From the NCBI GenBank assembly GCA_018675975.1, contig JABGXB010000002.1:380098-444097 (forward strand): DNA of 64,000 bases, written 5' to 3'. Made by a program: the position numbers and the translations under genes. Below the pieces are notes generated by a model, which saw nothing but the letters and a program-made list of their open reading frames with translations, was not told the origin of the DNA and searched no databases. Of the stretch, positions 1-64,000 are shown piece by piece. Within the stretch, counting starts at the first letter, position 1. Every line of letters starts with the position of its first letter. The DNA is from Candidatus Woesearchaeota archaeon. Its GTDB lineage: Archaea > Nanobdellota > Nanobdellia > Woesearchaeales > JABGXB01.

Positions 1-1
1 A

Positions 2-3000
2 AATACAAATATAGTAATTATAAATAAACAATATGATGAAGAAAAAGAAGAAATAATATGTAAAGATAATTCTTATACCACTGCAAGATATTTAAGATGT
101 TTAGATGAATTTGATAATGATTTAAATTTAAAACCACATGCAGGTGGCGATGAAAATAATTTAAAACAAGGAGAATCAATATATAAAGAAACTTGGAATC
201 TTGATGATAGTGACTATATAGATGTTAAAGATAATACCGCAATTAGTTTAAAAGAAAATAATTTTATAGATTCAAAAAATATTACATTAAGTTTTGATTT
301 TATAGGTGATGAAATTGGAGCACCACAATTAGAAATAGAAGCTTACTCATATGAATTTGAAAATCAGAATATTGATCCAATAATAATTCAAATAAAACCA
401 GAAAAATATTACCCGAATAAAAAAACAAAAATAAATCAATTTATTGAAATAGAAAATTTCACAAAATTTCACATAGAATGTACATCTCCAGAAGCAAAAG
501 AATTATGTAAAATAAAAAATATAAGAGTTTACACGGATAAAGAATTTAATAAAATTAAAAATATTTGTTCAAATAATAGATCTTTCATTTCAATTAATAA
601 CTTGAAAAATTTAGACCAAGATGAATCACTAAGTACAAGTCAAACAATATGTGAAAAAAGTTCAGACCACAATAAATATATAATTAATGGATCTAATGAA
701 CTTGGTACATATCGAACTTGTTGTATACCAGATAAAAATGATTACTTCTTAGGAAAAAATGGTGCATGTATTAGTGGAAATTATATTGATAATGAAAATT
801 ATAATAATATAAATAATGATAATGTATTTACTTCAACTGGATTTTTATTAGTATATAAAGAAATAGATGGAAGTGAAAAAACAAAATTCATTTCAAACAT
901 TTATGCAAATTCAAATTATAAAATAGAAAAAACTCCATTAAATAATATAACAAGAGTACATATAGAAAATTTAGATGAACTTTATTATAATATAAGTAAA
1001 AATGAAAATAATGAAATAATTGAATTAAAAAATTATTATCCTAATATAATTTATTCAGATAAAGTTTATACATGTGGAATAGATAACTCTCATTTTAATA
1101 GTGCTTTTAAAAGTATATATGATGAGAAATTAAAAACAAATATAAATAAATTATCATTATTTCCAGAATTAACAGAGGATGGTTCTAAATTAGACTATCC
1201 AGATAATAACTATTGTAAAAATATTGGTGAATTTTTTTGTAATATTGATGGAACATTTAAAATCGCAGATACTAGTTTATTACAATTTCATAATTTTACA
1301 AATGATAAATCTTACATATATCCAGATAATATTTCTGAATTAGTTACAACACCAACTGAAATATCAGGATTAACTAAAGATAGTGAAATTAATTTAGAAA
1401 CTGATAAACAAAATTTAGCTTGTTGTCCAGGAAATAGTTGTTATGATGGAAATGAATGTATTGAAAATCAAGCACAATTCCCTTCAGTAGATTTTGAATA
1501 TTCTAATTATATAAATTTAGAAAAAGGACAAAAATACAAAAGAGAAACAAATAAAAATGGAATGCCATATAAATTTGATTCAATTGAAAAGCCAAAAATA
1601 TGTGCAGGTAAATTTTTAGAAAAAAAATATGAAGTTGACGAAGTTGCAGATGGTTGGATAGATTATGAAGAAATTGTGGATTGGACAGGAAATTATAAAG
1701 GAAGTTGTATGCCAAAGCAATGTTTAACGCCAATATTCTTATTAGATAAACAAAGTAAGGACTATATTAAAGAATCAAGTGAAAATCAATTAATTAATTT
1801 TAGATCAACATTACAAGATAAACAATTTGTTTGTGTAGATCATGGATTTTTTACAAAAGATCATATTTGTTCATATAAAAATGAAACAGAAACAAAAGGT
1901 GTATGGAGTACTAGAACAAGTGTAATTATTAAAGAATTAGCTAAAAAAGTAAATAAAACTATTGAAGAAAGTCCAGATAAATATAATTATATGATTCATT
2001 GTGACAATACAAGTAATATTTTAATTAATAATATTGATTTAGATCATGGTTCAGTTTGTATATTAAGAATAAGTACAGAACCAATTAATGAACTAGTTGG
2101 AATAAATGATGAAAATGTTGAATTTACATGGGCAACAACTATCAATAATCCAAATAATATATCAAATTTTGAAAATTGGATAAATAAATTAGATTTAGAA
2201 CCAGGAAGTACTTGTATTGAAAAATATAAAAATATAGATGAAACTAAAACAAAATGTGGAGTATATAAAAATAATGATATTAGTTTTAATGTAATATTAG
2301 ATAATAAATATAAAACAATTTATTTTGAAGAAACTGAATTAAGTACAATTGAACAAATTGATTTATTCATATTAGATGATTTTGTTAAAACATTAATTAA
2401 TTTTTTCTCTTTTGAAGAAACAGAAATAATTGAAACATTACAAAAAGCTCCTAGTTTTTCAATAAATAAATATTTTAAATCAGAAACAAAAAATGCAGGC
2501 GAAGATAAAAAAAATATTGAAATATACTCATATGATTTAATTGAAATGGCAATTGAATCTGGAAAATATAAAAGTGATACAGGAATTAAAAGCATGAAAA
2601 TTAAAATGAATAATTTAAAATCTGCAGAATCATTAAAATATAAAATTAAAAAAAAAGTAGAAGAAAAAGGATTAATTACATCAAGTGGAATACAAAGATG
2701 GAAAAAATTTGAATCTGATCAAATTGAAGGATGTGTAAAAGATAATATAGAATATTTAGAATCTAATAAATTAATAAAATGTAAATATATATGGAAGGTT
2801 TTTGAAGAGGATTCAGATGCTTATGAACCAAGACCTACAAGCTATAGTGTAGCAATAGAAGGATCAACATATACAGATGATACAAAAGAATATATTAAAA
2901 ATAAAGAAAATACTCTTTGTGAAACAAAAGAAGAGATTTTTATTTCTGAAAAGCTCCCTCTTTGGAAAACTAAAACAAGTTTTGCATACGGAACAATGAA

Positions 3001-3631
3001 TTTTAAATGTACAAGTAAATGGGAATTCAAAAACATAGAAAAGGGAGAACTTTGCCCGTTAACTGAAGATATTTATAACAATTTAATTTGTAAAAAAGGT
3101 GAACTTAAGTGGCAAGTAATACAAAAAAGAGATTTTGAAGTTAAACCATTTGTAGAAGATGGTGTAACATATATTATGGCAAAAAGAGACAATACTATTG
3201 AATTTATTGATGTTTCAATAGATGATTTAAAAAATTCGGATCAATATTCATCAGACCTCAAACATTACATATCAAACAGTATAAAAAATTGTCAAAATAA
3301 AAATGAAATCAAAATAAAAGAATATGCTGATTCAGATAATAAAGGAAAATTAACAGATATAAAATTTGAATGTAAAGAAGAGTTATTATGGGAAGAAACA
3401 ACAACAAAGAATATAGATTTAAACAATATTGAAGGAAGTTATTGTATGTCAAATCAACTAAATATTAATTTATTTTATGATGATACGCAGTATGTATGCA
3501 CGGGTGAAGATGTCCCAGGAGAACTTGAAATTTTTGCATCAAATATAGCTACAGTACACGATTGGAACAATAAAGAAAATTTATTTTCAAACCTTTTTAA
3601 TGAAATAATCGATGGAATAAGAATAAAATGA
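2..3631 (+). CDS. Cys-rich secreted/surface protein, 5'-truncated by the window edge
   Basis: The frame of the 602..3631 ORF stays open back to base 2 (NTNIVIINKQYDEEKEEIICKDNSY...), so the TTG at 602 is not the real start. Repeated Cys-containing modules such as CCPGNSCYDGNECIEN, GSVC, GSTC, GELC, GSYC. Stop overlaps the next ATG (ATGA). Confidence 0.8.
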   Translation, partial: NTNIVIINKQYDEEKEEIICKDNSYTTARYLRCLDEFDNDLNLKPHAGGDENNLKQGESIYKETWNLDDSDYIDVKDNTAISLKENNFIDSKNITLSFDFIGDEIGAPQLEIEAYSYEFENQNIDPIIIQIKPEKYYPNKKTKINQFIEIENFTKFHIECTSPEAKELCKIKNIRVYTDKEFNKIKNICSNNRSFISINNLKNLDQDESLSTSQTICEKSSDHNKYIINGSNELGTYRTCCIPDKNDYFLGKNGACISGNYIDNENYNNINNDNVFTSTGFLLVYKEIDGSEKTKFISNIYANSNYKIEKTPLNNITRVHIENLDELYYNISKNENNEIIELKNYYPNIIYSDKVYTCGIDNSHFNSAFKSIYDEKLKTNINKLSLFPELTEDGSKLDYPDNNYCKNIGEFFCNIDGTFKIADTSLLQFHNFTNDKSYIYPDNISELVTTPTEISGLTKDSEINLETDKQNLACCPGNSCYDGNECIENQAQFPSVDFEYSNYINLEKGQKYKRETNKNGMPYKFDSIEKPKICAGKFLEKKYEVDEVADGWIDYEEIVDWTGNYKGSCMPKQCLTPIFLLDKQSKDYIKESSENQLINFRSTLQDKQFVCVDHGFFTKDHICSYKNETETKGVWSTRTSVIIKELAKKVNKTIEESPDKYNYMIHCDNTSNILINNIDLDHGSVCILRISTEPINELVGINDENVEFTWATTINNPNNISNFENWINKLDLEPGSTCIEKYKNIDETKTKCGVYKNNDISFNVILDNKYKTIYFEETELSTIEQIDLFILDDFVKTLINFFSFEETEIIETLQKAPSFSINKYFKSETKNAGEDKKNIEIYSYDLIEMAIESGKYKSDTGIKSMKIKMNNLKSAESLKYKIKKKVEEKGLITSSGIQRWKKFESDQIEGCVKDNIEYLESNKLIKCKYIWKVFEEDSDAYEPRPTSYSVAIEGSTYTDDTKEYIKNKENTLCETKEEIFISEKLPLWKTKTSFAYGTMNFKCTSKWEFKNIEKGELCPLTEDIYNNLICKKGELKWQVIQKRDFEVKPFVEDGVTYIMAKRDNTIEFIDVSIDDLKNSDQYSSDLKHYISNSIKNCQNKNEIKIKEYADSDNKGKLTDIKFECKEELLWEETTTKNIDLNNIEGSYCMSNQLNINLFYDDTQYVCTGEDVPGELEIFASNIATVHDWNNKENLFSNLFNEIIDGIRIK

Positions 3632-6600
3632 AAAAAGGTCAAGTTTCGATTTTTATAATATTGGGACTTGTACTTTTTGTCATTATTGGAATTATACTTT
3701 ATGCAGTTACAATAATAAATAAACAAACTGTTGCTGCAGAAGAAAGAATTTTAAGAGTTGAATCAGCAGAAGAACCTGTTGAAAAAATAATAAGTCAATG
3801 TTTAAGAGAAAGTGCAGATAATGCAACATATTTAATTGCAAAACAAGGTGGATATTTAAGAAAGGGTCAACCAGGATATTCTGACAAATTAGAATCAATT
3901 AATCAAAAAATAAATTTGAGAGGAATTGAAGAAGGTATTACACAATTATTGGTTTTTAATAAAAGAGATTTTAAATTAGGTTATGGAATTGAACCTGCAT
4001 ATCCTTGCCCAACGGTTTTAGATGTTACAAATAGCTGTAGTTTTCAAAAACATGATTTTTGTTTTTTTCAATCCAGTGATTCAACATTTTGTGATTTTGG
4101 ACAAAATAAATTACCTTCATTAATTAATGGAAAGAAATCAATAAGAACTCAACTTATGAATTTTACATTAAATCAAACCAAAGAATGTATTTTAAAACAA
4201 ATTAAAAGTGATGAGTTTAAATTTGGTGGAAAAACAGGAGATTTTAAATTAAATAATATTACGGATAAAGAATTAATTGATTTAAATGTAATTATAGAAA
4301 ATAGAGGAACTTTTTTTAATTTGGATTTTCCAATAAAAAGAAAAATTAAAGGAAAAGAAAATTCAATTGAAAAATTTACATATTCAACTAAACCAAGAAT
4401 TAAAAAAATATATGATATAATAAAAACTAGCCTAATTTCAGAAAATTCAAAATTAAATAATGATTTTAAAAGTAAATTAAAAGAAACCACAAAACACATT
4501 TCAAATATTGAATATGATGTTATTGAAAATATTAATAATAATAAAGATACTCTTGTAATAATTAAAGATGAATTTGCAAAATTTGATAATCAACCATTTG
4601 AATTTATTTTTATTTTAGAAAATAGACCACCGGTTTTAGATACTATACAATCAAATGAATTAAATTCATTATTAAAAAGAAATAGAAATGTAGATTTTTA
4701 TTTAACAGTAGGTGATACACTAACAATTAATCCTATTGGAAATGATCCAGATGAAGATAAATTAGAATATAAATATTCAGGTTGGAAGGCAGAATATGAT
4801 GATGAATATAATATAACTATTGGATGTACAAATCCTAGCATTTGGGTAAATAAAAAAGAACAAAACTCAAATTGTCAAGTAGGTGGAAATGTAATATTAA
4901 ACCCAGAAAAAAAACCAATTGGTGGAAATAAATGGGAAAGTTCTGATTTATTTAAATCAAATAAAAAAAGTGCAAGTATTGAATTAGGTATAAAAGATAT
5001 AGGTTGGCATGAATTTAGAGTTACAGTTAGTGATGGACTACATAAAGATTATCAAGATATCCGAGTCGTAGTTGGACCAAAACCATTTCCTGTTGTAAAA
5101 TTAAATAATTTATATAATGATGAAGAAGATTTAGTTTCAGTTGAAAGTCCTTTTTATTTTACATCTAAAGATAGTATATCTTCAGGTTTTTCAATAGATA
5201 GAAGAACATGGATATTAAATGAAAATAAATTAAATCAAAAAGAAGGACAAGTAGATTTTATGTTACCTGATTATGTAGACGGTGGAGAATTAATTAATAG
5301 TATAATATTTAAAGAAACACAAAACAGAGATCAAAAATATACTAAAACAGAATATGAAAAATTAGAAAAATATATTAAAAATATAAAAAATGAAAATAAA
5401 GAAATTCAATTTGGTGAAAATGAATTAATATTACAAATAGGACTTAAAAATAGTTTTAATGATATAGAAACATTATTTAAATTTAAAGGGGAAGCATGTA
5501 TAATAAATGATGTTTCAATTGCACCATGGCCATTTAATTTAATTGAAAAACCAGCAATTACAACCATATTTAATAATGGAAATGAAAAAGCATATTCAAA
5601 TTCTAATAGTATAATAAATCAAGAATATTTATCACCTTTTAAAACAGATTCTGCATGTTGTAATGAAGGAGCAGTTAGTAATTCATATAAACAAAATTCA
5701 GAACTTTGTTTTAATTATGAATATGAAACTACACCATTGTATTTTCCAAATGATGTTTATTTTGCAATGAAAAAAAATCAAGATGAAAATACAGTTAATA
5801 ATAAAATAAAATCAAAATTAGGACAAAATCACATTTATGATGATTTAGCTAATGATGTAGTTAAATTAAAAATAACAAATAAATGTAATGGAGAAAGAGG
5901 TAATATTTGTTCAGGTGATTTTGAATGGGATACCCGTTTTAAAAATCTGATTGGTGATACACCTACTCAAATCAGTCCAAATGATGACAATTATAATTTA
6001 GTAACTTCATGTGATGGGGATACAACACCATTTACAACATCAGACAACAAAAACATATTTAGAACAGAATCTAATGTGGATTTTATTACATATAATAACA
6101 AGCCATCACCTGTATTGGGAGAAATAAAAGGTGCAAGGTGTAGAGGCAGTATTGATCAGAATGGAGATCCAACAAATATCTGTCGGAAATATACTGGAAC
6201 TACTTTCGAACAAATTGTTTATATTCATAGAGGAGATATATTTAATGATTTAATTGATATAACTAGTAAAAACAACATTTGTTCAAAAGGAGAAGTAGTA
6301 AGTGGTTGTTACTATAAGCATAATGGTGTAACAACAAAGTTCAGAACTCCATCAACTGGTAAAACTAAAACATATGCAATAAATTCTGAATTGACATGTG
6401 AAAATGGATGGTGTAGAAAACCAGCAGACATTAAAACATGTACATCAGGAACTGTTTGTACATATAAACCAGATGGAAATTTAAATTCCAAAAGAAGAAT
6501 ATATACAGGATATTGTAATGATGGCAATGATTTTAGTTCGCAAAAACCATGTGAATTTTCAACAGATAATAAAATAAAAAACGTGGATACTAGTGATTCA

Positions 6601-7920
6601 AATAATCCAATAAAAACAAATAGTATTATTAAATGGAAATATAAAAATAAAGAGGGATATAATCAAGAATATAAATATTTACAACATTGTGAACCAACTA
6701 TAAATACAAATGGAAAAACACAAAATAATGGTTTATATGAAGGAGAAAATATAAAAAAATTATGTGATTATCCTTCAAAGCCATTATTTAATCATGATAC
6801 AGGACAATGTTGGAATCCTTGTGATAATATAGAAAATTTAAATAGTTTTCAATCATATTTTGAACAAATTGATCAAAATAATCAAATAAATTTTTCAACA
6901 AATACAATGTTAGGATCAAAACAAATCCCCTCAGACATAAGTTCAAGTTTTAAAACAGATTTAATTAATAATTGTTTTTATACACAGTTGACACCACAAG
7001 GCGGAAGATGTATTTATAGAATAACAAATGGAAATAATTGTGATACAACAAGTGATATTTTAGCAGTTGAAGGAGATAATGGTGATTATAAAACAATTAA
7101 TACAGGGATTTGTAAAATTACAATAGATGGTCAATTTAATTGTTTTGCAGATTTAAAACAATATAATTATAAAGAAAATAATGACATTTGTCAATTTAAT
7201 GATGAATGTAAAAGTGGGTTTTGTAAAAGTAAATTAGATAGTCAAAATTCAATTTGCACACCAAAATCACATATAAATTATTTTGACAATACATGCACAG
7301 GAGTTAATAGAATATTAAGTTTAGCAGATTTTGAAACATTCAAAACAAAAATACCTAATCCAAACAAAGTTAATGAAAATGATCCTGATGAAATTCAGAG
7401 TGAGTTTGGTAAAAATGAAGGACATTATAGAATTCCTTATATTTTAAGTAAAAATTATTGTTTTTATACAAAGAAAAAAATAAATTCAGTTATGACTAAT
7501 AAATTAAGTGTAGAAAATAACATAATAAATTGGGATAATAAACAAGAAAGAGATGTTTATAATCCTAAACAAAAAAGTTGTATAAGTAATGAAACATTAT
7601 TTTTAAAAGATAAATGGGATGATGGAACGGGCAATATTGATTTTGAACTATTGTCAGAAAGAATTACAGACTATTGTAAAAATGTATGTTCTTGGACAAG
7701 TGAATATGTAATTAATAGATATGTTTGGAATAATGGAAATGATAATGATAAATTTAATTCAGTTTGTGGAATTATTTTAAATTCACCAACAATAGATCAG
7801 GCAGCAATAAATATAGAAGACAATTATGAAGATAATATAATATTAAGTGGGTTAATTGACAGTACTGATACCAAAACATTTTTTAGAATTAAACGAAAAG
7901 ATGAAGTAGTAATTAATTAA
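3628..7920 (+). CDS. Large surface protein with class III (archaeal pilin-like) signal, cadherin/Ig-like segment and Cys-rich C-terminal half
   Basis: N-terminus MKKGQVSIFIILGLVLFVIIGIILYAV; NRPPVLD...NDPDEDKLEYKYSGW motif typical of cadherin/Ig-like folds; CQFNDECKSGFCKS knottin-like stretch. Confidence 0.8.
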   Translation: MKKGQVSIFIILGLVLFVIIGIILYAVTIINKQTVAAEERILRVESAEEPVEKIISQCLRESADNATYLIAKQGGYLRKGQPGYSDKLESINQKINLRGIEEGITQLLVFNKRDFKLGYGIEPAYPCPTVLDVTNSCSFQKHDFCFFQSSDSTFCDFGQNKLPSLINGKKSIRTQLMNFTLNQTKECILKQIKSDEFKFGGKTGDFKLNNITDKELIDLNVIIENRGTFFNLDFPIKRKIKGKENSIEKFTYSTKPRIKKIYDIIKTSLISENSKLNNDFKSKLKETTKHISNIEYDVIENINNNKDTLVIIKDEFAKFDNQPFEFIFILENRPPVLDTIQSNELNSLLKRNRNVDFYLTVGDTLTINPIGNDPDEDKLEYKYSGWKAEYDDEYNITIGCTNPSIWVNKKEQNSNCQVGGNVILNPEKKPIGGNKWESSDLFKSNKKSASIELGIKDIGWHEFRVTVSDGLHKDYQDIRVVVGPKPFPVVKLNNLYNDEEDLVSVESPFYFTSKDSISSGFSIDRRTWILNENKLNQKEGQVDFMLPDYVDGGELINSIIFKETQNRDQKYTKTEYEKLEKYIKNIKNENKEIQFGENELILQIGLKNSFNDIETLFKFKGEACIINDVSIAPWPFNLIEKPAITTIFNNGNEKAYSNSNSIINQEYLSPFKTDSACCNEGAVSNSYKQNSELCFNYEYETTPLYFPNDVYFAMKKNQDENTVNNKIKSKLGQNHIYDDLANDVVKLKITNKCNGERGNICSGDFEWDTRFKNLIGDTPTQISPNDDNYNLVTSCDGDTTPFTTSDNKNIFRTESNVDFITYNNKPSPVLGEIKGARCRGSIDQNGDPTNICRKYTGTTFEQIVYIHRGDIFNDLIDITSKNNICSKGEVVSGCYYKHNGVTTKFRTPSTGKTKTYAINSELTCENGWCRKPADIKTCTSGTVCTYKPDGNLNSKRRIYTGYCNDGNDFSSQKPCEFSTDNKIKNVDTSDSNNPIKTNSIIKWKYKNKEGYNQEYKYLQHCEPTINTNGKTQNNGLYEGENIKKLCDYPSKPLFNHDTGQCWNPCDNIENLNSFQSYFEQIDQNNQINFSTNTMLGSKQIPSDISSSFKTDLINNCFYTQLTPQGGRCIYRITNGNNCDTTSDILAVEGDNGDYKTINTGICKITIDGQFNCFADLKQYNYKENNDICQFNDECKSGFCKSKLDSQNSICTPKSHINYFDNTCTGVNRILSLADFETFKTKIPNPNKVNENDPDEIQSEFGKNEGHYRIPYILSKNYCFYTKKKINSVMTNKLSVENNIINWDNKQERDVYNPKQKSCISNETLFLKDKWDDGTGNIDFELLSERITDYCKNVCSWTSEYVINRYVWNNGNDNDKFNSVCGIILNSPTIDQAAINIEDNYEDNIILSGLIDSTDTKTFFRIKRKDEVVIN

Positions 7921-10900
7921 ACCAACCAGATAAACCTTTTTGAATTTCTTTTTCACGTCCAAAAACACTATCCATTGCACGACGTAATAATTCAATATTT
8001 TCTTTTTGATATGATGAACAAGCATATGTATTCATGATGTTAATACTTGCACCTAAATATTTTATAACACTACCTTCAGCAATTGTAAAAATAATTTTTC
8101 CTTCTGGACAATTAGAACATTTATTATCTAAAGGTGGACGGCGAAATATGTGATTACATTTTACACATCTAAATTGTTGTTGTGAAAAACCTCTTAAATT
8201 ACCTTTTAGATCTTTTACAAAATGTTTTTCTACAACTAATTCTGCAACATCTTCTGTTTTTACAGCTCTTATTTTTTTTGCTAAGTCTAATTGCCCTTCT
8301 AATTTATCAATCATTGAAGGCAAGTATTTGTAAGCAGAACAAGGTACACAATCATTTAAATCTATAGTATCATGAGTAAAACCAGATTTTTCAAATTGTT
8401 TTTCAGCACCTAAATGATCTTTAATTGTTTCAATTTTAATATCCCAAGGCATTTTAAAATCAAGACCTGCTAAATATAATTCACGTGGATAATTCCAAGA
8501 AATGTCCATATCAAAAACCATATCGTCAACTTCTGCAGGATTTAATATGGATGTTAATACAAAAGGAGCATCCATGGTAGAACCACGATGTGCAGGTAAA
8601 TATGTTTTTGAAAAATTTAAAAAAGCATCCATTAATAGAAAAAATGCAGCTTCGTCTCCGTCGCAATCACGACGAGTGGCACAATGTACATAAGGATGTG
8701 CAAATAAACCTTGTGTTTCTGTGAAACCAATTATTCTTGTTAAAATACCAGCAGAAACGTGAGGTGCTAATACTATTGTATGTTTACCAACTAAATCTAA
8801 AGGAGTTTTACAATTATAGTATGGCTCCATACCATATAAATTAACTAAAAGTTCATCAATAAATTTTGAAGTACGAAATAAAATAGAATCAGCACCTTCA
8901 AATGAACTATCTTTATAACAAGGAATTAAAATATCTTGAGGATATATTTCTAAGACTTGATCATCATTATTTAATTCATTTCCATATATGTCTTTATCAT
9001 AACCAATTTCTTTTAATTTTTTCCAAGGAACTTTTATTTCTTTGGGACGAAAATGCGTTATTGGAACTTCACTAGCATCATATCGTATAGTACCATCTTT
9101 ATTTACATAAATATTATGTTTAGCACGAAGCACTGCTTTTTCTAAACGCTCTACATATTTACTTTTATTTTTTAAATCTTCTTGACCTTTAATTAAATCT
9201 GCAAATTGATTAGTATTTAAATTTTTTAAGGCAGATTTAAAATATTCACGAAAATTAATTTTTGTTTTTTTATATGGAACTTTAATTGCTTCGATTTCTT
9301 CTTCAGTTTTATTTTGAAAATGCTCACAACCAGATTCAGAACCACAAAAACGACATAAATCTTTAACTTCAGTCTTATTACCACATTTATGACAAGAAGA
9401 ATATAAAACTTGTTCATTGCAAGTTGTACAAAAAAAATATTTAACTGGATAATTTACAAAACCAACATCTAAGGCAGAAGCAAAGGTTTTCATTCTCCCA
9501 CCTTCTTTACCAACAGGAAAAAGTCCATGAGGTGAACCAGGTATTTTACGCATTTTTGCTTTTTCAGGACGGCCCATACGAGCTCCAACAAATACACCAC
9601 TTTTATCTCTTAATTTCACATTAGAAATTTTAGTTATTGCATTTAATATATTAAAAGAATAAATATCATCAGTTTCTTTTTTTTCTTTTTGTGTTGAATT
9701 AAATACATTAATTATTTCATCTATCTTTTTTTTATTAAAATTATTATATAGACCAAAAGATACCAATAATGCATTTGTTTTTTCAATATTTAAAACAACA
9801 AATTCATTTTGTACTACAGTATGTTCAATACCAATAAGTTCTAAATATCGTTTTTCGGTCTCTATTTCATTCCAGTTTTTTTGTAAAGGTAATACTAATT
9901 TACCTTCACCATTAATTTGACCATCTTTTAACCAAATTAAAAATTCAATTGTTTTTTCAAAAGTATTAGAATTAAAATGATAAGTATGTTTAGGATGTAA
10001 ATAAGAATTGTAAGTTTTTGCTAAAATAAATGATTCATTAAAATTTGGAAATGTTGTCATAAAATTTTCAAATAAATCTTTTAATCGATTAATTTCAAGC
10101 TTAGTTTGTTTTGAAATTTTATCAAAATCTATTTTTTTATTTATTGATTCAATATCGTGTTTTAAATCTTGTATCCACCATTCTTCACAATAACCTAAAG
10201 GAATTAAACTATGTGCCCTGTTTAAAAAATCACCATAACAACATAAAATATCACCAAGATAAATAATTTCTTCTATTGAATCATATAATTTATTTCCTTG
10301 TTCTAAAGAAGTTACATAAACGACATCTCCATTTTTTAATTTTATAACTGGGCCTTCTATTGTATCAACTGAACAAAAACTTGCAGCTTTACCGGGACGT
10401 TCCATTTTTAATTGAGTTCCACACGCAATAAAACTATTTAATACACCCATGGTAGCCGGACTCATACCTTGAGCTGAAAGTCCTGTAACCCTACTTCGAC
10501 CTAATCTCATTCTAAATGAACCATTAGAAAGAGGATAACCATAAACAGGTCTTCCTGCAACAATGTCTGCTACAAAAGTATAATCAGGAGTTATTCTTGG
10601 TTTTGGACCTTCATTTTTAGTAGAAGTATTTTTTGCTTTTGCTTTTTTTTTAATTGAAATATATTCTTTTAAAAAAGACCAATGTCCCATGCCAAGCTCA
10701 TCACCCCATTTATCCAACTGCTTCCATAATTTTTCTGCTTTTAGAGGAATACAACTAGACATTATTAAACAATAACCACCTCTTAAAAAATTAGTTGCAA
10801 TCCTTGGAAGATCTTTATAGTTACTAACTTCAATTCTATCAGTTGGATCACCATCAATTTCAACAGGTAAATGAGAAATTAAAAAATCTGTTTCAATACG

Positions 10901-11551
10901 AGATGGAAAATATTGTAAATTTGCAACTCTTTCATGATAATCAGAATTTTCACTAAATAATCTTGCAATTTCTTTTTCATCAGGATCATAAGTTTCATAA
11001 TTCATATTTTTTCTAACATAATCTGCAATAATTACACATGTTGATGCACCAGTACCTCCTGCATTTCTAATTGGACCTGAAAAATTTAATGCAAAATATT
11101 TACCTTTTCCATCCCTTCTATCTTTTAAAATTAATTTTGTAAAACCTTCAATAGGGCTACTAACAACACCATCAGTATTATATGCAAAGCCAGTTCTGAT
11201 TCCAACTTCCATTGCATTAAGTTCATCGTCAAATTTACAATATTTTTGTTTAGCAATTTCTAATGCAATTATTAATGAAACTCTCCAATCATTAGAACCA
11301 TATTTTTTTTCTAATTCAATAATACGTTCAACCACACCACACCCAACAATCTGAGGTGCAACAATACTAATTAAACCAACTACCCGTTCGGCTTTATTTT
11401 TTGCTAATTTAACTTCAACAAAATTTTCATTATCAAAATTTTTTAAACGAGCTTCACTAGCAATTTCAAATGCATTATTAGTTTCATTAAATAAACCATC
11501 GAAATACTCTTCCATTTTTTGTGAACATACCACACCGTGTTTATTTTTCAT
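7913..11551 (-). CDS. polC: DNA polymerase II (PolD) large subunit DP2
   Basis: Conserved DP2 blocks: MSPATMGVLNSFIACGTQLKMERPGKAA, HPYVHCATRRDCDGDEAAFFLLMDAFLNFSKTYLP, Zn-finger cysteines. ORF opens at 11575, but ATGs at 11551 or 11515 (MEEYFDGLF) are more likely starts. No intein. Confidence 0.97.
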   Translation of the reverse strand: MKNKHGVVCSQKMEEYFDGLFNETNNAFEIASEARLKNFDNENFVEVKLAKNKAERVVGLISIVAPQIVGCGVVERIIELEKKYGSNDWRVSLIIALEIAKQKYCKFDDELNAMEVGIRTGFAYNTDGVVSSPIEGFTKLILKDRRDGKGKYFALNFSGPIRNAGGTGASTCVIIADYVRKNMNYETYDPDEKEIARLFSENSDYHERVANLQYFPSRIETDFLISHLPVEIDGDPTDRIEVSNYKDLPRIATNFLRGGYCLIMSSCIPLKAEKLWKQLDKWGDELGMGHWSFLKEYISIKKKAKAKNTSTKNEGPKPRITPDYTFVADIVAGRPVYGYPLSNGSFRMRLGRSRVTGLSAQGMSPATMGVLNSFIACGTQLKMERPGKAASFCSVDTIEGPVIKLKNGDVVYVTSLEQGNKLYDSIEEIIYLGDILCCYGDFLNRAHSLIPLGYCEEWWIQDLKHDIESINKKIDFDKISKQTKLEINRLKDLFENFMTTFPNFNESFILAKTYNSYLHPKHTYHFNSNTFEKTIEFLIWLKDGQINGEGKLVLPLQKNWNEIETEKRYLELIGIEHTVVQNEFVVLNIEKTNALLVSFGLYNNFNKKKIDEIINVFNSTQKEKKETDDIYSFNILNAITKISNVKLRDKSGVFVGARMGRPEKAKMRKIPGSPHGLFPVGKEGGRMKTFASALDVGFVNYPVKYFFCTTCNEQVLYSSCHKCGNKTEVKDLCRFCGSESGCEHFQNKTEEEIEAIKVPYKKTKINFREYFKSALKNLNTNQFADLIKGQEDLKNKSKYVERLEKAVLRAKHNIYVNKDGTIRYDASEVPITHFRPKEIKVPWKKLKEIGYDKDIYGNELNNDDQVLEIYPQDILIPCYKDSSFEGADSILFRTSKFIDELLVNLYGMEPYYNCKTPLDLVGKHTIVLAPHVSAGILTRIIGFTETQGLFAHPYVHCATRRDCDGDEAAFFLLMDAFLNFSKTYLPAHRGSTMDAPFVLTSILNPAEVDDMVFDMDISWNYPRELYLAGLDFKMPWDIKIETIKDHLGAEKQFEKSGFTHDTIDLNDCVPCSAYKYLPSMIDKLEGQLDLAKKIRAVKTEDVAELVVEKHFVKDLKGNLRGFSQQQFRCVKCNHIFRRPPLDNKCSNCPEGKIIFTIAEGSVIKYLGASINIMNTYACSSYQKENIELLRRAMDSVFGREKEIQKGLSGWFN

Positions 11552-13064
11552 CTTCATCTGATTTAATATCACCAAATTTTAGTACTTTAACTTGACGTGT
11601 TTTTAAATTTATTAAAGGCAATCTACAAGGTTCAGGAACAAAACCAAATTTTTCATTCATTTCAGTTAAATCTTCCCATGCAGATCCACATAATAAAGTA
11701 ACATTCCTATAACTTTGTATAGAACATTTATGAACATGACCAGTAACAAAAATATCAGGGATTTTACGTATAATCATTGGATCATATTCAGAATTAATTA
11801 CTTTTTGATTTGCTTTATGAAAAGGACTTAAATGTCTTCTTTGAAGTAAATATTTCATTACGTGACTTATGTTTTCTACACCACCAGCTTTTAATAAAGT
11901 AGGAACTTTATTTGCATAATAAACTAAAGACCAACCATGATACATTAAAATATCAATACCTGAAAACTTTTTAGTTCTACCAACATTCACATAAGCTGGA
12001 TTTGTTGTCATAATTACATTTTCCATTTTATATAATTCTTCAGCATAATCTTCATGTAATTTTGGTTGTGGTTCAGCCAGACGAACACCATCATGATTAC
12101 CAGGACAAATTATAATTGTTTTATCTTTTGGAATTTTTTTCATATATCTTGCGAATTCATCAAATTGTTCTTTTAAAGATAAAATCGTTAATCTGTTTTC
12201 CATACCAGGAAAAACACCAACACCTTCAACTAAATCTCCTGTAACAAAAATATATTTTATTTTTTTTGAAATTTCTTTATGTTCATCAGTTCCATAATTA
12301 CCACATAAAAAATCAATCATTAATTCAAATTCATTTTTTAAAAATTTATCAGAACCCACGTGAATATCAGACATAAATGCAACATATTCTTCTATAGGAC
12401 TTTTTTTTAATTCTTTAGTTAGTGGAACATCTGGCAAAATAATATCATTTGGAAAAACAACATCATTTAATTTTGTACCAACAATTCCAATTATATCATC
12501 ATGACATAACTCACTTGCTAAATTAAACATTTTTTCATTTTTTTTTGAAACAATTAATTTAGATTTTCCCGTAGGATCATCAACATCAAAAATTAATGCA
12601 CCATTTTTAGTTAAAGATATTTCATAAATAGACACAACTAATGCAACTTTTTCATTATCTGGTTTATATTGTAATCTACTAATTGAAATTGAATTTGAAA
12701 GTTCTAATCTTTTTTTTAAAATTGAAGAAATTTCATCATATCTATTTTTATACATTTTAACAAAATCAGCATATTTTTTTTTTTCAGTATTTTCTTCATA
12801 TTCCCAAGTAATAATTGTTTTTCTATCATTGATTTCAATTTCATTTAGTTTTTGACTTGTTTTTTTATTTTCAATATCATCTAAATATTCAATTAAAATA
12901 TTTTTATTTAAAATTAAATCATTTGAATTTTTTTTTAGAATATAATCATATAAATCAATATGATCTATAGATGAATTAATTAAATTCATTACATCTTCTT
13001 CTATTAATACTTCTTTTTCAAGTAAAAAAGAAATTATATTTTTTTTATCAATTGTGTCCGTCAA
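11541..13064 (-). CDS. polB: DNA polymerase II (PolD) small subunit DP1, calcineurin-like 3'-5' exonuclease
   Basis: Phosphoesterase motifs DIHVGSD, GDLVEG, GNHDG, GHVHK; directly upstream of DP2; TTG start. Confidence 0.95.
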   Translation of the reverse strand: MTDTIDKKNIISFLLEKEVLIEEDVMNLINSSIDHIDLYDYILKKNSNDLILNKNILIEYLDDIENKKTSQKLNEIEINDRKTIITWEYEENTEKKKYADFVKMYKNRYDEISSILKKRLELSNSISISRLQYKPDNEKVALVVSIYEISLTKNGALIFDVDDPTGKSKLIVSKKNEKMFNLASELCHDDIIGIVGTKLNDVVFPNDIILPDVPLTKELKKSPIEEYVAFMSDIHVGSDKFLKNEFELMIDFLCGNYGTDEHKEISKKIKYIFVTGDLVEGVGVFPGMENRLTILSLKEQFDEFARYMKKIPKDKTIIICPGNHDGVRLAEPQPKLHEDYAEELYKMENVIMTTNPAYVNVGRTKKFSGIDILMYHGWSLVYYANKVPTLLKAGGVENISHVMKYLLQRRHLSPFHKANQKVINSEYDPMIIRKIPDIFVTGHVHKCSIQSYRNVTLLCGSAWEDLTEMNEKFGFVPEPCRLPLINLKTRQVKVLKFGDIKSDEDEK

Positions 13065-13175
13065 TAAAAATGTGATTTACATTTATCTTATATATGTTTT
13101 GTAGTTAGTAAAAATAATAAATAATATTAGCTATAATAAAGTCTCTATTATAAAAAATATGTGTTTTTGTGTTAA

Positions 13176-14384
13176 TTAAAAATTTAAACTTTCTCTTAGA
13201 ATTTTTAGTAATTTTGGAGTTGTACTAGGTGGAGTTGCAAGTGTTATTTCTTTAGTTCTTCCATATCTACCTAAATTAATTAATTTTGCATTAATTATAC
13301 CTAACATATCAAGTTCAGCTATAATATCTGAAACTCTTCTTTGTGTTAATGGCCTTAGTCCAGTTTTTGGACATAAATTTTTATAATTTTCATATACTGT
13401 ACCAGTTTGAATATTGTTCATATTTTGTAAACTTATACTAAATATAGAAAAAAGTACAATTTGAAATTGTTTTGGTTGAGTTTTTACTATATCTAAAATT
13501 CTATCTCTTTCAATTTTTGATTCAGCTTGATCTATATTTTCAATTTTAATAGTAGTTTCACCTTCGCGTTCAGCAAGTTCTCCAGCTACTCTTAAAAGTT
13601 CAAGTGCACGTCTTGCATCACCATGCTCTCTTGCAGCATATGCAGCACATTTTTCTATAACTCCCGTTTCAATTATATTTTCTTCAAAAGCTAATTTTGC
13701 TCTTTCTTGTAAAATAGATTGTAATTGCATTGCATTATAAGGAGGAAATAAAATTTCTTCTTCACTAAGAGAACTTTTTACTCTTGGATCTAAATTATTA
13801 ACAAAAACTAAATCATTAGAAATTCCTATTAAATTAATTTGTGCATTTTTAAGTTCACTATTAATTCTTGTAAGATTATATAAAATTTCATCACCAGCTT
13901 TTTTTACTAATTGATCAATTTCATCTAAAACTAAAATTACTAATTGTTTTTCAATATCAATTATATTAAAAAATAATTTATATACTTCGTCAGTTGGAAG
14001 TCCAGTTGGAGGAATACTTTGACCAAATTCCCGGGCTAGTTGAGCAATTAATCTATATTCAGTATCAGCAACTCTTTTTAATTTACAATTTACATAAACA
14101 ATTTTAATATTTATTTTTTGTTCAACTGCAGTTTTTTCAATTAAATTAGTAACACTTTTTACAGATAAAGTTTTACCACTACCTGTTTTTCCATATATAA
14201 ATAAATTTGAAGGTAATTCATTTCTAAGACATGGAGCTAAAATTTTACCAATTTGTTCTATTAAATCATTTCTATGTGGAATATTTTCAGGTGTGTAATT
14301 AGCTTGAAGTACTTTTTTATTATTAAATAAAGGTTTTTTATTAATAAATGAAGAAAATATATCTTTTAATTTATTTTGACTCAT
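13176..14384 (-). CDS. cdc6: Orc1/Cdc6 replication initiator
   Basis: Walker A GKTGSGKT, Walker B LVILVLDEID, C-terminal winged helix; adjacent to the DP1/DP2 genes and a putative origin. Confidence 0.95.
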   Translation of the reverse strand: MSQNKLKDIFSSFINKKPLFNNKKVLQANYTPENIPHRNDLIEQIGKILAPCLRNELPSNLFIYGKTGSGKTLSVKSVTNLIEKTAVEQKINIKIVYVNCKLKRVADTEYRLIAQLAREFGQSIPPTGLPTDEVYKLFFNIIDIEKQLVILVLDEIDQLVKKAGDEILYNLTRINSELKNAQINLIGISNDLVFVNNLDPRVKSSLSEEEILFPPYNAMQLQSILQERAKLAFEENIIETGVIEKCAAYAAREHGDARRALELLRVAGELAEREGETTIKIENIDQAESKIERDRILDIVKTQPKQFQIVLFSIFSISLQNMNNIQTGTVYENYKNLCPKTGLRPLTQRRVSDIIAELDMLGIINAKLINLGRYGRTKEITLATPPSTTPKLLKILRESLNF

Positions 14385-14460
14385 ATTTTAATATTTTTGT
14401 AACAAGTTTATTAATTTGATTATATTTTTTAATAAAATTGTAATATTTTATATTAATCCT

Positions 14461-14481
14461 ACCCCTTAATTTCCTCTGGAA
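14461..14481 (-). promoter_or_regulatory. Origin recognition box (ORB)-like motif, left copy
   Basis: Minus strand TTCCAGAGGAAATTAAGGGGT matches the archaeal ORB layout (TTCCAGnGGAAA + G-string). Confidence 0.8.
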
Positions 14482-14841
14482 CTATAATAATAAAAAACTA
14501 TTTAATGGTTAAAATTAATAATTAAATAGTATAATTATTAATTTATTAATCAAAAGATAAACAAAAAACACTTTAAATCAAATATTAAATTAATTAATAA
14601 AACAAAATTATATAATAAAATTCTAATTAAAACTTAAGTTATATATATATATATATATATAATAATATATTATATATTATATATAATATATTTCTATATA
14701 GAAAATAAATAATTTGTTTTTTTTCTTTGAATTTTTTTTTAGTAAAAAAAGAATTAAAATTTATCTGTTTTTTAATTTCAAAACCAATTAATTCTTTATT
14801 GATTTGTATTTTAACAATGCACATATTTTTTTTAATTTGAT
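14482..14841. other. Candidate oriC duplex-unwinding region (almost pure A/T, includes (AT)10 and a 14-bp palindrome TTTCTATATAGAAA at 14691-14704)
   Basis: Lies between two inverted ORB-like motifs, next to orc1/cdc6. Confidence 0.7.
14641..14660. repeat. (AT)10 dinucleotide repeat followed by AT palindromes
   Basis: Direct reading: atatatatatatatatatat. Confidence 0.95.
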
Positions 14842-14862
14842 TTCCAATAGAAATAAAGGGGT
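14842..14862 (+). promoter_or_regulatory. Origin recognition box (ORB)-like motif, right copy (inverted relative to left copy)
   Basis: TTCCAATAGAAATAAAGGGGT; 17/21 identical to the left copy by hand alignment. Confidence 0.7.
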
Positions 14863-14988
14863 AACACTGTATACTTAATTCATTAATTAATAATAATTAA
14901 TAATATTTAATATAATAATAGTTAATAATTAATTAATAATTTATCAAATAAACATTGTTTTTTTAAATCATAATATTAAAAAATATAT

Positions 14989-15993
14989 ATGGAAAAAAAA
15001 ATTCACATTAAATTTACTTGGTTTTTATTATTAATAATATTAATTTTATTTGCTTATATAGTATATATTGATAATCAAATATCTGAAACAAATTTAAAAT
15101 TACTCAATATAAATAATGATTTATCAAATAATATTAATGATTTAGATAAAAATATTAATTCTTTTATTGAATCTCAAAATAATATTAATAAAAATATTAC
15201 AAATGCAACTATAACTAATAATAATAATATAGTTGATAATTTTAATATATTAAATTATGATATAAATAAAGTTGGAGAACAAATTGAATATTATAATTTA
15301 AAATCTAATAAAAGATTAGATGAATTAGGAGAAGAAAATGATGCAATTCAAAATTCAGTTGATGAAATTAGTACAAGTATTGTATCTTTAAAAAAAAAAA
15401 CAAGTTCTGACTTTACAGATATTATTGAAGATGTTGTTCCCGCTACTATTTCTATAAATACACCAATTGGAGTAGGTTCAGGTGCAATAATATCTAAAGA
15501 ATATGCAATAACAAATTTTCATGTTGTTTCATCTAATGGAGAACCTTTAGATGATATTAGAATAAGAACTTATGATGATGATTATTTTGGAGCAAAAATT
15601 ATAGCTTATAATCCTTTAATTGATTTAGCATTATTAAAATTAGATGAAGATATGGATTATACTTTTGATTTTGTTAAATTAAATGATATTGAATTAGGTC
15701 AAAAAGTTATGGCTATTGGATCACCAAGAGGTTTAAGTTTTACAGTTACAGAAGGAATAATTAGTCAATTAAATAGACAAATTGATTCTTCTAATATAAA
15801 TTACATACAAACATCTGTTGCAATTAATCCTGGTAATTCTGGTGGTCCTTTAATTAGTACTGATGGTAAATTAATTGGATTAAATACATTAAAAGTATTA
15901 GAATCAGAAGGATTAGGTTTTGCAATACCTTCAGAAATAATAAGTAGTTTTATTGATTCAGTTGAATCTGAGAATAATATAAATATAAAATAA
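14989..15993 (+). CDS. Membrane-anchored trypsin-like serine protease (HtrA/DegP-like, no PDZ)
   Basis: N-terminal TM plus coiled coil; triad motifs TNFHVV, DLALLKL, NPGNSGGPL. Confidence 0.9.
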   Translation: MEKKIHIKFTWFLLLIILILFAYIVYIDNQISETNLKLLNINNDLSNNINDLDKNINSFIESQNNINKNITNATITNNNNIVDNFNILNYDINKVGEQIEYYNLKSNKRLDELGEENDAIQNSVDEISTSIVSLKKKTSSDFTDIIEDVVPATISINTPIGVGSGAIISKEYAITNFHVVSSNGEPLDDIRIRTYDDDYFGAKIIAYNPLIDLALLKLDEDMDYTFDFVKLNDIELGQKVMAIGSPRGLSFTVTEGIISQLNRQIDSSNINYIQTSVAINPGNSGGPLISTDGKLIGLNTLKVLESEGLGFAIPSEIISSFIDSVESENNINIK

Positions 15994-16008
15994 TAAAAAA
16001 ATTAAAAA

Positions 16009-16335
16009 TTATCTTCTTTTTCTTTTTACAGATCTAGAAGATTTTTTTGTTACTTTTTTTGCTGTTTTTTTAACAACTTTTTTTTTAACTGGTTTTTTTA
16101 CACTTTTTGAATTTTTTTTAGCAGTATTAATTCCTAATTTTTCTTCAATTTTATATTGTTCATCAAGAATATTCAATTCATTATATCTTAATTGATCAAC
16201 AATATGCTCTACATGAACTTCAACATTCAATAATTTTTGTTCTAGCCTAATTAAGTATTTCAATGCCCAAATAATACCCACAACTGCACCTACTGTTACA
16301 GCAAAAGTAATATCACCAGATGTTAGATTAACCAT
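16009..16335 (-). CDS. Small membrane protein with Lys-rich (KKPVKKKVVKK) C-terminal tail
   Basis: One TM, then amphipathic segment and basic tail; SD-like AGAGGTGG upstream of ATG. Confidence 0.75.
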   Translation of the reverse strand: MVNLTSGDITFAVTVGAVVGIIWALKYLIRLEQKLLNVEVHVEHIVDQLRYNELNILDEQYKIEEKLGINTAKKNSKSVKKPVKKKVVKKTAKKVTKKSSRSVKRKRR

Positions 16336-16489
16336 ATTCCACCTCTTATAAATGATTGTATGATTTGGCTTTTTAAACGTTTCTACTACTATAAGACAAT
16401 TTTACTCTTAAAATAGCTTATTTCTACATTTACTTATTGTTACTACTTTATAGTAATGTTTATAAATAAATAATTCCTCAATAGTCTTA

Positions 16490-17278
16490 ATGATTAAAAA
16501 CGATATTGTTTCAAGATTAAAGGAATTTGGGTTAAATAATTATGAAGCTAAATTGTGGATCTCTTTATTATCAAGAGGAATTGCTGGTGCTAGTGAATTA
16601 TCTGAAATTGCTAATGTACCACGATCAAGAGCTTATGATGTATTAGAGAGTCTTGAAAAAAAAGGTTTTATTATGATTAAAGTTGGTAAACCAATAAAAT
16701 ATATGCCAATTTCACCTGCTAATGTATTAGAAAATTTAAAAAAGAAATTAAAATCCGAACATAAAGAGCAATTAGATCAAATAAGTAATTATAAAGATAG
16801 TAATGTATTTGAAGAATTAAATTTATTACATGATAATGGAATAGATTCATCTGATTTTTCTGATATGTCAGCAAGCTTAAAAGGTCAAAATAATTTAAAT
16901 AATCATATTGAATTATGTCTAAAAAAAGCTAAAGATTATATTTATTTAATGACTACTGACATAGGTTTAAAAAGAAAATATGATAAATTTTTTGATGTTT
17001 TTAAAAAATTAAAAAGTAGAGGTGTAAAAATTAATATTTGTGCGCCTTTGGATGGAATCGACAAATCTATATTAACTAAATTAAGTACAGTTGCAAATTT
17101 AAAAAATATTCAAAAACCAATTTCAAGATTTATTGTTGTAGATGGAACTGAATTAACTTTTATGTTAAATGATGACAATAAAATTAAAGCAAAATTTGAT
17201 ACGGGTATATGGGTAAATACACCATTTTTTTCTAATGGATTATCAAAAATGTTTGAAACTGTTTTTGATAAAAATTAA
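16490..17278 (+). CDS. TrmB family transcriptional regulator
   Basis: LNNYEAKLWISLLSRG...VPRSRAYDVLESLEKKGFI winged helix; paralog at 55.2-56.1 kb; TTTATAAA 29 bp upstream. Confidence 0.88.
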   Translation: MIKNDIVSRLKEFGLNNYEAKLWISLLSRGIAGASELSEIANVPRSRAYDVLESLEKKGFIMIKVGKPIKYMPISPANVLENLKKKLKSEHKEQLDQISNYKDSNVFEELNLLHDNGIDSSDFSDMSASLKGQNNLNNHIELCLKKAKDYIYLMTTDIGLKRKYDKFFDVFKKLKSRGVKINICAPLDGIDKSILTKLSTVANLKNIQKPISRFIVVDGTELTFMLNDDNKIKAKFDTGIWVNTPFFSNGLSKMFETVFDKN

Positions 17279-17814
17279 AAACCGTTTTTAGTTAATTCTT
17301 TCCAATTATTTTTATAATAATTATATTTTTCTTCAAAAATTTCCTTTGGAGTTATTTCTATATTTAAATTTAATATTTTTTCTTTTAATAAATTTAAAGT
17401 TTTTTCTTTTTCCTCTTCTTTACATAATTTTTCAAGCTCAAGTATATACCCATAACCAAGACTATGTCCTACTTGAATTGTAATATTTTGCCATTCAAAC
17501 GTATATTTTTTTCTAAACCATTTAATTTGTTTTGGTATATTTAATTTTTCAAACATTTTTTGAAGGTGATTAAAATTTATTTTATCAAATTTTATTTCAT
17601 ATTCTTCCCTACAATCATCATGAATATTTCCTGATTTTAATATTATTTTTGCATAATCATTATTTTTCCAAAGTCTAACTCCACCTTGATCTGCATAATA
17701 TTCAGTTTCATCTGTTTCGATTTCAATTAAATTTCCTTCTTTTTTAAAAAATTCAATTAATTCCTCAAATTTTTCTTTAGAAATAAAACTTCTGATCTCT
17801 ACTTCAATTGTCAT
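17275..17814 (-). CDS. CYTH domain protein (class IV adenylyl cyclase / triphosphatase superfamily)
   Basis: MTIEVEIRSFI ExExK-type start, GGVRLW, CREEYEIKF, LGYGYILELE. Confidence 0.75.
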   Translation of the reverse strand: MTIEVEIRSFISKEKFEELIEFFKKEGNLIEIETDETEYYADQGGVRLWKNNDYAKIILKSGNIHDDCREEYEIKFDKINFNHLQKMFEKLNIPKQIKWFRKKYTFEWQNITIQVGHSLGYGYILELEKLCKEEEKEKTLNLLKEKILNLNIEITPKEIFEEKYNYYKNNWKELTKNGF

Positions 17815-17885
17815 AATTTTCTTTTTTTAATATAATTTATATACTTTTTGAAAAAAATGAAATTAAAATAAAAAATAAAAAAAAA

Positions 17886-18125
17886 TTATTCTTTTATTGT
17901 CAAATATTCATATGCTTTTGATAATACTATCATTGCTTTTGGTAAATCTTTTGCATATAAACTACTAGAACTTTTCCAATTACCCTCTTTGTCTTTAAAT
18001 CTTCTTGAAAAATTTACTGTATTAAATTCAGCATCATTTCCTTCAGTATTCTTTGTTGTGTTTTTAAAAACAGTTGCATTTATTGCACCTGTTGAAAATC
18101 TTTTTACTACATCTCCATTTTCCAT
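17886..18125 (-). CDS. Small conserved hypothetical protein
   Basis: 79 aa, FSTGAINATVFKNT...SSSLYAKDLPKAMIVLSKAYEYLTIKE; SD-like AGAGGT upstream. Confidence 0.7.
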   Translation of the reverse strand: MENGDVVKRFSTGAINATVFKNTTKNTEGNDAEFNTVNFSRRFKDKEGNWKSSSSLYAKDLPKAMIVLSKAYEYLTIKE

Positions 18126-18227
18126 TTTTAATACCTCTTTGTATTATATAGAATTATAATTTTAACTTAAAAATAATCTTTGTAATATTTATTGTAATAT
18201 TTACATAAATATAATCAATATTTTGTA

Positions 18228-18254
18228 TTATTTGAACATTTTTCATTCAAATAA
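18228..18254. promoter_or_regulatory. Perfect 9-bp inverted repeat TTATTTGAA-N9-TTCAAATAA upstream of the TFE-like gene
   Basis: Direct reading; followed by TTTATAAA box at 18261-18268. Confidence 0.6.
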
Positions 18255-18290
18255 CCAATGTTTATAAATTGAATATTTTTTTATAGAAAT

Positions 18291-19232
18291 ATGAATGAAC
18301 TATATATTTCTAATAAATTAATTTATGAAACTGTAGAAGCTGCATGTGGTTCTGATATACTTCCTTTAGTTGAGTTTATTAAAAATAAAGAAAATATAAG
18401 TGAAACTGATATATCTGAAAAACTAGAAATTCCAATTAATATAATAAGACAAATGTTTTACAGATTATCTGATTTTAATTTAGTTAGATTTAAGAAAAAA
18501 AAAGATAAAAAAAAAGGTTGGTATATTTATTATTGGACTTTTCTTTCAAGAAATATTTCTTATGCAATTTTAGCATTAAAAAAAAGAAGGTATGAAGGAT
18601 TAAAAAGTAGAATTACTCGAGAAGAAGAAAATATTTATTTTATATGTAATGATAATCATTTTAAAATGGACTTTGATTCCGCTACAGAATATGAATTTAA
18701 ATGTCCTGAATGCGGTGAACTTTTATTTCAAATAGACAGTCAAAAAATAATTGATAATTTAAGAGTAGAAATGGACGAATTAAATGAATATATACAACAT
18801 CCACCTAGCATTTTTAAATATGAAGAAGAACCAGTTCAAACTTTAGAAATTATAACTGCTGAAGATGAATTAAGAGCAAAGAAAAGAACAACTAAAAAAG
18901 CTGTTAAAAAAGTAGTTAAGAAAGCTGCTAAAAAGAAAACAGTTAAGAAACCAGCTAAAAAGAAAGTTGTTAAAAAAGTAGTTAAGAAACCAGTTAAAAA
19001 GAAAGTTGTTAAAAAAGTAGTTAAGAAACCAGTTAAAAAGAAAGTCGATAAAAAAGTAGTTAAGAAAAAAGTTGCTAAAAAAGTAATTAAAAAAGCAGTT
19101 AAGAAAAAAGTAATAAAAAAACTAGTTAAAAAAAAATCTGCTAAAAGACCAACCAAAAAAAAAGAAGTATTTAGTTCTAGAAAAAAAAAGAAATTAGTTA
19201 ATAATATTTTAAAAAAAAGAAAAAAGAAATAA
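18291..19232 (+). CDS. tfe: Transcription factor E (TFE alpha) with long Lys/Val-rich histone H1-like C-terminal tail
   Basis: Winged helix (ISEKLEIPINIIRQMFYRLSDFNLVR) plus zinc ribbon (ICNDNHFKMDFDSATEYEFKCPECGELL); tail of KKVVKK/KKPAKK repeats. Confidence 0.85.
   Translation: MNELYISNKLIYETVEAACGSDILPLVEFIKNKENISETDISEKLEIPINIIRQMFYRLSDFNLVRFKKKKDKKKGWYIYYWTFLSRNISYAILALKKRRYEGLKSRITREEENIYFICNDNHFKMDFDSATEYEFKCPECGELLFQIDSQKIIDNLRVEMDELNEYIQHPPSIFKYEEEPVQTLEIITAEDELRAKKRTTKKAVKKVVKKAAKKKTVKKPAKKKVVKKVVKKPVKKKVVKKVVKKPVKKKVDKKVVKKKVAKKVIKKAVKKKVIKKLVKKKSAKRPTKKKEVFSSRKKKKLVNNILKKRKKK
18957..19073 (+). repeat. Tandem 39-bp coding repeat (3 units, first two identical) in the TFE tail
   Basis: AAAAAGAAAGTTGTTAAAAAAGTAGTTAAGAAACCAGTT at 18957-18995 and 18996-19034, diverged copy at 19035-19073. 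Confidence 0.95.
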
Positions 19233-19628
19233 TTACCAATTTCCAATTAATTCATTAAATGAAAAACCAGCTTCTTTATGTTCTTTAAAATTTACACAAA
19301 AACTTTTTTCAGTTTCTTTTAAATCATCTATTGATAAAAAATACCAACCTTTTTTTTCAAATTTTGCTCCAATATAATATTCACATCCAAACATTCTTGA
19401 AAATTCAATTAATTCAAAAATTTGTTTTTTATTAATATAAATATAATTATTTTTTACGGATTTTGCTTCAATTGCAATTTTACGAATATTATTTGATGCT
19501 AAAATATCTGGACTTGGGTATTTTGTTGAACCACTTCCAGCAGATCTTAATGCTGCCCAATTGTTTTTCCAAAATAAATGAATTAACTCTCTTTCTGCTT
19601 TACTACCTTTACTTTTAGTATTAATCAT
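19233..19628 (-). CDS. hjc: Archaeal Holliday junction resolvase Hjc
   Basis: KGSKAERELIHLFWKNNWAALRSAGSGSTKYPSPDILASNNIRKIAIEAKS. Confidence 0.9.
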   Translation of the reverse strand: MINTKSKGSKAERELIHLFWKNNWAALRSAGSGSTKYPSPDILASNNIRKIAIEAKSVKNNYIYINKKQIFELIEFSRMFGCEYYIGAKFEKKGWYFLSIDDLKETEKSFCVNFKEHKEAGFSFNELIGNW

Positions 19629-19703
19629 ACATTATATTAATTGATTATTATTTATAATAAAAATGCGTAGATGTCTATTGGACCAGTGTAAAATTATTTT
19701 TAT

Positions 19704-20405
19704 TTAATTATAAAAGTCATTAGTATACTCAAAATTATTATCTTGTAATATATTTTCTAATTTTTCTAAAAATTCAGAATGTTCAAATGGTATAAATGTT
19801 TTAAAACCACCTACTTTTTCAAAATTTACTCCTGTATTACTTCTACCATCTTTATTTAAATATACATCTTTTAATGAAACTACTACATATCCTATTTTGT
19901 CATATAAATCAAATATTGGTCTTATTTTTCTTTGAATTGAAGTTGTTGAATACGGTGATGGATGTCTTTTCCCACCACCTTTTACTTTTTTACCACATTT
20001 CACTTCAAAAGCAACAAATATATCTTCTAATAATACACTATTATCAATTTGAGATTGTATTTTAAATTTAGATGGAATATGTAAGTTTATTTCAGTTCCA
20101 TAAGGTAATATTTTTATGAACCTATATGATTTTGTTATTTTTTTATCATTGAGTGGGTTAAACTTTCCACCTAAATTATGTTCACTCAAGATTTTCTGAA
20201 TTGTTAGCCCAGTGTAAATTTCTCCAAAATAACCTATTATATTTGATAATAAATGCATCTGACTATTTTTTGAGTCTAGTGAAATAAACATATTGTATAT
20301 ATTTTCCCAATCAATCTCTTGTTGAGGGAACAATTCAACTAATTTTTCTAAACTATCATTACTATACAACTGTATTTGTTTTTCCATGATATTCTTGAAA
20401 ATCAT
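19704..20405 (-). CDS. Uncharacterised protein, possible PD-(D/E)XK-type nuclease
   Basis: QIDNSVLLEDIFVAFEVKCGK resembles D-Xn-ExK; next to hjc. Confidence 0.4.
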   Translation of the reverse strand: MIFKNIMEKQIQLYSNDSLEKLVELFPQQEIDWENIYNMFISLDSKNSQMHLLSNIIGYFGEIYTGLTIQKILSEHNLGGKFNPLNDKKITKSYRFIKILPYGTEINLHIPSKFKIQSQIDNSVLLEDIFVAFEVKCGKKVKGGGKRHPSPYSTTSIQRKIRPIFDLYDKIGYVVVSLKDVYLNKDGRSNTGVNFEKVGGFKTFIPFEHSEFLEKLENILQDNNFEYTNDFYN

Positions 20406-20469
20406 CTATTTAAAAATAATTATTTGATTAAATAGTTTCATTTAAAAATAAAGAATATTTCAAAATATT

Positions 20470-21360
20470 ATGGAATTAACATTTTTAGGAACTTCAACAA
20501 TGGCACCAACTAAAGATAGAAATAATACTGCTATTTATTTACAAACAGAAAAATATGGTATATTATTTGATTGTGCTGAAGGAACTCAAAGACAATTTAA
20601 AATTGGGAAAATTAATTTTAATAAATTAGATTTTATTTTAATTAGCCATCATCACGGAGATCATACTTTAGGTATTTGTGGACTAATACAAACTTTGGCA
20701 ACAAATAATTATAAAAAAAAATTAACTATATTTGGACCAAAAGATACTAAAAAATATATTAAAAATGCAATGAATAGTTGTATTTTTACTAGTAAAATTG
20801 ATTTGGATATAATTGAGATTAGTAATGGTAAAATTTTTGAAAATGAAAATATTGTTATAGAATCATTAGAAATGACTCATTCAGTTCCTTGTGTAGCTTA
20901 TAGCTTAATTCAAAAAGGGCATAGGAGATTTGATTTAGAAAAAATGAAAAAATTAAATGTAAAAGAAGGACCTTTGTGGAATGAATTACAAAAAGGAAAA
21001 TCAATAACTGTTAATAATAAAACTATAAAACCAAGTGATGTAACATTTTTATCTTCAGATAAAAAAGTAACTTATTGTATTGATACAAGTTTAAATAAAA
21101 ATACATATAAGATTTCAAAAGATGCAGATATTTTAATATGTGAATCTACTTTTGATGAAGATTTAAAAGATAAAGCTCAAGACTATGGTCATATGAGTGT
21201 AGATGAGGCTTGTGACATTGCAAATAAATCAAAAGTAAAACAATTAATACTAACTCATTTTTCAGCAAGATATAAAACTACAGATGGAATTTTAAAACAT
21301 GCAAAAGAATATTTTAAAAATGTAATATGTGCATATGATTTTTTTAAGGTTAAAATATGA
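20470..21360 (+). CDS. rnz: Ribonuclease Z (tRNA 3' endonuclease)
   Basis: LFDCAEGTQRQ, ISHHHGDHTLGI, FSARY; metallo-beta-lactamase fold. Confidence 0.95.
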   Translation: MELTFLGTSTMAPTKDRNNTAIYLQTEKYGILFDCAEGTQRQFKIGKINFNKLDFILISHHHGDHTLGICGLIQTLATNNYKKKLTIFGPKDTKKYIKNAMNSCIFTSKIDLDIIEISNGKIFENENIVIESLEMTHSVPCVAYSLIQKGHRRFDLEKMKKLNVKEGPLWNELQKGKSITVNNKTIKPSDVTFLSSDKKVTYCIDTSLNKNTYKISKDADILICESTFDEDLKDKAQDYGHMSVDEACDIANKSKVKQLILTHFSARYKTTDGILKHAKEYFKNVICAYDFFKVKI

Positions 21361-21881
21361 AATTTAAAACAAATTTAATTAATGGAAAAATATTTAGTCA
21401 AGAAAATAATAAAGCTCACACTCTTTTTGACAAAAGTAATATGGGGAGTATATTTAAACAAGGCATTATTGAATTGAATTTATATGAAGCAATGTATTTA
21501 CTTGAAAAAAGAAAAATTGATCTTTTTTTTAAAAATGAATTATTAACTGACGATCAAATAATAAATAAATTTGTAAAATTAGATAAACAATTTTTAAACA
21601 ATTATTGTGTATATAAAGACTTAAGATCAAAAGGTTATATTTTAAAAAGTGGTTTTAAATATGGTTCTAATTTTATTGTTTACCCTAAAGGTAAAAAACC
21701 AAATAAAACTCATAGTAAATGGATTTGTTTTGTAAAAAAAGAATCTGATAAATTAAATTTATATGAATTTGCTTCAAAACATAGAATTGCACATTCAACT
21801 AAAAAAAATATATTAATTGCAATTATATTAAATGATAATAATTCTATTTTATATTATGAAAGTAATTGGATAAAACCATGA
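21357..21881 (+). CDS. endA: tRNA-splicing endonuclease
   Basis: GYILKSGFKYGSNFIVYPKG...HSKWICFV...STKKNILIAI; Tyr/His/Lys catalytic residues present. Confidence 0.92.
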   Translation: MKFKTNLINGKIFSQENNKAHTLFDKSNMGSIFKQGIIELNLYEAMYLLEKRKIDLFFKNELLTDDQIINKFVKLDKQFLNNYCVYKDLRSKGYILKSGFKYGSNFIVYPKGKKPNKTHSKWICFVKKESDKLNLYEFASKHRIAHSTKKNILIAIILNDNNSILYYESNWIKP

Positions 21882-22639
21882 TAGTTGTTCCATATAATCC
21901 AATAGCATTTTCTATATTCAATATTGAAATAAGATGGTATGGTATTATATATGCACTAAGCTTATTACTAATTTATTTTTCTTTTCATATATTATCTAAA
22001 AAAAATAAAGTTAAATTAAATGAAGATGATATTGATAATTATTTTATATTATTTTTATTAGCAAATTTAATTGGTGCTAGATTATTTGATTTTATTTTTT
22101 ATTATCCTTCAAAATTATTTGCAGATCCTTTATCTGTTTTATACATTTGGAATGGTGGTTTATCATTTCATGGTGGTTTAATTGGTATTTTAATTGCGAC
22201 TTATTTTTATTCAAAATATAAAAAAGTAAATCTGTGGCCAATTCTTGATTTAATTGCATTAATAGTACCATTAATTTTAGCAATAGGTAGAATTGGAAAT
22301 TTTATTAATCATGAATTAGTTGGAAAAATATGGCAAAGCGATTATTGTTTTAATTTTGCAACAATTTCTGGATGTAGATATCCATCTCAATTATTTGAAT
22401 CATTTTATAGTACAATATTATTTATAATAATGATTTATGTATATAAAAAAAAATTACCAGATGGATTAACTTTTTTTATAGGGTTTACATTATATGGATT
22501 ATTTAGATTTATATTTAATTTTTTTAGAGATGACACTTTAATTTTATTAAATCTGAGCATGGGACAAATATTAAGTTTACTTATGTTTATATTTGGCTTA
22601 ATTATAATAATAAAAAAGTATTATAGTGATGATGATTGA
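21878..22639 (+). CDS. lgt: Prolipoprotein diacylglyceryl transferase Lgt
   Basis: WNGGLSFHGGLIG, GRIGNFINHELVGK, PSQLFESF, LYGLFRF; multiple TMs. ORF opens at 21866, but the ATG at 21878 overlaps the endA stop (ATGA). Confidence 0.95.
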   Translation: MIVVPYNPIAFSIFNIEIRWYGIIYALSLLLIYFSFHILSKKNKVKLNEDDIDNYFILFLLANLIGARLFDFIFYYPSKLFADPLSVLYIWNGGLSFHGGLIGILIATYFYSKYKKVNLWPILDLIALIVPLILAIGRIGNFINHELVGKIWQSDYCFNFATISGCRYPSQLFESFYSTILFIIMIYVYKKKLPDGLTFFIGFTLYGLFRFIFNFFRDDTLILLNLSMGQILSLLMFIFGLIIIIKKYYSDDD

Positions 22640-22761
22640 CAGGCGATATGATTATTGATTATAATTTTTTATTCTGAGCTATACTTTTTTAATTTAATTT
22701 TATTATAATTATATACTCGTTTCAAGTAATCTTTATAAATCTACAAATTGCAAAATCAATT

Positions 22762-23865
22762 ATGAGAGATAGAGTTCTAGATTTTGTAAAAGCAAATGGT
22801 CCTGTAATACCAACAGCAGTTTCTAAAAATCTAAAAATAGATTCAATATTAGCTGGTGCTTTTTTATCAAGTTTAATAAGCTTAAAATTAATGAAAGTTA
22901 GTGATTTAAAAGTAGGTTCTTCTCCTTTATATTATACTGAAGGACAAGAAAAAAAATTACAAGATTTTTCATCTAATTTAAATGAAAAAGATTTTAAAAC
23001 ATATCTTACATTAAAAGAAAATCAAGTATTAAGAGACTCACAATGTGATGCATTAACAAGAGTTAGTCTATCTACATTAAGGGATTTTGCAATTCCTTTA
23101 AATATAACTTATAATGGTGAAGCAATTAAAATTTGGAAATGGTATTTATTAAAAGATAATCAATTAACTCAAAAAATAACTGAATTATTAAATATAGATA
23201 CTGATTCTCAAAAAACAAATCAAAATTCAGATGAGTCTAAACAAGAAATAAATAATGAACCCAAAGTCGAAAATAAAACTCAATTATCTGATCAGAAAGC
23301 TCCCGATTTTAAAATTTTAAAAACTCAACTTGAAAAAACAGAACAAAATAACAATAAAAGAATTGAGGAATTAGAACGATTAGTAAAAACAATAATTAAT
23401 AAAACAACTAATTCAAATCTGCCTGAATCTAATGTTATTAGTGAAACTAATGATGAAACAGATGCTAAATTTGTAGATCAAACAGAATCATTACCTAAAA
23501 ATTTTAAACATTTAAATTCATTATTAAATCAAAAAAATATTAAATTAAATACTGATGATGATATATATATTAAAGTAAATGATTTTATTTCTAAAAATAA
23601 TTGCCAAATATTAAATTTTAAAATACTTAGAAAATCAAATGAAGCAGACTTTCTAATAAATCAAAATAATTTTTTTGGATCTCAAAAATATTATTTAAAA
23701 TTTAAAAATAAAAAAATTATATCTGACTCTGATTTACAAATTACTTTAGAGGGTGGAAATTTAATTAATTTAACTCCCATCTTAATATCAACTTCTGATT
23801 TAAATAAAAAAGGAATATCTTACTTAAATAATAATGATGGAAAAATATTTTTCTCTAAACTCTGA
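22762..23865 (+). CDS. Winged-helix protein, conserved archaeal hypothetical
   Basis: N-terminal MRDRVLDFVKANGPVIPTAVSKNLKIDSILAGAFLSSLISLKLMK wHTH; central coiled coil; TTTATAAA at 22732-22739. Confidence 0.7.
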   Translation: MRDRVLDFVKANGPVIPTAVSKNLKIDSILAGAFLSSLISLKLMKVSDLKVGSSPLYYTEGQEKKLQDFSSNLNEKDFKTYLTLKENQVLRDSQCDALTRVSLSTLRDFAIPLNITYNGEAIKIWKWYLLKDNQLTQKITELLNIDTDSQKTNQNSDESKQEINNEPKVENKTQLSDQKAPDFKILKTQLEKTEQNNNKRIEELERLVKTIINKTTNSNLPESNVISETNDETDAKFVDQTESLPKNFKHLNSLLNQKNIKLNTDDDIYIKVNDFISKNNCQILNFKILRKSNEADFLINQNNFFGSQKYYLKFKNKKIISDSDLQITLEGGNLINLTPILISTSDLNKKGISYLNNNDGKIFFSKL

Positions 23866-23916
23866 TTTTCTAACCAATTTGGTTAAATTTATGAATAAAT
23901 AATTTTGCTAATACTT

Positions 23917-24114
23917 ATGGTAAAAGTATATATTGAAAAAGATAATAAAAATATAGAATTAGAATTTAATGGTAAAATTATTGATTTAGCAAAATCTTTA
24001 AATGTAAATATAGAGACTGTAATATGTGTTTTAAATGAAAGTGTTGTAAATGAAAATACTAATATTAAAAATAGTGATAATATTCAATTTTTAAGCGTAA
24101 TATCTGGTGGATAA
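23917..24114 (+). CDS. Ubiquitin-like small modifier / sulfur carrier (MoaD/ThiS/SAMP-like), C-terminal Gly-Gly
   Basis: MVKVYIEKDNKNIELEFNGKIIDLAKSLNVNIETVICVLNESVVNENTNIKNSDNIQFLSVISGG; ATG at 23917 preferred over TTG at 23905. Confidence 0.85.
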   Translation: MVKVYIEKDNKNIELEFNGKIIDLAKSLNVNIETVICVLNESVVNENTNIKNSDNIQFLSVISGG

Positions 24115-25044
24115 ATGAAGTGTAAAAAATGTAATAATGGTGTTTTAATTAATGATTTATGTAATGATCACTTTATAGAATATTTTGAAAATATTGTAAA
24201 AAAAACAATAAAAGAATATAATTTAATTGAAAAAGATGATAAAATAATTGTAGCTACTTCAGGTGGAAAAGATTCAATAACTATTTTGTATTTATTAAAT
24301 AAATTTTATAATAATGTAGAGGCATTATGTATTGATGAAGGTATTAAAGGATATCGTTCAAAAACATTATTAACATTAAAACAATTTTGTAAAGAATATA
24401 ATATAAAATTAAATGTCTATTCATATAAAAAAGAATTTGGTCATTCACTTGACTATTTTATGGATTTAATTTCAAAATATAATAAAATTAAAAAATTAAA
24501 TATTAAACCTTGCACCATATGTGGTATTTTTAGAAGATATATGATAAATAAATATAGTACTGGTTTTGATAAAAGTGCAACTGGGCATAATTTAGATGAT
24601 GAAAGTCAAGCAATATTAATGAATCTTTTAAAAAATCAAATTCCAATTTTAGCGCGTTTTGGTCCATTAACTGGAATAAGCAATGAAAATTTATTTGTAC
24701 CTAGAATAAAACCATTATATTTTTTGAGTGAAAAAGAAATATTAACTTATTCATATTTGAAAAAATTTGATTTATTTTATACTGAATGTCCTTATGTACC
24801 ACAAGCATTTAGAGCAGAAGTAAGAGATAATTTAAATGAAATTAGTAAATCAAAAACAAATGAAATTAAATTAAATATAGTAAACAATTTTTTAGAAATA
24901 TCAAAAAAATTAAAATCAAAATATAAAGACACAATACAAATAAATTATTGTACTATTTGTAATATTGCTACAAATAAAAAAATCTGTAATAAATGTGAAC
25001 TTATAGAAAAAATAAATATGGTAAAAAAAGAATGCAAATTATAG
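24115..25044 (+). CDS. tRNA 2-thiolation ATPase (Ncs6/TtuA/TtcA superfamily)
   Basis: PP-loop VATSGGKDS, KPCTICGIFRR and TECPYVP (Fe-S cysteines), N- and C-terminal zinc-finger CxxC pairs. Confidence 0.93.
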   Translation: MKCKKCNNGVLINDLCNDHFIEYFENIVKKTIKEYNLIEKDDKIIVATSGGKDSITILYLLNKFYNNVEALCIDEGIKGYRSKTLLTLKQFCKEYNIKLNVYSYKKEFGHSLDYFMDLISKYNKIKKLNIKPCTICGIFRRYMINKYSTGFDKSATGHNLDDESQAILMNLLKNQIPILARFGPLTGISNENLFVPRIKPLYFLSEKEILTYSYLKKFDLFYTECPYVPQAFRAEVRDNLNEISKSKTNEIKLNIVNNFLEISKKLKSKYKDTIQINYCTICNIATNKKICNKCELIEKINMVKKECKL

Positions 25045-25547
25045 CTTTTACTGGGACGCCAGGTACTGGTAAAACAACATTATCAAAAGAATTTTGTAAA
25101 TTATATAATGGTAATTATATAAATATTTTAGATATAATTAAAGAAAATAAATTATATGATACTTTTGATAAAAAAGATGATACTTTAGATGTAGATATTA
25201 ATAAATTTATTAATTTCATGATTGATTTTATAGTAAAAAAACAAAATTTAAATATTGAATGTAGTGAATTTGACTATTTAGTTATAGATTCACACTTATC
25301 TCATTTTATACCCAATGAATATATTGATTTTGTAATTGTTTGTGTTTGTGATTTAAAAATATTAAATGCAAGATTAATTGAAAGAAATTATTCTAAACAA
25401 AAAATTAAAGACAATTTAGATTCTGAAATTTTTGATACTATTGTAGAAGAAGTAAAAGAAATAGGTCATAAATTTACTGTTTTAAATACCTCAAAAAATT
25501 ATATAAAAAATTCAATAGATCAAATAAAAGATTTATTAAAATTTTAA
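25032..25547 (+). CDS. Adenylate kinase AK6/Fap7 family
   Basis: MQIIAFTGTPGTGKTTLSKEF, DSHLSHF, RLIERNYSKQKIKDNLDSEIFD. Confidence 0.9.
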   Translation: MQIIAFTGTPGTGKTTLSKEFCKLYNGNYINILDIIKENKLYDTFDKKDDTLDVDINKFINFMIDFIVKKQNLNIECSEFDYLVIDSHLSHFIPNEYIDFVIVCVCDLKILNARLIERNYSKQKIKDNLDSEIFDTIVEEVKEIGHKFTVLNTSKNYIKNSIDQIKDLLKF

Positions 25548-26135
25548 TATTGCATATTTATCATTTTCATCCAATAATTCATATTCATTTTTTGCAAATG
25601 AACAAATTTGAAAATCAATATTAAATTTTTTAGCCAAATTATAATTTTGTTGAATTCTATGTATATATGGCATCAAATTATTAAATTCCACAATAATTGT
25701 AATATTATTTTCATTAAAATTTCTTAATATATTTTCATTTGTACCACTTCTAATTTGATTAAAATAATCCCATTTTTCAATACACTCTAAATTGCAAATA
25801 TAATTATAATTTTTTATAATAAACTTAAAATTACTTACAAATTCTTCTTTTTCTGCCTTGTATAAATATTTTACTTTTTTATTTTTTATTTTTGTTTTAA
25901 CTTTTTGCAAGTCTTTAATATCAATTTGTAATATAATTTCATATTCAAATAATTCATCTATTTTATATTTTTGAATTAGCTCAATTAAATCATCAATTTT
26001 TTCAAAATTATTAATATTAAAACCCAATTTTTTTATATTTAATTTATTTGCAATTTCAATATAATTTAATATATTACTTTTGTTAATTTTGTTAATTATT
26101 TCCATGTTTTTATCCATTTTTAAGTATATTTTCAC
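25536..26135 (-). CDS. rnp3: Probable RNase P protein component 3 (Rpp30), divergent
   Basis: Pattern IRSGTNENILRNFNENNITIIVEFNNLM...QQNYNLAKKFNIDFQICSFAKNEYELLDENDKYAIL resembles the Rpp30 RSG.../N-x-x-L-A/...L-R-x-x-x-D core. Confidence 0.6.
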   Translation of the reverse strand: MKIYLKMDKNMEIINKINKSNILNYIEIANKLNIKKLGFNINNFEKIDDLIELIQKYKIDELFEYEIILQIDIKDLQKVKTKIKNKKVKYLYKAEKEEFVSNFKFIIKNYNYICNLECIEKWDYFNQIRSGTNENILRNFNENNITIIVEFNNLMPYIHRIQQNYNLAKKFNIDFQICSFAKNEYELLDENDKYAILKF

Positions 26136-26206
26136 TATTAATAAAGGTCACGATAGTAATGTTTTTAAACCTCATTTATAAAAAATAATTAGGTAGTTGA
26201 ATATTT

Positions 26207-29200
26207 ATGTTAAAAAAAGGGGTGTTTTTTAATTTATTAGTACTGATTTTATTAGTTTTACCTTTAATTCAAGGAGCTGAGTACTATTCAGTTCCAGATA
26301 ATTTTGATTTTTTTAATAGAACCGATGTTAAATTTAATCCTGACTTAATTAGTTCAGCTACTTATACTTGTGCGGATATTAATGGTAATTTATGTGAACG
26401 TTTTCCTGATGATAGTTGTGAACTTTTTATTAATTCAAATGAATTAGAAAAATCAGGAACAAATTTATGTTCAAATAATGCTGGTTGTGTTTTTTTAAAC
26501 CCTCCTAAAGGTTATGGTGGCGAAGGTACACCATTATCTCATTTATGTAATGTTGAAAATTATGATTATTATAATCAACCTTTACTTAGTTTAATGGCAC
26601 AATGTGTAACTGCAAATGATGGTGTTGATTGTGATTTAAATTCAACTTTTCAAGGTTATGACAGTCAAATGTGTAATATTGTTTTATGTTCTATAAATAA
26701 AGAAAATGAAATAAATGGTACTATATCAGTTCCTCAAGGTTTAAATGTTGGGATTGGCGATATAACTGTTAATTTTATTGCATCATTAGCGGTATCAAAT
26801 AGTCCAGGATACAAAGGTATTGTAGAGCTTAAAGATAATAAATTATTTTATAGAATACAAGGTTTACCCGATAATTTACCAAACGGTGTTTTATCTATTA
26901 GTGCTGATTCTAAATTTAATTTACAAAAAGAAATTAAAAAAAATGTAGAAATTAATACAATAAATAATATAGATTTACTTTTTACAATTGATGTAAATGT
27001 TAATTTAGATTTGACATTTAAATCCAATGGTGTTGAAATATTAAATCCAAAAGGTTATGTAACTGTAATTAGTGAAATTGATTTAAGGGAAGAAACTAAG
27101 GATTTTTCTGATGATTTAATGAATTTTCCAGATTTACCTGCAAGAAATGTAACTGTATTTTCTTATATTGATGGATATGAATTTAAAAAAACCAAATTTG
27201 AATTGACTGAAGATATTAATATTAAAGAGATTGATTTAAAAGTTTTAACGTCTCCAAAACATATCACACTAACTGTTAAAAATTTCAATGATGTTGATTT
27301 ACCAGATGTAAATATATATTTCAAATCCACAGGTAATAGTCCCTTTTCTGGATTTAATAAAACTGATACTACTGGAAATTCTGGTTTTAATTTACCTGTT
27401 GGTGCAGCTGGATATTTTTTATTCAAAAAATTCGGTTATGTTGAAAAAATTGTAAATTATGATTCAACTAATTTTAATTCTAATATTCAATTAGATGCGT
27501 GGGTATCTAGAAAATGTTCTGAATTTGGCGGGGATTTATACTTAAGAAAAACATTACTTTCTGAAAATAAATATTGTTCTTCCTCTGGTTATATTAATAT
27601 GTACAAAAATAATATTTCTTTTTCTGAAGGAAATGTTCCATTAGATGAAAATAATATAGATGATTATGTTTGTTGTACTGAAATTGTTACTACTAATTTA
27701 CCATTTAAAGATACTGATTATGATGGTGTTTTTGATCATGTAGATGTTTGTCCTAAAAATGCATTAATACAAACAAAAAATGATCCATTATATTCTGAAA
27801 CTGAATCCCCAAGTAAATCTCATGAAGATATTTCTTTTTGTCAAGATGGTGTAGATAATGATTGTGATGGGGCAATAGATAATTTAGATGATGATTGTAA
27901 TAATGTTTGTTCAATTAATAATTGTAATATTAATGACAAAGAATATTGCTTTGATAATGATGGAACTCCTGAAACAAAAACAATTAATAAAGATACAAGT
28001 GGTATTGCTATACTTGATGATACTTTATTTGAATATTGTTCCCAATGTCAATCAATTGACTCAGCATTTTGTCAAGATAAATTATTAGGTCAGGTAGATT
28101 ATGAATGTTGTAATAATGTTTGTGAAACTCCTGAAGATATTTTTAATTTAAATGTTGAAGATTCTATTTGTTCTGCAAATCAAAATGTTTGTAAAAGTGG
28201 AACATGTGTTTTATTAGATTCATGTGTACAAAATACATTTTTTGGTAAAATTAATATTTTAGATGCAAATGCAGAAAATAGCTGTGTTTGTGGTTCAACA
28301 ATAGTAGATTATAATAATCAAGATGAATCTTCTGCTTGTTGTATTAATGGAAATTATTATTCTGATTGTAATGGAATATTAAATACTTTTAAAATCAAAT
28401 TAAGTTTTTATGATCAAAAAGGACAAGATTTATTTTTACCATTTTCAGAACAAGTACAATTATTAATTATTCCAAGAGAAACTTCAAATATTAAACCATT
28501 TAGATTTGACCAAACTGGTTCAAATGGAATTATAACTGGTCTTTTAAGTTCTGATTATACTTTAATAGTAACTGCCGTTGATCGAAATCCTGAATTTGTA
28601 GAAATAACTAAATCTGATTTTGAAAAAGCAGTTGATAATTCACATGAAATAAATAAAAGAGTTGAGTTTAAAACAAATTTAAATTTAGAGTGTGCAAATA
28701 AAGAACCTAATGTTAATTTTAAAGTTTCTTCAATTAAATCAGAACCAAATTCAAATATAACTTGGACAAATCCATGTAGTGAATATAATGAAAGTAATTT
28801 AATTACTCATTATTTAATTAAAAGAACTAAATTAAATTATTTTGATTTTAGAACTAAAGATTTAGTTACGGATTATACAAATTTAATAAGTAATTCATTT
28901 GGTGTGGGTATCGATTATAGGGATGATGGTTTTTTACCTTCTGATTATGCTTCAGAATTTGTTGCATTAATTCCCAATAATAAATATGAAATAGATTCAA
29001 ATAGTGATTGTACTGATGAAAGCAATAGTGAATGTGCATTAAAGGATGAATTTGGAAGAATTATACATAAAGAAAATTGGACTTATGTTGATGAATTAGA
29101 TAAATGGGGTATAGAATTAGATGGAAATAAAAATTCATATCTTTATGAAATGCGTGCATATTATGTAGGTAATAGACATAGTAAATTTTCAATACCTGAT

Positions 29201-32200
29201 TTAGTTTTAGACTATAGAATTAATTTAGTAAATAATAATGAATTTTTACAAATAGATCATTTGTCAAATAGATTTAGCGAAAATAATTTTTATAGTAATG
29301 AAATGACGTATATTGGTGATTCAAATACAATAACTAATGTAAATAAAATTTTATCTTTAACTAATTTGGGTGTAGATTCACAAAAATCAACAAGAATGAA
29401 ATTTTTATCAGAATTAAAAAACAGTATTTTTAATTCAGGCCATGAAATTTGTACTTATTATAAAGGTGAATTTTGTGCAGAGTATATTAATGATGATTAT
29501 GCATCTCAAAATGTAGGTTTATTAGATGATAATATTTTTACAGGTAATTTAGATCCAAATGATTTAAAACAATTAATTAGTGAATATTCACAAGCAGATA
29601 AATTTAATTCAAATGATTTATTGCAAAATGTACCAAGTGTACGTGTTGAATGTAATCAATTCAATTTTCCAAAAAGAATTGAAAATACAGCCGAATCAAT
29701 TTGTTTTAGTGAATCTGGTGTAAGTGGTGAAAGATATCCTTTTGTTTGTTCAATAACTAGTAATCCAAATAAAACTCAATGTATTAAATATCCTGATTTG
29801 TTAAATAGTGGATCTACAGAATTTCAAAAGTTTAGACATGATATATTAAAAGATACTGATTTAGGTTTTGGTTTTAATTCACAAAATGAATATAATGAAC
29901 CGTTACAACAAGAAGATCCGATTTCAAAATTATCATTAATTACTCAAATTAATGTCAAATCAAATCTTTATACTTCTTTTGATAGGGGTGATTCAGTTTA
30001 TGATACTTGGCAAAGTTGTACTGATGCATTAATTCCTTTAAATAAAGATGAAACATATAGAGAAAGTGGTTGTTATGGCTATAGATCTAAAAATGCATGT
30101 TTAGATAATCCTTGTAATTTTGGTTATGAGGGTAAATGTGAATATTATGATTCTGGTTTTAGTGAAAATGGTGATGAAATTTCAAAGGGTTTTTGTTATG
30201 ATTCAAAACCAATAGTAAATCATTGTGATTTGGTAAATACAGATGATTTATATCAATTTGGAAATATAACTGAAAATATTTGTTCTAATTTAGGTCAATG
30301 TTATTTAGGAAAAGATCAAAATAGTGATAATGATTTTGTTTGTTTAGAATGTACTCAAGCAACAACTTGTTCTGATTATAAAAGCGAAACTGCCTGTACT
30401 AGTAGTGATGTCTGTCAATTAAATAATTGTTTATGGAATTTAACAGAAGAAAAATGTAGTGTAGATAAAAATTTAGATGGTATATCTAATGATGGAACTA
30501 GTAATGAAAACTATAAAATAAATTCATTTTTGAATTTAAATAATAATAATGAATATGAATTATTATTTAGATCTTATCCTAATGACGAACATAAAAAAAT
30601 ATCTGCAGATATTGATTCTTTTTATGCAAATGAAAAATACAAATTAACTTCAACAGCATTTAAATTACAAAATGGGGATTGGATTAAATTAAATTCAGAT
30701 GAATTTCAAACTAATGCTACTTTATTTAATGAAAACCCTACTGATGAACAATTTTCTTTTGTTCTTGAAACTAGCGGAGATGTAAATAGTGCAAAAACTC
30801 AATTATTAAATACAGAATTTGAACAATTAGATTCAAATGCAATTATTGTAAATTTAAGTTATTTTACTTTAGATAATAATGGATTACAACATAATAAAAA
30901 AACAAGAAATGTTTTAATTGATAATTTAAAACCAAATATTAGTATAGTTTTTAGTGAATTAGAGCGGCTTGATGATAAACATGATATTTTAGTATTAAGA
31001 TCTGCTGATGAACTTATTTTTGATTCAAATGGAAAAAGGAATAAATGTGATGATAAATTTGAACTTTTTAATTTTGAAACTAATGCTTTTGTTGAAATAC
31101 CATCAATTTCACCCAAAAATAATGTTTATTTCACTAATAATAAATATCAATTTTTAACTGAATTTAGTTTTAGTGAATTAGATGATGGTTTGTATAAGTT
31201 TTCATCAAAATGTAAAGATTTAGCTGGTAATGTAAATGAAAAAAGTTTAAGTTTTATATTAAATGCAGGTGTAATAATTAAAAATGTTTATCCTCTAGTT
31301 GGTGAGGTTGTAGCAGGACCTCAACAAGATTTTTCAGCTGAATTATATAGAGAAGCAAAACAATGTAAATATGAATTATATTTTAATGGAGCGAGAGTTA
31401 ATGTAACTAATAAAAACAATTTTAAAAATGATTTTAATAGTAAATTTAAATTTGGTCAAAAAATTCCTGATTATGATATTAATGAAAATAAATATATTAT
31501 TTCTGATAATGCAATAACTTTTGATGATTTATGTAGTCAACCTGATGATGAATTTAATAGTAGAAGTTGTAGGACAAGCTCTGGAACTTTTTCATTAAAT
31601 AGTACTTTTTCATCAGGTAATGTTTCATTTGGTTTTGATTTTTCAAATAATATTAAAATGTTGAATTCATTTCAAACGGGCTCAGTTTTTATTAATGCAA
31701 GTTGTTTAGTTCAAAATGGTACTGATTTTGAAGAATTTGTTCCAAAGAATTTTTCCATTACACAATTTTATATTGATAGATTGCCACCTAAAACAGAAAT
31801 TTTAACAATACCTTCAATTGCAACTTCAAAAAATACTTGGTTAAATTATGAAGATTTGAAAGGTAGTGGAACCAATGTTGGCTTTACATTTAGTTGTACA
31901 GATTATCCTAATATTGATGGTACTAATGCTGGTTGTGATGAAACTAAACTTGCAGAGTATTATATTGTAAATTATGGTACAAATTGTATTGGAAACGCAC
32001 CTTATGAATTTGCACCAAGTTTAACTGCAAGTTCAAGTAGTTCAATAAGCAAAAGTTCAACTCTTTGTTATAGATCTATTGACACATTAGGAAATAAAGA
32101 AGATGTAAATTCTATTAATTTTTTAATTGATACTGAATTTCCTGCATTTGAATTAAATGGTATTTCAAAACCTGCTTTAGATAAAGAAAATATTGCAAAT

Positions 32201-35200
32201 GATAAAAAACAAACAATAAATAATTATATTGAAGATTATAAAACAAAATTATATTTTAATACAAGTGATAAAATTACAAATATTTCAAAAATAAAATTAT
32301 ATAAAAAATCTGATAATTCATATTCATTAATTGATATATATGATTTCAATACAGAAACATCTGGTTTGATTTCAATTGATTCAAAAAGTTTAGATAATAA
32401 AAATGTACATTTTAGTTTCGTATTGCCGGTTGATGATAATATAACCAATATAAAAATTGAAGTAGAGGATTTTGCAGGAAACATTAATTCCTATAAATAT
32501 TATTTATTTTATGATTTAATTAAACCAGAATTATATATTGATTTTTTAGATAAGGGTTTTGATTATTTAAGTCCAATAAATTTTGAAGTTAGTTTAGATG
32601 ATAATAAATATATAGCTGATGAAGGATATAATTTTATTTCAAATACAGTTTTTACAAAAATAAATATAATACCTGATAAACTTCATAATTTTAATATAAG
32701 TGATGGTAATTTTAAAAATAAACAAATATTAAAAAACAAATTAGATTTTTTAAATACTTATTTTGATGCTTTAATATATAATCAATATCATAATTATGAA
32801 GAATTTGGTCTTGATAGTAAAACTGCGAATAAATTACATAATTTTGATTTTGAAACTAAACAATTAACAGGGGAAAAATTATATGGTCTTAATAATTTTA
32901 TTCCAGGCACATATAATATTACTTTATTTTATGAAGATAATTATGGTAATGGAGATAATTATACATTTAAATTATATATTAATCCAATTGAACTTTTAAC
33001 TCCTGAAAGTTTTGAAGTTAATTTATATGAAAATTCAAAAATTATTCAAATTGTAAATAGAACAACTAATGCAGAATTTGAAATTTCTTCAAATCAGTTA
33101 ATAACTGATATTATTTCTTTTTCATCAAGAGAAGATTCAACTTCAAATACACATATTGCATATAAAACAGACACACCTGATTATAGTTTGAGTTTTGATC
33201 CGAATTTAAAAATAAAAAGTGATTATAATTTACCAGTAACATTTCAAAATTCAAATATAGAATTTTCAAAAGACGGAACTATGTTAAATATTAATAATGC
33301 TAAATTTCACATTTTAGTTAAAGATATTTTTGGAACTGAATATGATACAACTATTGGTAATGATATTGCAGTTGATTTTAAAGGTCCAGAAAATTATGAA
33401 TTAAAACCAAATTTAAAACAAACAATTGATATTTTTACTTTAGATTATATGGAAATTCCAAATAGATATCAATTTTATGATTCATCTTTATATGATGAAT
33501 ATGGATTAATTACAAATAAAGAAAACTTTTACATAAGTGGTACTGTAAATACAAGAGCAGATAAACCTAAGTTATATTCAAAAAATAAAACTAATTTAAT
33601 ATATAATACTCATTTTATTGATGTAAGTGAATATCATGAAACTATTGGAGAATTTACTGTTGATTATGTTAATTTTGATCCTTATAAAAAATCTGAGCTT
33701 ATGACTACGGCAAATGAAATTTATTTAACTAATAAATTTATGAAAAGTAATGAATATATGACTGGTAATTTTGTAAATCATGAAAAAATATTATCTTCAG
33801 AACTTGATACAGAAACTCTTGGAACAAAAATAACTTTTGCAAATTTAATACAAGATAAAACACAAGCAATTTTTGAATTATATGAAAAAGAAAGTTATCC
33901 TTTATCATTTTTTAAAATATATGATTTAGAAGAATTACATGGAAGTGCTTTGCCTGAGGCACCAACAAAATATAATTTTGATTTAAAAGTTTATGATCAT
34001 TTCAATAATGATGGAAATTTCAAATCAAATAATAAGTTAGTTAATAATATTGGTTTTAATGTAACTTATGATGGTATTGCACCAAGCTATGACATTATAT
34101 TTCCAAAAGAAAGAGACTATATAATTGAAGATGACTCTCTTTTTAATTTAAATATGAATGATGATATAAAAATTGAATCAATTCATTTAAATATAGTTCG
34201 TAAAAAAATAGACGGTACTGAATTAATAATTTCAGAGACTTTCAATAATCCTGTAAATTTATTTAATAAAATATATGCAAATAATGATATTGGAATAAAT
34301 GCAGATGGAAATTATTTTTATAATTTTACAATTAAAGATGTTGCCGGAAATTTAAATAAAAGTAAGAATATTGACTTTTTTGTATTAAGAGGAGCACCAC
34401 AATTAGTGAGCAAAAGTATAGGTGGTAATAAAGTTGAAGGGGACCGTAATGAATATATTAATACTATAAAAAAACCTAATTTAGTTTTTAATTTTTCATT
34501 TAATGATGAAGATTTTGAATGGGGTTTTAATGTAAGTAATTTTTATTTAGAAAGATATGAAAATGGAAATTGGATAATAATAAAAGAATATGATAATTAT
34601 AATTTAGATTTTAATAGTATAAAACCACATAAATTAGAATATGATCCTTCTAATAGATTATTACATAGAAATTATACTAATTTCACCTTTTTTATTGAAG
34701 ATGATATTTTTAATGCTAAAGAAACTGGTGAATTAGATGAAAATAAATATAGATTACATTTTAATGCAACAAAAGGTAAAAGAGAACATTTGACATATAT
34801 TAATTTTGATTATGCACCAATAAAATTTGAAGCAGAGTATTATTTTTATTTTGTAATTGATAATACTGATCCGGATATTGACTTTAATATGCCTAGTGCA
34901 ACGAATTTATTAAATTTTGATTTTACTGGATTTAATAATGAAATTAATTTATTTAATGTATCTCCATTACCAAAACTAGATTTTGTTAAATTTTCAAATA
35001 ATGATGCAGGTGCATTTAATGGAAATGCAAAACTTGAGCAAATGGAAAATGATAATCAAGAAATTATATTAAATTATGGTATTAAATTAACTGATAAAGC
35101 ATTAAATGAAAAAACATATAATGATTTTAGTATTTTGTATGATAGGAAAATACCTGATACGACATGGACTATAGAAAGTTTAGAAAATAATATTATGCAT

Positions 35201-38200
35201 AATGAATTAGGTAAACATTTTTCAAATAATGATCAGTTTACAATTAGAGTTTCAACATCTGAAAACGTTAATTCAAATTTAATCGTAGAACAAAAAATTA
35301 ATGATGAATTTGTAATATTAAAAGTGTTCAGTCAATTTACATCTATTTCAGATACTGATATTTTAAATGGTAAATTTATTAATTTAAATGAAATTCCAAT
35401 TTCTTTCTTTCCATTAAAAGACACACATTTAAAATTTACTATTACTGGTACTGATTATGTAAATAATAATTTTGAAAATAGCACTGAAATTATTATAGAT
35501 AAAACACCTCCAAAAATATTAGACTTTAAACCATTATCTGCATCTCAAATAAAACCAAATTTTAAATTCAAAACTAATGAATTTGCAAATTGTAATTTAT
35601 TTTATGAAAATATTGATTCAAATAATTTAATTACAACAAAAAGATTATCCCAAATAAACATTATTGATCATTCATTTATTCCAAATGAAGATATAACTAC
35701 AATTCAAAGAGCCTTGGCTATAAAAAAACCAATTCCAGTTAATTTATCAATTGAATGTGAAGATAAAAGAGGTAATTTTGGTATTACTAAATTAAAATAT
35801 TATATAGATTATTCAATTCCAAATTTTGTTTTTGAAGATAGTGACAATACATGTACTGAAACTGATTGTATTAAATATAAAACATATTTTGTCGAAGAAG
35901 GTGATTATGAAAACAATGTGAGTACAATTAATTTATTAGCACACGAACTTAGTGAAGAATCTTTTTGTTATTATATCAAATTAGATAATTTAACAAATTA
36001 TAATTATTCAAATGATGATTTTAATATAATTAATGAAGATTTTGATAATATTTATTCTAAAGATTTTGACTTAAATGATCCAAATACAAAATTAAGTGTA
36101 ACTGAATTTAATAAAATATTAAATACTTTAACAAATAAAAGAATAATTCCGAATAATACTTGGACTAAATTAAAATTAAATGAAATTACTCAAAATTATT
36201 ATGACACTTTAATATTAAATGAAAGTCAAAGACATATTTTTGTAGGTACTTGTTTAGACAAATCTAATAATTCAGGATATAGTCAAGTATTAGAATATAA
36301 TATAGATTTTGATGGACCTGTTTCAATATTATTTGATGAATATAATAAACTTACAAATAAAAAAAATCACATAATTAATTTTTATACAAGGCGAGATGCA
36401 ATTTGTGATGTTGATGGTGATAATGTAATTTATACAGAACGTAAAAATGGATTATATGAATATAATTATGAAGTTGAATTAAGTGAAGGAAATAATGAAT
36501 TTGATATTAATTGTAATGCTTTAAATGAAAGAGGTATTGCAAATAGTAAAATGTATGATATTGTTTTAGATATAACACCTCCAAATTTAATAATTCATAG
36601 TGATAATGAAATTATGACTGATGATTATAAATATGAATTAAGTATTGAAAGTAATGAATTATTTGATTTAAACATTAATAATTTATTATATGGTTATTAT
36701 GATATTAAAATAAATGATATTGAAAAAAATAAAAAACAAAATTATACTTTATCATTAAATCCTGCTTTGAATATTTTTGTGATTAATATTAGTGATAAGG
36801 CAGGTAATATTGCAGGAAATTTAATTAATATAGTACGACTTACGACATCAAATGATGTATCAGATTCTTTTGTTGGATTTCCAGGTGATGGTGCAATTAT
36901 TAATAAATTAAATAGAACTGCTGCAGTATTTTCAAATACACGTGAATCACATTCTCCAATCAATTTAAATAAATCGATTTTATATTTAGAATCTTTAAAT
37001 AATCCAACTAAATTAGTTTATGGTAATTTAAGTACAAAAGTTTGTAAATTTCAACCACCTGAATCCCTTGAAAATAAAAATGATAATGATTTAGAATATA
37101 TTAATATTACAACAGAAAATGAAACCTTATATTTAAAAAAACCCATTTTAGTCCATAGTGCACAACAAAAAGGATTTTCGCTTCATAATAATATAATTGG
37201 TGATTTTGCTAAATTTAATAATACTCTATTTAATTATTCAATTAAATTTGATTCATATAAATTAAATAATATTAATATTATAGATGGTTTAAAAATATTA
37301 AATCATAAAGTTGAATATTTTTTAATGACTAGAATTTCAGATACAATATTTTTAGAATTTTTCTTTTTAGATGAATTTGGAAATAAACATTCATTTGTTT
37401 TAAGTGATGCTTTTGATAATAAATTTACAGAAGCTTCATCAAATAATGCGAAATTTAAAACTAAATTTGATATTTCAATAATTGGTGATGATATTCATTT
37501 AAATAAAATTGATTATGTATTTGAATTAACTAAAGCAATTTATTTATATAAAGATCAAAGATTAAGTCAAGAATTATCAATAAATTATTTAAGAAATGGA
37601 ATTTCTTCAGGTCTATTATCAAATTGGTGGGATTTTATTTATAGAGGAACTGATTCAGCTTATTCAGGTAGTTTAGGTGAAGATGATTTATTTGCAAACA
37701 GATATAGAACAAGTAAAGAATTGTTAAGTTTTGAAAATGTAATTGGTGGCCTTTTAACTAGTGATAATTTTTCATATAGTTTTGGATTTTATACACTTGA
37801 TTGTGAAAATATTGATGTAAATAATGTTAAATTAAATAATGAATTTGATAAACAAAAAAAAGAAATTAATTTTGAAAATATTCCTAATGATAAATATTTA
37901 ATTTCAGCTGTACCAGTTAATAATCAAAATTTTGCAGGTGTTGCTTCATTTATTTATTTTGATGTTAATAGTAATGTTCCGCAAATTAATAGAGTTAAAC
38001 CTGATTCAAATTTATTAAATGATATTAATCAACAATTTGAACATAATATTTTATTAAATTCAAATGAAAATTCTTTGAGTGAAGTCAATTATAAATTTAA
38101 AGGTCAAACAAATAATTTAAATCCTATTAGGCTAAATGATGAATATACTACATTAATGGATTTAAGGTTGGATTCAGGTATTAAAAATATATTTGAATTA

Positions 38201-38914
38201 ACTGTATTATCAACTAATGATGATTTTGCTACAACAGGTAAAGAAACATATATGGTAAATGAACGTGGATTCAATGATCCAAATTTAATCGTTTCAGAAA
38301 TTCACAAAACTTTTGATTTAAATGATGATTGTAATTTAAAATGTAGATTAAAAGGTTTTTCAGAAAATTCTTGTAAATTAACTTGTAATAATATTAATGA
38401 TGATAAATTAAATATATTATTAAGTAAACATGGTTTTAGTAAGGGTAGTAGTGAATTATTTGGAACTAAAGATAATAGTTTTAAAAGAGAAAGCGAAATT
38501 AAAAATTTCTTAAAAACATGGTATGTTGCTCCATTAAATATAACTATTACTGATTTTATTGACTTTTCAGATTATACTTTTATTTCATTAATATCTTTAG
38601 ATAATGGAGTTAATACATTAATACAACAAGCAGAAGATTTATTATCATATGAGGCAGATAGAAGTTCAATCAATATAGAAATAAAATCAATTATTGAAAA
38701 TAATGGAAATATTGATGTTTCATATATACTAAAGGACGGCATTCGTATAATTAGTATGTCTGATCATTTAAAACTCAATAATGGTGTTTATTATTTTAAT
38801 GATTTTAAAACATATAGTGATTTAGAATCTGATAATAAATACTTAAATAGTGGTGTGAATAATATATTTAATCACAGAATAAAATACAATGAAACATTTG
38901 CAATTAAAAATTAA
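26207..38914 (+). CDS. Giant (4235 aa) secreted surface protein: CarboxypepD_reg-like, TSP3/MopE-like Ca-binding, and many Ig-like modules
   Basis: Signal peptide MLKKGVFFNLLVLILLVLPLIQGAEY; DTDYDGVFDHVDVCPK; FCQDGVDNDCDGAIDNLDDDC; repeated DxAGN...DxxxP Ig-like hallmarks (CKDLAGN, VEDFAGN, IKDVAGN, CEDKRGN, ISDKAGN). Confidence 0.88.
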   Translation: MLKKGVFFNLLVLILLVLPLIQGAEYYSVPDNFDFFNRTDVKFNPDLISSATYTCADINGNLCERFPDDSCELFINSNELEKSGTNLCSNNAGCVFLNPPKGYGGEGTPLSHLCNVENYDYYNQPLLSLMAQCVTANDGVDCDLNSTFQGYDSQMCNIVLCSINKENEINGTISVPQGLNVGIGDITVNFIASLAVSNSPGYKGIVELKDNKLFYRIQGLPDNLPNGVLSISADSKFNLQKEIKKNVEINTINNIDLLFTIDVNVNLDLTFKSNGVEILNPKGYVTVISEIDLREETKDFSDDLMNFPDLPARNVTVFSYIDGYEFKKTKFELTEDINIKEIDLKVLTSPKHITLTVKNFNDVDLPDVNIYFKSTGNSPFSGFNKTDTTGNSGFNLPVGAAGYFLFKKFGYVEKIVNYDSTNFNSNIQLDAWVSRKCSEFGGDLYLRKTLLSENKYCSSSGYINMYKNNISFSEGNVPLDENNIDDYVCCTEIVTTNLPFKDTDYDGVFDHVDVCPKNALIQTKNDPLYSETESPSKSHEDISFCQDGVDNDCDGAIDNLDDDCNNVCSINNCNINDKEYCFDNDGTPETKTINKDTSGIAILDDTLFEYCSQCQSIDSAFCQDKLLGQVDYECCNNVCETPEDIFNLNVEDSICSANQNVCKSGTCVLLDSCVQNTFFGKINILDANAENSCVCGSTIVDYNNQDESSACCINGNYYSDCNGILNTFKIKLSFYDQKGQDLFLPFSEQVQLLIIPRETSNIKPFRFDQTGSNGIITGLLSSDYTLIVTAVDRNPEFVEITKSDFEKAVDNSHEINKRVEFKTNLNLECANKEPNVNFKVSSIKSEPNSNITWTNPCSEYNESNLITHYLIKRTKLNYFDFRTKDLVTDYTNLISNSFGVGIDYRDDGFLPSDYASEFVALIPNNKYEIDSNSDCTDESNSECALKDEFGRIIHKENWTYVDELDKWGIELDGNKNSYLYEMRAYYVGNRHSKFSIPDLVLDYRINLVNNNEFLQIDHLSNRFSENNFYSNEMTYIGDSNTITNVNKILSLTNLGVDSQKSTRMKFLSELKNSIFNSGHEICTYYKGEFCAEYINDDYASQNVGLLDDNIFTGNLDPNDLKQLISEYSQADKFNSNDLLQNVPSVRVECNQFNFPKRIENTAESICFSESGVSGERYPFVCSITSNPNKTQCIKYPDLLNSGSTEFQKFRHDILKDTDLGFGFNSQNEYNEPLQQEDPISKLSLITQINVKSNLYTSFDRGDSVYDTWQSCTDALIPLNKDETYRESGCYGYRSKNACLDNPCNFGYEGKCEYYDSGFSENGDEISKGFCYDSKPIVNHCDLVNTDDLYQFGNITENICSNLGQCYLGKDQNSDNDFVCLECTQATTCSDYKSETACTSSDVCQLNNCLWNLTEEKCSVDKNLDGISNDGTSNENYKINSFLNLNNNNEYELLFRSYPNDEHKKISADIDSFYANEKYKLTSTAFKLQNGDWIKLNSDEFQTNATLFNENPTDEQFSFVLETSGDVNSAKTQLLNTEFEQLDSNAIIVNLSYFTLDNNGLQHNKKTRNVLIDNLKPNISIVFSELERLDDKHDILVLRSADELIFDSNGKRNKCDDKFELFNFETNAFVEIPSISPKNNVYFTNNKYQFLTEFSFSELDDGLYKFSSKCKDLAGNVNEKSLSFILNAGVIIKNVYPLVGEVVAGPQQDFSAELYREAKQCKYELYFNGARVNVTNKNNFKNDFNSKFKFGQKIPDYDINENKYIISDNAITFDDLCSQPDDEFNSRSCRTSSGTFSLNSTFSSGNVSFGFDFSNNIKMLNSFQTGSVFINASCLVQNGTDFEEFVPKNFSITQFYIDRLPPKTEILTIPSIATSKNTWLNYEDLKGSGTNVGFTFSCTDYPNIDGTNAGCDETKLAEYYIVNYGTNCIGNAPYEFAPSLTASSSSSISKSSTLCYRSIDTLGNKEDVNSINFLIDTEFPAFELNGISKPALDKENIANDKKQTINNYIEDYKTKLYFNTSDKITNISKIKLYKKSDNSYSLIDIYDFNTETSGLISIDSKSLDNKNVHFSFVLPVDDNITNIKIEVEDFAGNINSYKYYLFYDLIKPELYIDFLDKGFDYLSPINFEVSLDDNKYIADEGYNFISNTVFTKINIIPDKLHNFNISDGNFKNKQILKNKLDFLNTYFDALIYNQYHNYEEFGLDSKTANKLHNFDFETKQLTGEKLYGLNNFIPGTYNITLFYEDNYGNGDNYTFKLYINPIELLTPESFEVNLYENSKIIQIVNRTTNAEFEISSNQLITDIISFSSREDSTSNTHIAYKTDTPDYSLSFDPNLKIKSDYNLPVTFQNSNIEFSKDGTMLNINNAKFHILVKDIFGTEYDTTIGNDIAVDFKGPENYELKPNLKQTIDIFTLDYMEIPNRYQFYDSSLYDEYGLITNKENFYISGTVNTRADKPKLYSKNKTNLIYNTHFIDVSEYHETIGEFTVDYVNFDPYKKSELMTTANEIYLTNKFMKSNEYMTGNFVNHEKILSSELDTETLGTKITFANLIQDKTQAIFELYEKESYPLSFFKIYDLEELHGSALPEAPTKYNFDLKVYDHFNNDGNFKSNNKLVNNIGFNVTYDGIAPSYDIIFPKERDYIIEDDSLFNLNMNDDIKIESIHLNIVRKKIDGTELIISETFNNPVNLFNKIYANNDIGINADGNYFYNFTIKDVAGNLNKSKNIDFFVLRGAPQLVSKSIGGNKVEGDRNEYINTIKKPNLVFNFSFNDEDFEWGFNVSNFYLERYENGNWIIIKEYDNYNLDFNSIKPHKLEYDPSNRLLHRNYTNFTFFIEDDIFNAKETGELDENKYRLHFNATKGKREHLTYINFDYAPIKFEAEYYFYFVIDNTDPDIDFNMPSATNLLNFDFTGFNNEINLFNVSPLPKLDFVKFSNNDAGAFNGNAKLEQMENDNQEIILNYGIKLTDKALNEKTYNDFSILYDRKIPDTTWTIESLENNIMHNELGKHFSNNDQFTIRVSTSENVNSNLIVEQKINDEFVILKVFSQFTSISDTDILNGKFINLNEIPISFFPLKDTHLKFTITGTDYVNNNFENSTEIIIDKTPPKILDFKPLSASQIKPNFKFKTNEFANCNLFYENIDSNNLITTKRLSQINIIDHSFIPNEDITTIQRALAIKKPIPVNLSIECEDKRGNFGITKLKYYIDYSIPNFVFEDSDNTCTETDCIKYKTYFVEEGDYENNVSTINLLAHELSEESFCYYIKLDNLTNYNYSNDDFNIINEDFDNIYSKDFDLNDPNTKLSVTEFNKILNTLTNKRIIPNNTWTKLKLNEITQNYYDTLILNESQRHIFVGTCLDKSNNSGYSQVLEYNIDFDGPVSILFDEYNKLTNKKNHIINFYTRRDAICDVDGDNVIYTERKNGLYEYNYEVELSEGNNEFDINCNALNERGIANSKMYDIVLDITPPNLIIHSDNEIMTDDYKYELSIESNELFDLNINNLLYGYYDIKINDIEKNKKQNYTLSLNPALNIFVINISDKAGNIAGNLINIVRLTTSNDVSDSFVGFPGDGAIINKLNRTAAVFSNTRESHSPINLNKSILYLESLNNPTKLVYGNLSTKVCKFQPPESLENKNDNDLEYINITTENETLYLKKPILVHSAQQKGFSLHNNIIGDFAKFNNTLFNYSIKFDSYKLNNINIIDGLKILNHKVEYFLMTRISDTIFLEFFFLDEFGNKHSFVLSDAFDNKFTEASSNNAKFKTKFDISIIGDDIHLNKIDYVFELTKAIYLYKDQRLSQELSINYLRNGISSGLLSNWWDFIYRGTDSAYSGSLGEDDLFANRYRTSKELLSFENVIGGLLTSDNFSYSFGFYTLDCENIDVNNVKLNNEFDKQKKEINFENIPNDKYLISAVPVNNQNFAGVASFIYFDVNSNVPQINRVKPDSNLLNDINQQFEHNILLNSNENSLSEVNYKFKGQTNNLNPIRLNDEYTTLMDLRLDSGIKNIFELTVLSTNDDFATTGKETYMVNERGFNDPNLIVSEIHKTFDLNDDCNLKCRLKGFSENSCKLTCNNINDDKLNILLSKHGFSKGSSELFGTKDNSFKRESEIKNFLKTWYVAPLNITITDFIDFSDYTFISLISLDNGVNTLIQQAEDLLSYEADRSSINIEIKSIIENNGNIDVSYILKDGIRIISMSDHLKLNNGVYYFNDFKTYSDLESDNKYLNSGVNNIFNHRIKYNETFAIKN

Positions 38915-41900
38915 TAATTTTTTATGTATTTTATTTATTTTAATTACTTTATTTAGTTTTAATTTTGTAAATGCAGAAGTTGATTTTAAAATCAATTATG
39001 TTTCTCATACTACCCCTTTAATAACAGTCGATTTTCCACTTTATGATAATATTATTTTAGATGGTGTAGAAATATATAAAACTAAAAATAATATACTTTT
39101 TAAATTTGATAAGACGAACGGAATTAATAATTTTAAATATGTTGAGCAAGAGGGGAATATAAATTTTATAAAAATTAAATCCGATAATGCAATACTTCCT
39201 GGTGAGTATTTTGTAACAATATATGGTATTGATTCATATGGAAATAAACAAAATTATACTGAATTATTAATAGTGGATTTAATCTCACCAATTTTAGATA
39301 CATTTGTTCCAGATAAAAGCCATTTTAAATTTGACAAAGGTCAATTAAATTTAATGTTTAATTTTTCAGAGGGTGTTATTTTTAATTTGTTTTTAGATGA
39401 TCAATTAGTTATTCAACAAAATCCAAAAAGTAAATCAAGTAATGGTATAAATATTATTAATGATACTTATAGTTTAGTTTTTGAAAATAATAAATATTTT
39501 TTATATGGGCAATTACCAAATGGAGATCATAAACTTAAAATAGAATTTTGGGATTATGCTTTAAATGGAAAAGTAATAGAAGAAATTGATTTTTTTTCTT
39601 TTGATGGTAATTTTGATTTAATACCTTTAAATTTCCCATTTTATTTTATTAATAAAAGTCCTGCAATTTTAAAATATAATACTTTTGTTAATGTTGATTG
39701 TAAAATTTCAAAAACGGGGACTTTACAACAATGTCCTTTATCTGGTGAACCCGCAATATTAACTGGTGATAAAACTCATAGTTTTAATATAATTCATAAT
39801 AAATTATTTTTCAATACTGATACATTTAAATTATGTTATTATTGTATGACTTCAGATGATGATTTGTATACTAAAGAAAATATATATACTCTTGACAATA
39901 CAAAACCAGTTTTGAGTAGTGTAGAATATAAACCTGCAAGTAAAATAGTAATTTTAAAAAATGAAAAGGATGAATTTTCTTTTGAATTAAATATTAATAC
40001 TGATGATAGTTCAATATGTAATTCTTATGATGTAAGTACTAGTAAACAAGGTTTAACTTTGGATTTCTATTTAAATCATGATTCAAATACGATCTCAAAT
40101 TTATTTAAATCAATTCACAATATTAAATTTAATAATTTAGATGATAAAAAAACATATACAAAATATATTAAATGTATGAATAAAGCAGGTTTAATTTCAA
40201 ATACACTTCGTGTTGATTTTAAAGTTGATTCTAGTGTGGTATTAGATTTTGAAATTAACAGTCCAAAAGAATTTGTAAATAAACAATTAATTGATATTCA
40301 ATTAACTAGTAGTATGGAATCAAATTGTATTTATGCTACTGATAGTGGTACTACAATTAAATTAAATACAGAAAATAATTTTATTCATGCATCAAGTGTG
40401 TCTCTAGGTACTAAAAATGAATATAATTTTACATTTACTTGTCAAACTTCAACTCAAGAAAAAATTAAAAAATTAAAATTAAGGTTTGATAATAGACCTC
40501 CAAAAATACATAATGTCTTTTTTTATGATTCAGATATTGTAGAAAATGGAACTATTACAAAATTAAATAAATTAACTAAAAACAATATTGACTTTAAAAT
40601 TAATTTTACAGATAATGTATTTTCCAATAATATTTTAATAAGTCATTTTTTAGTTAATGTTCCTACAAATATAACAAAAATAATTTCTAATAGTGATTTT
40701 AAAAATTATAATAAAAATCAAAAATATGAAATATCAACACAAGATTTAGAAAATGATATGGTTTATTATATTGGGCTTTTAGCAAAAGATCCTGCAAATA
40801 ATTCTGCATTAACTCCTTTTTTTAAACCAATTATGTTTGTTAATAAACCATTTATTATGCCACCAAAAACATGTATTGATATTGATAAAGATGGATTTGG
40901 TAGAAATTGTCCAAAAGGTCCTGATTGTAATGATAGAGATGCATCTTTAACAAATAATTGTATTAGTACTTGTTTAGATAAAGATGGTGATGGATTTGGT
41001 TTAGGATTAACTTGTACTGGTTTAGATTGTGATGATACAAATAAAAGTCTTAATATTGCTTGTACAAATGGATGTACTATTGATATGGATGGTGATCAAT
41101 ATGGTATTAATTGTAATTTAGGTGATGATTGTGATGATACTAATAATTTAACTCATGAAAATTGTTTAACTAATTGCTTTAGTGATATTGATGGTGATGG
41201 TTATGGACTTGGTTGTATTTTAGGTGATGATTGTGATGAAACAAATATTTTAATTCATAAAAATTGTGCAAATGGTTGCTTTAGTGATAATGATGTTGAT
41301 ACTTATGGTGAAGGTTGTGACGCGGGTTTAGATTGTGATGATACTAATAATTTAATTCATGAAAATTGTCCAAATGGATGTATACAAGATGCTGATGGTG
41401 ATGGTAATGGTTTGAATTGTACCGCCGGTGATGATTGTAATGGGAAAAATCCATTATTGGCTGAAGTTTGTATTGAATCTGGTTGTGTAATAGATTCTGA
41501 TGGTGATAAATATGGTTGGGAATGTACATTAGGTCCTGATTGTAATGATTTAAATCCAACAATTCATTATGGTTGTACTAATTTATGTGTATATGATTTT
41601 GATGCTGATGGTTTAGGACTTGGTTGTAAAAATGGTCCTGATTGTGATGAAGGTAATATTAACTTTTTTGCAAATTCATGCCAAAAAGATTGTAAATTTG
41701 ATGCTGATTGTGATGGAATTGATGATTCATGGGAAAGTATATTTGGAAGTAATCCAAATGTAAAAGATCAAGATAAAATTATATTAGGTTTTGATAAAAA
41801 AAATATTGATATATATAGAAATTATCCTATAACTCCTCCTGAGCCAGGAACTGAACTTAAAAATCAAACAATAAAAAATCAAACTGTAGTTCAACCATTA

Positions 41901-42809
41901 GTTGAAGAAGAATTTAATCCAATTTGGTATATACTAATAATTGTATTATTATTTATTATTTTAGGCGCGGGTGGTTATATGATTTATAGAAAACAAAATC
42001 CTCCTGAAATTAAACAAACTTATAGTGATACTCAAAATGTTCCAAATTTAAATAATAAAACATCAACTAATTCAATTAATAAAATTTTTAATGAAAAACC
42101 AATATTTTCAATTCCTAATATTTTAGAAGGAGATAAATTAAAATCTAAATGGGAAGAAGAAATCTTAACTGAACAAAAAGAAAAATATAAATCAAAATTA
42201 GAAAATAGAAAACAATTATTTAGTAAATTTGTAAATCGTTTAGAAGAAGAATTAGAATCAGTTAAAAAAGAAAAGAAAGTTGATTTTAATAAAGAATTTG
42301 ATGAAGGTTATTTAGATTTAAAAGATTTAGTTTCTGGTAAAAAGAAAAAATCTGATTTAAAATTACCAAAAAGTGCTTTTATGAGTTTAGATAAAATGGT
42401 TCAAAAGCATGGTAGTAAAATTAATTTTAAAGATTTAAATAAAATAAGTAGTGAAAATAAAAAAGTAATTTTAGATTTAATGAAAATGGATTCTAAAAAC
42501 GAATTTGTTAAAATTGATGATATTAAAAAAGAAAGCGACTACACATTAGATAATTTACAAAAGGCAATAGATGGTGCAGGAATAAAATTAAAAACTAATC
42601 CTGTAAAAAAATTATCTAAAATTATTAATAAAAATAATGTCAAATTTGACAAAAGCTCAGTTAAAAATATATTAAACAAATCAAATCCTAATTTGAAAAA
42701 TACTGATTATAATAAAATATTATTTGAATTAAAAAATATAGTTAATTCTGATATTTCCATTAATAAAAAATCAATAAATAAAAATAAAAAAAAAGTGGTA
42801 AAAAAATGA
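38889..42809 (+). CDS. Membrane-anchored surface protein: Ig-like repeats, eight Cys-rich Asp/Gly repeats, TM, Lys-rich cytoplasmic tail
   Basis: Signal MKHLQLKINNFLCILFILITLFSFNFVNA; repeats CxxDxDGDGxGxxCxxGxDCDDTN; TM IWYILIIVLLFIILGAGGYMIY. Confidence 0.88.
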   Translation: MKHLQLKINNFLCILFILITLFSFNFVNAEVDFKINYVSHTTPLITVDFPLYDNIILDGVEIYKTKNNILFKFDKTNGINNFKYVEQEGNINFIKIKSDNAILPGEYFVTIYGIDSYGNKQNYTELLIVDLISPILDTFVPDKSHFKFDKGQLNLMFNFSEGVIFNLFLDDQLVIQQNPKSKSSNGINIINDTYSLVFENNKYFLYGQLPNGDHKLKIEFWDYALNGKVIEEIDFFSFDGNFDLIPLNFPFYFINKSPAILKYNTFVNVDCKISKTGTLQQCPLSGEPAILTGDKTHSFNIIHNKLFFNTDTFKLCYYCMTSDDDLYTKENIYTLDNTKPVLSSVEYKPASKIVILKNEKDEFSFELNINTDDSSICNSYDVSTSKQGLTLDFYLNHDSNTISNLFKSIHNIKFNNLDDKKTYTKYIKCMNKAGLISNTLRVDFKVDSSVVLDFEINSPKEFVNKQLIDIQLTSSMESNCIYATDSGTTIKLNTENNFIHASSVSLGTKNEYNFTFTCQTSTQEKIKKLKLRFDNRPPKIHNVFFYDSDIVENGTITKLNKLTKNNIDFKINFTDNVFSNNILISHFLVNVPTNITKIISNSDFKNYNKNQKYEISTQDLENDMVYYIGLLAKDPANNSALTPFFKPIMFVNKPFIMPPKTCIDIDKDGFGRNCPKGPDCNDRDASLTNNCISTCLDKDGDGFGLGLTCTGLDCDDTNKSLNIACTNGCTIDMDGDQYGINCNLGDDCDDTNNLTHENCLTNCFSDIDGDGYGLGCILGDDCDETNILIHKNCANGCFSDNDVDTYGEGCDAGLDCDDTNNLIHENCPNGCIQDADGDGNGLNCTAGDDCNGKNPLLAEVCIESGCVIDSDGDKYGWECTLGPDCNDLNPTIHYGCTNLCVYDFDADGLGLGCKNGPDCDEGNINFFANSCQKDCKFDADCDGIDDSWESIFGSNPNVKDQDKIILGFDKKNIDIYRNYPITPPEPGTELKNQTIKNQTVVQPLVEEEFNPIWYILIIVLLFIILGAGGYMIYRKQNPPEIKQTYSDTQNVPNLNNKTSTNSINKIFNEKPIFSIPNILEGDKLKSKWEEEILTEQKEKYKSKLENRKQLFSKFVNRLEEELESVKKEKKVDFNKEFDEGYLDLKDLVSGKKKKSDLKLPKSAFMSLDKMVQKHGSKINFKDLNKISSENKKVILDLMKMDSKNEFVKIDDIKKESDYTLDNLQKAIDGAGIKLKTNPVKKLSKIINKNNVKFDKSSVKNILNKSNPNLKNTDYNKILFELKNIVNSDISINKKSINKNKKKVVKK
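40873..41735 (+). repeat. Eight ~34-aa Cys/Asp/Gly-rich tandem protein repeats (MopE/putative metal-binding type)
   Basis: CIDIDKDGFGRNCPKGPDCNDRDASLTNNC..., CLDKDGDGFGLGLTCTGLDCDDTNKSLNIAC..., CTIDMDGDQYGINCNLGDDCDDTNNLTHENC..., and so on. Confidence 0.9.
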
Positions 42810-43345
42810 AAAAAGGTCAAATTAATTTAGTTTTTGCATCCATTATGGGAGTTATTATTATAGGTTTATTATTTGCACTTGCATATAGAGGGATTGCAAC
42901 TATATTAGATGAAAGTGATAATAAAAGAATTCCAATTTTAGTTTCTGATATAAAAGGTCAAGTTAAATCACATGCATATGATTATGGATCAACTACAAAA
43001 AAAGGTTTTATTTTTCCAAATTCAATTCAAAAAATGTATTTAGTTGATTATAATGCGATTTCAAATTGTGGTGGTATTGATACTTCGCTTCCTTTTCAAA
43101 TTAGTAATATGATTAAAAGTGAATGTAATGCCCAGATTGAAAATCATAAAAAAAAATCACTTATTTTAAATGGAGATGGTTTTTTTAAGGGATTTGATAT
43201 TGGTGAATTAGAATTAGGTGATATTGAACTATCTATTGATTATGCAGAAAAATTTGGTGATGGTATATTATCTATTGATTTAAAAAAACAAATTGAACTT
43301 GAATTTGAAGGAATTTCTTCAAAAACAAAAATTACTATAAAATGA
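42806..43345 (+). CDS. Small class III signal (pilin-like) protein
   Basis: MKKGQINLVFASIMGVIIIGLLFALAY; ATGA overlap with upstream gene. Confidence 0.75.
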   Translation: MKKGQINLVFASIMGVIIIGLLFALAYRGIATILDESDNKRIPILVSDIKGQVKSHAYDYGSTTKKGFIFPNSIQKMYLVDYNAISNCGGIDTSLPFQISNMIKSECNAQIENHKKKSLILNGDGFFKGFDIGELELGDIELSIDYAEKFGDGILSIDLKKQIELEFEGISSKTKITIK

Positions 43346-44376
43346 ATTCCAAAGGACAAGTTGCTCAAGCTGCAAAATGGATTTTTGTTGTAATTATTGG
43401 AGTGTTTTTATTAGGTTTATTTTTTAATATGATTTTTAAAAATGTAGAAGATTCTAAAAATGAAAATGAAAGATTAATTTTGAGTTATCTAAATACTTTT
43501 ATAACAAATACAAGAATTAATCCAAATTTTCAAATACAAAGAGATTTAGATAAAAATGTTCAATTTGAAGTTGATTATAATGATTTACTCATTGGAAAAA
43601 ATAGTCGATCTATATCTGATGTAGTATTATATAGTCCAAAAAATTTTGATACAAAAAATATTATGGGAAATTCAATTCCATTTAAATCTCCTTTTTATTT
43701 AACGAATATTTTAACAATGTTTGATCAAAATAAACAATATGTTATTGTATATGACTTTCCTAAAAATGGACGTTTATTTTCTCTGTTTAATAACACAATT
43801 CCCTCTTTTTTAAATGTTAAAATTTATTATGAGGATGATTTTGATAATGAAGAATTAAATTTATTTGATTCAGAGTTTTCAGAAATTTTATTTTTTACAC
43901 AAAAAGAACAATATATTCCTAATTATCCTAATATTGCTGATTACAAATATAAAACATATACAAAATTTGCATTTGGTGATGATAGAAATTTTAAATTTGC
44001 AAAAGTAAGTTTTTATGATGATACTAAAATCATTCCATTAATAGATAAAAGTATGTTTATTGGTTCAATTGCAAGTGATGATTATAATGAATTTTTAAAA
44101 CAAACAAGTAAATTAATGCCTTTTATGAAAAGAATTTTTGTATTACAATATAATAAAACAAATGAATTGATTAATACAAATGGTCGTTGTTTTTTAAATT
44201 ATCAAAATATACAAAATGAATTATTAAAACTTCATGATAAAATTAATACATATCAAGATTCGGTTTTATTTGATAATCAGAATATAATTGATTTAATTTA
44301 TTCTATTCAAGAAATTGATGTTATTGTTAAGCGTGAAAATGATGAAATTAAAGGGAGATGTTCGAGGGTTTATTAA
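43342..44376 (+). CDS. Class III signal (pilin-like) surface protein
   Basis: MNSKGQVAQAAKWIFVVIIGVFLLGLFF; ATGA overlap. Confidence 0.75.
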   Translation: MNSKGQVAQAAKWIFVVIIGVFLLGLFFNMIFKNVEDSKNENERLILSYLNTFITNTRINPNFQIQRDLDKNVQFEVDYNDLLIGKNSRSISDVVLYSPKNFDTKNIMGNSIPFKSPFYLTNILTMFDQNKQYVIVYDFPKNGRLFSLFNNTIPSFLNVKIYYEDDFDNEELNLFDSEFSEILFFTQKEQYIPNYPNIADYKYKTYTKFAFGDDRNFKFAKVSFYDDTKIIPLIDKSMFIGSIASDDYNEFLKQTSKLMPFMKRIFVLQYNKTNELINTNGRCFLNYQNIQNELLKLHDKINTYQDSVLFDNQNIIDLIYSIQEIDVIVKRENDEIKGRCSRVY

Positions 44377-44852
44377 TGAAAAATAAAGGTCAATTTCAAA
44401 TGATGGAATCTGTTATGTTTTTAGTTATTTTTATTATTCTAGCTGCATTTTTAGTTGTTTTATATTTTACTTTTTCAATTGATAGTCAAAAAGCAGAAAT
44501 AGAAATTGCAGTTGATAAGGATAGTATAGATAAATCTCAAATTATTTTTAATTTACCGGAAATTAAATGTAGTGAAAAATATTCAAATGTAAATAATTGT
44601 ATTGATTTATTAAAATTAAAATATTTAGAACCTATTTTAAAATCAAATAGGGCTTATTATTATAATATATTTGGAAATGTTAAAATTGAATGGGAATATA
44701 TTTATCCAGATCTTCCTGGTGTAAATGTTTTATTTGATAGTGAACCTGAAAATTATTTAAGAAAAAGACCGACTGAATTGCCAGTTAATATATATAATGT
44801 TAATACTAATACAATGTCATTGGCATTATTAAAAATCACATATTATAATTAA
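44376..44852 (+). CDS. Class III signal (pilin-like) small protein
   Basis: MKNKGQFQMMESVMFLVIFIILAAFLVVLYF; start at 44376 (TAATG overlap) preferred over 44358. Confidence 0.72.
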   Translation: MKNKGQFQMMESVMFLVIFIILAAFLVVLYFTFSIDSQKAEIEIAVDKDSIDKSQIIFNLPEIKCSEKYSNVNNCIDLLKLKYLEPILKSNRAYYYNIFGNVKIEWEYIYPDLPGVNVLFDSEPENYLRKRPTELPVNIYNVNTNTMSLALLKITYYN

Positions 44853-44853
44853 A

Positions 44854-45375
44854 ATGAAAAAAGGACAAACAGAAATAGTTGGATTAATTTTTATTGTATT
44901 ATTTGTAATTATAATTGGAAGTGTATTTTTATTAGTTTTTTTAAAATCAGGTGATGATACTTTTAGTAGGTCTGAAATAAAAACATCAATTCTTGCAAAT
45001 AAATTTTTGGCAACTTTAATTGAAACTGAAATTGAAGAGTGTAGTAGAAAATCAATAAAATCAATAATTAAAGATTTTTATGAAGGGGATACTCAATGTT
45101 TAGTTCCACCTTATGATACTTCAGTAAATTCTAAAGAATATTTGGAAGATAATGTATTTCCCATTATTTTAACTAAAATATTTTCAGATAAAGGAAGGGC
45201 ATATAACTTTTCAATTACTTATGTTAAAGGGGGAGTTGAAGAACCGCCATTTTACTCAAGTCAAGGTAATTTTGATAAACAATATAGTACCATAAGAAAA
45301 GCAGCTCCATTTATCATTCCAATGGATAATCCTCAAAATAAGATTATTTTTAATTTAATTACTAAAACTAATTAA
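44854..45375 (+). CDS. Class III signal (pilin-like) small protein
   Basis: MKKGQTEIVGLIFIVLFVIIIGSVFLLVFL. Confidence 0.75.
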   Translation: MKKGQTEIVGLIFIVLFVIIIGSVFLLVFLKSGDDTFSRSEIKTSILANKFLATLIETEIEECSRKSIKSIIKDFYEGDTQCLVPPYDTSVNSKEYLEDNVFPIILTKIFSDKGRAYNFSITYVKGGVEEPPFYSSQGNFDKQYSTIRKAAPFIIPMDNPQNKIIFNLITKTN

Positions 45376-45428
45376 ATTGAATAAACTATTATATATAAAT
45401 TTATAAAAATGTATTCATAATAAAAAAT

Positions 45429-45908
45429 ATGGCTTGCGATATGTGTGGAAAAGCTGGTAATTTTGAAGAATTTCGATTAGAAGGTGCAAATTTAAAATTA
45501 TGTTCTAATTGTAATAAGGGTGGGACAAAAATTAAAAAAAACTTTGCTAATCTAAAAAGTAATTCAAAAGGCTATAATAATAATAATAATACTAATAGTT
45601 ATTCAAATTTTGTTATTAGAAAATCAGTTGTTCCAAATTTTTCTAATTTAATTAGGAATAAAAGAAATTCTCTTAATTTAAATATTGAAGAATTTGCTTC
45701 TTTAGTTAATGAAAAAGCTACATTTATTCAAAAATTAGAAAGTAGTAAGTTAACTCCAAGTATTGAAATTGCACAAAAATTACAAAAGACATTAAAATTA
45801 AAATTATTAGATGAAGATGGTAGTGATAATGAAGATAATGTATTTGTTTCAAAAAATGATGATGATTCTAATGATTTGACTTTGGGTGATTTTATTAAAT
45901 TTAGGTGA
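45429..45908 (+). CDS. mbf1: Multiprotein bridging factor 1 (MBF1)-like, zinc ribbon plus HTH
   Basis: CDMCGKAG...LCSNCNKG ribbon, then LIRNKRNSLNLNIEEFASLVNEKATFIQKLESSKLTPSIEIAQKLQKTLKLKL. Confidence 0.88.
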   Translation: MACDMCGKAGNFEEFRLEGANLKLCSNCNKGGTKIKKNFANLKSNSKGYNNNNNTNSYSNFVIRKSVVPNFSNLIRNKRNSLNLNIEEFASLVNEKATFIQKLESSKLTPSIEIAQKLQKTLKLKLLDEDGSDNEDNVFVSKNDDDSNDLTLGDFIKFR

Positions 45909-45911
45909 TTT

Positions 45912-46946
45912 ATGGGAGTTAAAATTTTTGATCTTGTATCTAATAAAAATTTGGAAGTGAAAGATTTAAAAAATAAAATTGTGGGAATTGATGCATTTAA
46001 TGTATTGTATCAATTTTTATCTTCTATAAGAGGTTCAGATGGTGCACTTTTACAGGATTCAAATGGTAGGGTAACTTCACATTTATATGGCTTATTTTCA
46101 AGAACGATGAATTTAATTACTGCAGGTGTAAAACCAGTTTATGTTTTTGATGGGAAAGCGCCAGATCTTAAATATTTAGAACAAAAAAGAAGATCGGATT
46201 TAAAAAAAGAGGCTTTGAATAAATATGAAATTGCAAAACAAAGTGGTGACCTTGATGAAATGAAAAAATATGCATCCAGAACATCTAGATTAACACAGGA
46301 GATGATTGAAGATGCAAAACTTTTAATTGATTCAATGGGTGTTCCAATTGTACAAGCACCTAGTGAAGGGGAAGCTCAAGCAACGTTTATGTGTAAACAA
46401 AAGGACGTTTATGCAGTTGCTAGTCAAGATGGGGATTCTTTATTATTTGGGGCTCCAATATTAATTAAAAATTTAACTTTAAATAATAAAAGAAAAGTTT
46501 CTGGGACTCAATCTTATGTCGATATAAAAATTGAACAAATTGAATTAAAAACAGTATTATCTGAATTAGAAATTAGTCAAGATCAATTAATTGTTTTGGG
46601 TATTTTAATTGGAACTGATTTTAATCAAGGTGGTATAAAAGGTATTGGTCCAAAAAAAGCATTAAATTTAATTAAAAAACATAATGAAAATTTTGAGGCA
46701 TTATTTGAAGAAGTTAATTGGAATAATTTCTATGATTTTTCATATAAGGAAGTAATTAATATTTTTAAAAATATTAAAGTAAATTCAGAATATAGTTTGA
46801 AATTTAATAAACCTAATAAACAAAAGATAATAGAAATTTTGGTAGATAAACACAATTTTTCAATGGATAGGATAAATAGTACTTTTGAAAAATATGAAAA
46901 GAAACAAGGTGAATTATCTCAACAAAATTTAGGTGCTTGGACTTAA
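45912..46946 (+). CDS. fen: Flap endonuclease 1
   Basis: GIDAFNVLYQFLSSIRG, YVFDGKAPDLK, APSEGEAQA, ASQDGDSLLFG, GTDFNQGGIKGIGPKKAL. Confidence 0.96.
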   Translation: MGVKIFDLVSNKNLEVKDLKNKIVGIDAFNVLYQFLSSIRGSDGALLQDSNGRVTSHLYGLFSRTMNLITAGVKPVYVFDGKAPDLKYLEQKRRSDLKKEALNKYEIAKQSGDLDEMKKYASRTSRLTQEMIEDAKLLIDSMGVPIVQAPSEGEAQATFMCKQKDVYAVASQDGDSLLFGAPILIKNLTLNNKRKVSGTQSYVDIKIEQIELKTVLSELEISQDQLIVLGILIGTDFNQGGIKGIGPKKALNLIKKHNENFEALFEEVNWNNFYDFSYKEVINIFKNIKVNSEYSLKFNKPNKQKIIEILVDKHNFSMDRINSTFEKYEKKQGELSQQNLGAWT

Positions 46947-46947
46947 A

Positions 46948-48060
46948 ATGAATGATTATAATGGAATAAAAACAAAATTACTTCATGCAAATTATCTTAA
47001 GGATTATTTAAAAAATAATAATTTATTAAATTTAAAATATTTAAGTGAAAAGGAAAATAATTCTATTATATTTCCAATAATTAAAAATTTTAATTTAAAC
47101 AATTTAGATTTTGATTGTTCTTTTGTAAAATGTAATTTTAAGGCTAAAATTATGAAAAAAACATATAAGGACTTAGTTTTACAAATTATACCTTCTGAAC
47201 TTTCATTTAAATTCAATAAAGCATATGATATTTTTGGAAATATTGCTATAGTTGAAATTGAATCCGAATTAATTCCATATGAAACTGAAATTGCAAAAAT
47301 TTTAATTGAATCAAATGATAAAATTAAATCTGTATATAAAAAATCTGGTGCTTTTGAAGGTGAATTTAGAATTCAAAACTATATTTATTTAGCTGGTATT
47401 GAAAATGAGCTTGCTGAACATTGTGAAAATAATGTTAAACTTAATTTTAATATTGGTGATTTGTATTTTTCTTCTCGTCTTTCAAATGAGAGAAAAAGAA
47501 TAGCAAATTTAGTTAAATTAAATGAATCTGTTCTGATTATGTTCTCTGGTTGTGGTCCATATACATATACTATTGCAAAAAATTCATTTGCAAATAAAAT
47601 TATTTCGATTGAAAAAAATCCAAAGGCATGCTATTGGGCAAATATTAATTTAGATAAAAACAAATTATCAAGTGATTTTATTAAAGAAAAATATTTGAAA
47701 AAAAAAGAACATTTTGATAAAATTAAATTTAAAGGCCCATTACATGTGGAAAATCATTGTGGTGATGTTCGTGAAATTATTCCTTTATTAAAAAAAGAAC
47801 ATGATTATTTTGATAGAATTATAATGCCACTTCCCCATATAGCAAATAATTTTTTAGATATTGCTCTTTTAGTTGCAAAAAAAGGTACCATGTTTCATTT
47901 ATATGACTTTATGGATTTATCAGAATTAGAAAATATTAAATTAAAAATTAAAAAAGAATGTAAAATTCATGGATTTGATATTGAAATTAAAAATATTGAA
48001 ATTTGTGGTGAGTTTTCTCCTAATATAAAAAGAATATGTATTGATTTTTTAATTATTTAA
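46948..48060 (+). CDS. trm5: tRNA (guanine-N1)-methyltransferase Trm5 family
   Basis: LNFNIGDLYFSSRLSNERKRIANLVKLNESVLIMFSGCGPYTYTIAKN, ISIEKNPKACYWANINL, DRIIMPLPHIANNFLDIAL. Confidence 0.9.
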   Translation: MNDYNGIKTKLLHANYLKDYLKNNNLLNLKYLSEKENNSIIFPIIKNFNLNNLDFDCSFVKCNFKAKIMKKTYKDLVLQIIPSELSFKFNKAYDIFGNIAIVEIESELIPYETEIAKILIESNDKIKSVYKKSGAFEGEFRIQNYIYLAGIENELAEHCENNVKLNFNIGDLYFSSRLSNERKRIANLVKLNESVLIMFSGCGPYTYTIAKNSFANKIISIEKNPKACYWANINLDKNKLSSDFIKEKYLKKKEHFDKIKFKGPLHVENHCGDVREIIPLLKKEHDYFDRIIMPLPHIANNFLDIALLVAKKGTMFHLYDFMDLSELENIKLKIKKECKIHGFDIEIKNIEICGEFSPNIKRICIDFLII

Positions 48061-48097
48061 AGGTTTACTTTTTAAATAAAACAATTAACTTAAATTT

Positions 48098-48153
48098 GGC
48101 AATGATGATCTTTACCCATCTGATTAATGATGAACGGAAGTAACTTCTGAGCC
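48098..48153 (+). ncRNA. C/D box guide sRNA
   Basis: GGC-A-ATGATGA(C)-TCTTTACCCAT-CTGA(D')-TTA-ATGATGA(C')-ACGGAAGTAACTT-CTGA(D)-GCC; all four boxes perfect, GGC/GCC closing stem. C 48102-48108, D' 48120-48123, C' 48127-48133, D 48147-48150. Confidence 0.9.
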
Positions 48154-48155
48154 AA

Positions 48156-48413
48156 TTATTTATTTTTAATTTCTTTTTGATATTTGTGAGATTCTTTTAA
48201 TATTATTTTATATAATTTATTTAGAAATTCAGGTCTTAAATTATGTTCATTTGCTAATTGATTTAATTTTTCAAATATTTCTTTTTCTCTACTTTTATCT
48301 TCAATTTTATTTTTATATTTTAACATTTTTTGACTAATTAACTTTCTTTTTTTTAGAAGTAAAATAATTTTCTTGTCAATTTTATCGATATCAATTCTAT
48401 ATTTTTGTAACAT
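48156..48413 (-). CDS. Chorismate mutase, AroQ-type (monofunctional)
   Basis: YRIDIDKIDKKIILLLKKRKLISQKMLKYKNKIEDKSREKEIFEKL. Confidence 0.8.
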   Translation of the reverse strand: MLQKYRIDIDKIDKKIILLLKKRKLISQKMLKYKNKIEDKSREKEIFEKLNQLANEHNLRPEFLNKLYKIILKESHKYQKEIKNK

Positions 48414-48437
48414 TTTAAAATAAATTAAAAATAAAAT

Positions 48438-49571
48438 TTAAAAAAACATTTCGTGTCTTTTTTCTTTTTCTTCGTCTTCTTTTACTTTTTTAATTGCTTC
48501 AACTAAATCTTTTTCAATTATTTTGCTTCTTTTTTTTCTAATTGCATTATAACCAGATTCAGTTGCAATTGAATGTATTTCTGCTCCAGAAAATTCTTCT
48601 TTTTGTATTAATTTGTATATTTTTTCAAAATCTATTTTTTTATCTAAGTTCATTTTTTTTGTATGAATTTTAAATATTTGTTTAATACCTTCAAAATCTG
48701 GATTTTTAACGTGAATCAATCTATCAAGTCTTCCAGGTCTTATAATTGCTGGATCTAAAATATCTTTTCTATTAGTTGTTGCAATTAATTTTACATTACC
48801 TAATGGTTTAAATCCGTCTAATTCTGCAAGTAATTGCATAAATGTTCTTTGAACTTCACGCTCACCACTAGTTCCTTGTTCAATTCTTTTTGAAGCTAAT
48901 GCATCAATTTCATCAATAAATACAATAGCTGGTGCTTTTTGTTTTGCTAATTGAAATATTTCTTTAACAATTTTTGCACCTTCTCCTATAAATTTTTGAA
49001 CTAATTCACTTCCAACTATTTCAATAAATGTAGATTTTGTAGCAGATGCTACAGCTTTAGCAAGTAATGTTTTACCAGTACCTGGTGGACCGTGTAATAA
49101 AATTCCTTTTGGTGGTTGAATTCCAACTTTTTCAAATAATTCTGGTTTTGTTAAAGGAAGTTCTATAACTTCTTGTAATTCCCTAATTGTATCTTTTAAT
49201 CCCCCAACATCTGACCAATCAATATTAGGTTTTTCCATAATAACAAATTTTTCAACTCCAAATGAACTTGATCCATTTATTTTTTTAACAATGTTTAAAT
49301 TTTTCTGTTCAACTAAAACTGCATCACCTGGTTGTAATCCGATTACGTCTTTACTAATATTAACATAGAATTCATTTCCAGTTTTCAAATGCAAAATTGC
49401 AGTATCACCTAATACTTCTTTAATTTCTGCAACTAATAATGGTGCTTGTCTTAATCTATCAATTTCTTTTTTTAAATGTAAAATTGTTTCTTTTAGTAAT
49501 TTAGTCTCATCTTCTAACTTTGAATTTTCAATATTATATGAATAAATTGCTTTTTTTATTTCTTCAGTCAT
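48438..49571 (-). CDS. pan: Proteasome-activating nucleotidase PAN (AAA ATPase)
   Basis: PNIDWSDVGGLKDTIRELQEVIELPLTKPELFEKVGIQPPKGILLHGPPGTGKTLLAKAVA, IVFIDEIDALA, N-terminal coiled coil. Confidence 0.93.
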   Translation of the reverse strand: MTEEIKKAIYSYNIENSKLEDETKLLKETILHLKKEIDRLRQAPLLVAEIKEVLGDTAILHLKTGNEFYVNISKDVIGLQPGDAVLVEQKNLNIVKKINGSSSFGVEKFVIMEKPNIDWSDVGGLKDTIRELQEVIELPLTKPELFEKVGIQPPKGILLHGPPGTGKTLLAKAVASATKSTFIEIVGSELVQKFIGEGAKIVKEIFQLAKQKAPAIVFIDEIDALASKRIEQGTSGEREVQRTFMQLLAELDGFKPLGNVKLIATTNRKDILDPAIIRPGRLDRLIHVKNPDFEGIKQIFKIHTKKMNLDKKIDFEKIYKLIQKEEFSGAEIHSIATESGYNAIRKKRSKIIEKDLVEAIKKVKEDEEKEKRHEMFF

Positions 49572-49667
49572 ATTTACTTAATAATTTTTACATTTATAAA
49601 ATTTTTCACTTTTTTTTCATATATTTTTTATAGTATATTTTATAAAGCAAAATTGATATTTTTATTT

Positions 49668-50507
49668 ATGATTAGTTTTTATAATTCAAAACACAGTAAA
49701 ATTTATTTATTGTTATTTTTTATATTAGCAAGCTTTTTATTTAGTTTAGATATTTCTTATGATGAAAATTTAATTGCATATTCTGCTCAAAATTTATTTG
49801 CAAAAATTAATTATGATGATGTTTTAAATGGAAATTTTATTGTGGAAGTTTCTAAAGATTTAGAAGATTCTAATATTATTAAAGTTCCAATTAATTTTAA
49901 ATCAGATGATTTTGATGAAGAATATTATTTTTTTAGGGATAATATATTTTACAAGTCAAAAGTAAACGGTTTTTTTTCAGCTACAGAAACTAATGAATGG
50001 AGAAGATTTTATACTCCAATAAAAGATGAACAAACTGTTGTACTAAATGTACCTAGAGATGATTTAACTGGTAAATCTTATTTAACAATTGGTACTTATT
50101 TTTGTAAATGGCAATCAGGTGATTGGTTATGTTCATGGAAATATTTCAATTTAAATTATAATTTAGAAGAATTAGAATCTTTTAATAAAAATTTATTAAA
50201 TTTAAATTCTAAACAAATTTGGAAATCAAGTAATGATGATTGGGATGTTGTTTATTGTCATGAAAATACAAAATATGATGGTTCAAAAATTTGTGATTGG
50301 CCTGAAGCTCAAGATTTAACTGGAACTGATTGTTCAGATTATGAATTGGGTTTAATAGTAAAAACATCATATGAAGTTGGAGATAATTTTGAATGTGTTA
50401 ATAATGAAAATTATAGTGAATTAAATATTGAAATTGAAGAAAACTATAATGAATTAGATGTTGAAATTGAAGAAATGGATATGGACAATTTACCAAATAT
50501 AAAATAA
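49668..50507 (+). CDS. Secreted/surface hypothetical protein
   Basis: N-terminal hydrophobic segment YLLLFFILASFLFSL; ATG at 49668 is 27 bp from TTTATAAA (49639-49646), favoured over the TTG at 49653. Confidence 0.7.
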   Translation: MISFYNSKHSKIYLLLFFILASFLFSLDISYDENLIAYSAQNLFAKINYDDVLNGNFIVEVSKDLEDSNIIKVPINFKSDDFDEEYYFFRDNIFYKSKVNGFFSATETNEWRRFYTPIKDEQTVVLNVPRDDLTGKSYLTIGTYFCKWQSGDWLCSWKYFNLNYNLEELESFNKNLLNLNSKQIWKSSNDDWDVVYCHENTKYDGSKICDWPEAQDLTGTDCSDYELGLIVKTSYEVGDNFECVNNENYSELNIEIEENYNELDVEIEEMDMDNLPNIK

Positions 50508-50582
50508 ATTATATTTAAAAATTCTATTTTAAAAATATTTTGATACAATTATTTTATAATCCCTTTTTAATTTTAATATTTT

Positions 50583-51068
50583 ATGATGGGGAAAACTCAC
50601 ATAATGTGGGGTGTTTTTTGTGCTTTGGTTTTTTATTATTTATATTCTGATTTATTTTTAATTTTTAGATTATATGAATTAATTTTAATTTTTATATTTG
50701 TTATTTTTGGCTCAGTTTTGCCAGATATTGATCATGGTAAAAGTATTGTTGGTAGAAAAATAAAAATTATAGCTATTTTATTTGAACATCGTGGTTTTTT
50801 TCATTCAATTTTGGCTATAGTGATGTGGTATTTTTTATTTTTATTATTATTAAATAAAATTTATGTATATGCAATATTATTTGGATATATTAGTCATTTA
50901 TTTATAGATTGTTTTAATCATTATGGTATTAGTCCTTTTGCCCCTTTTAATAAATTTAAAATTAAAGGCCCATTTTATACTAATGGATTTGTGGAAAAAA
51001 TATTTTTTTTAATTCTTAATATATTTAATATACTTTTATTATTTTTATTGGTTTTTTTAAATATTTAA
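50583..51068 (+). CDS. YdjM-like membrane-bound metal-dependent hydrolase (DUF457 type)
   Basis: MMGKTHIMWG, GSVLPDIDH, HRGFFHSILA, GYISHLFIDCFNHYGISPFAPF. Confidence 0.75.
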   Translation: MMGKTHIMWGVFCALVFYYLYSDLFLIFRLYELILIFIFVIFGSVLPDIDHGKSIVGRKIKIIAILFEHRGFFHSILAIVMWYFLFLLLLNKIYVYAILFGYISHLFIDCFNHYGISPFAPFNKFKIKGPFYTNGFVEKIFFLILNIFNILLLFLLVFLNI

Positions 51069-51113
51069 TTGAGCATATAATGATTTATAAATTGTAAATT
51101 TGTTGGTTTTTTT

Positions 51114-51953
51114 ATGGAAACTTTGTATGGAATTCAGCAATCTAGTGAGGATTTTATCCCTTTAGATATAAATTCTGAATTTTCTTTATTTTCATTAGAT
51201 GAGCGAACTAAGAACTTATTTAGTAATTATTTGCACTCTGGTAAAACTGATTTTTTTTCTGAACATACTTTAAAATTAAAAAATTGGGTTTGTGGTATGG
51301 ATTTATTAAATTCATATTTATTAATTGATATTTCTAAAAAAAGATATGATTGTGTTTTATTTGATTCTTTAGATGATTCCATTTTAACTGAAAATTCATT
51401 AAAATCTATGGTTTTTCCTTCAGATGAATATTCTTTATTAAATGATAATTTTAATAATTTTTTAAATTCTGAAAATAAAATTTCAAAAGATGAATTAAAA
51501 AAATATTTATTTATGTTTAAAAGAACAATTAGGGAAATTACTAATGAAACAGATTTGGATTATAAAGATCAAAGAGTTTTATTACAAACTTTTGAAGAAT
51601 TAAATTTTTCTAAATTTTTTAATTCTGATACACATAAATTATTTGTATGTTATTTTTCACAAAGGAAACCTAAAAAATTAAACTTATTGATTCCTACAAA
51701 TGTATATTCTGCAAATGCAAGAAAAAAAGAATTAGAAAATATAAATTTGGAACTTGAACATAATTTAAAATTTTATGCACCTCAATATTTTAAAAATATG
51801 CCAAAAAGTAGTGTTTTAGAACAAAGAAGGTATTTTGGTGGATTAGAATTTGTACGTGCTATTAGAGGTGGAACTGCAATAGCAACATTAGGTATTAAAA
51901 CAAGAACTAATCATGAATTAATTCATTATAGTTATTCTTTAAATAAATTGTAA
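51114..51953 (+). CDS. Hypothetical protein, no recognised family
   Basis: 279-aa ORF with leaderless-type TTTATAAA box at 51084-51091; 3' end overlaps convergent pheT. Confidence 0.65.
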   Translation: METLYGIQQSSEDFIPLDINSEFSLFSLDERTKNLFSNYLHSGKTDFFSEHTLKLKNWVCGMDLLNSYLLIDISKKRYDCVLFDSLDDSILTENSLKSMVFPSDEYSLLNDNFNNFLNSENKISKDELKKYLFMFKRTIREITNETDLDYKDQRVLLQTFEELNFSKFFNSDTHKLFVCYFSQRKPKKLNLLIPTNVYSANARKKELENINLELEHNLKFYAPQYFKNMPKSSVLEQRRYFGGLEFVRAIRGGTAIATLGIKTRTNHELIHYSYSLNKL

Positions 51954-53587
51954 ACTTTATTTAAATTTATTTCACATATTGCAACAGGCATTTCTAATTT
52001 AAAATTAATTAATACTTTTGGCTCAATTTCTCCAATAATTCCAATTTCTTCATTATTTATTATAATTTTACCACACCTACCATTAAGAAAACTTTTATGA
52101 TTACTTTTTTCAATTTTAGCATTTTTAATATTTAATTGTAATATTAAATAATCAAATATTTGTTTTATTTGAGTAAAGCTAATTTGCGTATCACATATAC
52201 TAATCGCTAATTTTTCAAATTCTTCTATATTTGTTTCAATTATTTTATTATTTTTATGATATACTTTTTCAATTCCAAATATATTTTGAGGATATTCTTT
52301 ATCTTGATTTTTTTGATATACTTCTAATAAACAAGGACTTAGCCAATATCTTAATGCATCAAATTCTTCAGTTAAATTATTTTTTAAAAGAATGATGTCA
52401 TAATTATTTAATGAATTTTCATTTTGGCTTTTACTATTTACTATATCAAATGTTTTAGTTTCAATCAATTGTAAACCTATTAATATTTTTGCAACTTTTC
52501 TTTTAAATAATTCAAATTTACTTTCTTGTCCAATAGTTGCAATATTTGGTATTTTTGATTCAAAATTGTCTGTTCCATATTTTTTAATAATATCTTCAAC
52601 TAAATCGATTTGATGTAAAATGTCTGTTCTATATGGAGGAATTAAAACTTTATCTTTTTTTACATCATGTCCCATAAATTCTAATAATTTTTTAACTTCG
52701 GATTCTTTCAAATTTAATCCAGTTATTTTGTTTACATAATTTAAATCTAATTTCATTTCTTGTGGTTTAAAATTAGGGCTAATTATTTTTTTATTATCGG
52801 TAATTTCCATTTCATAAATTTGTCCACCCATGTCTGATAATGTGGTCAAAACTAAATTTAATGTTTTGGAACAAATATCAAAATCAAAGCCAGAGCATTC
52901 AATAAAAATATCAGTTGTACCAATTTCAACACAACCAATATCTTGACTATTAATTAAAGGTGGCATGGAAAGTATTTTATTTTTAGAGTCTACAAAAAGT
53001 GGATATTCATTTAAATCTTTTAATAAATGTGCAAATTCTTTACATTTTGAATGATTTTTTAACATATCTTTAGCACTCATTTCTTTTTTTGATTCTAATG
53101 GTTGAAATTTAATTTGTTCTTTTTTTTTTGCTAAATATGTGATTGGAAAATTTATTTTTTCTAAAGGATAAATTCCAATTGCAACTTTTTTTCTATTTCT
53201 TCCCCAACTTACATGTAATTTTTCTTGTAATTGTATAATTTCTTTTATTTTAGAATCTGTAAAGTTTAAATTTTTAACAACTGCACATGCAGTATATGGT
53301 CTTACTTTTTTTACTGATTTATCTACTATTAATTTATAGTTGGATTTTTTTACATTATATTTTTTAAGTCCTGAATCTAATTCTAAAAATTGTCTAAATG
53401 ATCTAATAAAACCATCAATTGATAACATATCAGGTCTGTTTGGAAATACTTCTACATGGATTTCATCTTTATCCATTTTATCTAAATCAGTTCCAAATAA
53501 AGCAATTTTTTCTTTTAATTTATCTTCACTTAGTTTTAAACCTAGTTTTTTTTCAAATTCTTTTCTGTCAATTATTATAGTTGGCAT
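51932..53587 (-). CDS. pheT: Phenylalanyl-tRNA synthetase beta subunit
   Basis: MPTIIIDRKEFEKKLG, EVFPNRPDMLSIDGFIRSFRQFL, VLIPPYRTDILHQIDLVEDIIKKYG. Confidence 0.95.
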   Translation of the reverse strand: MPTIIIDRKEFEKKLGLKLSEDKLKEKIALFGTDLDKMDKDEIHVEVFPNRPDMLSIDGFIRSFRQFLELDSGLKKYNVKKSNYKLIVDKSVKKVRPYTACAVVKNLNFTDSKIKEIIQLQEKLHVSWGRNRKKVAIGIYPLEKINFPITYLAKKKEQIKFQPLESKKEMSAKDMLKNHSKCKEFAHLLKDLNEYPLFVDSKNKILSMPPLINSQDIGCVEIGTTDIFIECSGFDFDICSKTLNLVLTTLSDMGGQIYEMEITDNKKIISPNFKPQEMKLDLNYVNKITGLNLKESEVKKLLEFMGHDVKKDKVLIPPYRTDILHQIDLVEDIIKKYGTDNFESKIPNIATIGQESKFELFKRKVAKILIGLQLIETKTFDIVNSKSQNENSLNNYDIILLKNNLTEEFDALRYWLSPCLLEVYQKNQDKEYPQNIFGIEKVYHKNNKIIETNIEEFEKLAISICDTQISFTQIKQIFDYLILQLNIKNAKIEKSNHKSFLNGRCGKIIINNEEIGIIGEIEPKVLINFKLEMPVAICEINLNKVYNLFKE

Positions 53588-53593
53588 TTTCTT

Positions 53594-55138
53594 TTATTTA
53601 ATGAATGTTCTCATATTCTTGATTTGTTCTAAATCATTTTTGTAAATATCTCTTAAGTCTGTAATATTAAAATAAGATGTAATTATTCTTTCAAAACCTT
53701 GTCCCCATGCAAGAACTGGGCATTCAAAACCTAATAATGTTTTTGTTACTTCCGGCCTAAATATTCCTGCACCACCTAATTCAATCCATGAATTTTTTTC
53801 TTTAACAAATACTTCAATTTCAATTGATGGTGATGTATATGGAAAATATGCAGGTCTAATTCTTATTTTATCATAGCCCATTTTTTTATAAAATTCTTTT
53901 AAATAACCTAATAGATTTTGAAAATTCGCATTTGGATCTACTACAATTCCTTCTACTTGAAAAAACTCAAATAAATGTTTCCAATCTAAGGTTTCATTTC
54001 TAAATACTTTATTAACACTAAAATATTTTTTAGGTAAATCTTCTTTTTTTAATTCTGATAATTTTTTTGCACTAAGTATTGTTGTATGAGTTCTTAACAT
54101 TAATTTAGATGCTTCTTTTTCTGACCAATTATATCTCCAACCAATTGATCCAGTATTAGCGCCGTTTTCATGAACTTCTTTTACTTTTTTTGATATGTCT
54201 TTAGGTAATGTTCCTTTTGAAGGATTATCAATATAAAATGTATCTTGCATTGTTCTGGCAGGATGATCTTGTGGTACAAATAAACTATCTAAATCCCAAA
54301 ATGCAGTATCAACACAAGTCCCTTCAAGTTCTTCAAATCCTAAATCAGTCCATATTTTTTTACAATACTCAATTGCCTGATTAACAAAATGTTCTTTTCC
54401 ACCACTAATTTTTGGTACATTTAATGAAACGTCATAATGTCTAAATGTTTTATCTTTCCAATCTCCTTTTTTTAGCATATCACTATTTAGATTCTCTTCT
54501 AATTTTATTTTACTCAAATCTTTTTTTATTAATTCAAATCCAATTTCACTAATTGTAATTATTTCAGTTCTTTTTACTTCTTTTTTTAATATTTGTTTTC
54601 TTTTAAGTAAATCTTTAATCAAATTTAATTCATCTTTATTTAAACTATCTTCATTTTGATCAATTTCAATTTTTTTTAATAATTTTATATATGGATTTTG
54701 TTTATTTTTCAAACCAGCTTCATTTGCTTTAATTTCAATTCCATTTTTTCCTTTTTGTATCTCAACAAAATTTAATTTTTTTAATTGTCCAATTGTTGTA
54801 TTTACTTCTACAGGATCAAATTTAATTTTTTTAACTAATTTATTAACATCTTCAAATTTATTTGTTAAAGATTTTAAAAATATATATTCAGGTAAATCTG
54901 TTTTTACATACTGTTTTCCATATTTTTCAAGAATTATGATATTTTCAAATGTTTTGTTTAAACTTAATACTCCTTTATTTGATAACCATTGTAAAGCTCT
55001 CATAACTTCAACATCTTTTAATTTAGATTTAATAATTAATTCTTCAAAATTAATGTCTTTCTTTAAAAAAAGTGCTACTTTTTTTTCTAATGGATGAAGA
55101 CTATTTATTATTTGATCAATTTTATTAGATTTACTCAT
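53594..55138 (-). CDS. pheS: Phenylalanyl-tRNA synthetase alpha subunit
   Basis: LFVPQDHPARTMQDTFYI, RTHTTILSAKKL, KVFRNETLDWKHLFEFFQVEGIVVD, LGGAGIFRPEV, AWGQGFERI. Confidence 0.96.
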   Translation of the reverse strand: MSKSNKIDQIINSLHPLEKKVALFLKKDINFEELIIKSKLKDVEVMRALQWLSNKGVLSLNKTFENIIILEKYGKQYVKTDLPEYIFLKSLTNKFEDVNKLVKKIKFDPVEVNTTIGQLKKLNFVEIQKGKNGIEIKANEAGLKNKQNPYIKLLKKIEIDQNEDSLNKDELNLIKDLLKRKQILKKEVKRTEIITISEIGFELIKKDLSKIKLEENLNSDMLKKGDWKDKTFRHYDVSLNVPKISGGKEHFVNQAIEYCKKIWTDLGFEELEGTCVDTAFWDLDSLFVPQDHPARTMQDTFYIDNPSKGTLPKDISKKVKEVHENGANTGSIGWRYNWSEKEASKLMLRTHTTILSAKKLSELKKEDLPKKYFSVNKVFRNETLDWKHLFEFFQVEGIVVDPNANFQNLLGYLKEFYKKMGYDKIRIRPAYFPYTSPSIEIEVFVKEKNSWIELGGAGIFRPEVTKTLLGFECPVLAWGQGFERIITSYFNITDLRDIYKNDLEQIKNMRTFIK

Positions 55139-55234
55139 ATCTTTCTTGGTTATATTTATTTTATAAGATTTTGTTTTTAATTAATAAAAAGAATTAATTT
55201 TAATAAAAAAATTGTAAAATAAATTAATATTTAA

Positions 55235-56071
55235 TTATTTTAATGCAGCCTTTGCAGTTTTCATGCCTTTAAAATTTTGAGTAAACATTTTATCCATTGC
55301 TTTTGCAAAATATGGTGAATTTGAATGTATTCCAATATCATTTTTTGGATGTACTTGATCATTATCAAGAACCATATATGTTATTGCTTTTCCATCAATT
55401 ACACTAAATCTGGCATTAAAATCTTTTGAATCTTTTACTTCTGCATATTTTGATAATGATGCTACAGCATCTTCACAACTTTTATTTATTGGTGCTGCAA
55501 TTCTAACTTTTACATTATTTTGTTTTGCAACTTTTAATGCTTTTTTTAATTCTTCACTTTTTTTAATTAAACCAGTAGAACTAGTAAATAAATTTACTGA
55601 GCTTTTTGCACTCATTATTTGTTCAGATAAATGATCTAAAATATTTTTCTGTCCTGTAATTGCAAGTGAAACTTCAGAAGGATTAATTGTTTCAACTCCT
55701 TGTGTGTGTAATAAATTTAATTCTTTAATTACTTTTGATTTTTTTAGGCCTTCAAGTTTATTAATTGACGATTCAGATTCTTTAACTACTTGTCTTTTCA
55801 ATCTTTCAATAACATTTGATGGAGCAATTGCAACAAATTTCAATGGTTTACCTACTTTTTTTATAACAAAACCTTTTTTTGCAAGTGTTTCTAAAACATC
55901 ATATGCTCTTGATCTTGGAACATTCCCAATATCTGATAATTCACCAGCAGTTGATACGCCCCTAGATAATAATGCAGTCCATAATTTAACTTCATATTCA
56001 TTAATTGAAAATTCTTTTTGTAAGTCTTGCATTAAATCCCTATCTATTAATAATTCTTGATTTTTAACCAT
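55235..56071 (-). CDS. TrmB family transcriptional regulator (paralog of 16490..17278)
   Basis: INEYEVKLWTALLSRG...VPRSRAYDVLETLAKKGFV; start at 56071 supported by SD-like TTAGGGGGT upstream (ORF opens at 56110). Confidence 0.85.
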   Translation of the reverse strand: MVKNQELLIDRDLMQDLQKEFSINEYEVKLWTALLSRGVSTAGELSDIGNVPRSRAYDVLETLAKKGFVIKKVGKPLKFVAIAPSNVIERLKRQVVKESESSINKLEGLKKSKVIKELNLLHTQGVETINPSEVSLAITGQKNILDHLSEQIMSAKSSVNLFTSSTGLIKKSEELKKALKVAKQNNVKVRIAAPINKSCEDAVASLSKYAEVKDSKDFNARFSVIDGKAITYMVLDNDQVHPKNDIGIHSNSPYFAKAMDKMFTQNFKGMKTAKAALK

Positions 56072-56333
56072 GATAAATCTACCCCCTAACTTTTTTTTAT
56101 TACTACTCATTAATAAATATTTCTTTTTACTTTTTAATATTGTTAATTTTTTTTGAGTAAATATTTAATTTTTATTTAATGTTTTTAGTTTTACAGAATA
56201 TAGCCAATATATAAATAAACTTGTATTAAATTGTATATTTATATTTTATGATTTTATATAATATCTTTTATTAAATTATATTTTTCATTTATTTATATTG
56301 TATAATTATTATGTATTATATATTATGAATCTT

Positions 56334-57395
56334 TTATATGTTGAACTTTAATAATGCACAAATGCCTCCTATAGCATCTATTTTTTTTCCATTTTGTTCT
56401 TTTGAATTTATGATTTTTATATTTCCTTTTGTATTACTTACTTTTTTTAAAATATCATTTATTAAATTATATTTTTCTTTTTCTTGATATTTAAAAATTA
56501 AATTATCACTTATTATTAATGTCTCAATTGCACCACTTTCTGCAGCTAATTTTACATCTTTATACCCATAACAAACTTTATTTTCTTTTGATAATCTTAA
56601 TAAAAATTCTTCAATTAATTTAACATTTTCAGCTATATTTTTATTTTTTAATATTCCTTTTAATTCTGGATTTTTAAGTATTTCATAAACTCCATTTTGC
56701 GTAATAGAATTTGTTGTAGTAAATGTTGTAATTTTATTTATTGATTCACCTAATTGTTTTTTTATTTCATTAGCAAATATTTTACTACATCCAATTATAA
56801 TGTGAGTAATTTTTCTATTTTTTTTAATATCTTCAAGAGATTTATTAATATCTTCATAAAATGTTGATTTTATATTAATTAGTCTTTTATCTTTTTTTGC
56901 GACTTCACCAGTCAAATTAGTTATATTTTCTATATTATTTTTTCCAATAATACATAATTTTGCAGTTTCTCTATCTAATAAACAAATAAGAATATTATCT
57001 GTATCTGGTTTTGTTGCTTCATGGATTTTTTCTTTTTGATAATCCCATATTTTTAATTTAAGTAATTCAAATATATCATTTATTTCTAAATTTATTGATT
57101 GATATGTTCCATTAGGTATTTCATTATATTTAGATTCACAAATTATTCCATTTATTTTTAAAAAATGAGTATTTTTTTCAATATTAATATTTTTTACTTT
57201 TATTTTAATATGATATTTTTTTTTAACTATTTTTGACTTTGCATCTCCATTGGAATCATTTGATAAATTGATTTTTCTATATGTACTTGCCATTATATAA
57301 TCTTCTTCACTAATGATTTGTGATAAATACCAAAAATCTTCATCACTTGTAACCTGTATTTTGAAATAATTTTTATCTTTATTCAATATTTTCAT
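56334..57395 (-). CDS. pelA: Pelota (Dom34) ribosome-rescue factor
   Basis: MKILNKDKNYFKIQVTSDEDFWYLSQIISEEDYIMASTYRKI; central KIWDYQKEKI; C-terminal GYKDVKLAAESGAIETLIISDNLI. Confidence 0.9.
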   Translation of the reverse strand: MKILNKDKNYFKIQVTSDEDFWYLSQIISEEDYIMASTYRKINLSNDSNGDAKSKIVKKKYHIKIKVKNINIEKNTHFLKINGIICESKYNEIPNGTYQSINLEINDIFELLKLKIWDYQKEKIHEATKPDTDNILICLLDRETAKLCIIGKNNIENITNLTGEVAKKDKRLINIKSTFYEDINKSLEDIKKNRKITHIIIGCSKIFANEIKKQLGESINKITTFTTTNSITQNGVYEILKNPELKGILKNKNIAENVKLIEEFLLRLSKENKVCYGYKDVKLAAESGAIETLIISDNLIFKYQEKEKYNLINDILKKVSNTKGNIKIINSKEQNGKKIDAIGGICALLKFNI

Positions 57396-57492
57396 AGTTT
57401 TTTATTTTTTATGCAATATTTAAATCTTTAGCTAGTAAACCTTTATAAATGAAAAAAAGTAATTTTATTTAAGAGAATATAGAGGGAATTTT

Positions 57493-58683
57493 ATGAAAAA
57501 AAAAGGAACTGCTGGCATGGCTGCTTCATTAGTTGGTTTATTAGCATTATTAATGTTAATGTATCTTTTTGTAATTCCGCCTGAATTTAGACAGGCATTA
57601 TTAGAAAATAATCAAGCTCCTATTGATGGGGACGGTATTGATGGTAATATTAATAGACCTAATTTTGGAAATGGAGTTATTGTTTCAAAATTTATAGGCG
57701 AATTAGATTTTACAGCTGATGATTTTGTTGGACATTTTTTTCCGTCAATTAATTTGATTGAAAAAAAAGAAATTGAAATATTTAGTCAAGCAAGTTCTGC
57801 TTTAATAAGAAGATCTATATTTTCAAATGAACCTAGATATTTTACATTTAATTTAGATAATCCAAAATCTGTTGAAGATATTAAATTAGGTTTTGCAATT
57901 TCAATAAATAAAGGCACATTAAATATTATTTTTAATGGACAATCAATTTCTGTAATAAATGATGGTCAAAGTAAATTAATTGATATTCCACCTGAACTTT
58001 TATCAGAAAAAAACGTTGTCGAATTTCAAGTTAGTAGCCCAGGAATATTCTTTTGGTCAACAAATGAATATTTAATTGACAATTTTAAAATAATTGGAAA
58101 TGTGGTTAATTCAGAGGGTTTAGAAGCACATTCAAATTTTATTTTACAAAAAGCTGAATTTAATAAATTAGAAGAATCTGCATTGAGTTTTTATGTAGAT
58201 TGTGCAAAAGTAGATTCACCTTTAGAAATTGAAGTTAATGGAAATAATATTTATTCATCCATTCCTAGTTGTGGTGGAAGTTTAGGAAAAATTGAATTTG
58301 AGCCTAATTTTTTAAAAGAAAATTCTAATGAATTAAAATTTAAAACAAAATCTGGTAATTATTTTATTGATAGAATTCAAATTAGAAATAAATTAGAGGA
58401 AAGTGATAGAGTTATTTTTTATTTTGATTTAACTAAAGATGAATTAGAATTTATATTAGATAATGCTATTGCAATTGCAAGAGCTGAATATACTGATGAT
58501 TTTGAAGATAAAGATATTGCTGTTTATTTAAATGGACATTTGTTTGATTTAAATACAAGAACTGATTTTTCAGAATATGATGTTACACGATTATTATCTG
58601 TTGGAATAAATTCTGTTGAAATTGTTCCACAAAAAGATGGCATTAATATGAAAAAATTTGAAATTTATATTGCAAATGAATAA
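57493..58683 (+). CDS. Envelope protein with N-terminal TM
   Basis: MKKKGTAGMAASLVGLLALLMLMYLFVIPPEF; SD-like GAGGG at 57482-57486 and TATA box at 57442-57449. Confidence 0.72.
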   Translation: MKKKGTAGMAASLVGLLALLMLMYLFVIPPEFRQALLENNQAPIDGDGIDGNINRPNFGNGVIVSKFIGELDFTADDFVGHFFPSINLIEKKEIEIFSQASSALIRRSIFSNEPRYFTFNLDNPKSVEDIKLGFAISINKGTLNIIFNGQSISVINDGQSKLIDIPPELLSEKNVVEFQVSSPGIFFWSTNEYLIDNFKIIGNVVNSEGLEAHSNFILQKAEFNKLEESALSFYVDCAKVDSPLEIEVNGNNIYSSIPSCGGSLGKIEFEPNFLKENSNELKFKTKSGNYFIDRIQIRNKLEESDRVIFYFDLTKDELEFILDNAIAIARAEYTDDFEDKDIAVYLNGHLFDLNTRTDFSEYDVTRLLSVGINSVEIVPQKDGINMKKFEIYIANE

Positions 58684-58686
58684 AAT

Positions 58687-60231
58687 ATGGTTTATGATTA
58701 TACATATGGTGGTGGAAGAAGACCGAATTCAGATACGACATTAATTTTTATTATTTTATTTATTATTATAATAATATTTAGTTTTTATTCTTTTATTAGT
58801 CAACCAGGTACATTTTCTCAAAAAACTATTGGTGTAATGACATCAACTATTAATTTTTTTGTAGATATACCTATAAAATTGAGTAAACTTTTTAGTGATG
58901 CTTCTGACTCTGCAAAAAGAAATATTGCAAATGTGGATGTTAATTTGGCAACAGGTAAGGAGCAGATAGAAGGCACTGCTGATGTTTTAAAAGATGCCAA
59001 ATATATTGGTCAATTTAAAACTGAAAAAGTTAAAATTCCACTTGGTTTTGAAATAGAAGCAAAATCAGATAGAGTTACTAGTGTAGATGGAAGTTTGGAA
59101 TATAATGTACGGCCAATTTTTCCAAGTTATATTATTGACAAATTTATTAATGAACCAATTTATTTTTCATGTAAGCCATTAAATGCAAAAACATCTCAAA
59201 AATTTCATGCATGTCAATCAAAAGTTGATGGTGAGGACTTAGTTCTTGTGGATAATTATAATAAACCATTTGATTTTAGATGTAATTTTTTTGATTTAAC
59301 TAAGGGTTTAAAATCTTTTTATATGAAATTTGATTTTCCAATGAGTCAATTTGGTTATAAAGTATTAAGGATTGTAAATGATCCTAAGGGTTTAATGAAT
59401 AGAAAAAATGATATTGAAGATTATGTAAATAAAGATTTATTAGAGGATTCTATACCAAAATTTTCTCTTGCAAAAAATTCTGCAGGTCCTTTAGATATAC
59501 AATTTGATATTCCGAATATTTTATCTTTTGATATTAATCAAGATGGGAATTTTTTAGAACTATCAAATAAAGTTGAAATTAAACTTATGAATTTTCCAAA
59601 AGGAAATTTAATTGGGGCTGAACTTAGTTTTCCTAAAGATAGTTATATTAAAGATTTTAAAAATTTCATATTGAAAGTTCCCACATATGCAAAATTAAAC
59701 TGTGGTGATAAACAAACTATTAAAACTTATGTTAAAACTGAAAATAATCAAAAATTGAATTTTTATGAAATGAATATGGATTATATTATTGATAATGGTA
59801 ATGGTATAATAAAACAAGATCATGTGTCAATTTCTTGTAAATTATTTGTAGAAAAATCATATTTAATTGAAAATAATTATAATGTTCACTTAAATCTACC
59901 AATATTATTTGAAACAGATTACCAATATTTTTTAACACGTTCTGAAAAATTTAATGTTATATATGATTTAGATGGTGAAAGTAAAAAAGAAAGAAAATTC
60001 TATAGGGATATTTTATTTTCAATTGGTCGAGGTGGTATTGAAAATACAAATGTTGAATTGACTAAAGATCAAATAAAATTTAAGAATTATTTAATTGAAA
60101 AAGAATATGAGAATGTAGATAATCGTGTATCTTGTATTTCTATTAATGATTTTAATTCAGAAATTAAATCTGCTAAAGGCTTATTTGAAGATTTTAAAAA
60201 AGAACCTGTTGATGGTGGTGAATTAACTTGA
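58687..60231 (+). CDS. Membrane-anchored envelope protein
   Basis: TM TTLIFIILFIIIIIFSFYSFI then extracellular domain with VSISCKLFVEKSYLIENNYNVHLNLPI. Confidence 0.7.
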   Translation: MVYDYTYGGGRRPNSDTTLIFIILFIIIIIFSFYSFISQPGTFSQKTIGVMTSTINFFVDIPIKLSKLFSDASDSAKRNIANVDVNLATGKEQIEGTADVLKDAKYIGQFKTEKVKIPLGFEIEAKSDRVTSVDGSLEYNVRPIFPSYIIDKFINEPIYFSCKPLNAKTSQKFHACQSKVDGEDLVLVDNYNKPFDFRCNFFDLTKGLKSFYMKFDFPMSQFGYKVLRIVNDPKGLMNRKNDIEDYVNKDLLEDSIPKFSLAKNSAGPLDIQFDIPNILSFDINQDGNFLELSNKVEIKLMNFPKGNLIGAELSFPKDSYIKDFKNFILKVPTYAKLNCGDKQTIKTYVKTENNQKLNFYEMNMDYIIDNGNGIIKQDHVSISCKLFVEKSYLIENNYNVHLNLPILFETDYQYFLTRSEKFNVIYDLDGESKKERKFYRDILFSIGRGGIENTNVELTKDQIKFKNYLIEKEYENVDNRVSCISINDFNSEIKSAKGLFEDFKKEPVDGGELT

Positions 60232-61193
60232 AATTAAATTATTATATTTTACTTTTATTATTTAGTACTTTATTTTTATATGGATGTAGTGGCTTTTTTG
60301 ATAGTACTGAACAAAAACAAGCTATTGATTTTGATAAAAATCTAAAACCAATATTAGTTGAATTAGATTTGAGTAAAAATGAATTAAATAGTTTTAATGA
60401 TATTACTACATTAAAACTAAATATTGAAAATAATAGAAATGATAATAGTTTGGTATATATTACAATACCTGATGTTCCTATTATGTCAAAATCTAAAAAT
60501 TTTAAAAATGAATATGAAGTTAATTTATATGGTAAAACTGATGAAAATTATATTCCTTTATTTGAATATGGTGAGCGCATAGAAGATTTAACTTTTGGTT
60601 CCTTAGCATTTGGAATTGGGGAATATATGGACGATTTAGACACTGATTTGATTGCTCATGTTTGTACAAAATATAAGGATGAAATTTATGCTTTTGTTTG
60701 TGTTAATGAGGATGTTTGTGGTAAGAGTAGTATTTCAAATTTTAAACAAAAAATTGGTGGTCCAATAGACATAAAAAATATAGAATTTATTAATCATTTT
60801 TCTTCTTCAACTACTGGTGTTTTAGAAATTAGTATGCATTTTGAAAATAATGCTAATGGATTTGTTTTTACTTCAAACAATTATAAAAATGCGTGTAGAA
60901 ATAATGTTTTAGAAAATAGTGATTTTAAAAGACATGAGTATAATATTGATTCTATTGAATTAGAAGGTGTTGAGCTGGATTGTAAAAAAACACTATTTAC
61001 TGATATTAAAGGAATTTCAAAAATTATGTGTTTACTTGACCATTCTTTATTAATTAATGATATAAAACAAAATATTGACCAAAGATTATTGACTATTAAA
61101 TTTAATTATAATTATAAACAAGCATTTAAGGAAAAAATAAAATATAAAAATGAACAATTAATTTCTGATTTTAATTTTGAGGTTATAGAATAA
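60228..61193 (+). CDS. Lipobox lipoprotein
   Basis: TTG start; MKLNYYILLLLFSTLFLYGC|SGFF lipobox; TTGA overlap with upstream gene. Confidence 0.75.
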   Translation: MKLNYYILLLLFSTLFLYGCSGFFDSTEQKQAIDFDKNLKPILVELDLSKNELNSFNDITTLKLNIENNRNDNSLVYITIPDVPIMSKSKNFKNEYEVNLYGKTDENYIPLFEYGERIEDLTFGSLAFGIGEYMDDLDTDLIAHVCTKYKDEIYAFVCVNEDVCGKSSISNFKQKIGGPIDIKNIEFINHFSSSTTGVLEISMHFENNANGFVFTSNNYKNACRNNVLENSDFKRHEYNIDSIELEGVELDCKKTLFTDIKGISKIMCLLDHSLLINDIKQNIDQRLLTIKFNYNYKQAFKEKIKYKNEQLISDFNFEVIE

Positions 61194-62092
61194 TGAGATT
61201 ATTTATTTTATTATTAATGACATTTAGTCTAATTTTATCTGGTTGTAGTTTTTTTGGTTCAAGTAGTGAAATGTCTGGTGTAAATTTAATTTTAGAAAAA
61301 ACAAAATTTAATGCAAATATTGATGAGGATATAAATGTTAATTTTAAATTAATTAATAATAATGAGGCCTCATATTCGGCTGCAAATACACTATTATATT
61401 TTCACGGTGTTGGTAATTCTGATTATATAAAAATTAGTCCTTTTGAATATAGAAATAATCAAATAATGGGTATTATTGAAAATGACGTAGATTTTGATGA
61501 AAACTATTTTACTTTAAATTTTAAATTACCTGGTGAGCGTAAATTTAAATTAAATAGGTGTGATTTTATTGAACAAAAAAAGAATTTTATATTATGTGTT
61601 GATTCTGCTAATGAATTATGTTCTTTTTCTCAACCAAATATTGAATCAGACAATTTACCTTTAAAGTTAAAATCATTTAAATATGATGTTATTGAATCTG
61701 GTACATCTAGAAAAGTAAGGGTGATGTTTGATTTTAAAAAAACTAGTAAATATTCTGTAATTAAAAGACCCAGCTCAAGTGAGTCAAATTCTATTTTATC
61801 AAATAAACCTAATCTTGGTTCACAAAATAATATTTGTTTAAATTATGAAAATGGTAAATATTTAAATCATGGTGTGTGGTTTGATGTTAAATTATTTAGG
61901 ACTGAGGGTGGTAGCTTTGAAAATTTAAATTGTAGAGTTAATTTTTTTGATTTTGGTGAATCTAGTACGAATAGTAAACCTATATATTGTGACTTTAATA
62001 TAGATCAAAGTGATAAAAAAATAAGAATTCAAATTGATTATTCTGCTTTTGTTATTAGTCAAAATGAATTAACTTTTAATATTAATAACTAA
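61193..62092 (+). CDS. Lipobox lipoprotein
   Basis: MRLFILLLMTFSLILSGC|SFFG lipobox; TAATG overlap. Confidence 0.77.
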   Translation: MRLFILLLMTFSLILSGCSFFGSSSEMSGVNLILEKTKFNANIDEDINVNFKLINNNEASYSAANTLLYFHGVGNSDYIKISPFEYRNNQIMGIIENDVDFDENYFTLNFKLPGERKFKLNRCDFIEQKKNFILCVDSANELCSFSQPNIESDNLPLKLKSFKYDVIESGTSRKVRVMFDFKKTSKYSVIKRPSSSESNSILSNKPNLGSQNNICLNYENGKYLNHGVWFDVKLFRTEGGSFENLNCRVNFFDFGESSTNSKPIYCDFNIDQSDKKIRIQIDYSAFVISQNELTFNINN

Positions 62093-62188
62093 TTTTAATA
62101 TAATAACTAATCTATTGGTTATTTAGTATTGCAGGTAGTTTTATAAATAATTTTTCTATATTAAAAGTATAATAAAAGTGGTGATTGA

Positions 62189-63217
62189 ATGAAATTTACT
62201 AAAAGATTAATATTACTTGTATTGATTTTATTTATTTCAGTATTATATGGTTGTACTGAAACTACTAGTGAAAATACAAATATTGAAGCACAAAAAAGAT
62301 TTGTTGGTGGATCAAGTGGTGTTGTTACTAGTGTATCAACAGATAAATCTAATAATTTAGTTGGTGTTGGTGAATCATTTTCTTATATGGTTGATGTTAA
62401 AAATACTGGTGAATATGATTTACAAGCTAATGATTATATTGTTAAATTATTAATTCCTCAAGACCCTGGTGTTTTTGAAGGTGGTACTTATGGTGAATTA
62501 ACATTAAATAATGAAAATGTAGCTTCTGGTACTGGTTTGAATCCTGATGGTAGTACGATACCAAATGGCGAATTTGAAATTAAAACAATACCATTAAAAT
62601 GGGCAAGCGTTACTAAACCAGTTGATTATGATTTATCATATAGATATTGTTACAAATATGAAACTCGAGCAGATTCTATTTTATGTAAAAAATCAGATTT
62701 ACAAGGTAGAATTTCTGATGATGAAAAAAATACAGGTTGTTCTTATCCTGAATTTGGTAGTAGTATATCACAAACAACTCATAATTCAAATGGACCAGTA
62801 CAATTTTCAAATTTAGTTCAAACAATACAAAATGCAGATTCTATGAGATTTACATTTGATTTAAGTATTATTGGTGGCGGTAATGTAGGTCTTGCAGATC
62901 AAGGTAGAGATGAATTAACTAGATGCGAATGGAGACCAAATGATGTTACAAGCGATAAGGTTACAGTAACAATTAAATCAGAAGCGGGATTAGTTGAATG
63001 TGATAATTTAAAACAATCAACTCATAGCACTGAAGGTAATTTAGATGTATTAGTTGGTATTGTTGAATTTAACGATGAATCTTCAACTTCTAAAAAAATC
63101 AGTTGTAAATATAAACCTGAAAATATTGGAAATGCGCATGATAATTTAGAATTGAAAGCAACATATGATTATGCTAAAACTGAAACATTATCAGAACAAA
63201 TTAAATTTTTAAAATAA
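62189..63217 (+). CDS. Lipobox lipoprotein
   Basis: MKFTKRLILLVLILFISVLYGC|TETT lipobox; SD-like GGTGA at 62180-62184. Confidence 0.78.
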   Translation: MKFTKRLILLVLILFISVLYGCTETTSENTNIEAQKRFVGGSSGVVTSVSTDKSNNLVGVGESFSYMVDVKNTGEYDLQANDYIVKLLIPQDPGVFEGGTYGELTLNNENVASGTGLNPDGSTIPNGEFEIKTIPLKWASVTKPVDYDLSYRYCYKYETRADSILCKKSDLQGRISDDEKNTGCSYPEFGSSISQTTHNSNGPVQFSNLVQTIQNADSMRFTFDLSIIGGGNVGLADQGRDELTRCEWRPNDVTSDKVTVTIKSEAGLVECDNLKQSTHSTEGNLDVLVGIVEFNDESSTSKKISCKYKPENIGNAHDNLELKATYDYAKTETLSEQIKFLK

Positions 63218-63258
63218 TTTTTTTTTTTTTTTAGAATTAAGTTAATTTTTTTTCTATT
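63218..63258. terminator. Poly-T/poly-A terminator between convergent genes
   Basis: Long T tract (ttttttttttttt) just after the stop at 63217, and a second T tract inside the 3' end of the convergent gene. Confidence 0.6.
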
Positions 63259-64000
63259 ATTTTTTCTATTGCATTAGCAGTATAATTTTCTTTTTCATCT
63301 AATTGATTTTTTAATAGTTTTATTTCATCTTCTAGATCAGAAATCAAATTATTTTTCATTTGAATTTGTAAATCTTTTCCATCTAGGTCAATATTAATCT
63401 TTTTTATTTCATCATTTTTTTTAATTTGACTAGATTCAAATAATGCTGGATAATATTTGTCCTTATCATCATTATTTTTTAATAATTGATGAACACTCTC
63501 AGATAATTTAGAAATGTGTGTATTTAAACCTCGAATTTTATCTTTTAATATTTTATTTTCTTCTTTTAATAATTCAATTATTTTAATTGTTTTTTCATGA
63601 TTATCAATTTCAACATCAAATTCTTTTTTTAAATTTTCATTTTCTCTCAAACCTTCTTGGATTTGTACATTTAATGTAATTTCATTATTTTCATAATTAT
63701 GAAATTTTTGTTCTAGTATTGATTTTTGTCTTTTTTCAATTTCTAAATCTTGAGACATAATTTCATTAATTTTTTTAAATTCTATTACTTTTTCATTTAA
63801 TTCTTTATTATTTTCATTTAATTCTTTATTTTTATTTAAAAAATTTTCAAATTTATACATTAAATCTTTATTTTTTATTACTAGTTCTTCATTTTCTTTT
63901 TGCTCTGTTTCAGTTTCTTCTTTACTTTTATTTATTTCTTGAGCACTATACTCTTCTTTTTTTTCCATTAAATCTATTATTTCTGCATTATTTTGAATTT
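63237..64000 (-). CDS. Coiled-coil protein, probably truncated at window end
   Basis: Heptad-rich Glu/Lys/Asn sequence; frame stays open upstream of ATG 63968 to the window edge (...NNAEIIDL-MEKKEEYSAQ). Confidence 0.6.
   Translation of the reverse strand, partial: IQNNAEIIDLMEKKEEYSAQEINKSKEETETEQKENEELVIKNKDLMYKFENFLNKNKELNENNKELNEKVIEFKKINEIMSQDLEIEKRQKSILEQKFHNYENNEITLNVQIQEGLRENENLKKEFDVEIDNHEKTIKIIELLKEENKILKDKIRGLNTHISKLSESVHQLLKNNDDKDKYYPALFESSQIKKNDEIKKINIDLDGKDLQIQMKNNLISDLEDEIKLLKNQLDEKENYTANAIEKIIEKKLT

Follow-up and report, generated by a model that had tools for sequence, protein, structure and literature searches.

A gene cassette in the 64,000-nt stretch of Candidatus Woesearchaeota DNA analysed here (the window) is likely to encode a minor-pilin/adhesin module of a type IV pilus, present in the DPANN class Nanoarchaeia/Woesearchaeota and its relatives. 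Its products probably form the attaching end of a hair-like appendage. The cassette comprises six + strand genes, G-T-A-B-C-D, at positions 26207-45375. Each of them overlaps or abuts the next one. Two more genes of interest, Y and E, are located at the beginning of the window:

Y, 1..3631, + strand: secreted protein of 1595 aa; the first ~1.16 kb of the gene lie outside the window, and its end overlaps the E start
E, 3628..7920, + strand: prepilin-type protein (MKKGQVSIFIILG), 1430 aa
G, 26207..38914, + strand: giant secreted protein of 4235 aa with a signal peptide and 86 Cys
T, 38889..42809, + strand: surface protein of 1306 aa with a signal peptide and a single C-terminal TM followed by a basic tail
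T C/D repeats, 40872..41711, + strand: eight repeats of ~34 aa each (aa ~662-941), DxDxDG-type with Cys
T transmembrane segment, 41907..41993, + strand: aa 1007-1035, from hydropathy, position conserved in relatives
T Lys-rich tail, 41994..42806, + strand: 271 aa, predicted cytoplasmic
A, 42806..43345, + strand: pilin-like, MKKGQ, 179 aa
B, 43342..44376, + strand: pilin-like, MNSKGQ, 344 aa
C, 44376..44852, + strand: pilin-like, MKNKGQ, 158 aa, the best-conserved of A to D
D, 44854..45375, + strand: pilin-like, MKKGQ, 173 aa

The T start at 38889 falls within G, which ends at 38914. ATGA overlaps connect T with A (42806) and A with B (43342), the B/C junction is a TAATG at 44376, and a gap of 1 nt precedes D, which begins at 44854. 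When the ORF coordinates were re-checked, the six ORFs and all junctions described in the sequence-only reading were recovered as claimed. The ORF caller placed the start of C at 44358. Because of the TAATG junction, the start at 44376 is preferred and is most likely the real one.

The gene block is neither a product of chance nor an oddity of one genome. It exceeds chance because the order A-B-C-D on one strand recurs in all 37 loci that hold the four small genes, where the median gaps are 7.5, 1.5 and -0.5 nt. This conserved synteny also supports the proposal that the genes serve one assembly. C is present in 241 of the 288 genomes of the order and in 218 of 279 genomes of the phylum, mostly as a single copy. 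A whole-GTDB scan with C yielded 46 loci, nearly all under DPANN lineage titles. The 12 loci read from other orders of the class all contain B, C and D, and in most of them a KGQ-headed E-like gene and a gene for a secreted ~1200-aa protein are located in front. A is absent from two loci (L057, L036) and was undetected in 5/12 other-order loci. Its lack in some loci speaks against a pilus module.

Among the 46 window ORFs of at least 100 aa, seven combine a K/R-G-x motif with a hydrophobic N-terminus, and four of these seven are A to D. All four carry a class III prepilin N-terminus composed of a basic residue, G/A and Q followed by a hydrophobic stretch. Across 33-44 homologs per family, a K-[GA]-Q type motif stands at the N-terminus of almost every C and D member and of many A and B members. 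In hhalign comparisons, A and B are alike over the N-terminal half, C and D over the N-terminal helix. AlphaFold2 single-chain models cover B and C. B (pLDDT 85.1, pTM 0.80) comprises a helix (3-59), a beta-rich domain and a C-terminal helical domain, while C (pLDDT 93.4, pTM 0.76) has a helix (3-58) and then four strands. Both models show an N-terminal helix of 56-57 residues plus a head, a pilin-like architecture. The label 'pilin-like' given to the small proteins is thus upheld by the N-terminal motif, the helices common in the profile comparisons and the long-helix models. Pfam has no model for the four pilin-like families A to D: They match no Pfam or NCBIfam family, pilin families included. 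Profile searches of PDB sequences with A, B and C returned only spurious matches. RecA matches of A (best 5e-4) were rejected since no single stretch qualified. Foldseek found no significant match for the B and C models in the PDB, solved pilins included, and nothing significant for C among viral models. The lack of a Foldseek match of B and C to solved pilins and of a Pfam pilin family for A to D counts against a pilus module.

The machinery expected for a pilus was looked for elsewhere in the genome. Two Peptidase_A24 prepilin peptidases, both above cut-off, carry the motifs GAGD and GGAD. One type IV pilus ATPase (PF00437, 61-63 bits) has the Walker A motif GTRGSGKT. It adjoins the gene of a 745-aa multi-TM, TadC-like protein that matches T2SSF with E 6.8e-4 and 19.2 bits, below the curated cut-off of 25.2; T2SSF was not seen in the Pfam scan. 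Of the suggested peptidase/PilB/PilC set, the first two components are therefore present, and the platform match stays below cut-off. This weak match is another point against a pilus module. Taken together with the synteny, neither an unconserved gene order nor a lack of both pilin-like structure and processing peptidase, the findings that would have spoken against the original proposal, was encountered. Co-occurrence of ATPase and C was tried as a linkage test and turned out to be uninformative: With 286/288 genomes of the order positive, PF00437 is almost universal, and its presence says little on linkage to the cassette.

Among NCBIfam families, ArlI/FlaI matches the ATPase best (E 2.7e-48), which would be in line with a divergent archaellum, i.e. 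a rotary filament with ArlF/ArlG-like stator pilins. However, this match scores 165 bits where the cut-off is 550, and A to D lack an archaellin or ArlF/G Pfam match, so that an archaellum is very improbable. In bacteria, type IV filament machinery serves DNA uptake and protein secretion alike. A pseudopilus for competence-type DNA uptake or for protein secretion is nevertheless improbable here: A search for ComEC (PF03772) gave no match in the 100%-complete genome and was positive in 10 control bacteria, and giant adhesin-like genes are no hallmark of either process. On the other side, other DPANN archaea have been proposed to import DNA via pili (PMC9563170).

G had been described as an Ig-like giant. 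The Pfam scan revealed one Ig-like domain (Big_13, E 2.9e-8, aa 1652-1684), and this single domain is the whole basis for the term. In BLAST comparisons, short stretches of G significantly match the G proteins encoded in two genomes (G010 and G054; best 7.6e-7), and a full-length profile built from ten positional counterparts of G matched neither G nor T. Full-length orthology of G is not claimed because only short BLAST segments matched. The weak similarity of G to its positional counterparts also weighs against a pilus module. T had been assigned metal-binding repeats. The eight Cys/Asp repeats are present and probably form a Ca/disulfide stalk, but they have no MopE or TSP3 Pfam match at E<=1. 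The description of T as TM-anchored with a Lys-rich cytoplasmic tail agrees with one TM and a basic tail (61 K+R vs 39 D+E), whose cytoplasmic side is predicted. In one locus (L037), T and A are fused in frame, which fits this placement. It is the only readable T-A fusion; L044 and L054 seemed to have one as well, but these were discarded because the stretches are masked (N) and unreadable. T was found in the window's order and not seen in the other orders read. Here, G and T are separate genes, and many relatives have a single anchored protein at that place. Neither G nor T matches S_layer_C (PF05124) in the Pfam scan; the PF05124 matches of the window's own genome are located elsewhere.

T has a membrane anchor and a tail of 103-371 aa in nearly all loci read. 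This would suit a fixed, non-extending envelope complex, in which A to D form a short pseudopilus-like membrane stub that carries or anchors G and T in an S-layer or coat. In sister orders, a ~680-900-aa protein is encoded next after D in 10/12 loci; when one of them was tested, it matched S_layer_C (PF05124, E 2.6e-11). Moreover, C-terminally anchored S-layer-like proteins have been proposed in Thermoproteales pilus loci (PMC4858521). By contrast, the S-layer match in the window's own genome is distant from the cassette (C1:555336), and many relatives encode small Cys-rich pilins suited for a shaft a short distance downstream of D. Such an envelope complex is a rather unlikely explanation. 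A class-wide DPANN attachment organelle is also conceivable, though rather doubtful. It would not extend, and a bundle of four pilins would be joined for good to a giant adhesin that is anchored in the membrane and has a cytoplasmic tail; in this way, outside contact could be held or signalled across the membrane; the head fold of B would be new among solved structures.

The cassette had been called the main candidate for an undescribed system. It does not stand alone but forms part of a more extensive set of type IV pilus genes, which also includes E and Y at the left of the window and, encoded elsewhere, a second cassette of pilin genes as well as small Cys-rich pilins. E matches shorter KGQ-headed relatives (hmmsearch E 6.6e-54 over aa 1-484), and a KGQ-headed E ortholog lies directly before G or T in five loci (L022, L027, L059, L060, L062). 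By position alone, Y corresponds to the gene of ~1000 aa that precedes E in G010 and G054.

If the cassette is a minor-pilin/adhesin module, A to D would be synthesised as prepilins and enter the membrane N-in/C-out, and one of the two PibD-type peptidases would cleave them before the Gln. The four would then assemble as an initiation complex that primes the pilus or occupies its tip, with the single TadA/ArlI-type ATPase and the TadC-like platform, both encoded elsewhere, as the driving machinery. G, with E, would be the large extracellular binding part displayed with this complex. T may be the membrane-anchored, repeat-stalked part of the same adhesin and hold the complex at the cell surface via its TM and basic tail. 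Since these should retain T in the membrane, T cannot itself ride the pilus tip unless it is cleaved. For the shaft, small Cys-rich KGQGxSIN pilins from a second cluster are the candidates.

Bacterial T4aP are primed and capped by PilY1 and four minor pilins (PMC7541494). By analogy, the cassette would work like this complex: Four minor pilins, a large secreted adhesin, an ATPase and a prepilin peptidase are common to both. In contrast to it, G and T contain no PilY1 beta-propeller or DUF2341 domain (Pfam scan, E<=1), the signal motifs are of the archaeal class III, the membrane-anchored T with its cytoplasmic tail is additional, and no sequence or fold match of A to D to known minor pilins was found. 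Pilus loci of Thermoproteales clades 4B and 4G encode a C-terminal-TM S-layer-like protein, a signal-peptide adhesin and several Cys-containing minor pilins (PMC4858521). They share with our locus two large proteins and several minor pilins, whereas here the ATPase is encoded outside the locus, no Pfam/NCBIfam family is common to both, and the lineage is another one. The EppA-dependent pili of Methanococcus maripaludis with the minor pilins EpdA-C and others (PMC3875500) likewise have class III signal motifs and several minor pilins, but no family match is detectable and the giant/T pair is peculiar to the locus described here. In Saccharibacteria, type IV pili act in episymbiosis (PMC12206443). 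Both groups are ultrasmall, host-dependent and have conserved type IV pili; the Saccharibacteria pili are bacterial, and their role in host binding has been tested.

The cassette bears on the question of how DPANN archaea hold other cells. Pilus proteins of this group had not been identified. The A to D families occur in most genomes of one phylum and are tied to large, variable surface proteins. They can be targeted by name in proteomics, cryo-ET and comparisons of host range, and their profiles could annotate hundreds of genomes.

Six consecutive plus-strand genes at window 26207-45375 form the cassette. All reading frames and overlaps claimed by the sequence-only reading are present, as are the pilin-like heads (KGQ plus hydrophobic stretch) of the four small proteins:

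26207-38914, +, G: giant of 4235 aa, signal peptide, 86 Cys
38889-42809, +, T: 1306 aa, signal peptide, eight Cys- and Asp-rich repeats of ~34 aa each, one TM segment (~1007-1035), basic 271-aa tail
42806-43345, +, A: N-terminus MKKGQ, hydrophobic stretch directly after
43342-44376, +, B: N-terminus MNSKGQ, hydrophobic stretch directly after
44376-44852, +, C: N-terminus MKNKGQ, hydrophobic stretch directly after
44854-45375, +, D: N-terminus MKKGQ, hydrophobic stretch directly after

The genome that carries the cassette (1,028,475 bases, 3 contigs) is 100% complete. The giant had been termed Ig-like, for which one Pfam match, to Big_13 (E 2.9e-8), was obtained. A-D are not covered by any Pfam or NCBIfam model, their relatives not by any Pfam model.

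The predicted synteny in related DPANN genomes exists. T as query yielded matches in 11 of 60 genomes of the order. Flanking DNA was read, and five relatives (G010, G056, G016, G022, G012) share the architecture of the window, as does G054 up to its contig end: One or more large secreted or anchored proteins precede four small prepilin-like genes of ~175, 350, 165 and 170 aa, whose products align end to end with A-D at 16-36% identity. A profile scan for C across 84,980 genomes, one per bacterial or archaeal species, gave 46 confirmed loci, labelled Woesearchaeota, Nanoarchaeota, Nanoarchaeia, DPANN group archaeon or uncultured archaeon; since it was seeded from one short peptide pattern, it does not prove absence elsewhere. 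In profile searches of these loci, the order A-B-C-D on one strand was kept in all 37 that have the four genes, with median distances of 7.5, 1.5 and -0.5 nt. The other nine are mostly cut by contig ends; A is absent from L036 and L057. C occurs in 241/288 sampled genomes of the order (150/169 high-quality ones) and 218/279 of the phylum, usually in single copy. In 12 loci from sister orders within the class (L113-L124), B, C and D are always present and A is detected by profile in seven; in most, an E-like gene lies in front, together with one for a secreted protein of ~1200 aa. Behind D, ten of them carry a ~680-900-aa gene; the single product tested matches S_layer_C (PF05124, E 2.6e-11). 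The window's own genome has an S-layer match about 111 kb beyond the window.

The textbook pilin consists of one long helix and, after it, a sheet of four strands. AlphaFold2 models were computed from alignments of 42 (B) and 44 (C) homologs. B (pLDDT 85.1, pTM 0.80) is predicted to comprise a helix (3-59), a beta-rich part (64-224) and a helical domain (236-339), C (pLDDT 93.4, pTM 0.76) a helix (3-58), two short helices and strands 102-110, 116-121, 130-141 and 146-157. Both models show a long N-terminal helix with a head, as in pilins, but Foldseek found no significant match in the PDB for either, which leaves the head folds unassigned. When profiles were compared, A paired with B over 77 columns (probability 89.6) and C with D over 45 columns in the helix (96.2); having only a hydrophobic helix in common is little evidence of shared ancestry.

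E, a prepilin-type gene at 3628-7920 (+), is orthologous over its first 484 residues (E 6.6e-54) to a shorter KGQ-headed protein whose gene immediately precedes G or T in relatives. It encodes 1430 aa versus about 250-690 aa there, the additional ~950 aa after residue 484 being Cys-rich. The secreted-protein gene Y starts about 1.16 kb ahead of the window and ends at 3631, overlapping E; a secreted ~1000-aa gene likewise precedes E in G010 and G054. Shortly downstream of D, many relatives carry one to three genes whose 82-119-aa products have a head such as KKAQGxSINxIIIAAIALxVLVVL and end in a Cys-containing segment; these are candidates for the pilus shaft. Their two matches in the window's genome (C1:458758 and C1:459044) lie inside a second pilin-like cluster (L112:4233-12230 = G000:C1:456330-464327), in which two small KGQG/KASG-headed pilins are followed by four consecutive KG-/KA-headed proteins (232, 162, 205 and 860 aa). 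In G010 and G012, a cluster laid out like this adjoins the A-D cassette. Another surface-type run lies at window 57493-63217: a MKKKGTAGMAASLVGLL-headed protein (396 aa) and a TM protein (514 aa) are encoded there along with three lipoprotein-like products in a row.

The check for prepilin peptidase genes yielded two Peptidase_A24 proteins (motifs GAGD and GGAD), one encoded about 5 kb before the window. Of the PilB/PilC-type genes, the ATPase is found (PF00437, one copy, 775 aa, Walker A GTRGSGKT, FHADNP box; present in 286/288 genomes of the order), whereas the adjoining 745-aa membrane protein, the platform candidate, matches T2SSF below threshold. In L019 (5902-7058), two adjacent, similar-looking small 4-TM proteins lie upstream of the ATPase/platform pair; the one tested belongs to no Pfam family. 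Service of the machinery in DNA uptake is a weak alternative, as ComEC is absent from the complete genome; an archaellum is a weak one, too.

Many relatives encode one ~1400-2800-aa protein between E and A, with a signal peptide, a C-terminal TM segment plus basic tail and often a CC-containing N-terminus. Two large proteins occur in the window, where G is the longest giant among the loci read, and in some others (G010, G022, G056). A G-protein profile matches the single proteins of L051 (E 8e-29) and L062 (E 1e-26); therefore, G + T looks like a single anchored adhesin split into two proteins. The same profile does not match the window's G, which is similar in short segments only. In L037 (1135-8970), the only readable T-A fusion, a single open frame runs through both, and within it a prepilin-type site, KKGE, follows the T tail. 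This single case fits a cytoplasmic T tail and an N-in topology of A.

Type IV pili were reported for Nanoarchaeota (PMC6142677); according to two papers, the pilins of nanoarchaea or of further DPANN lineages had not been identified (PMC4858521; PMC9563170). No paper describing this cassette was found in literature searched mostly without subscription journals.

Prepilin-like and large surface proteins are a conserved set in genomes that also encode assembly machinery. Among working systems, the nearest analogue is the complex of PilY1 and four minor pilins that primes bacterial T4aP and sits at their tip (PMC7541494). The main difficulty for such a role is the membrane anchor of T. Because T probably remains in the membrane, the rival reading of a fixed platform in the envelope or a complex tied to the S-layer is retained, albeit as an unlikely one. 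In the more probable reading, a minor-pilin/adhesin module of a type IV pilus, the prepilin-like proteins would be cleaved and form a bundle, the cassette products would prime the pilus, and the large proteins would be displayed at its tip, where they may mediate binding.
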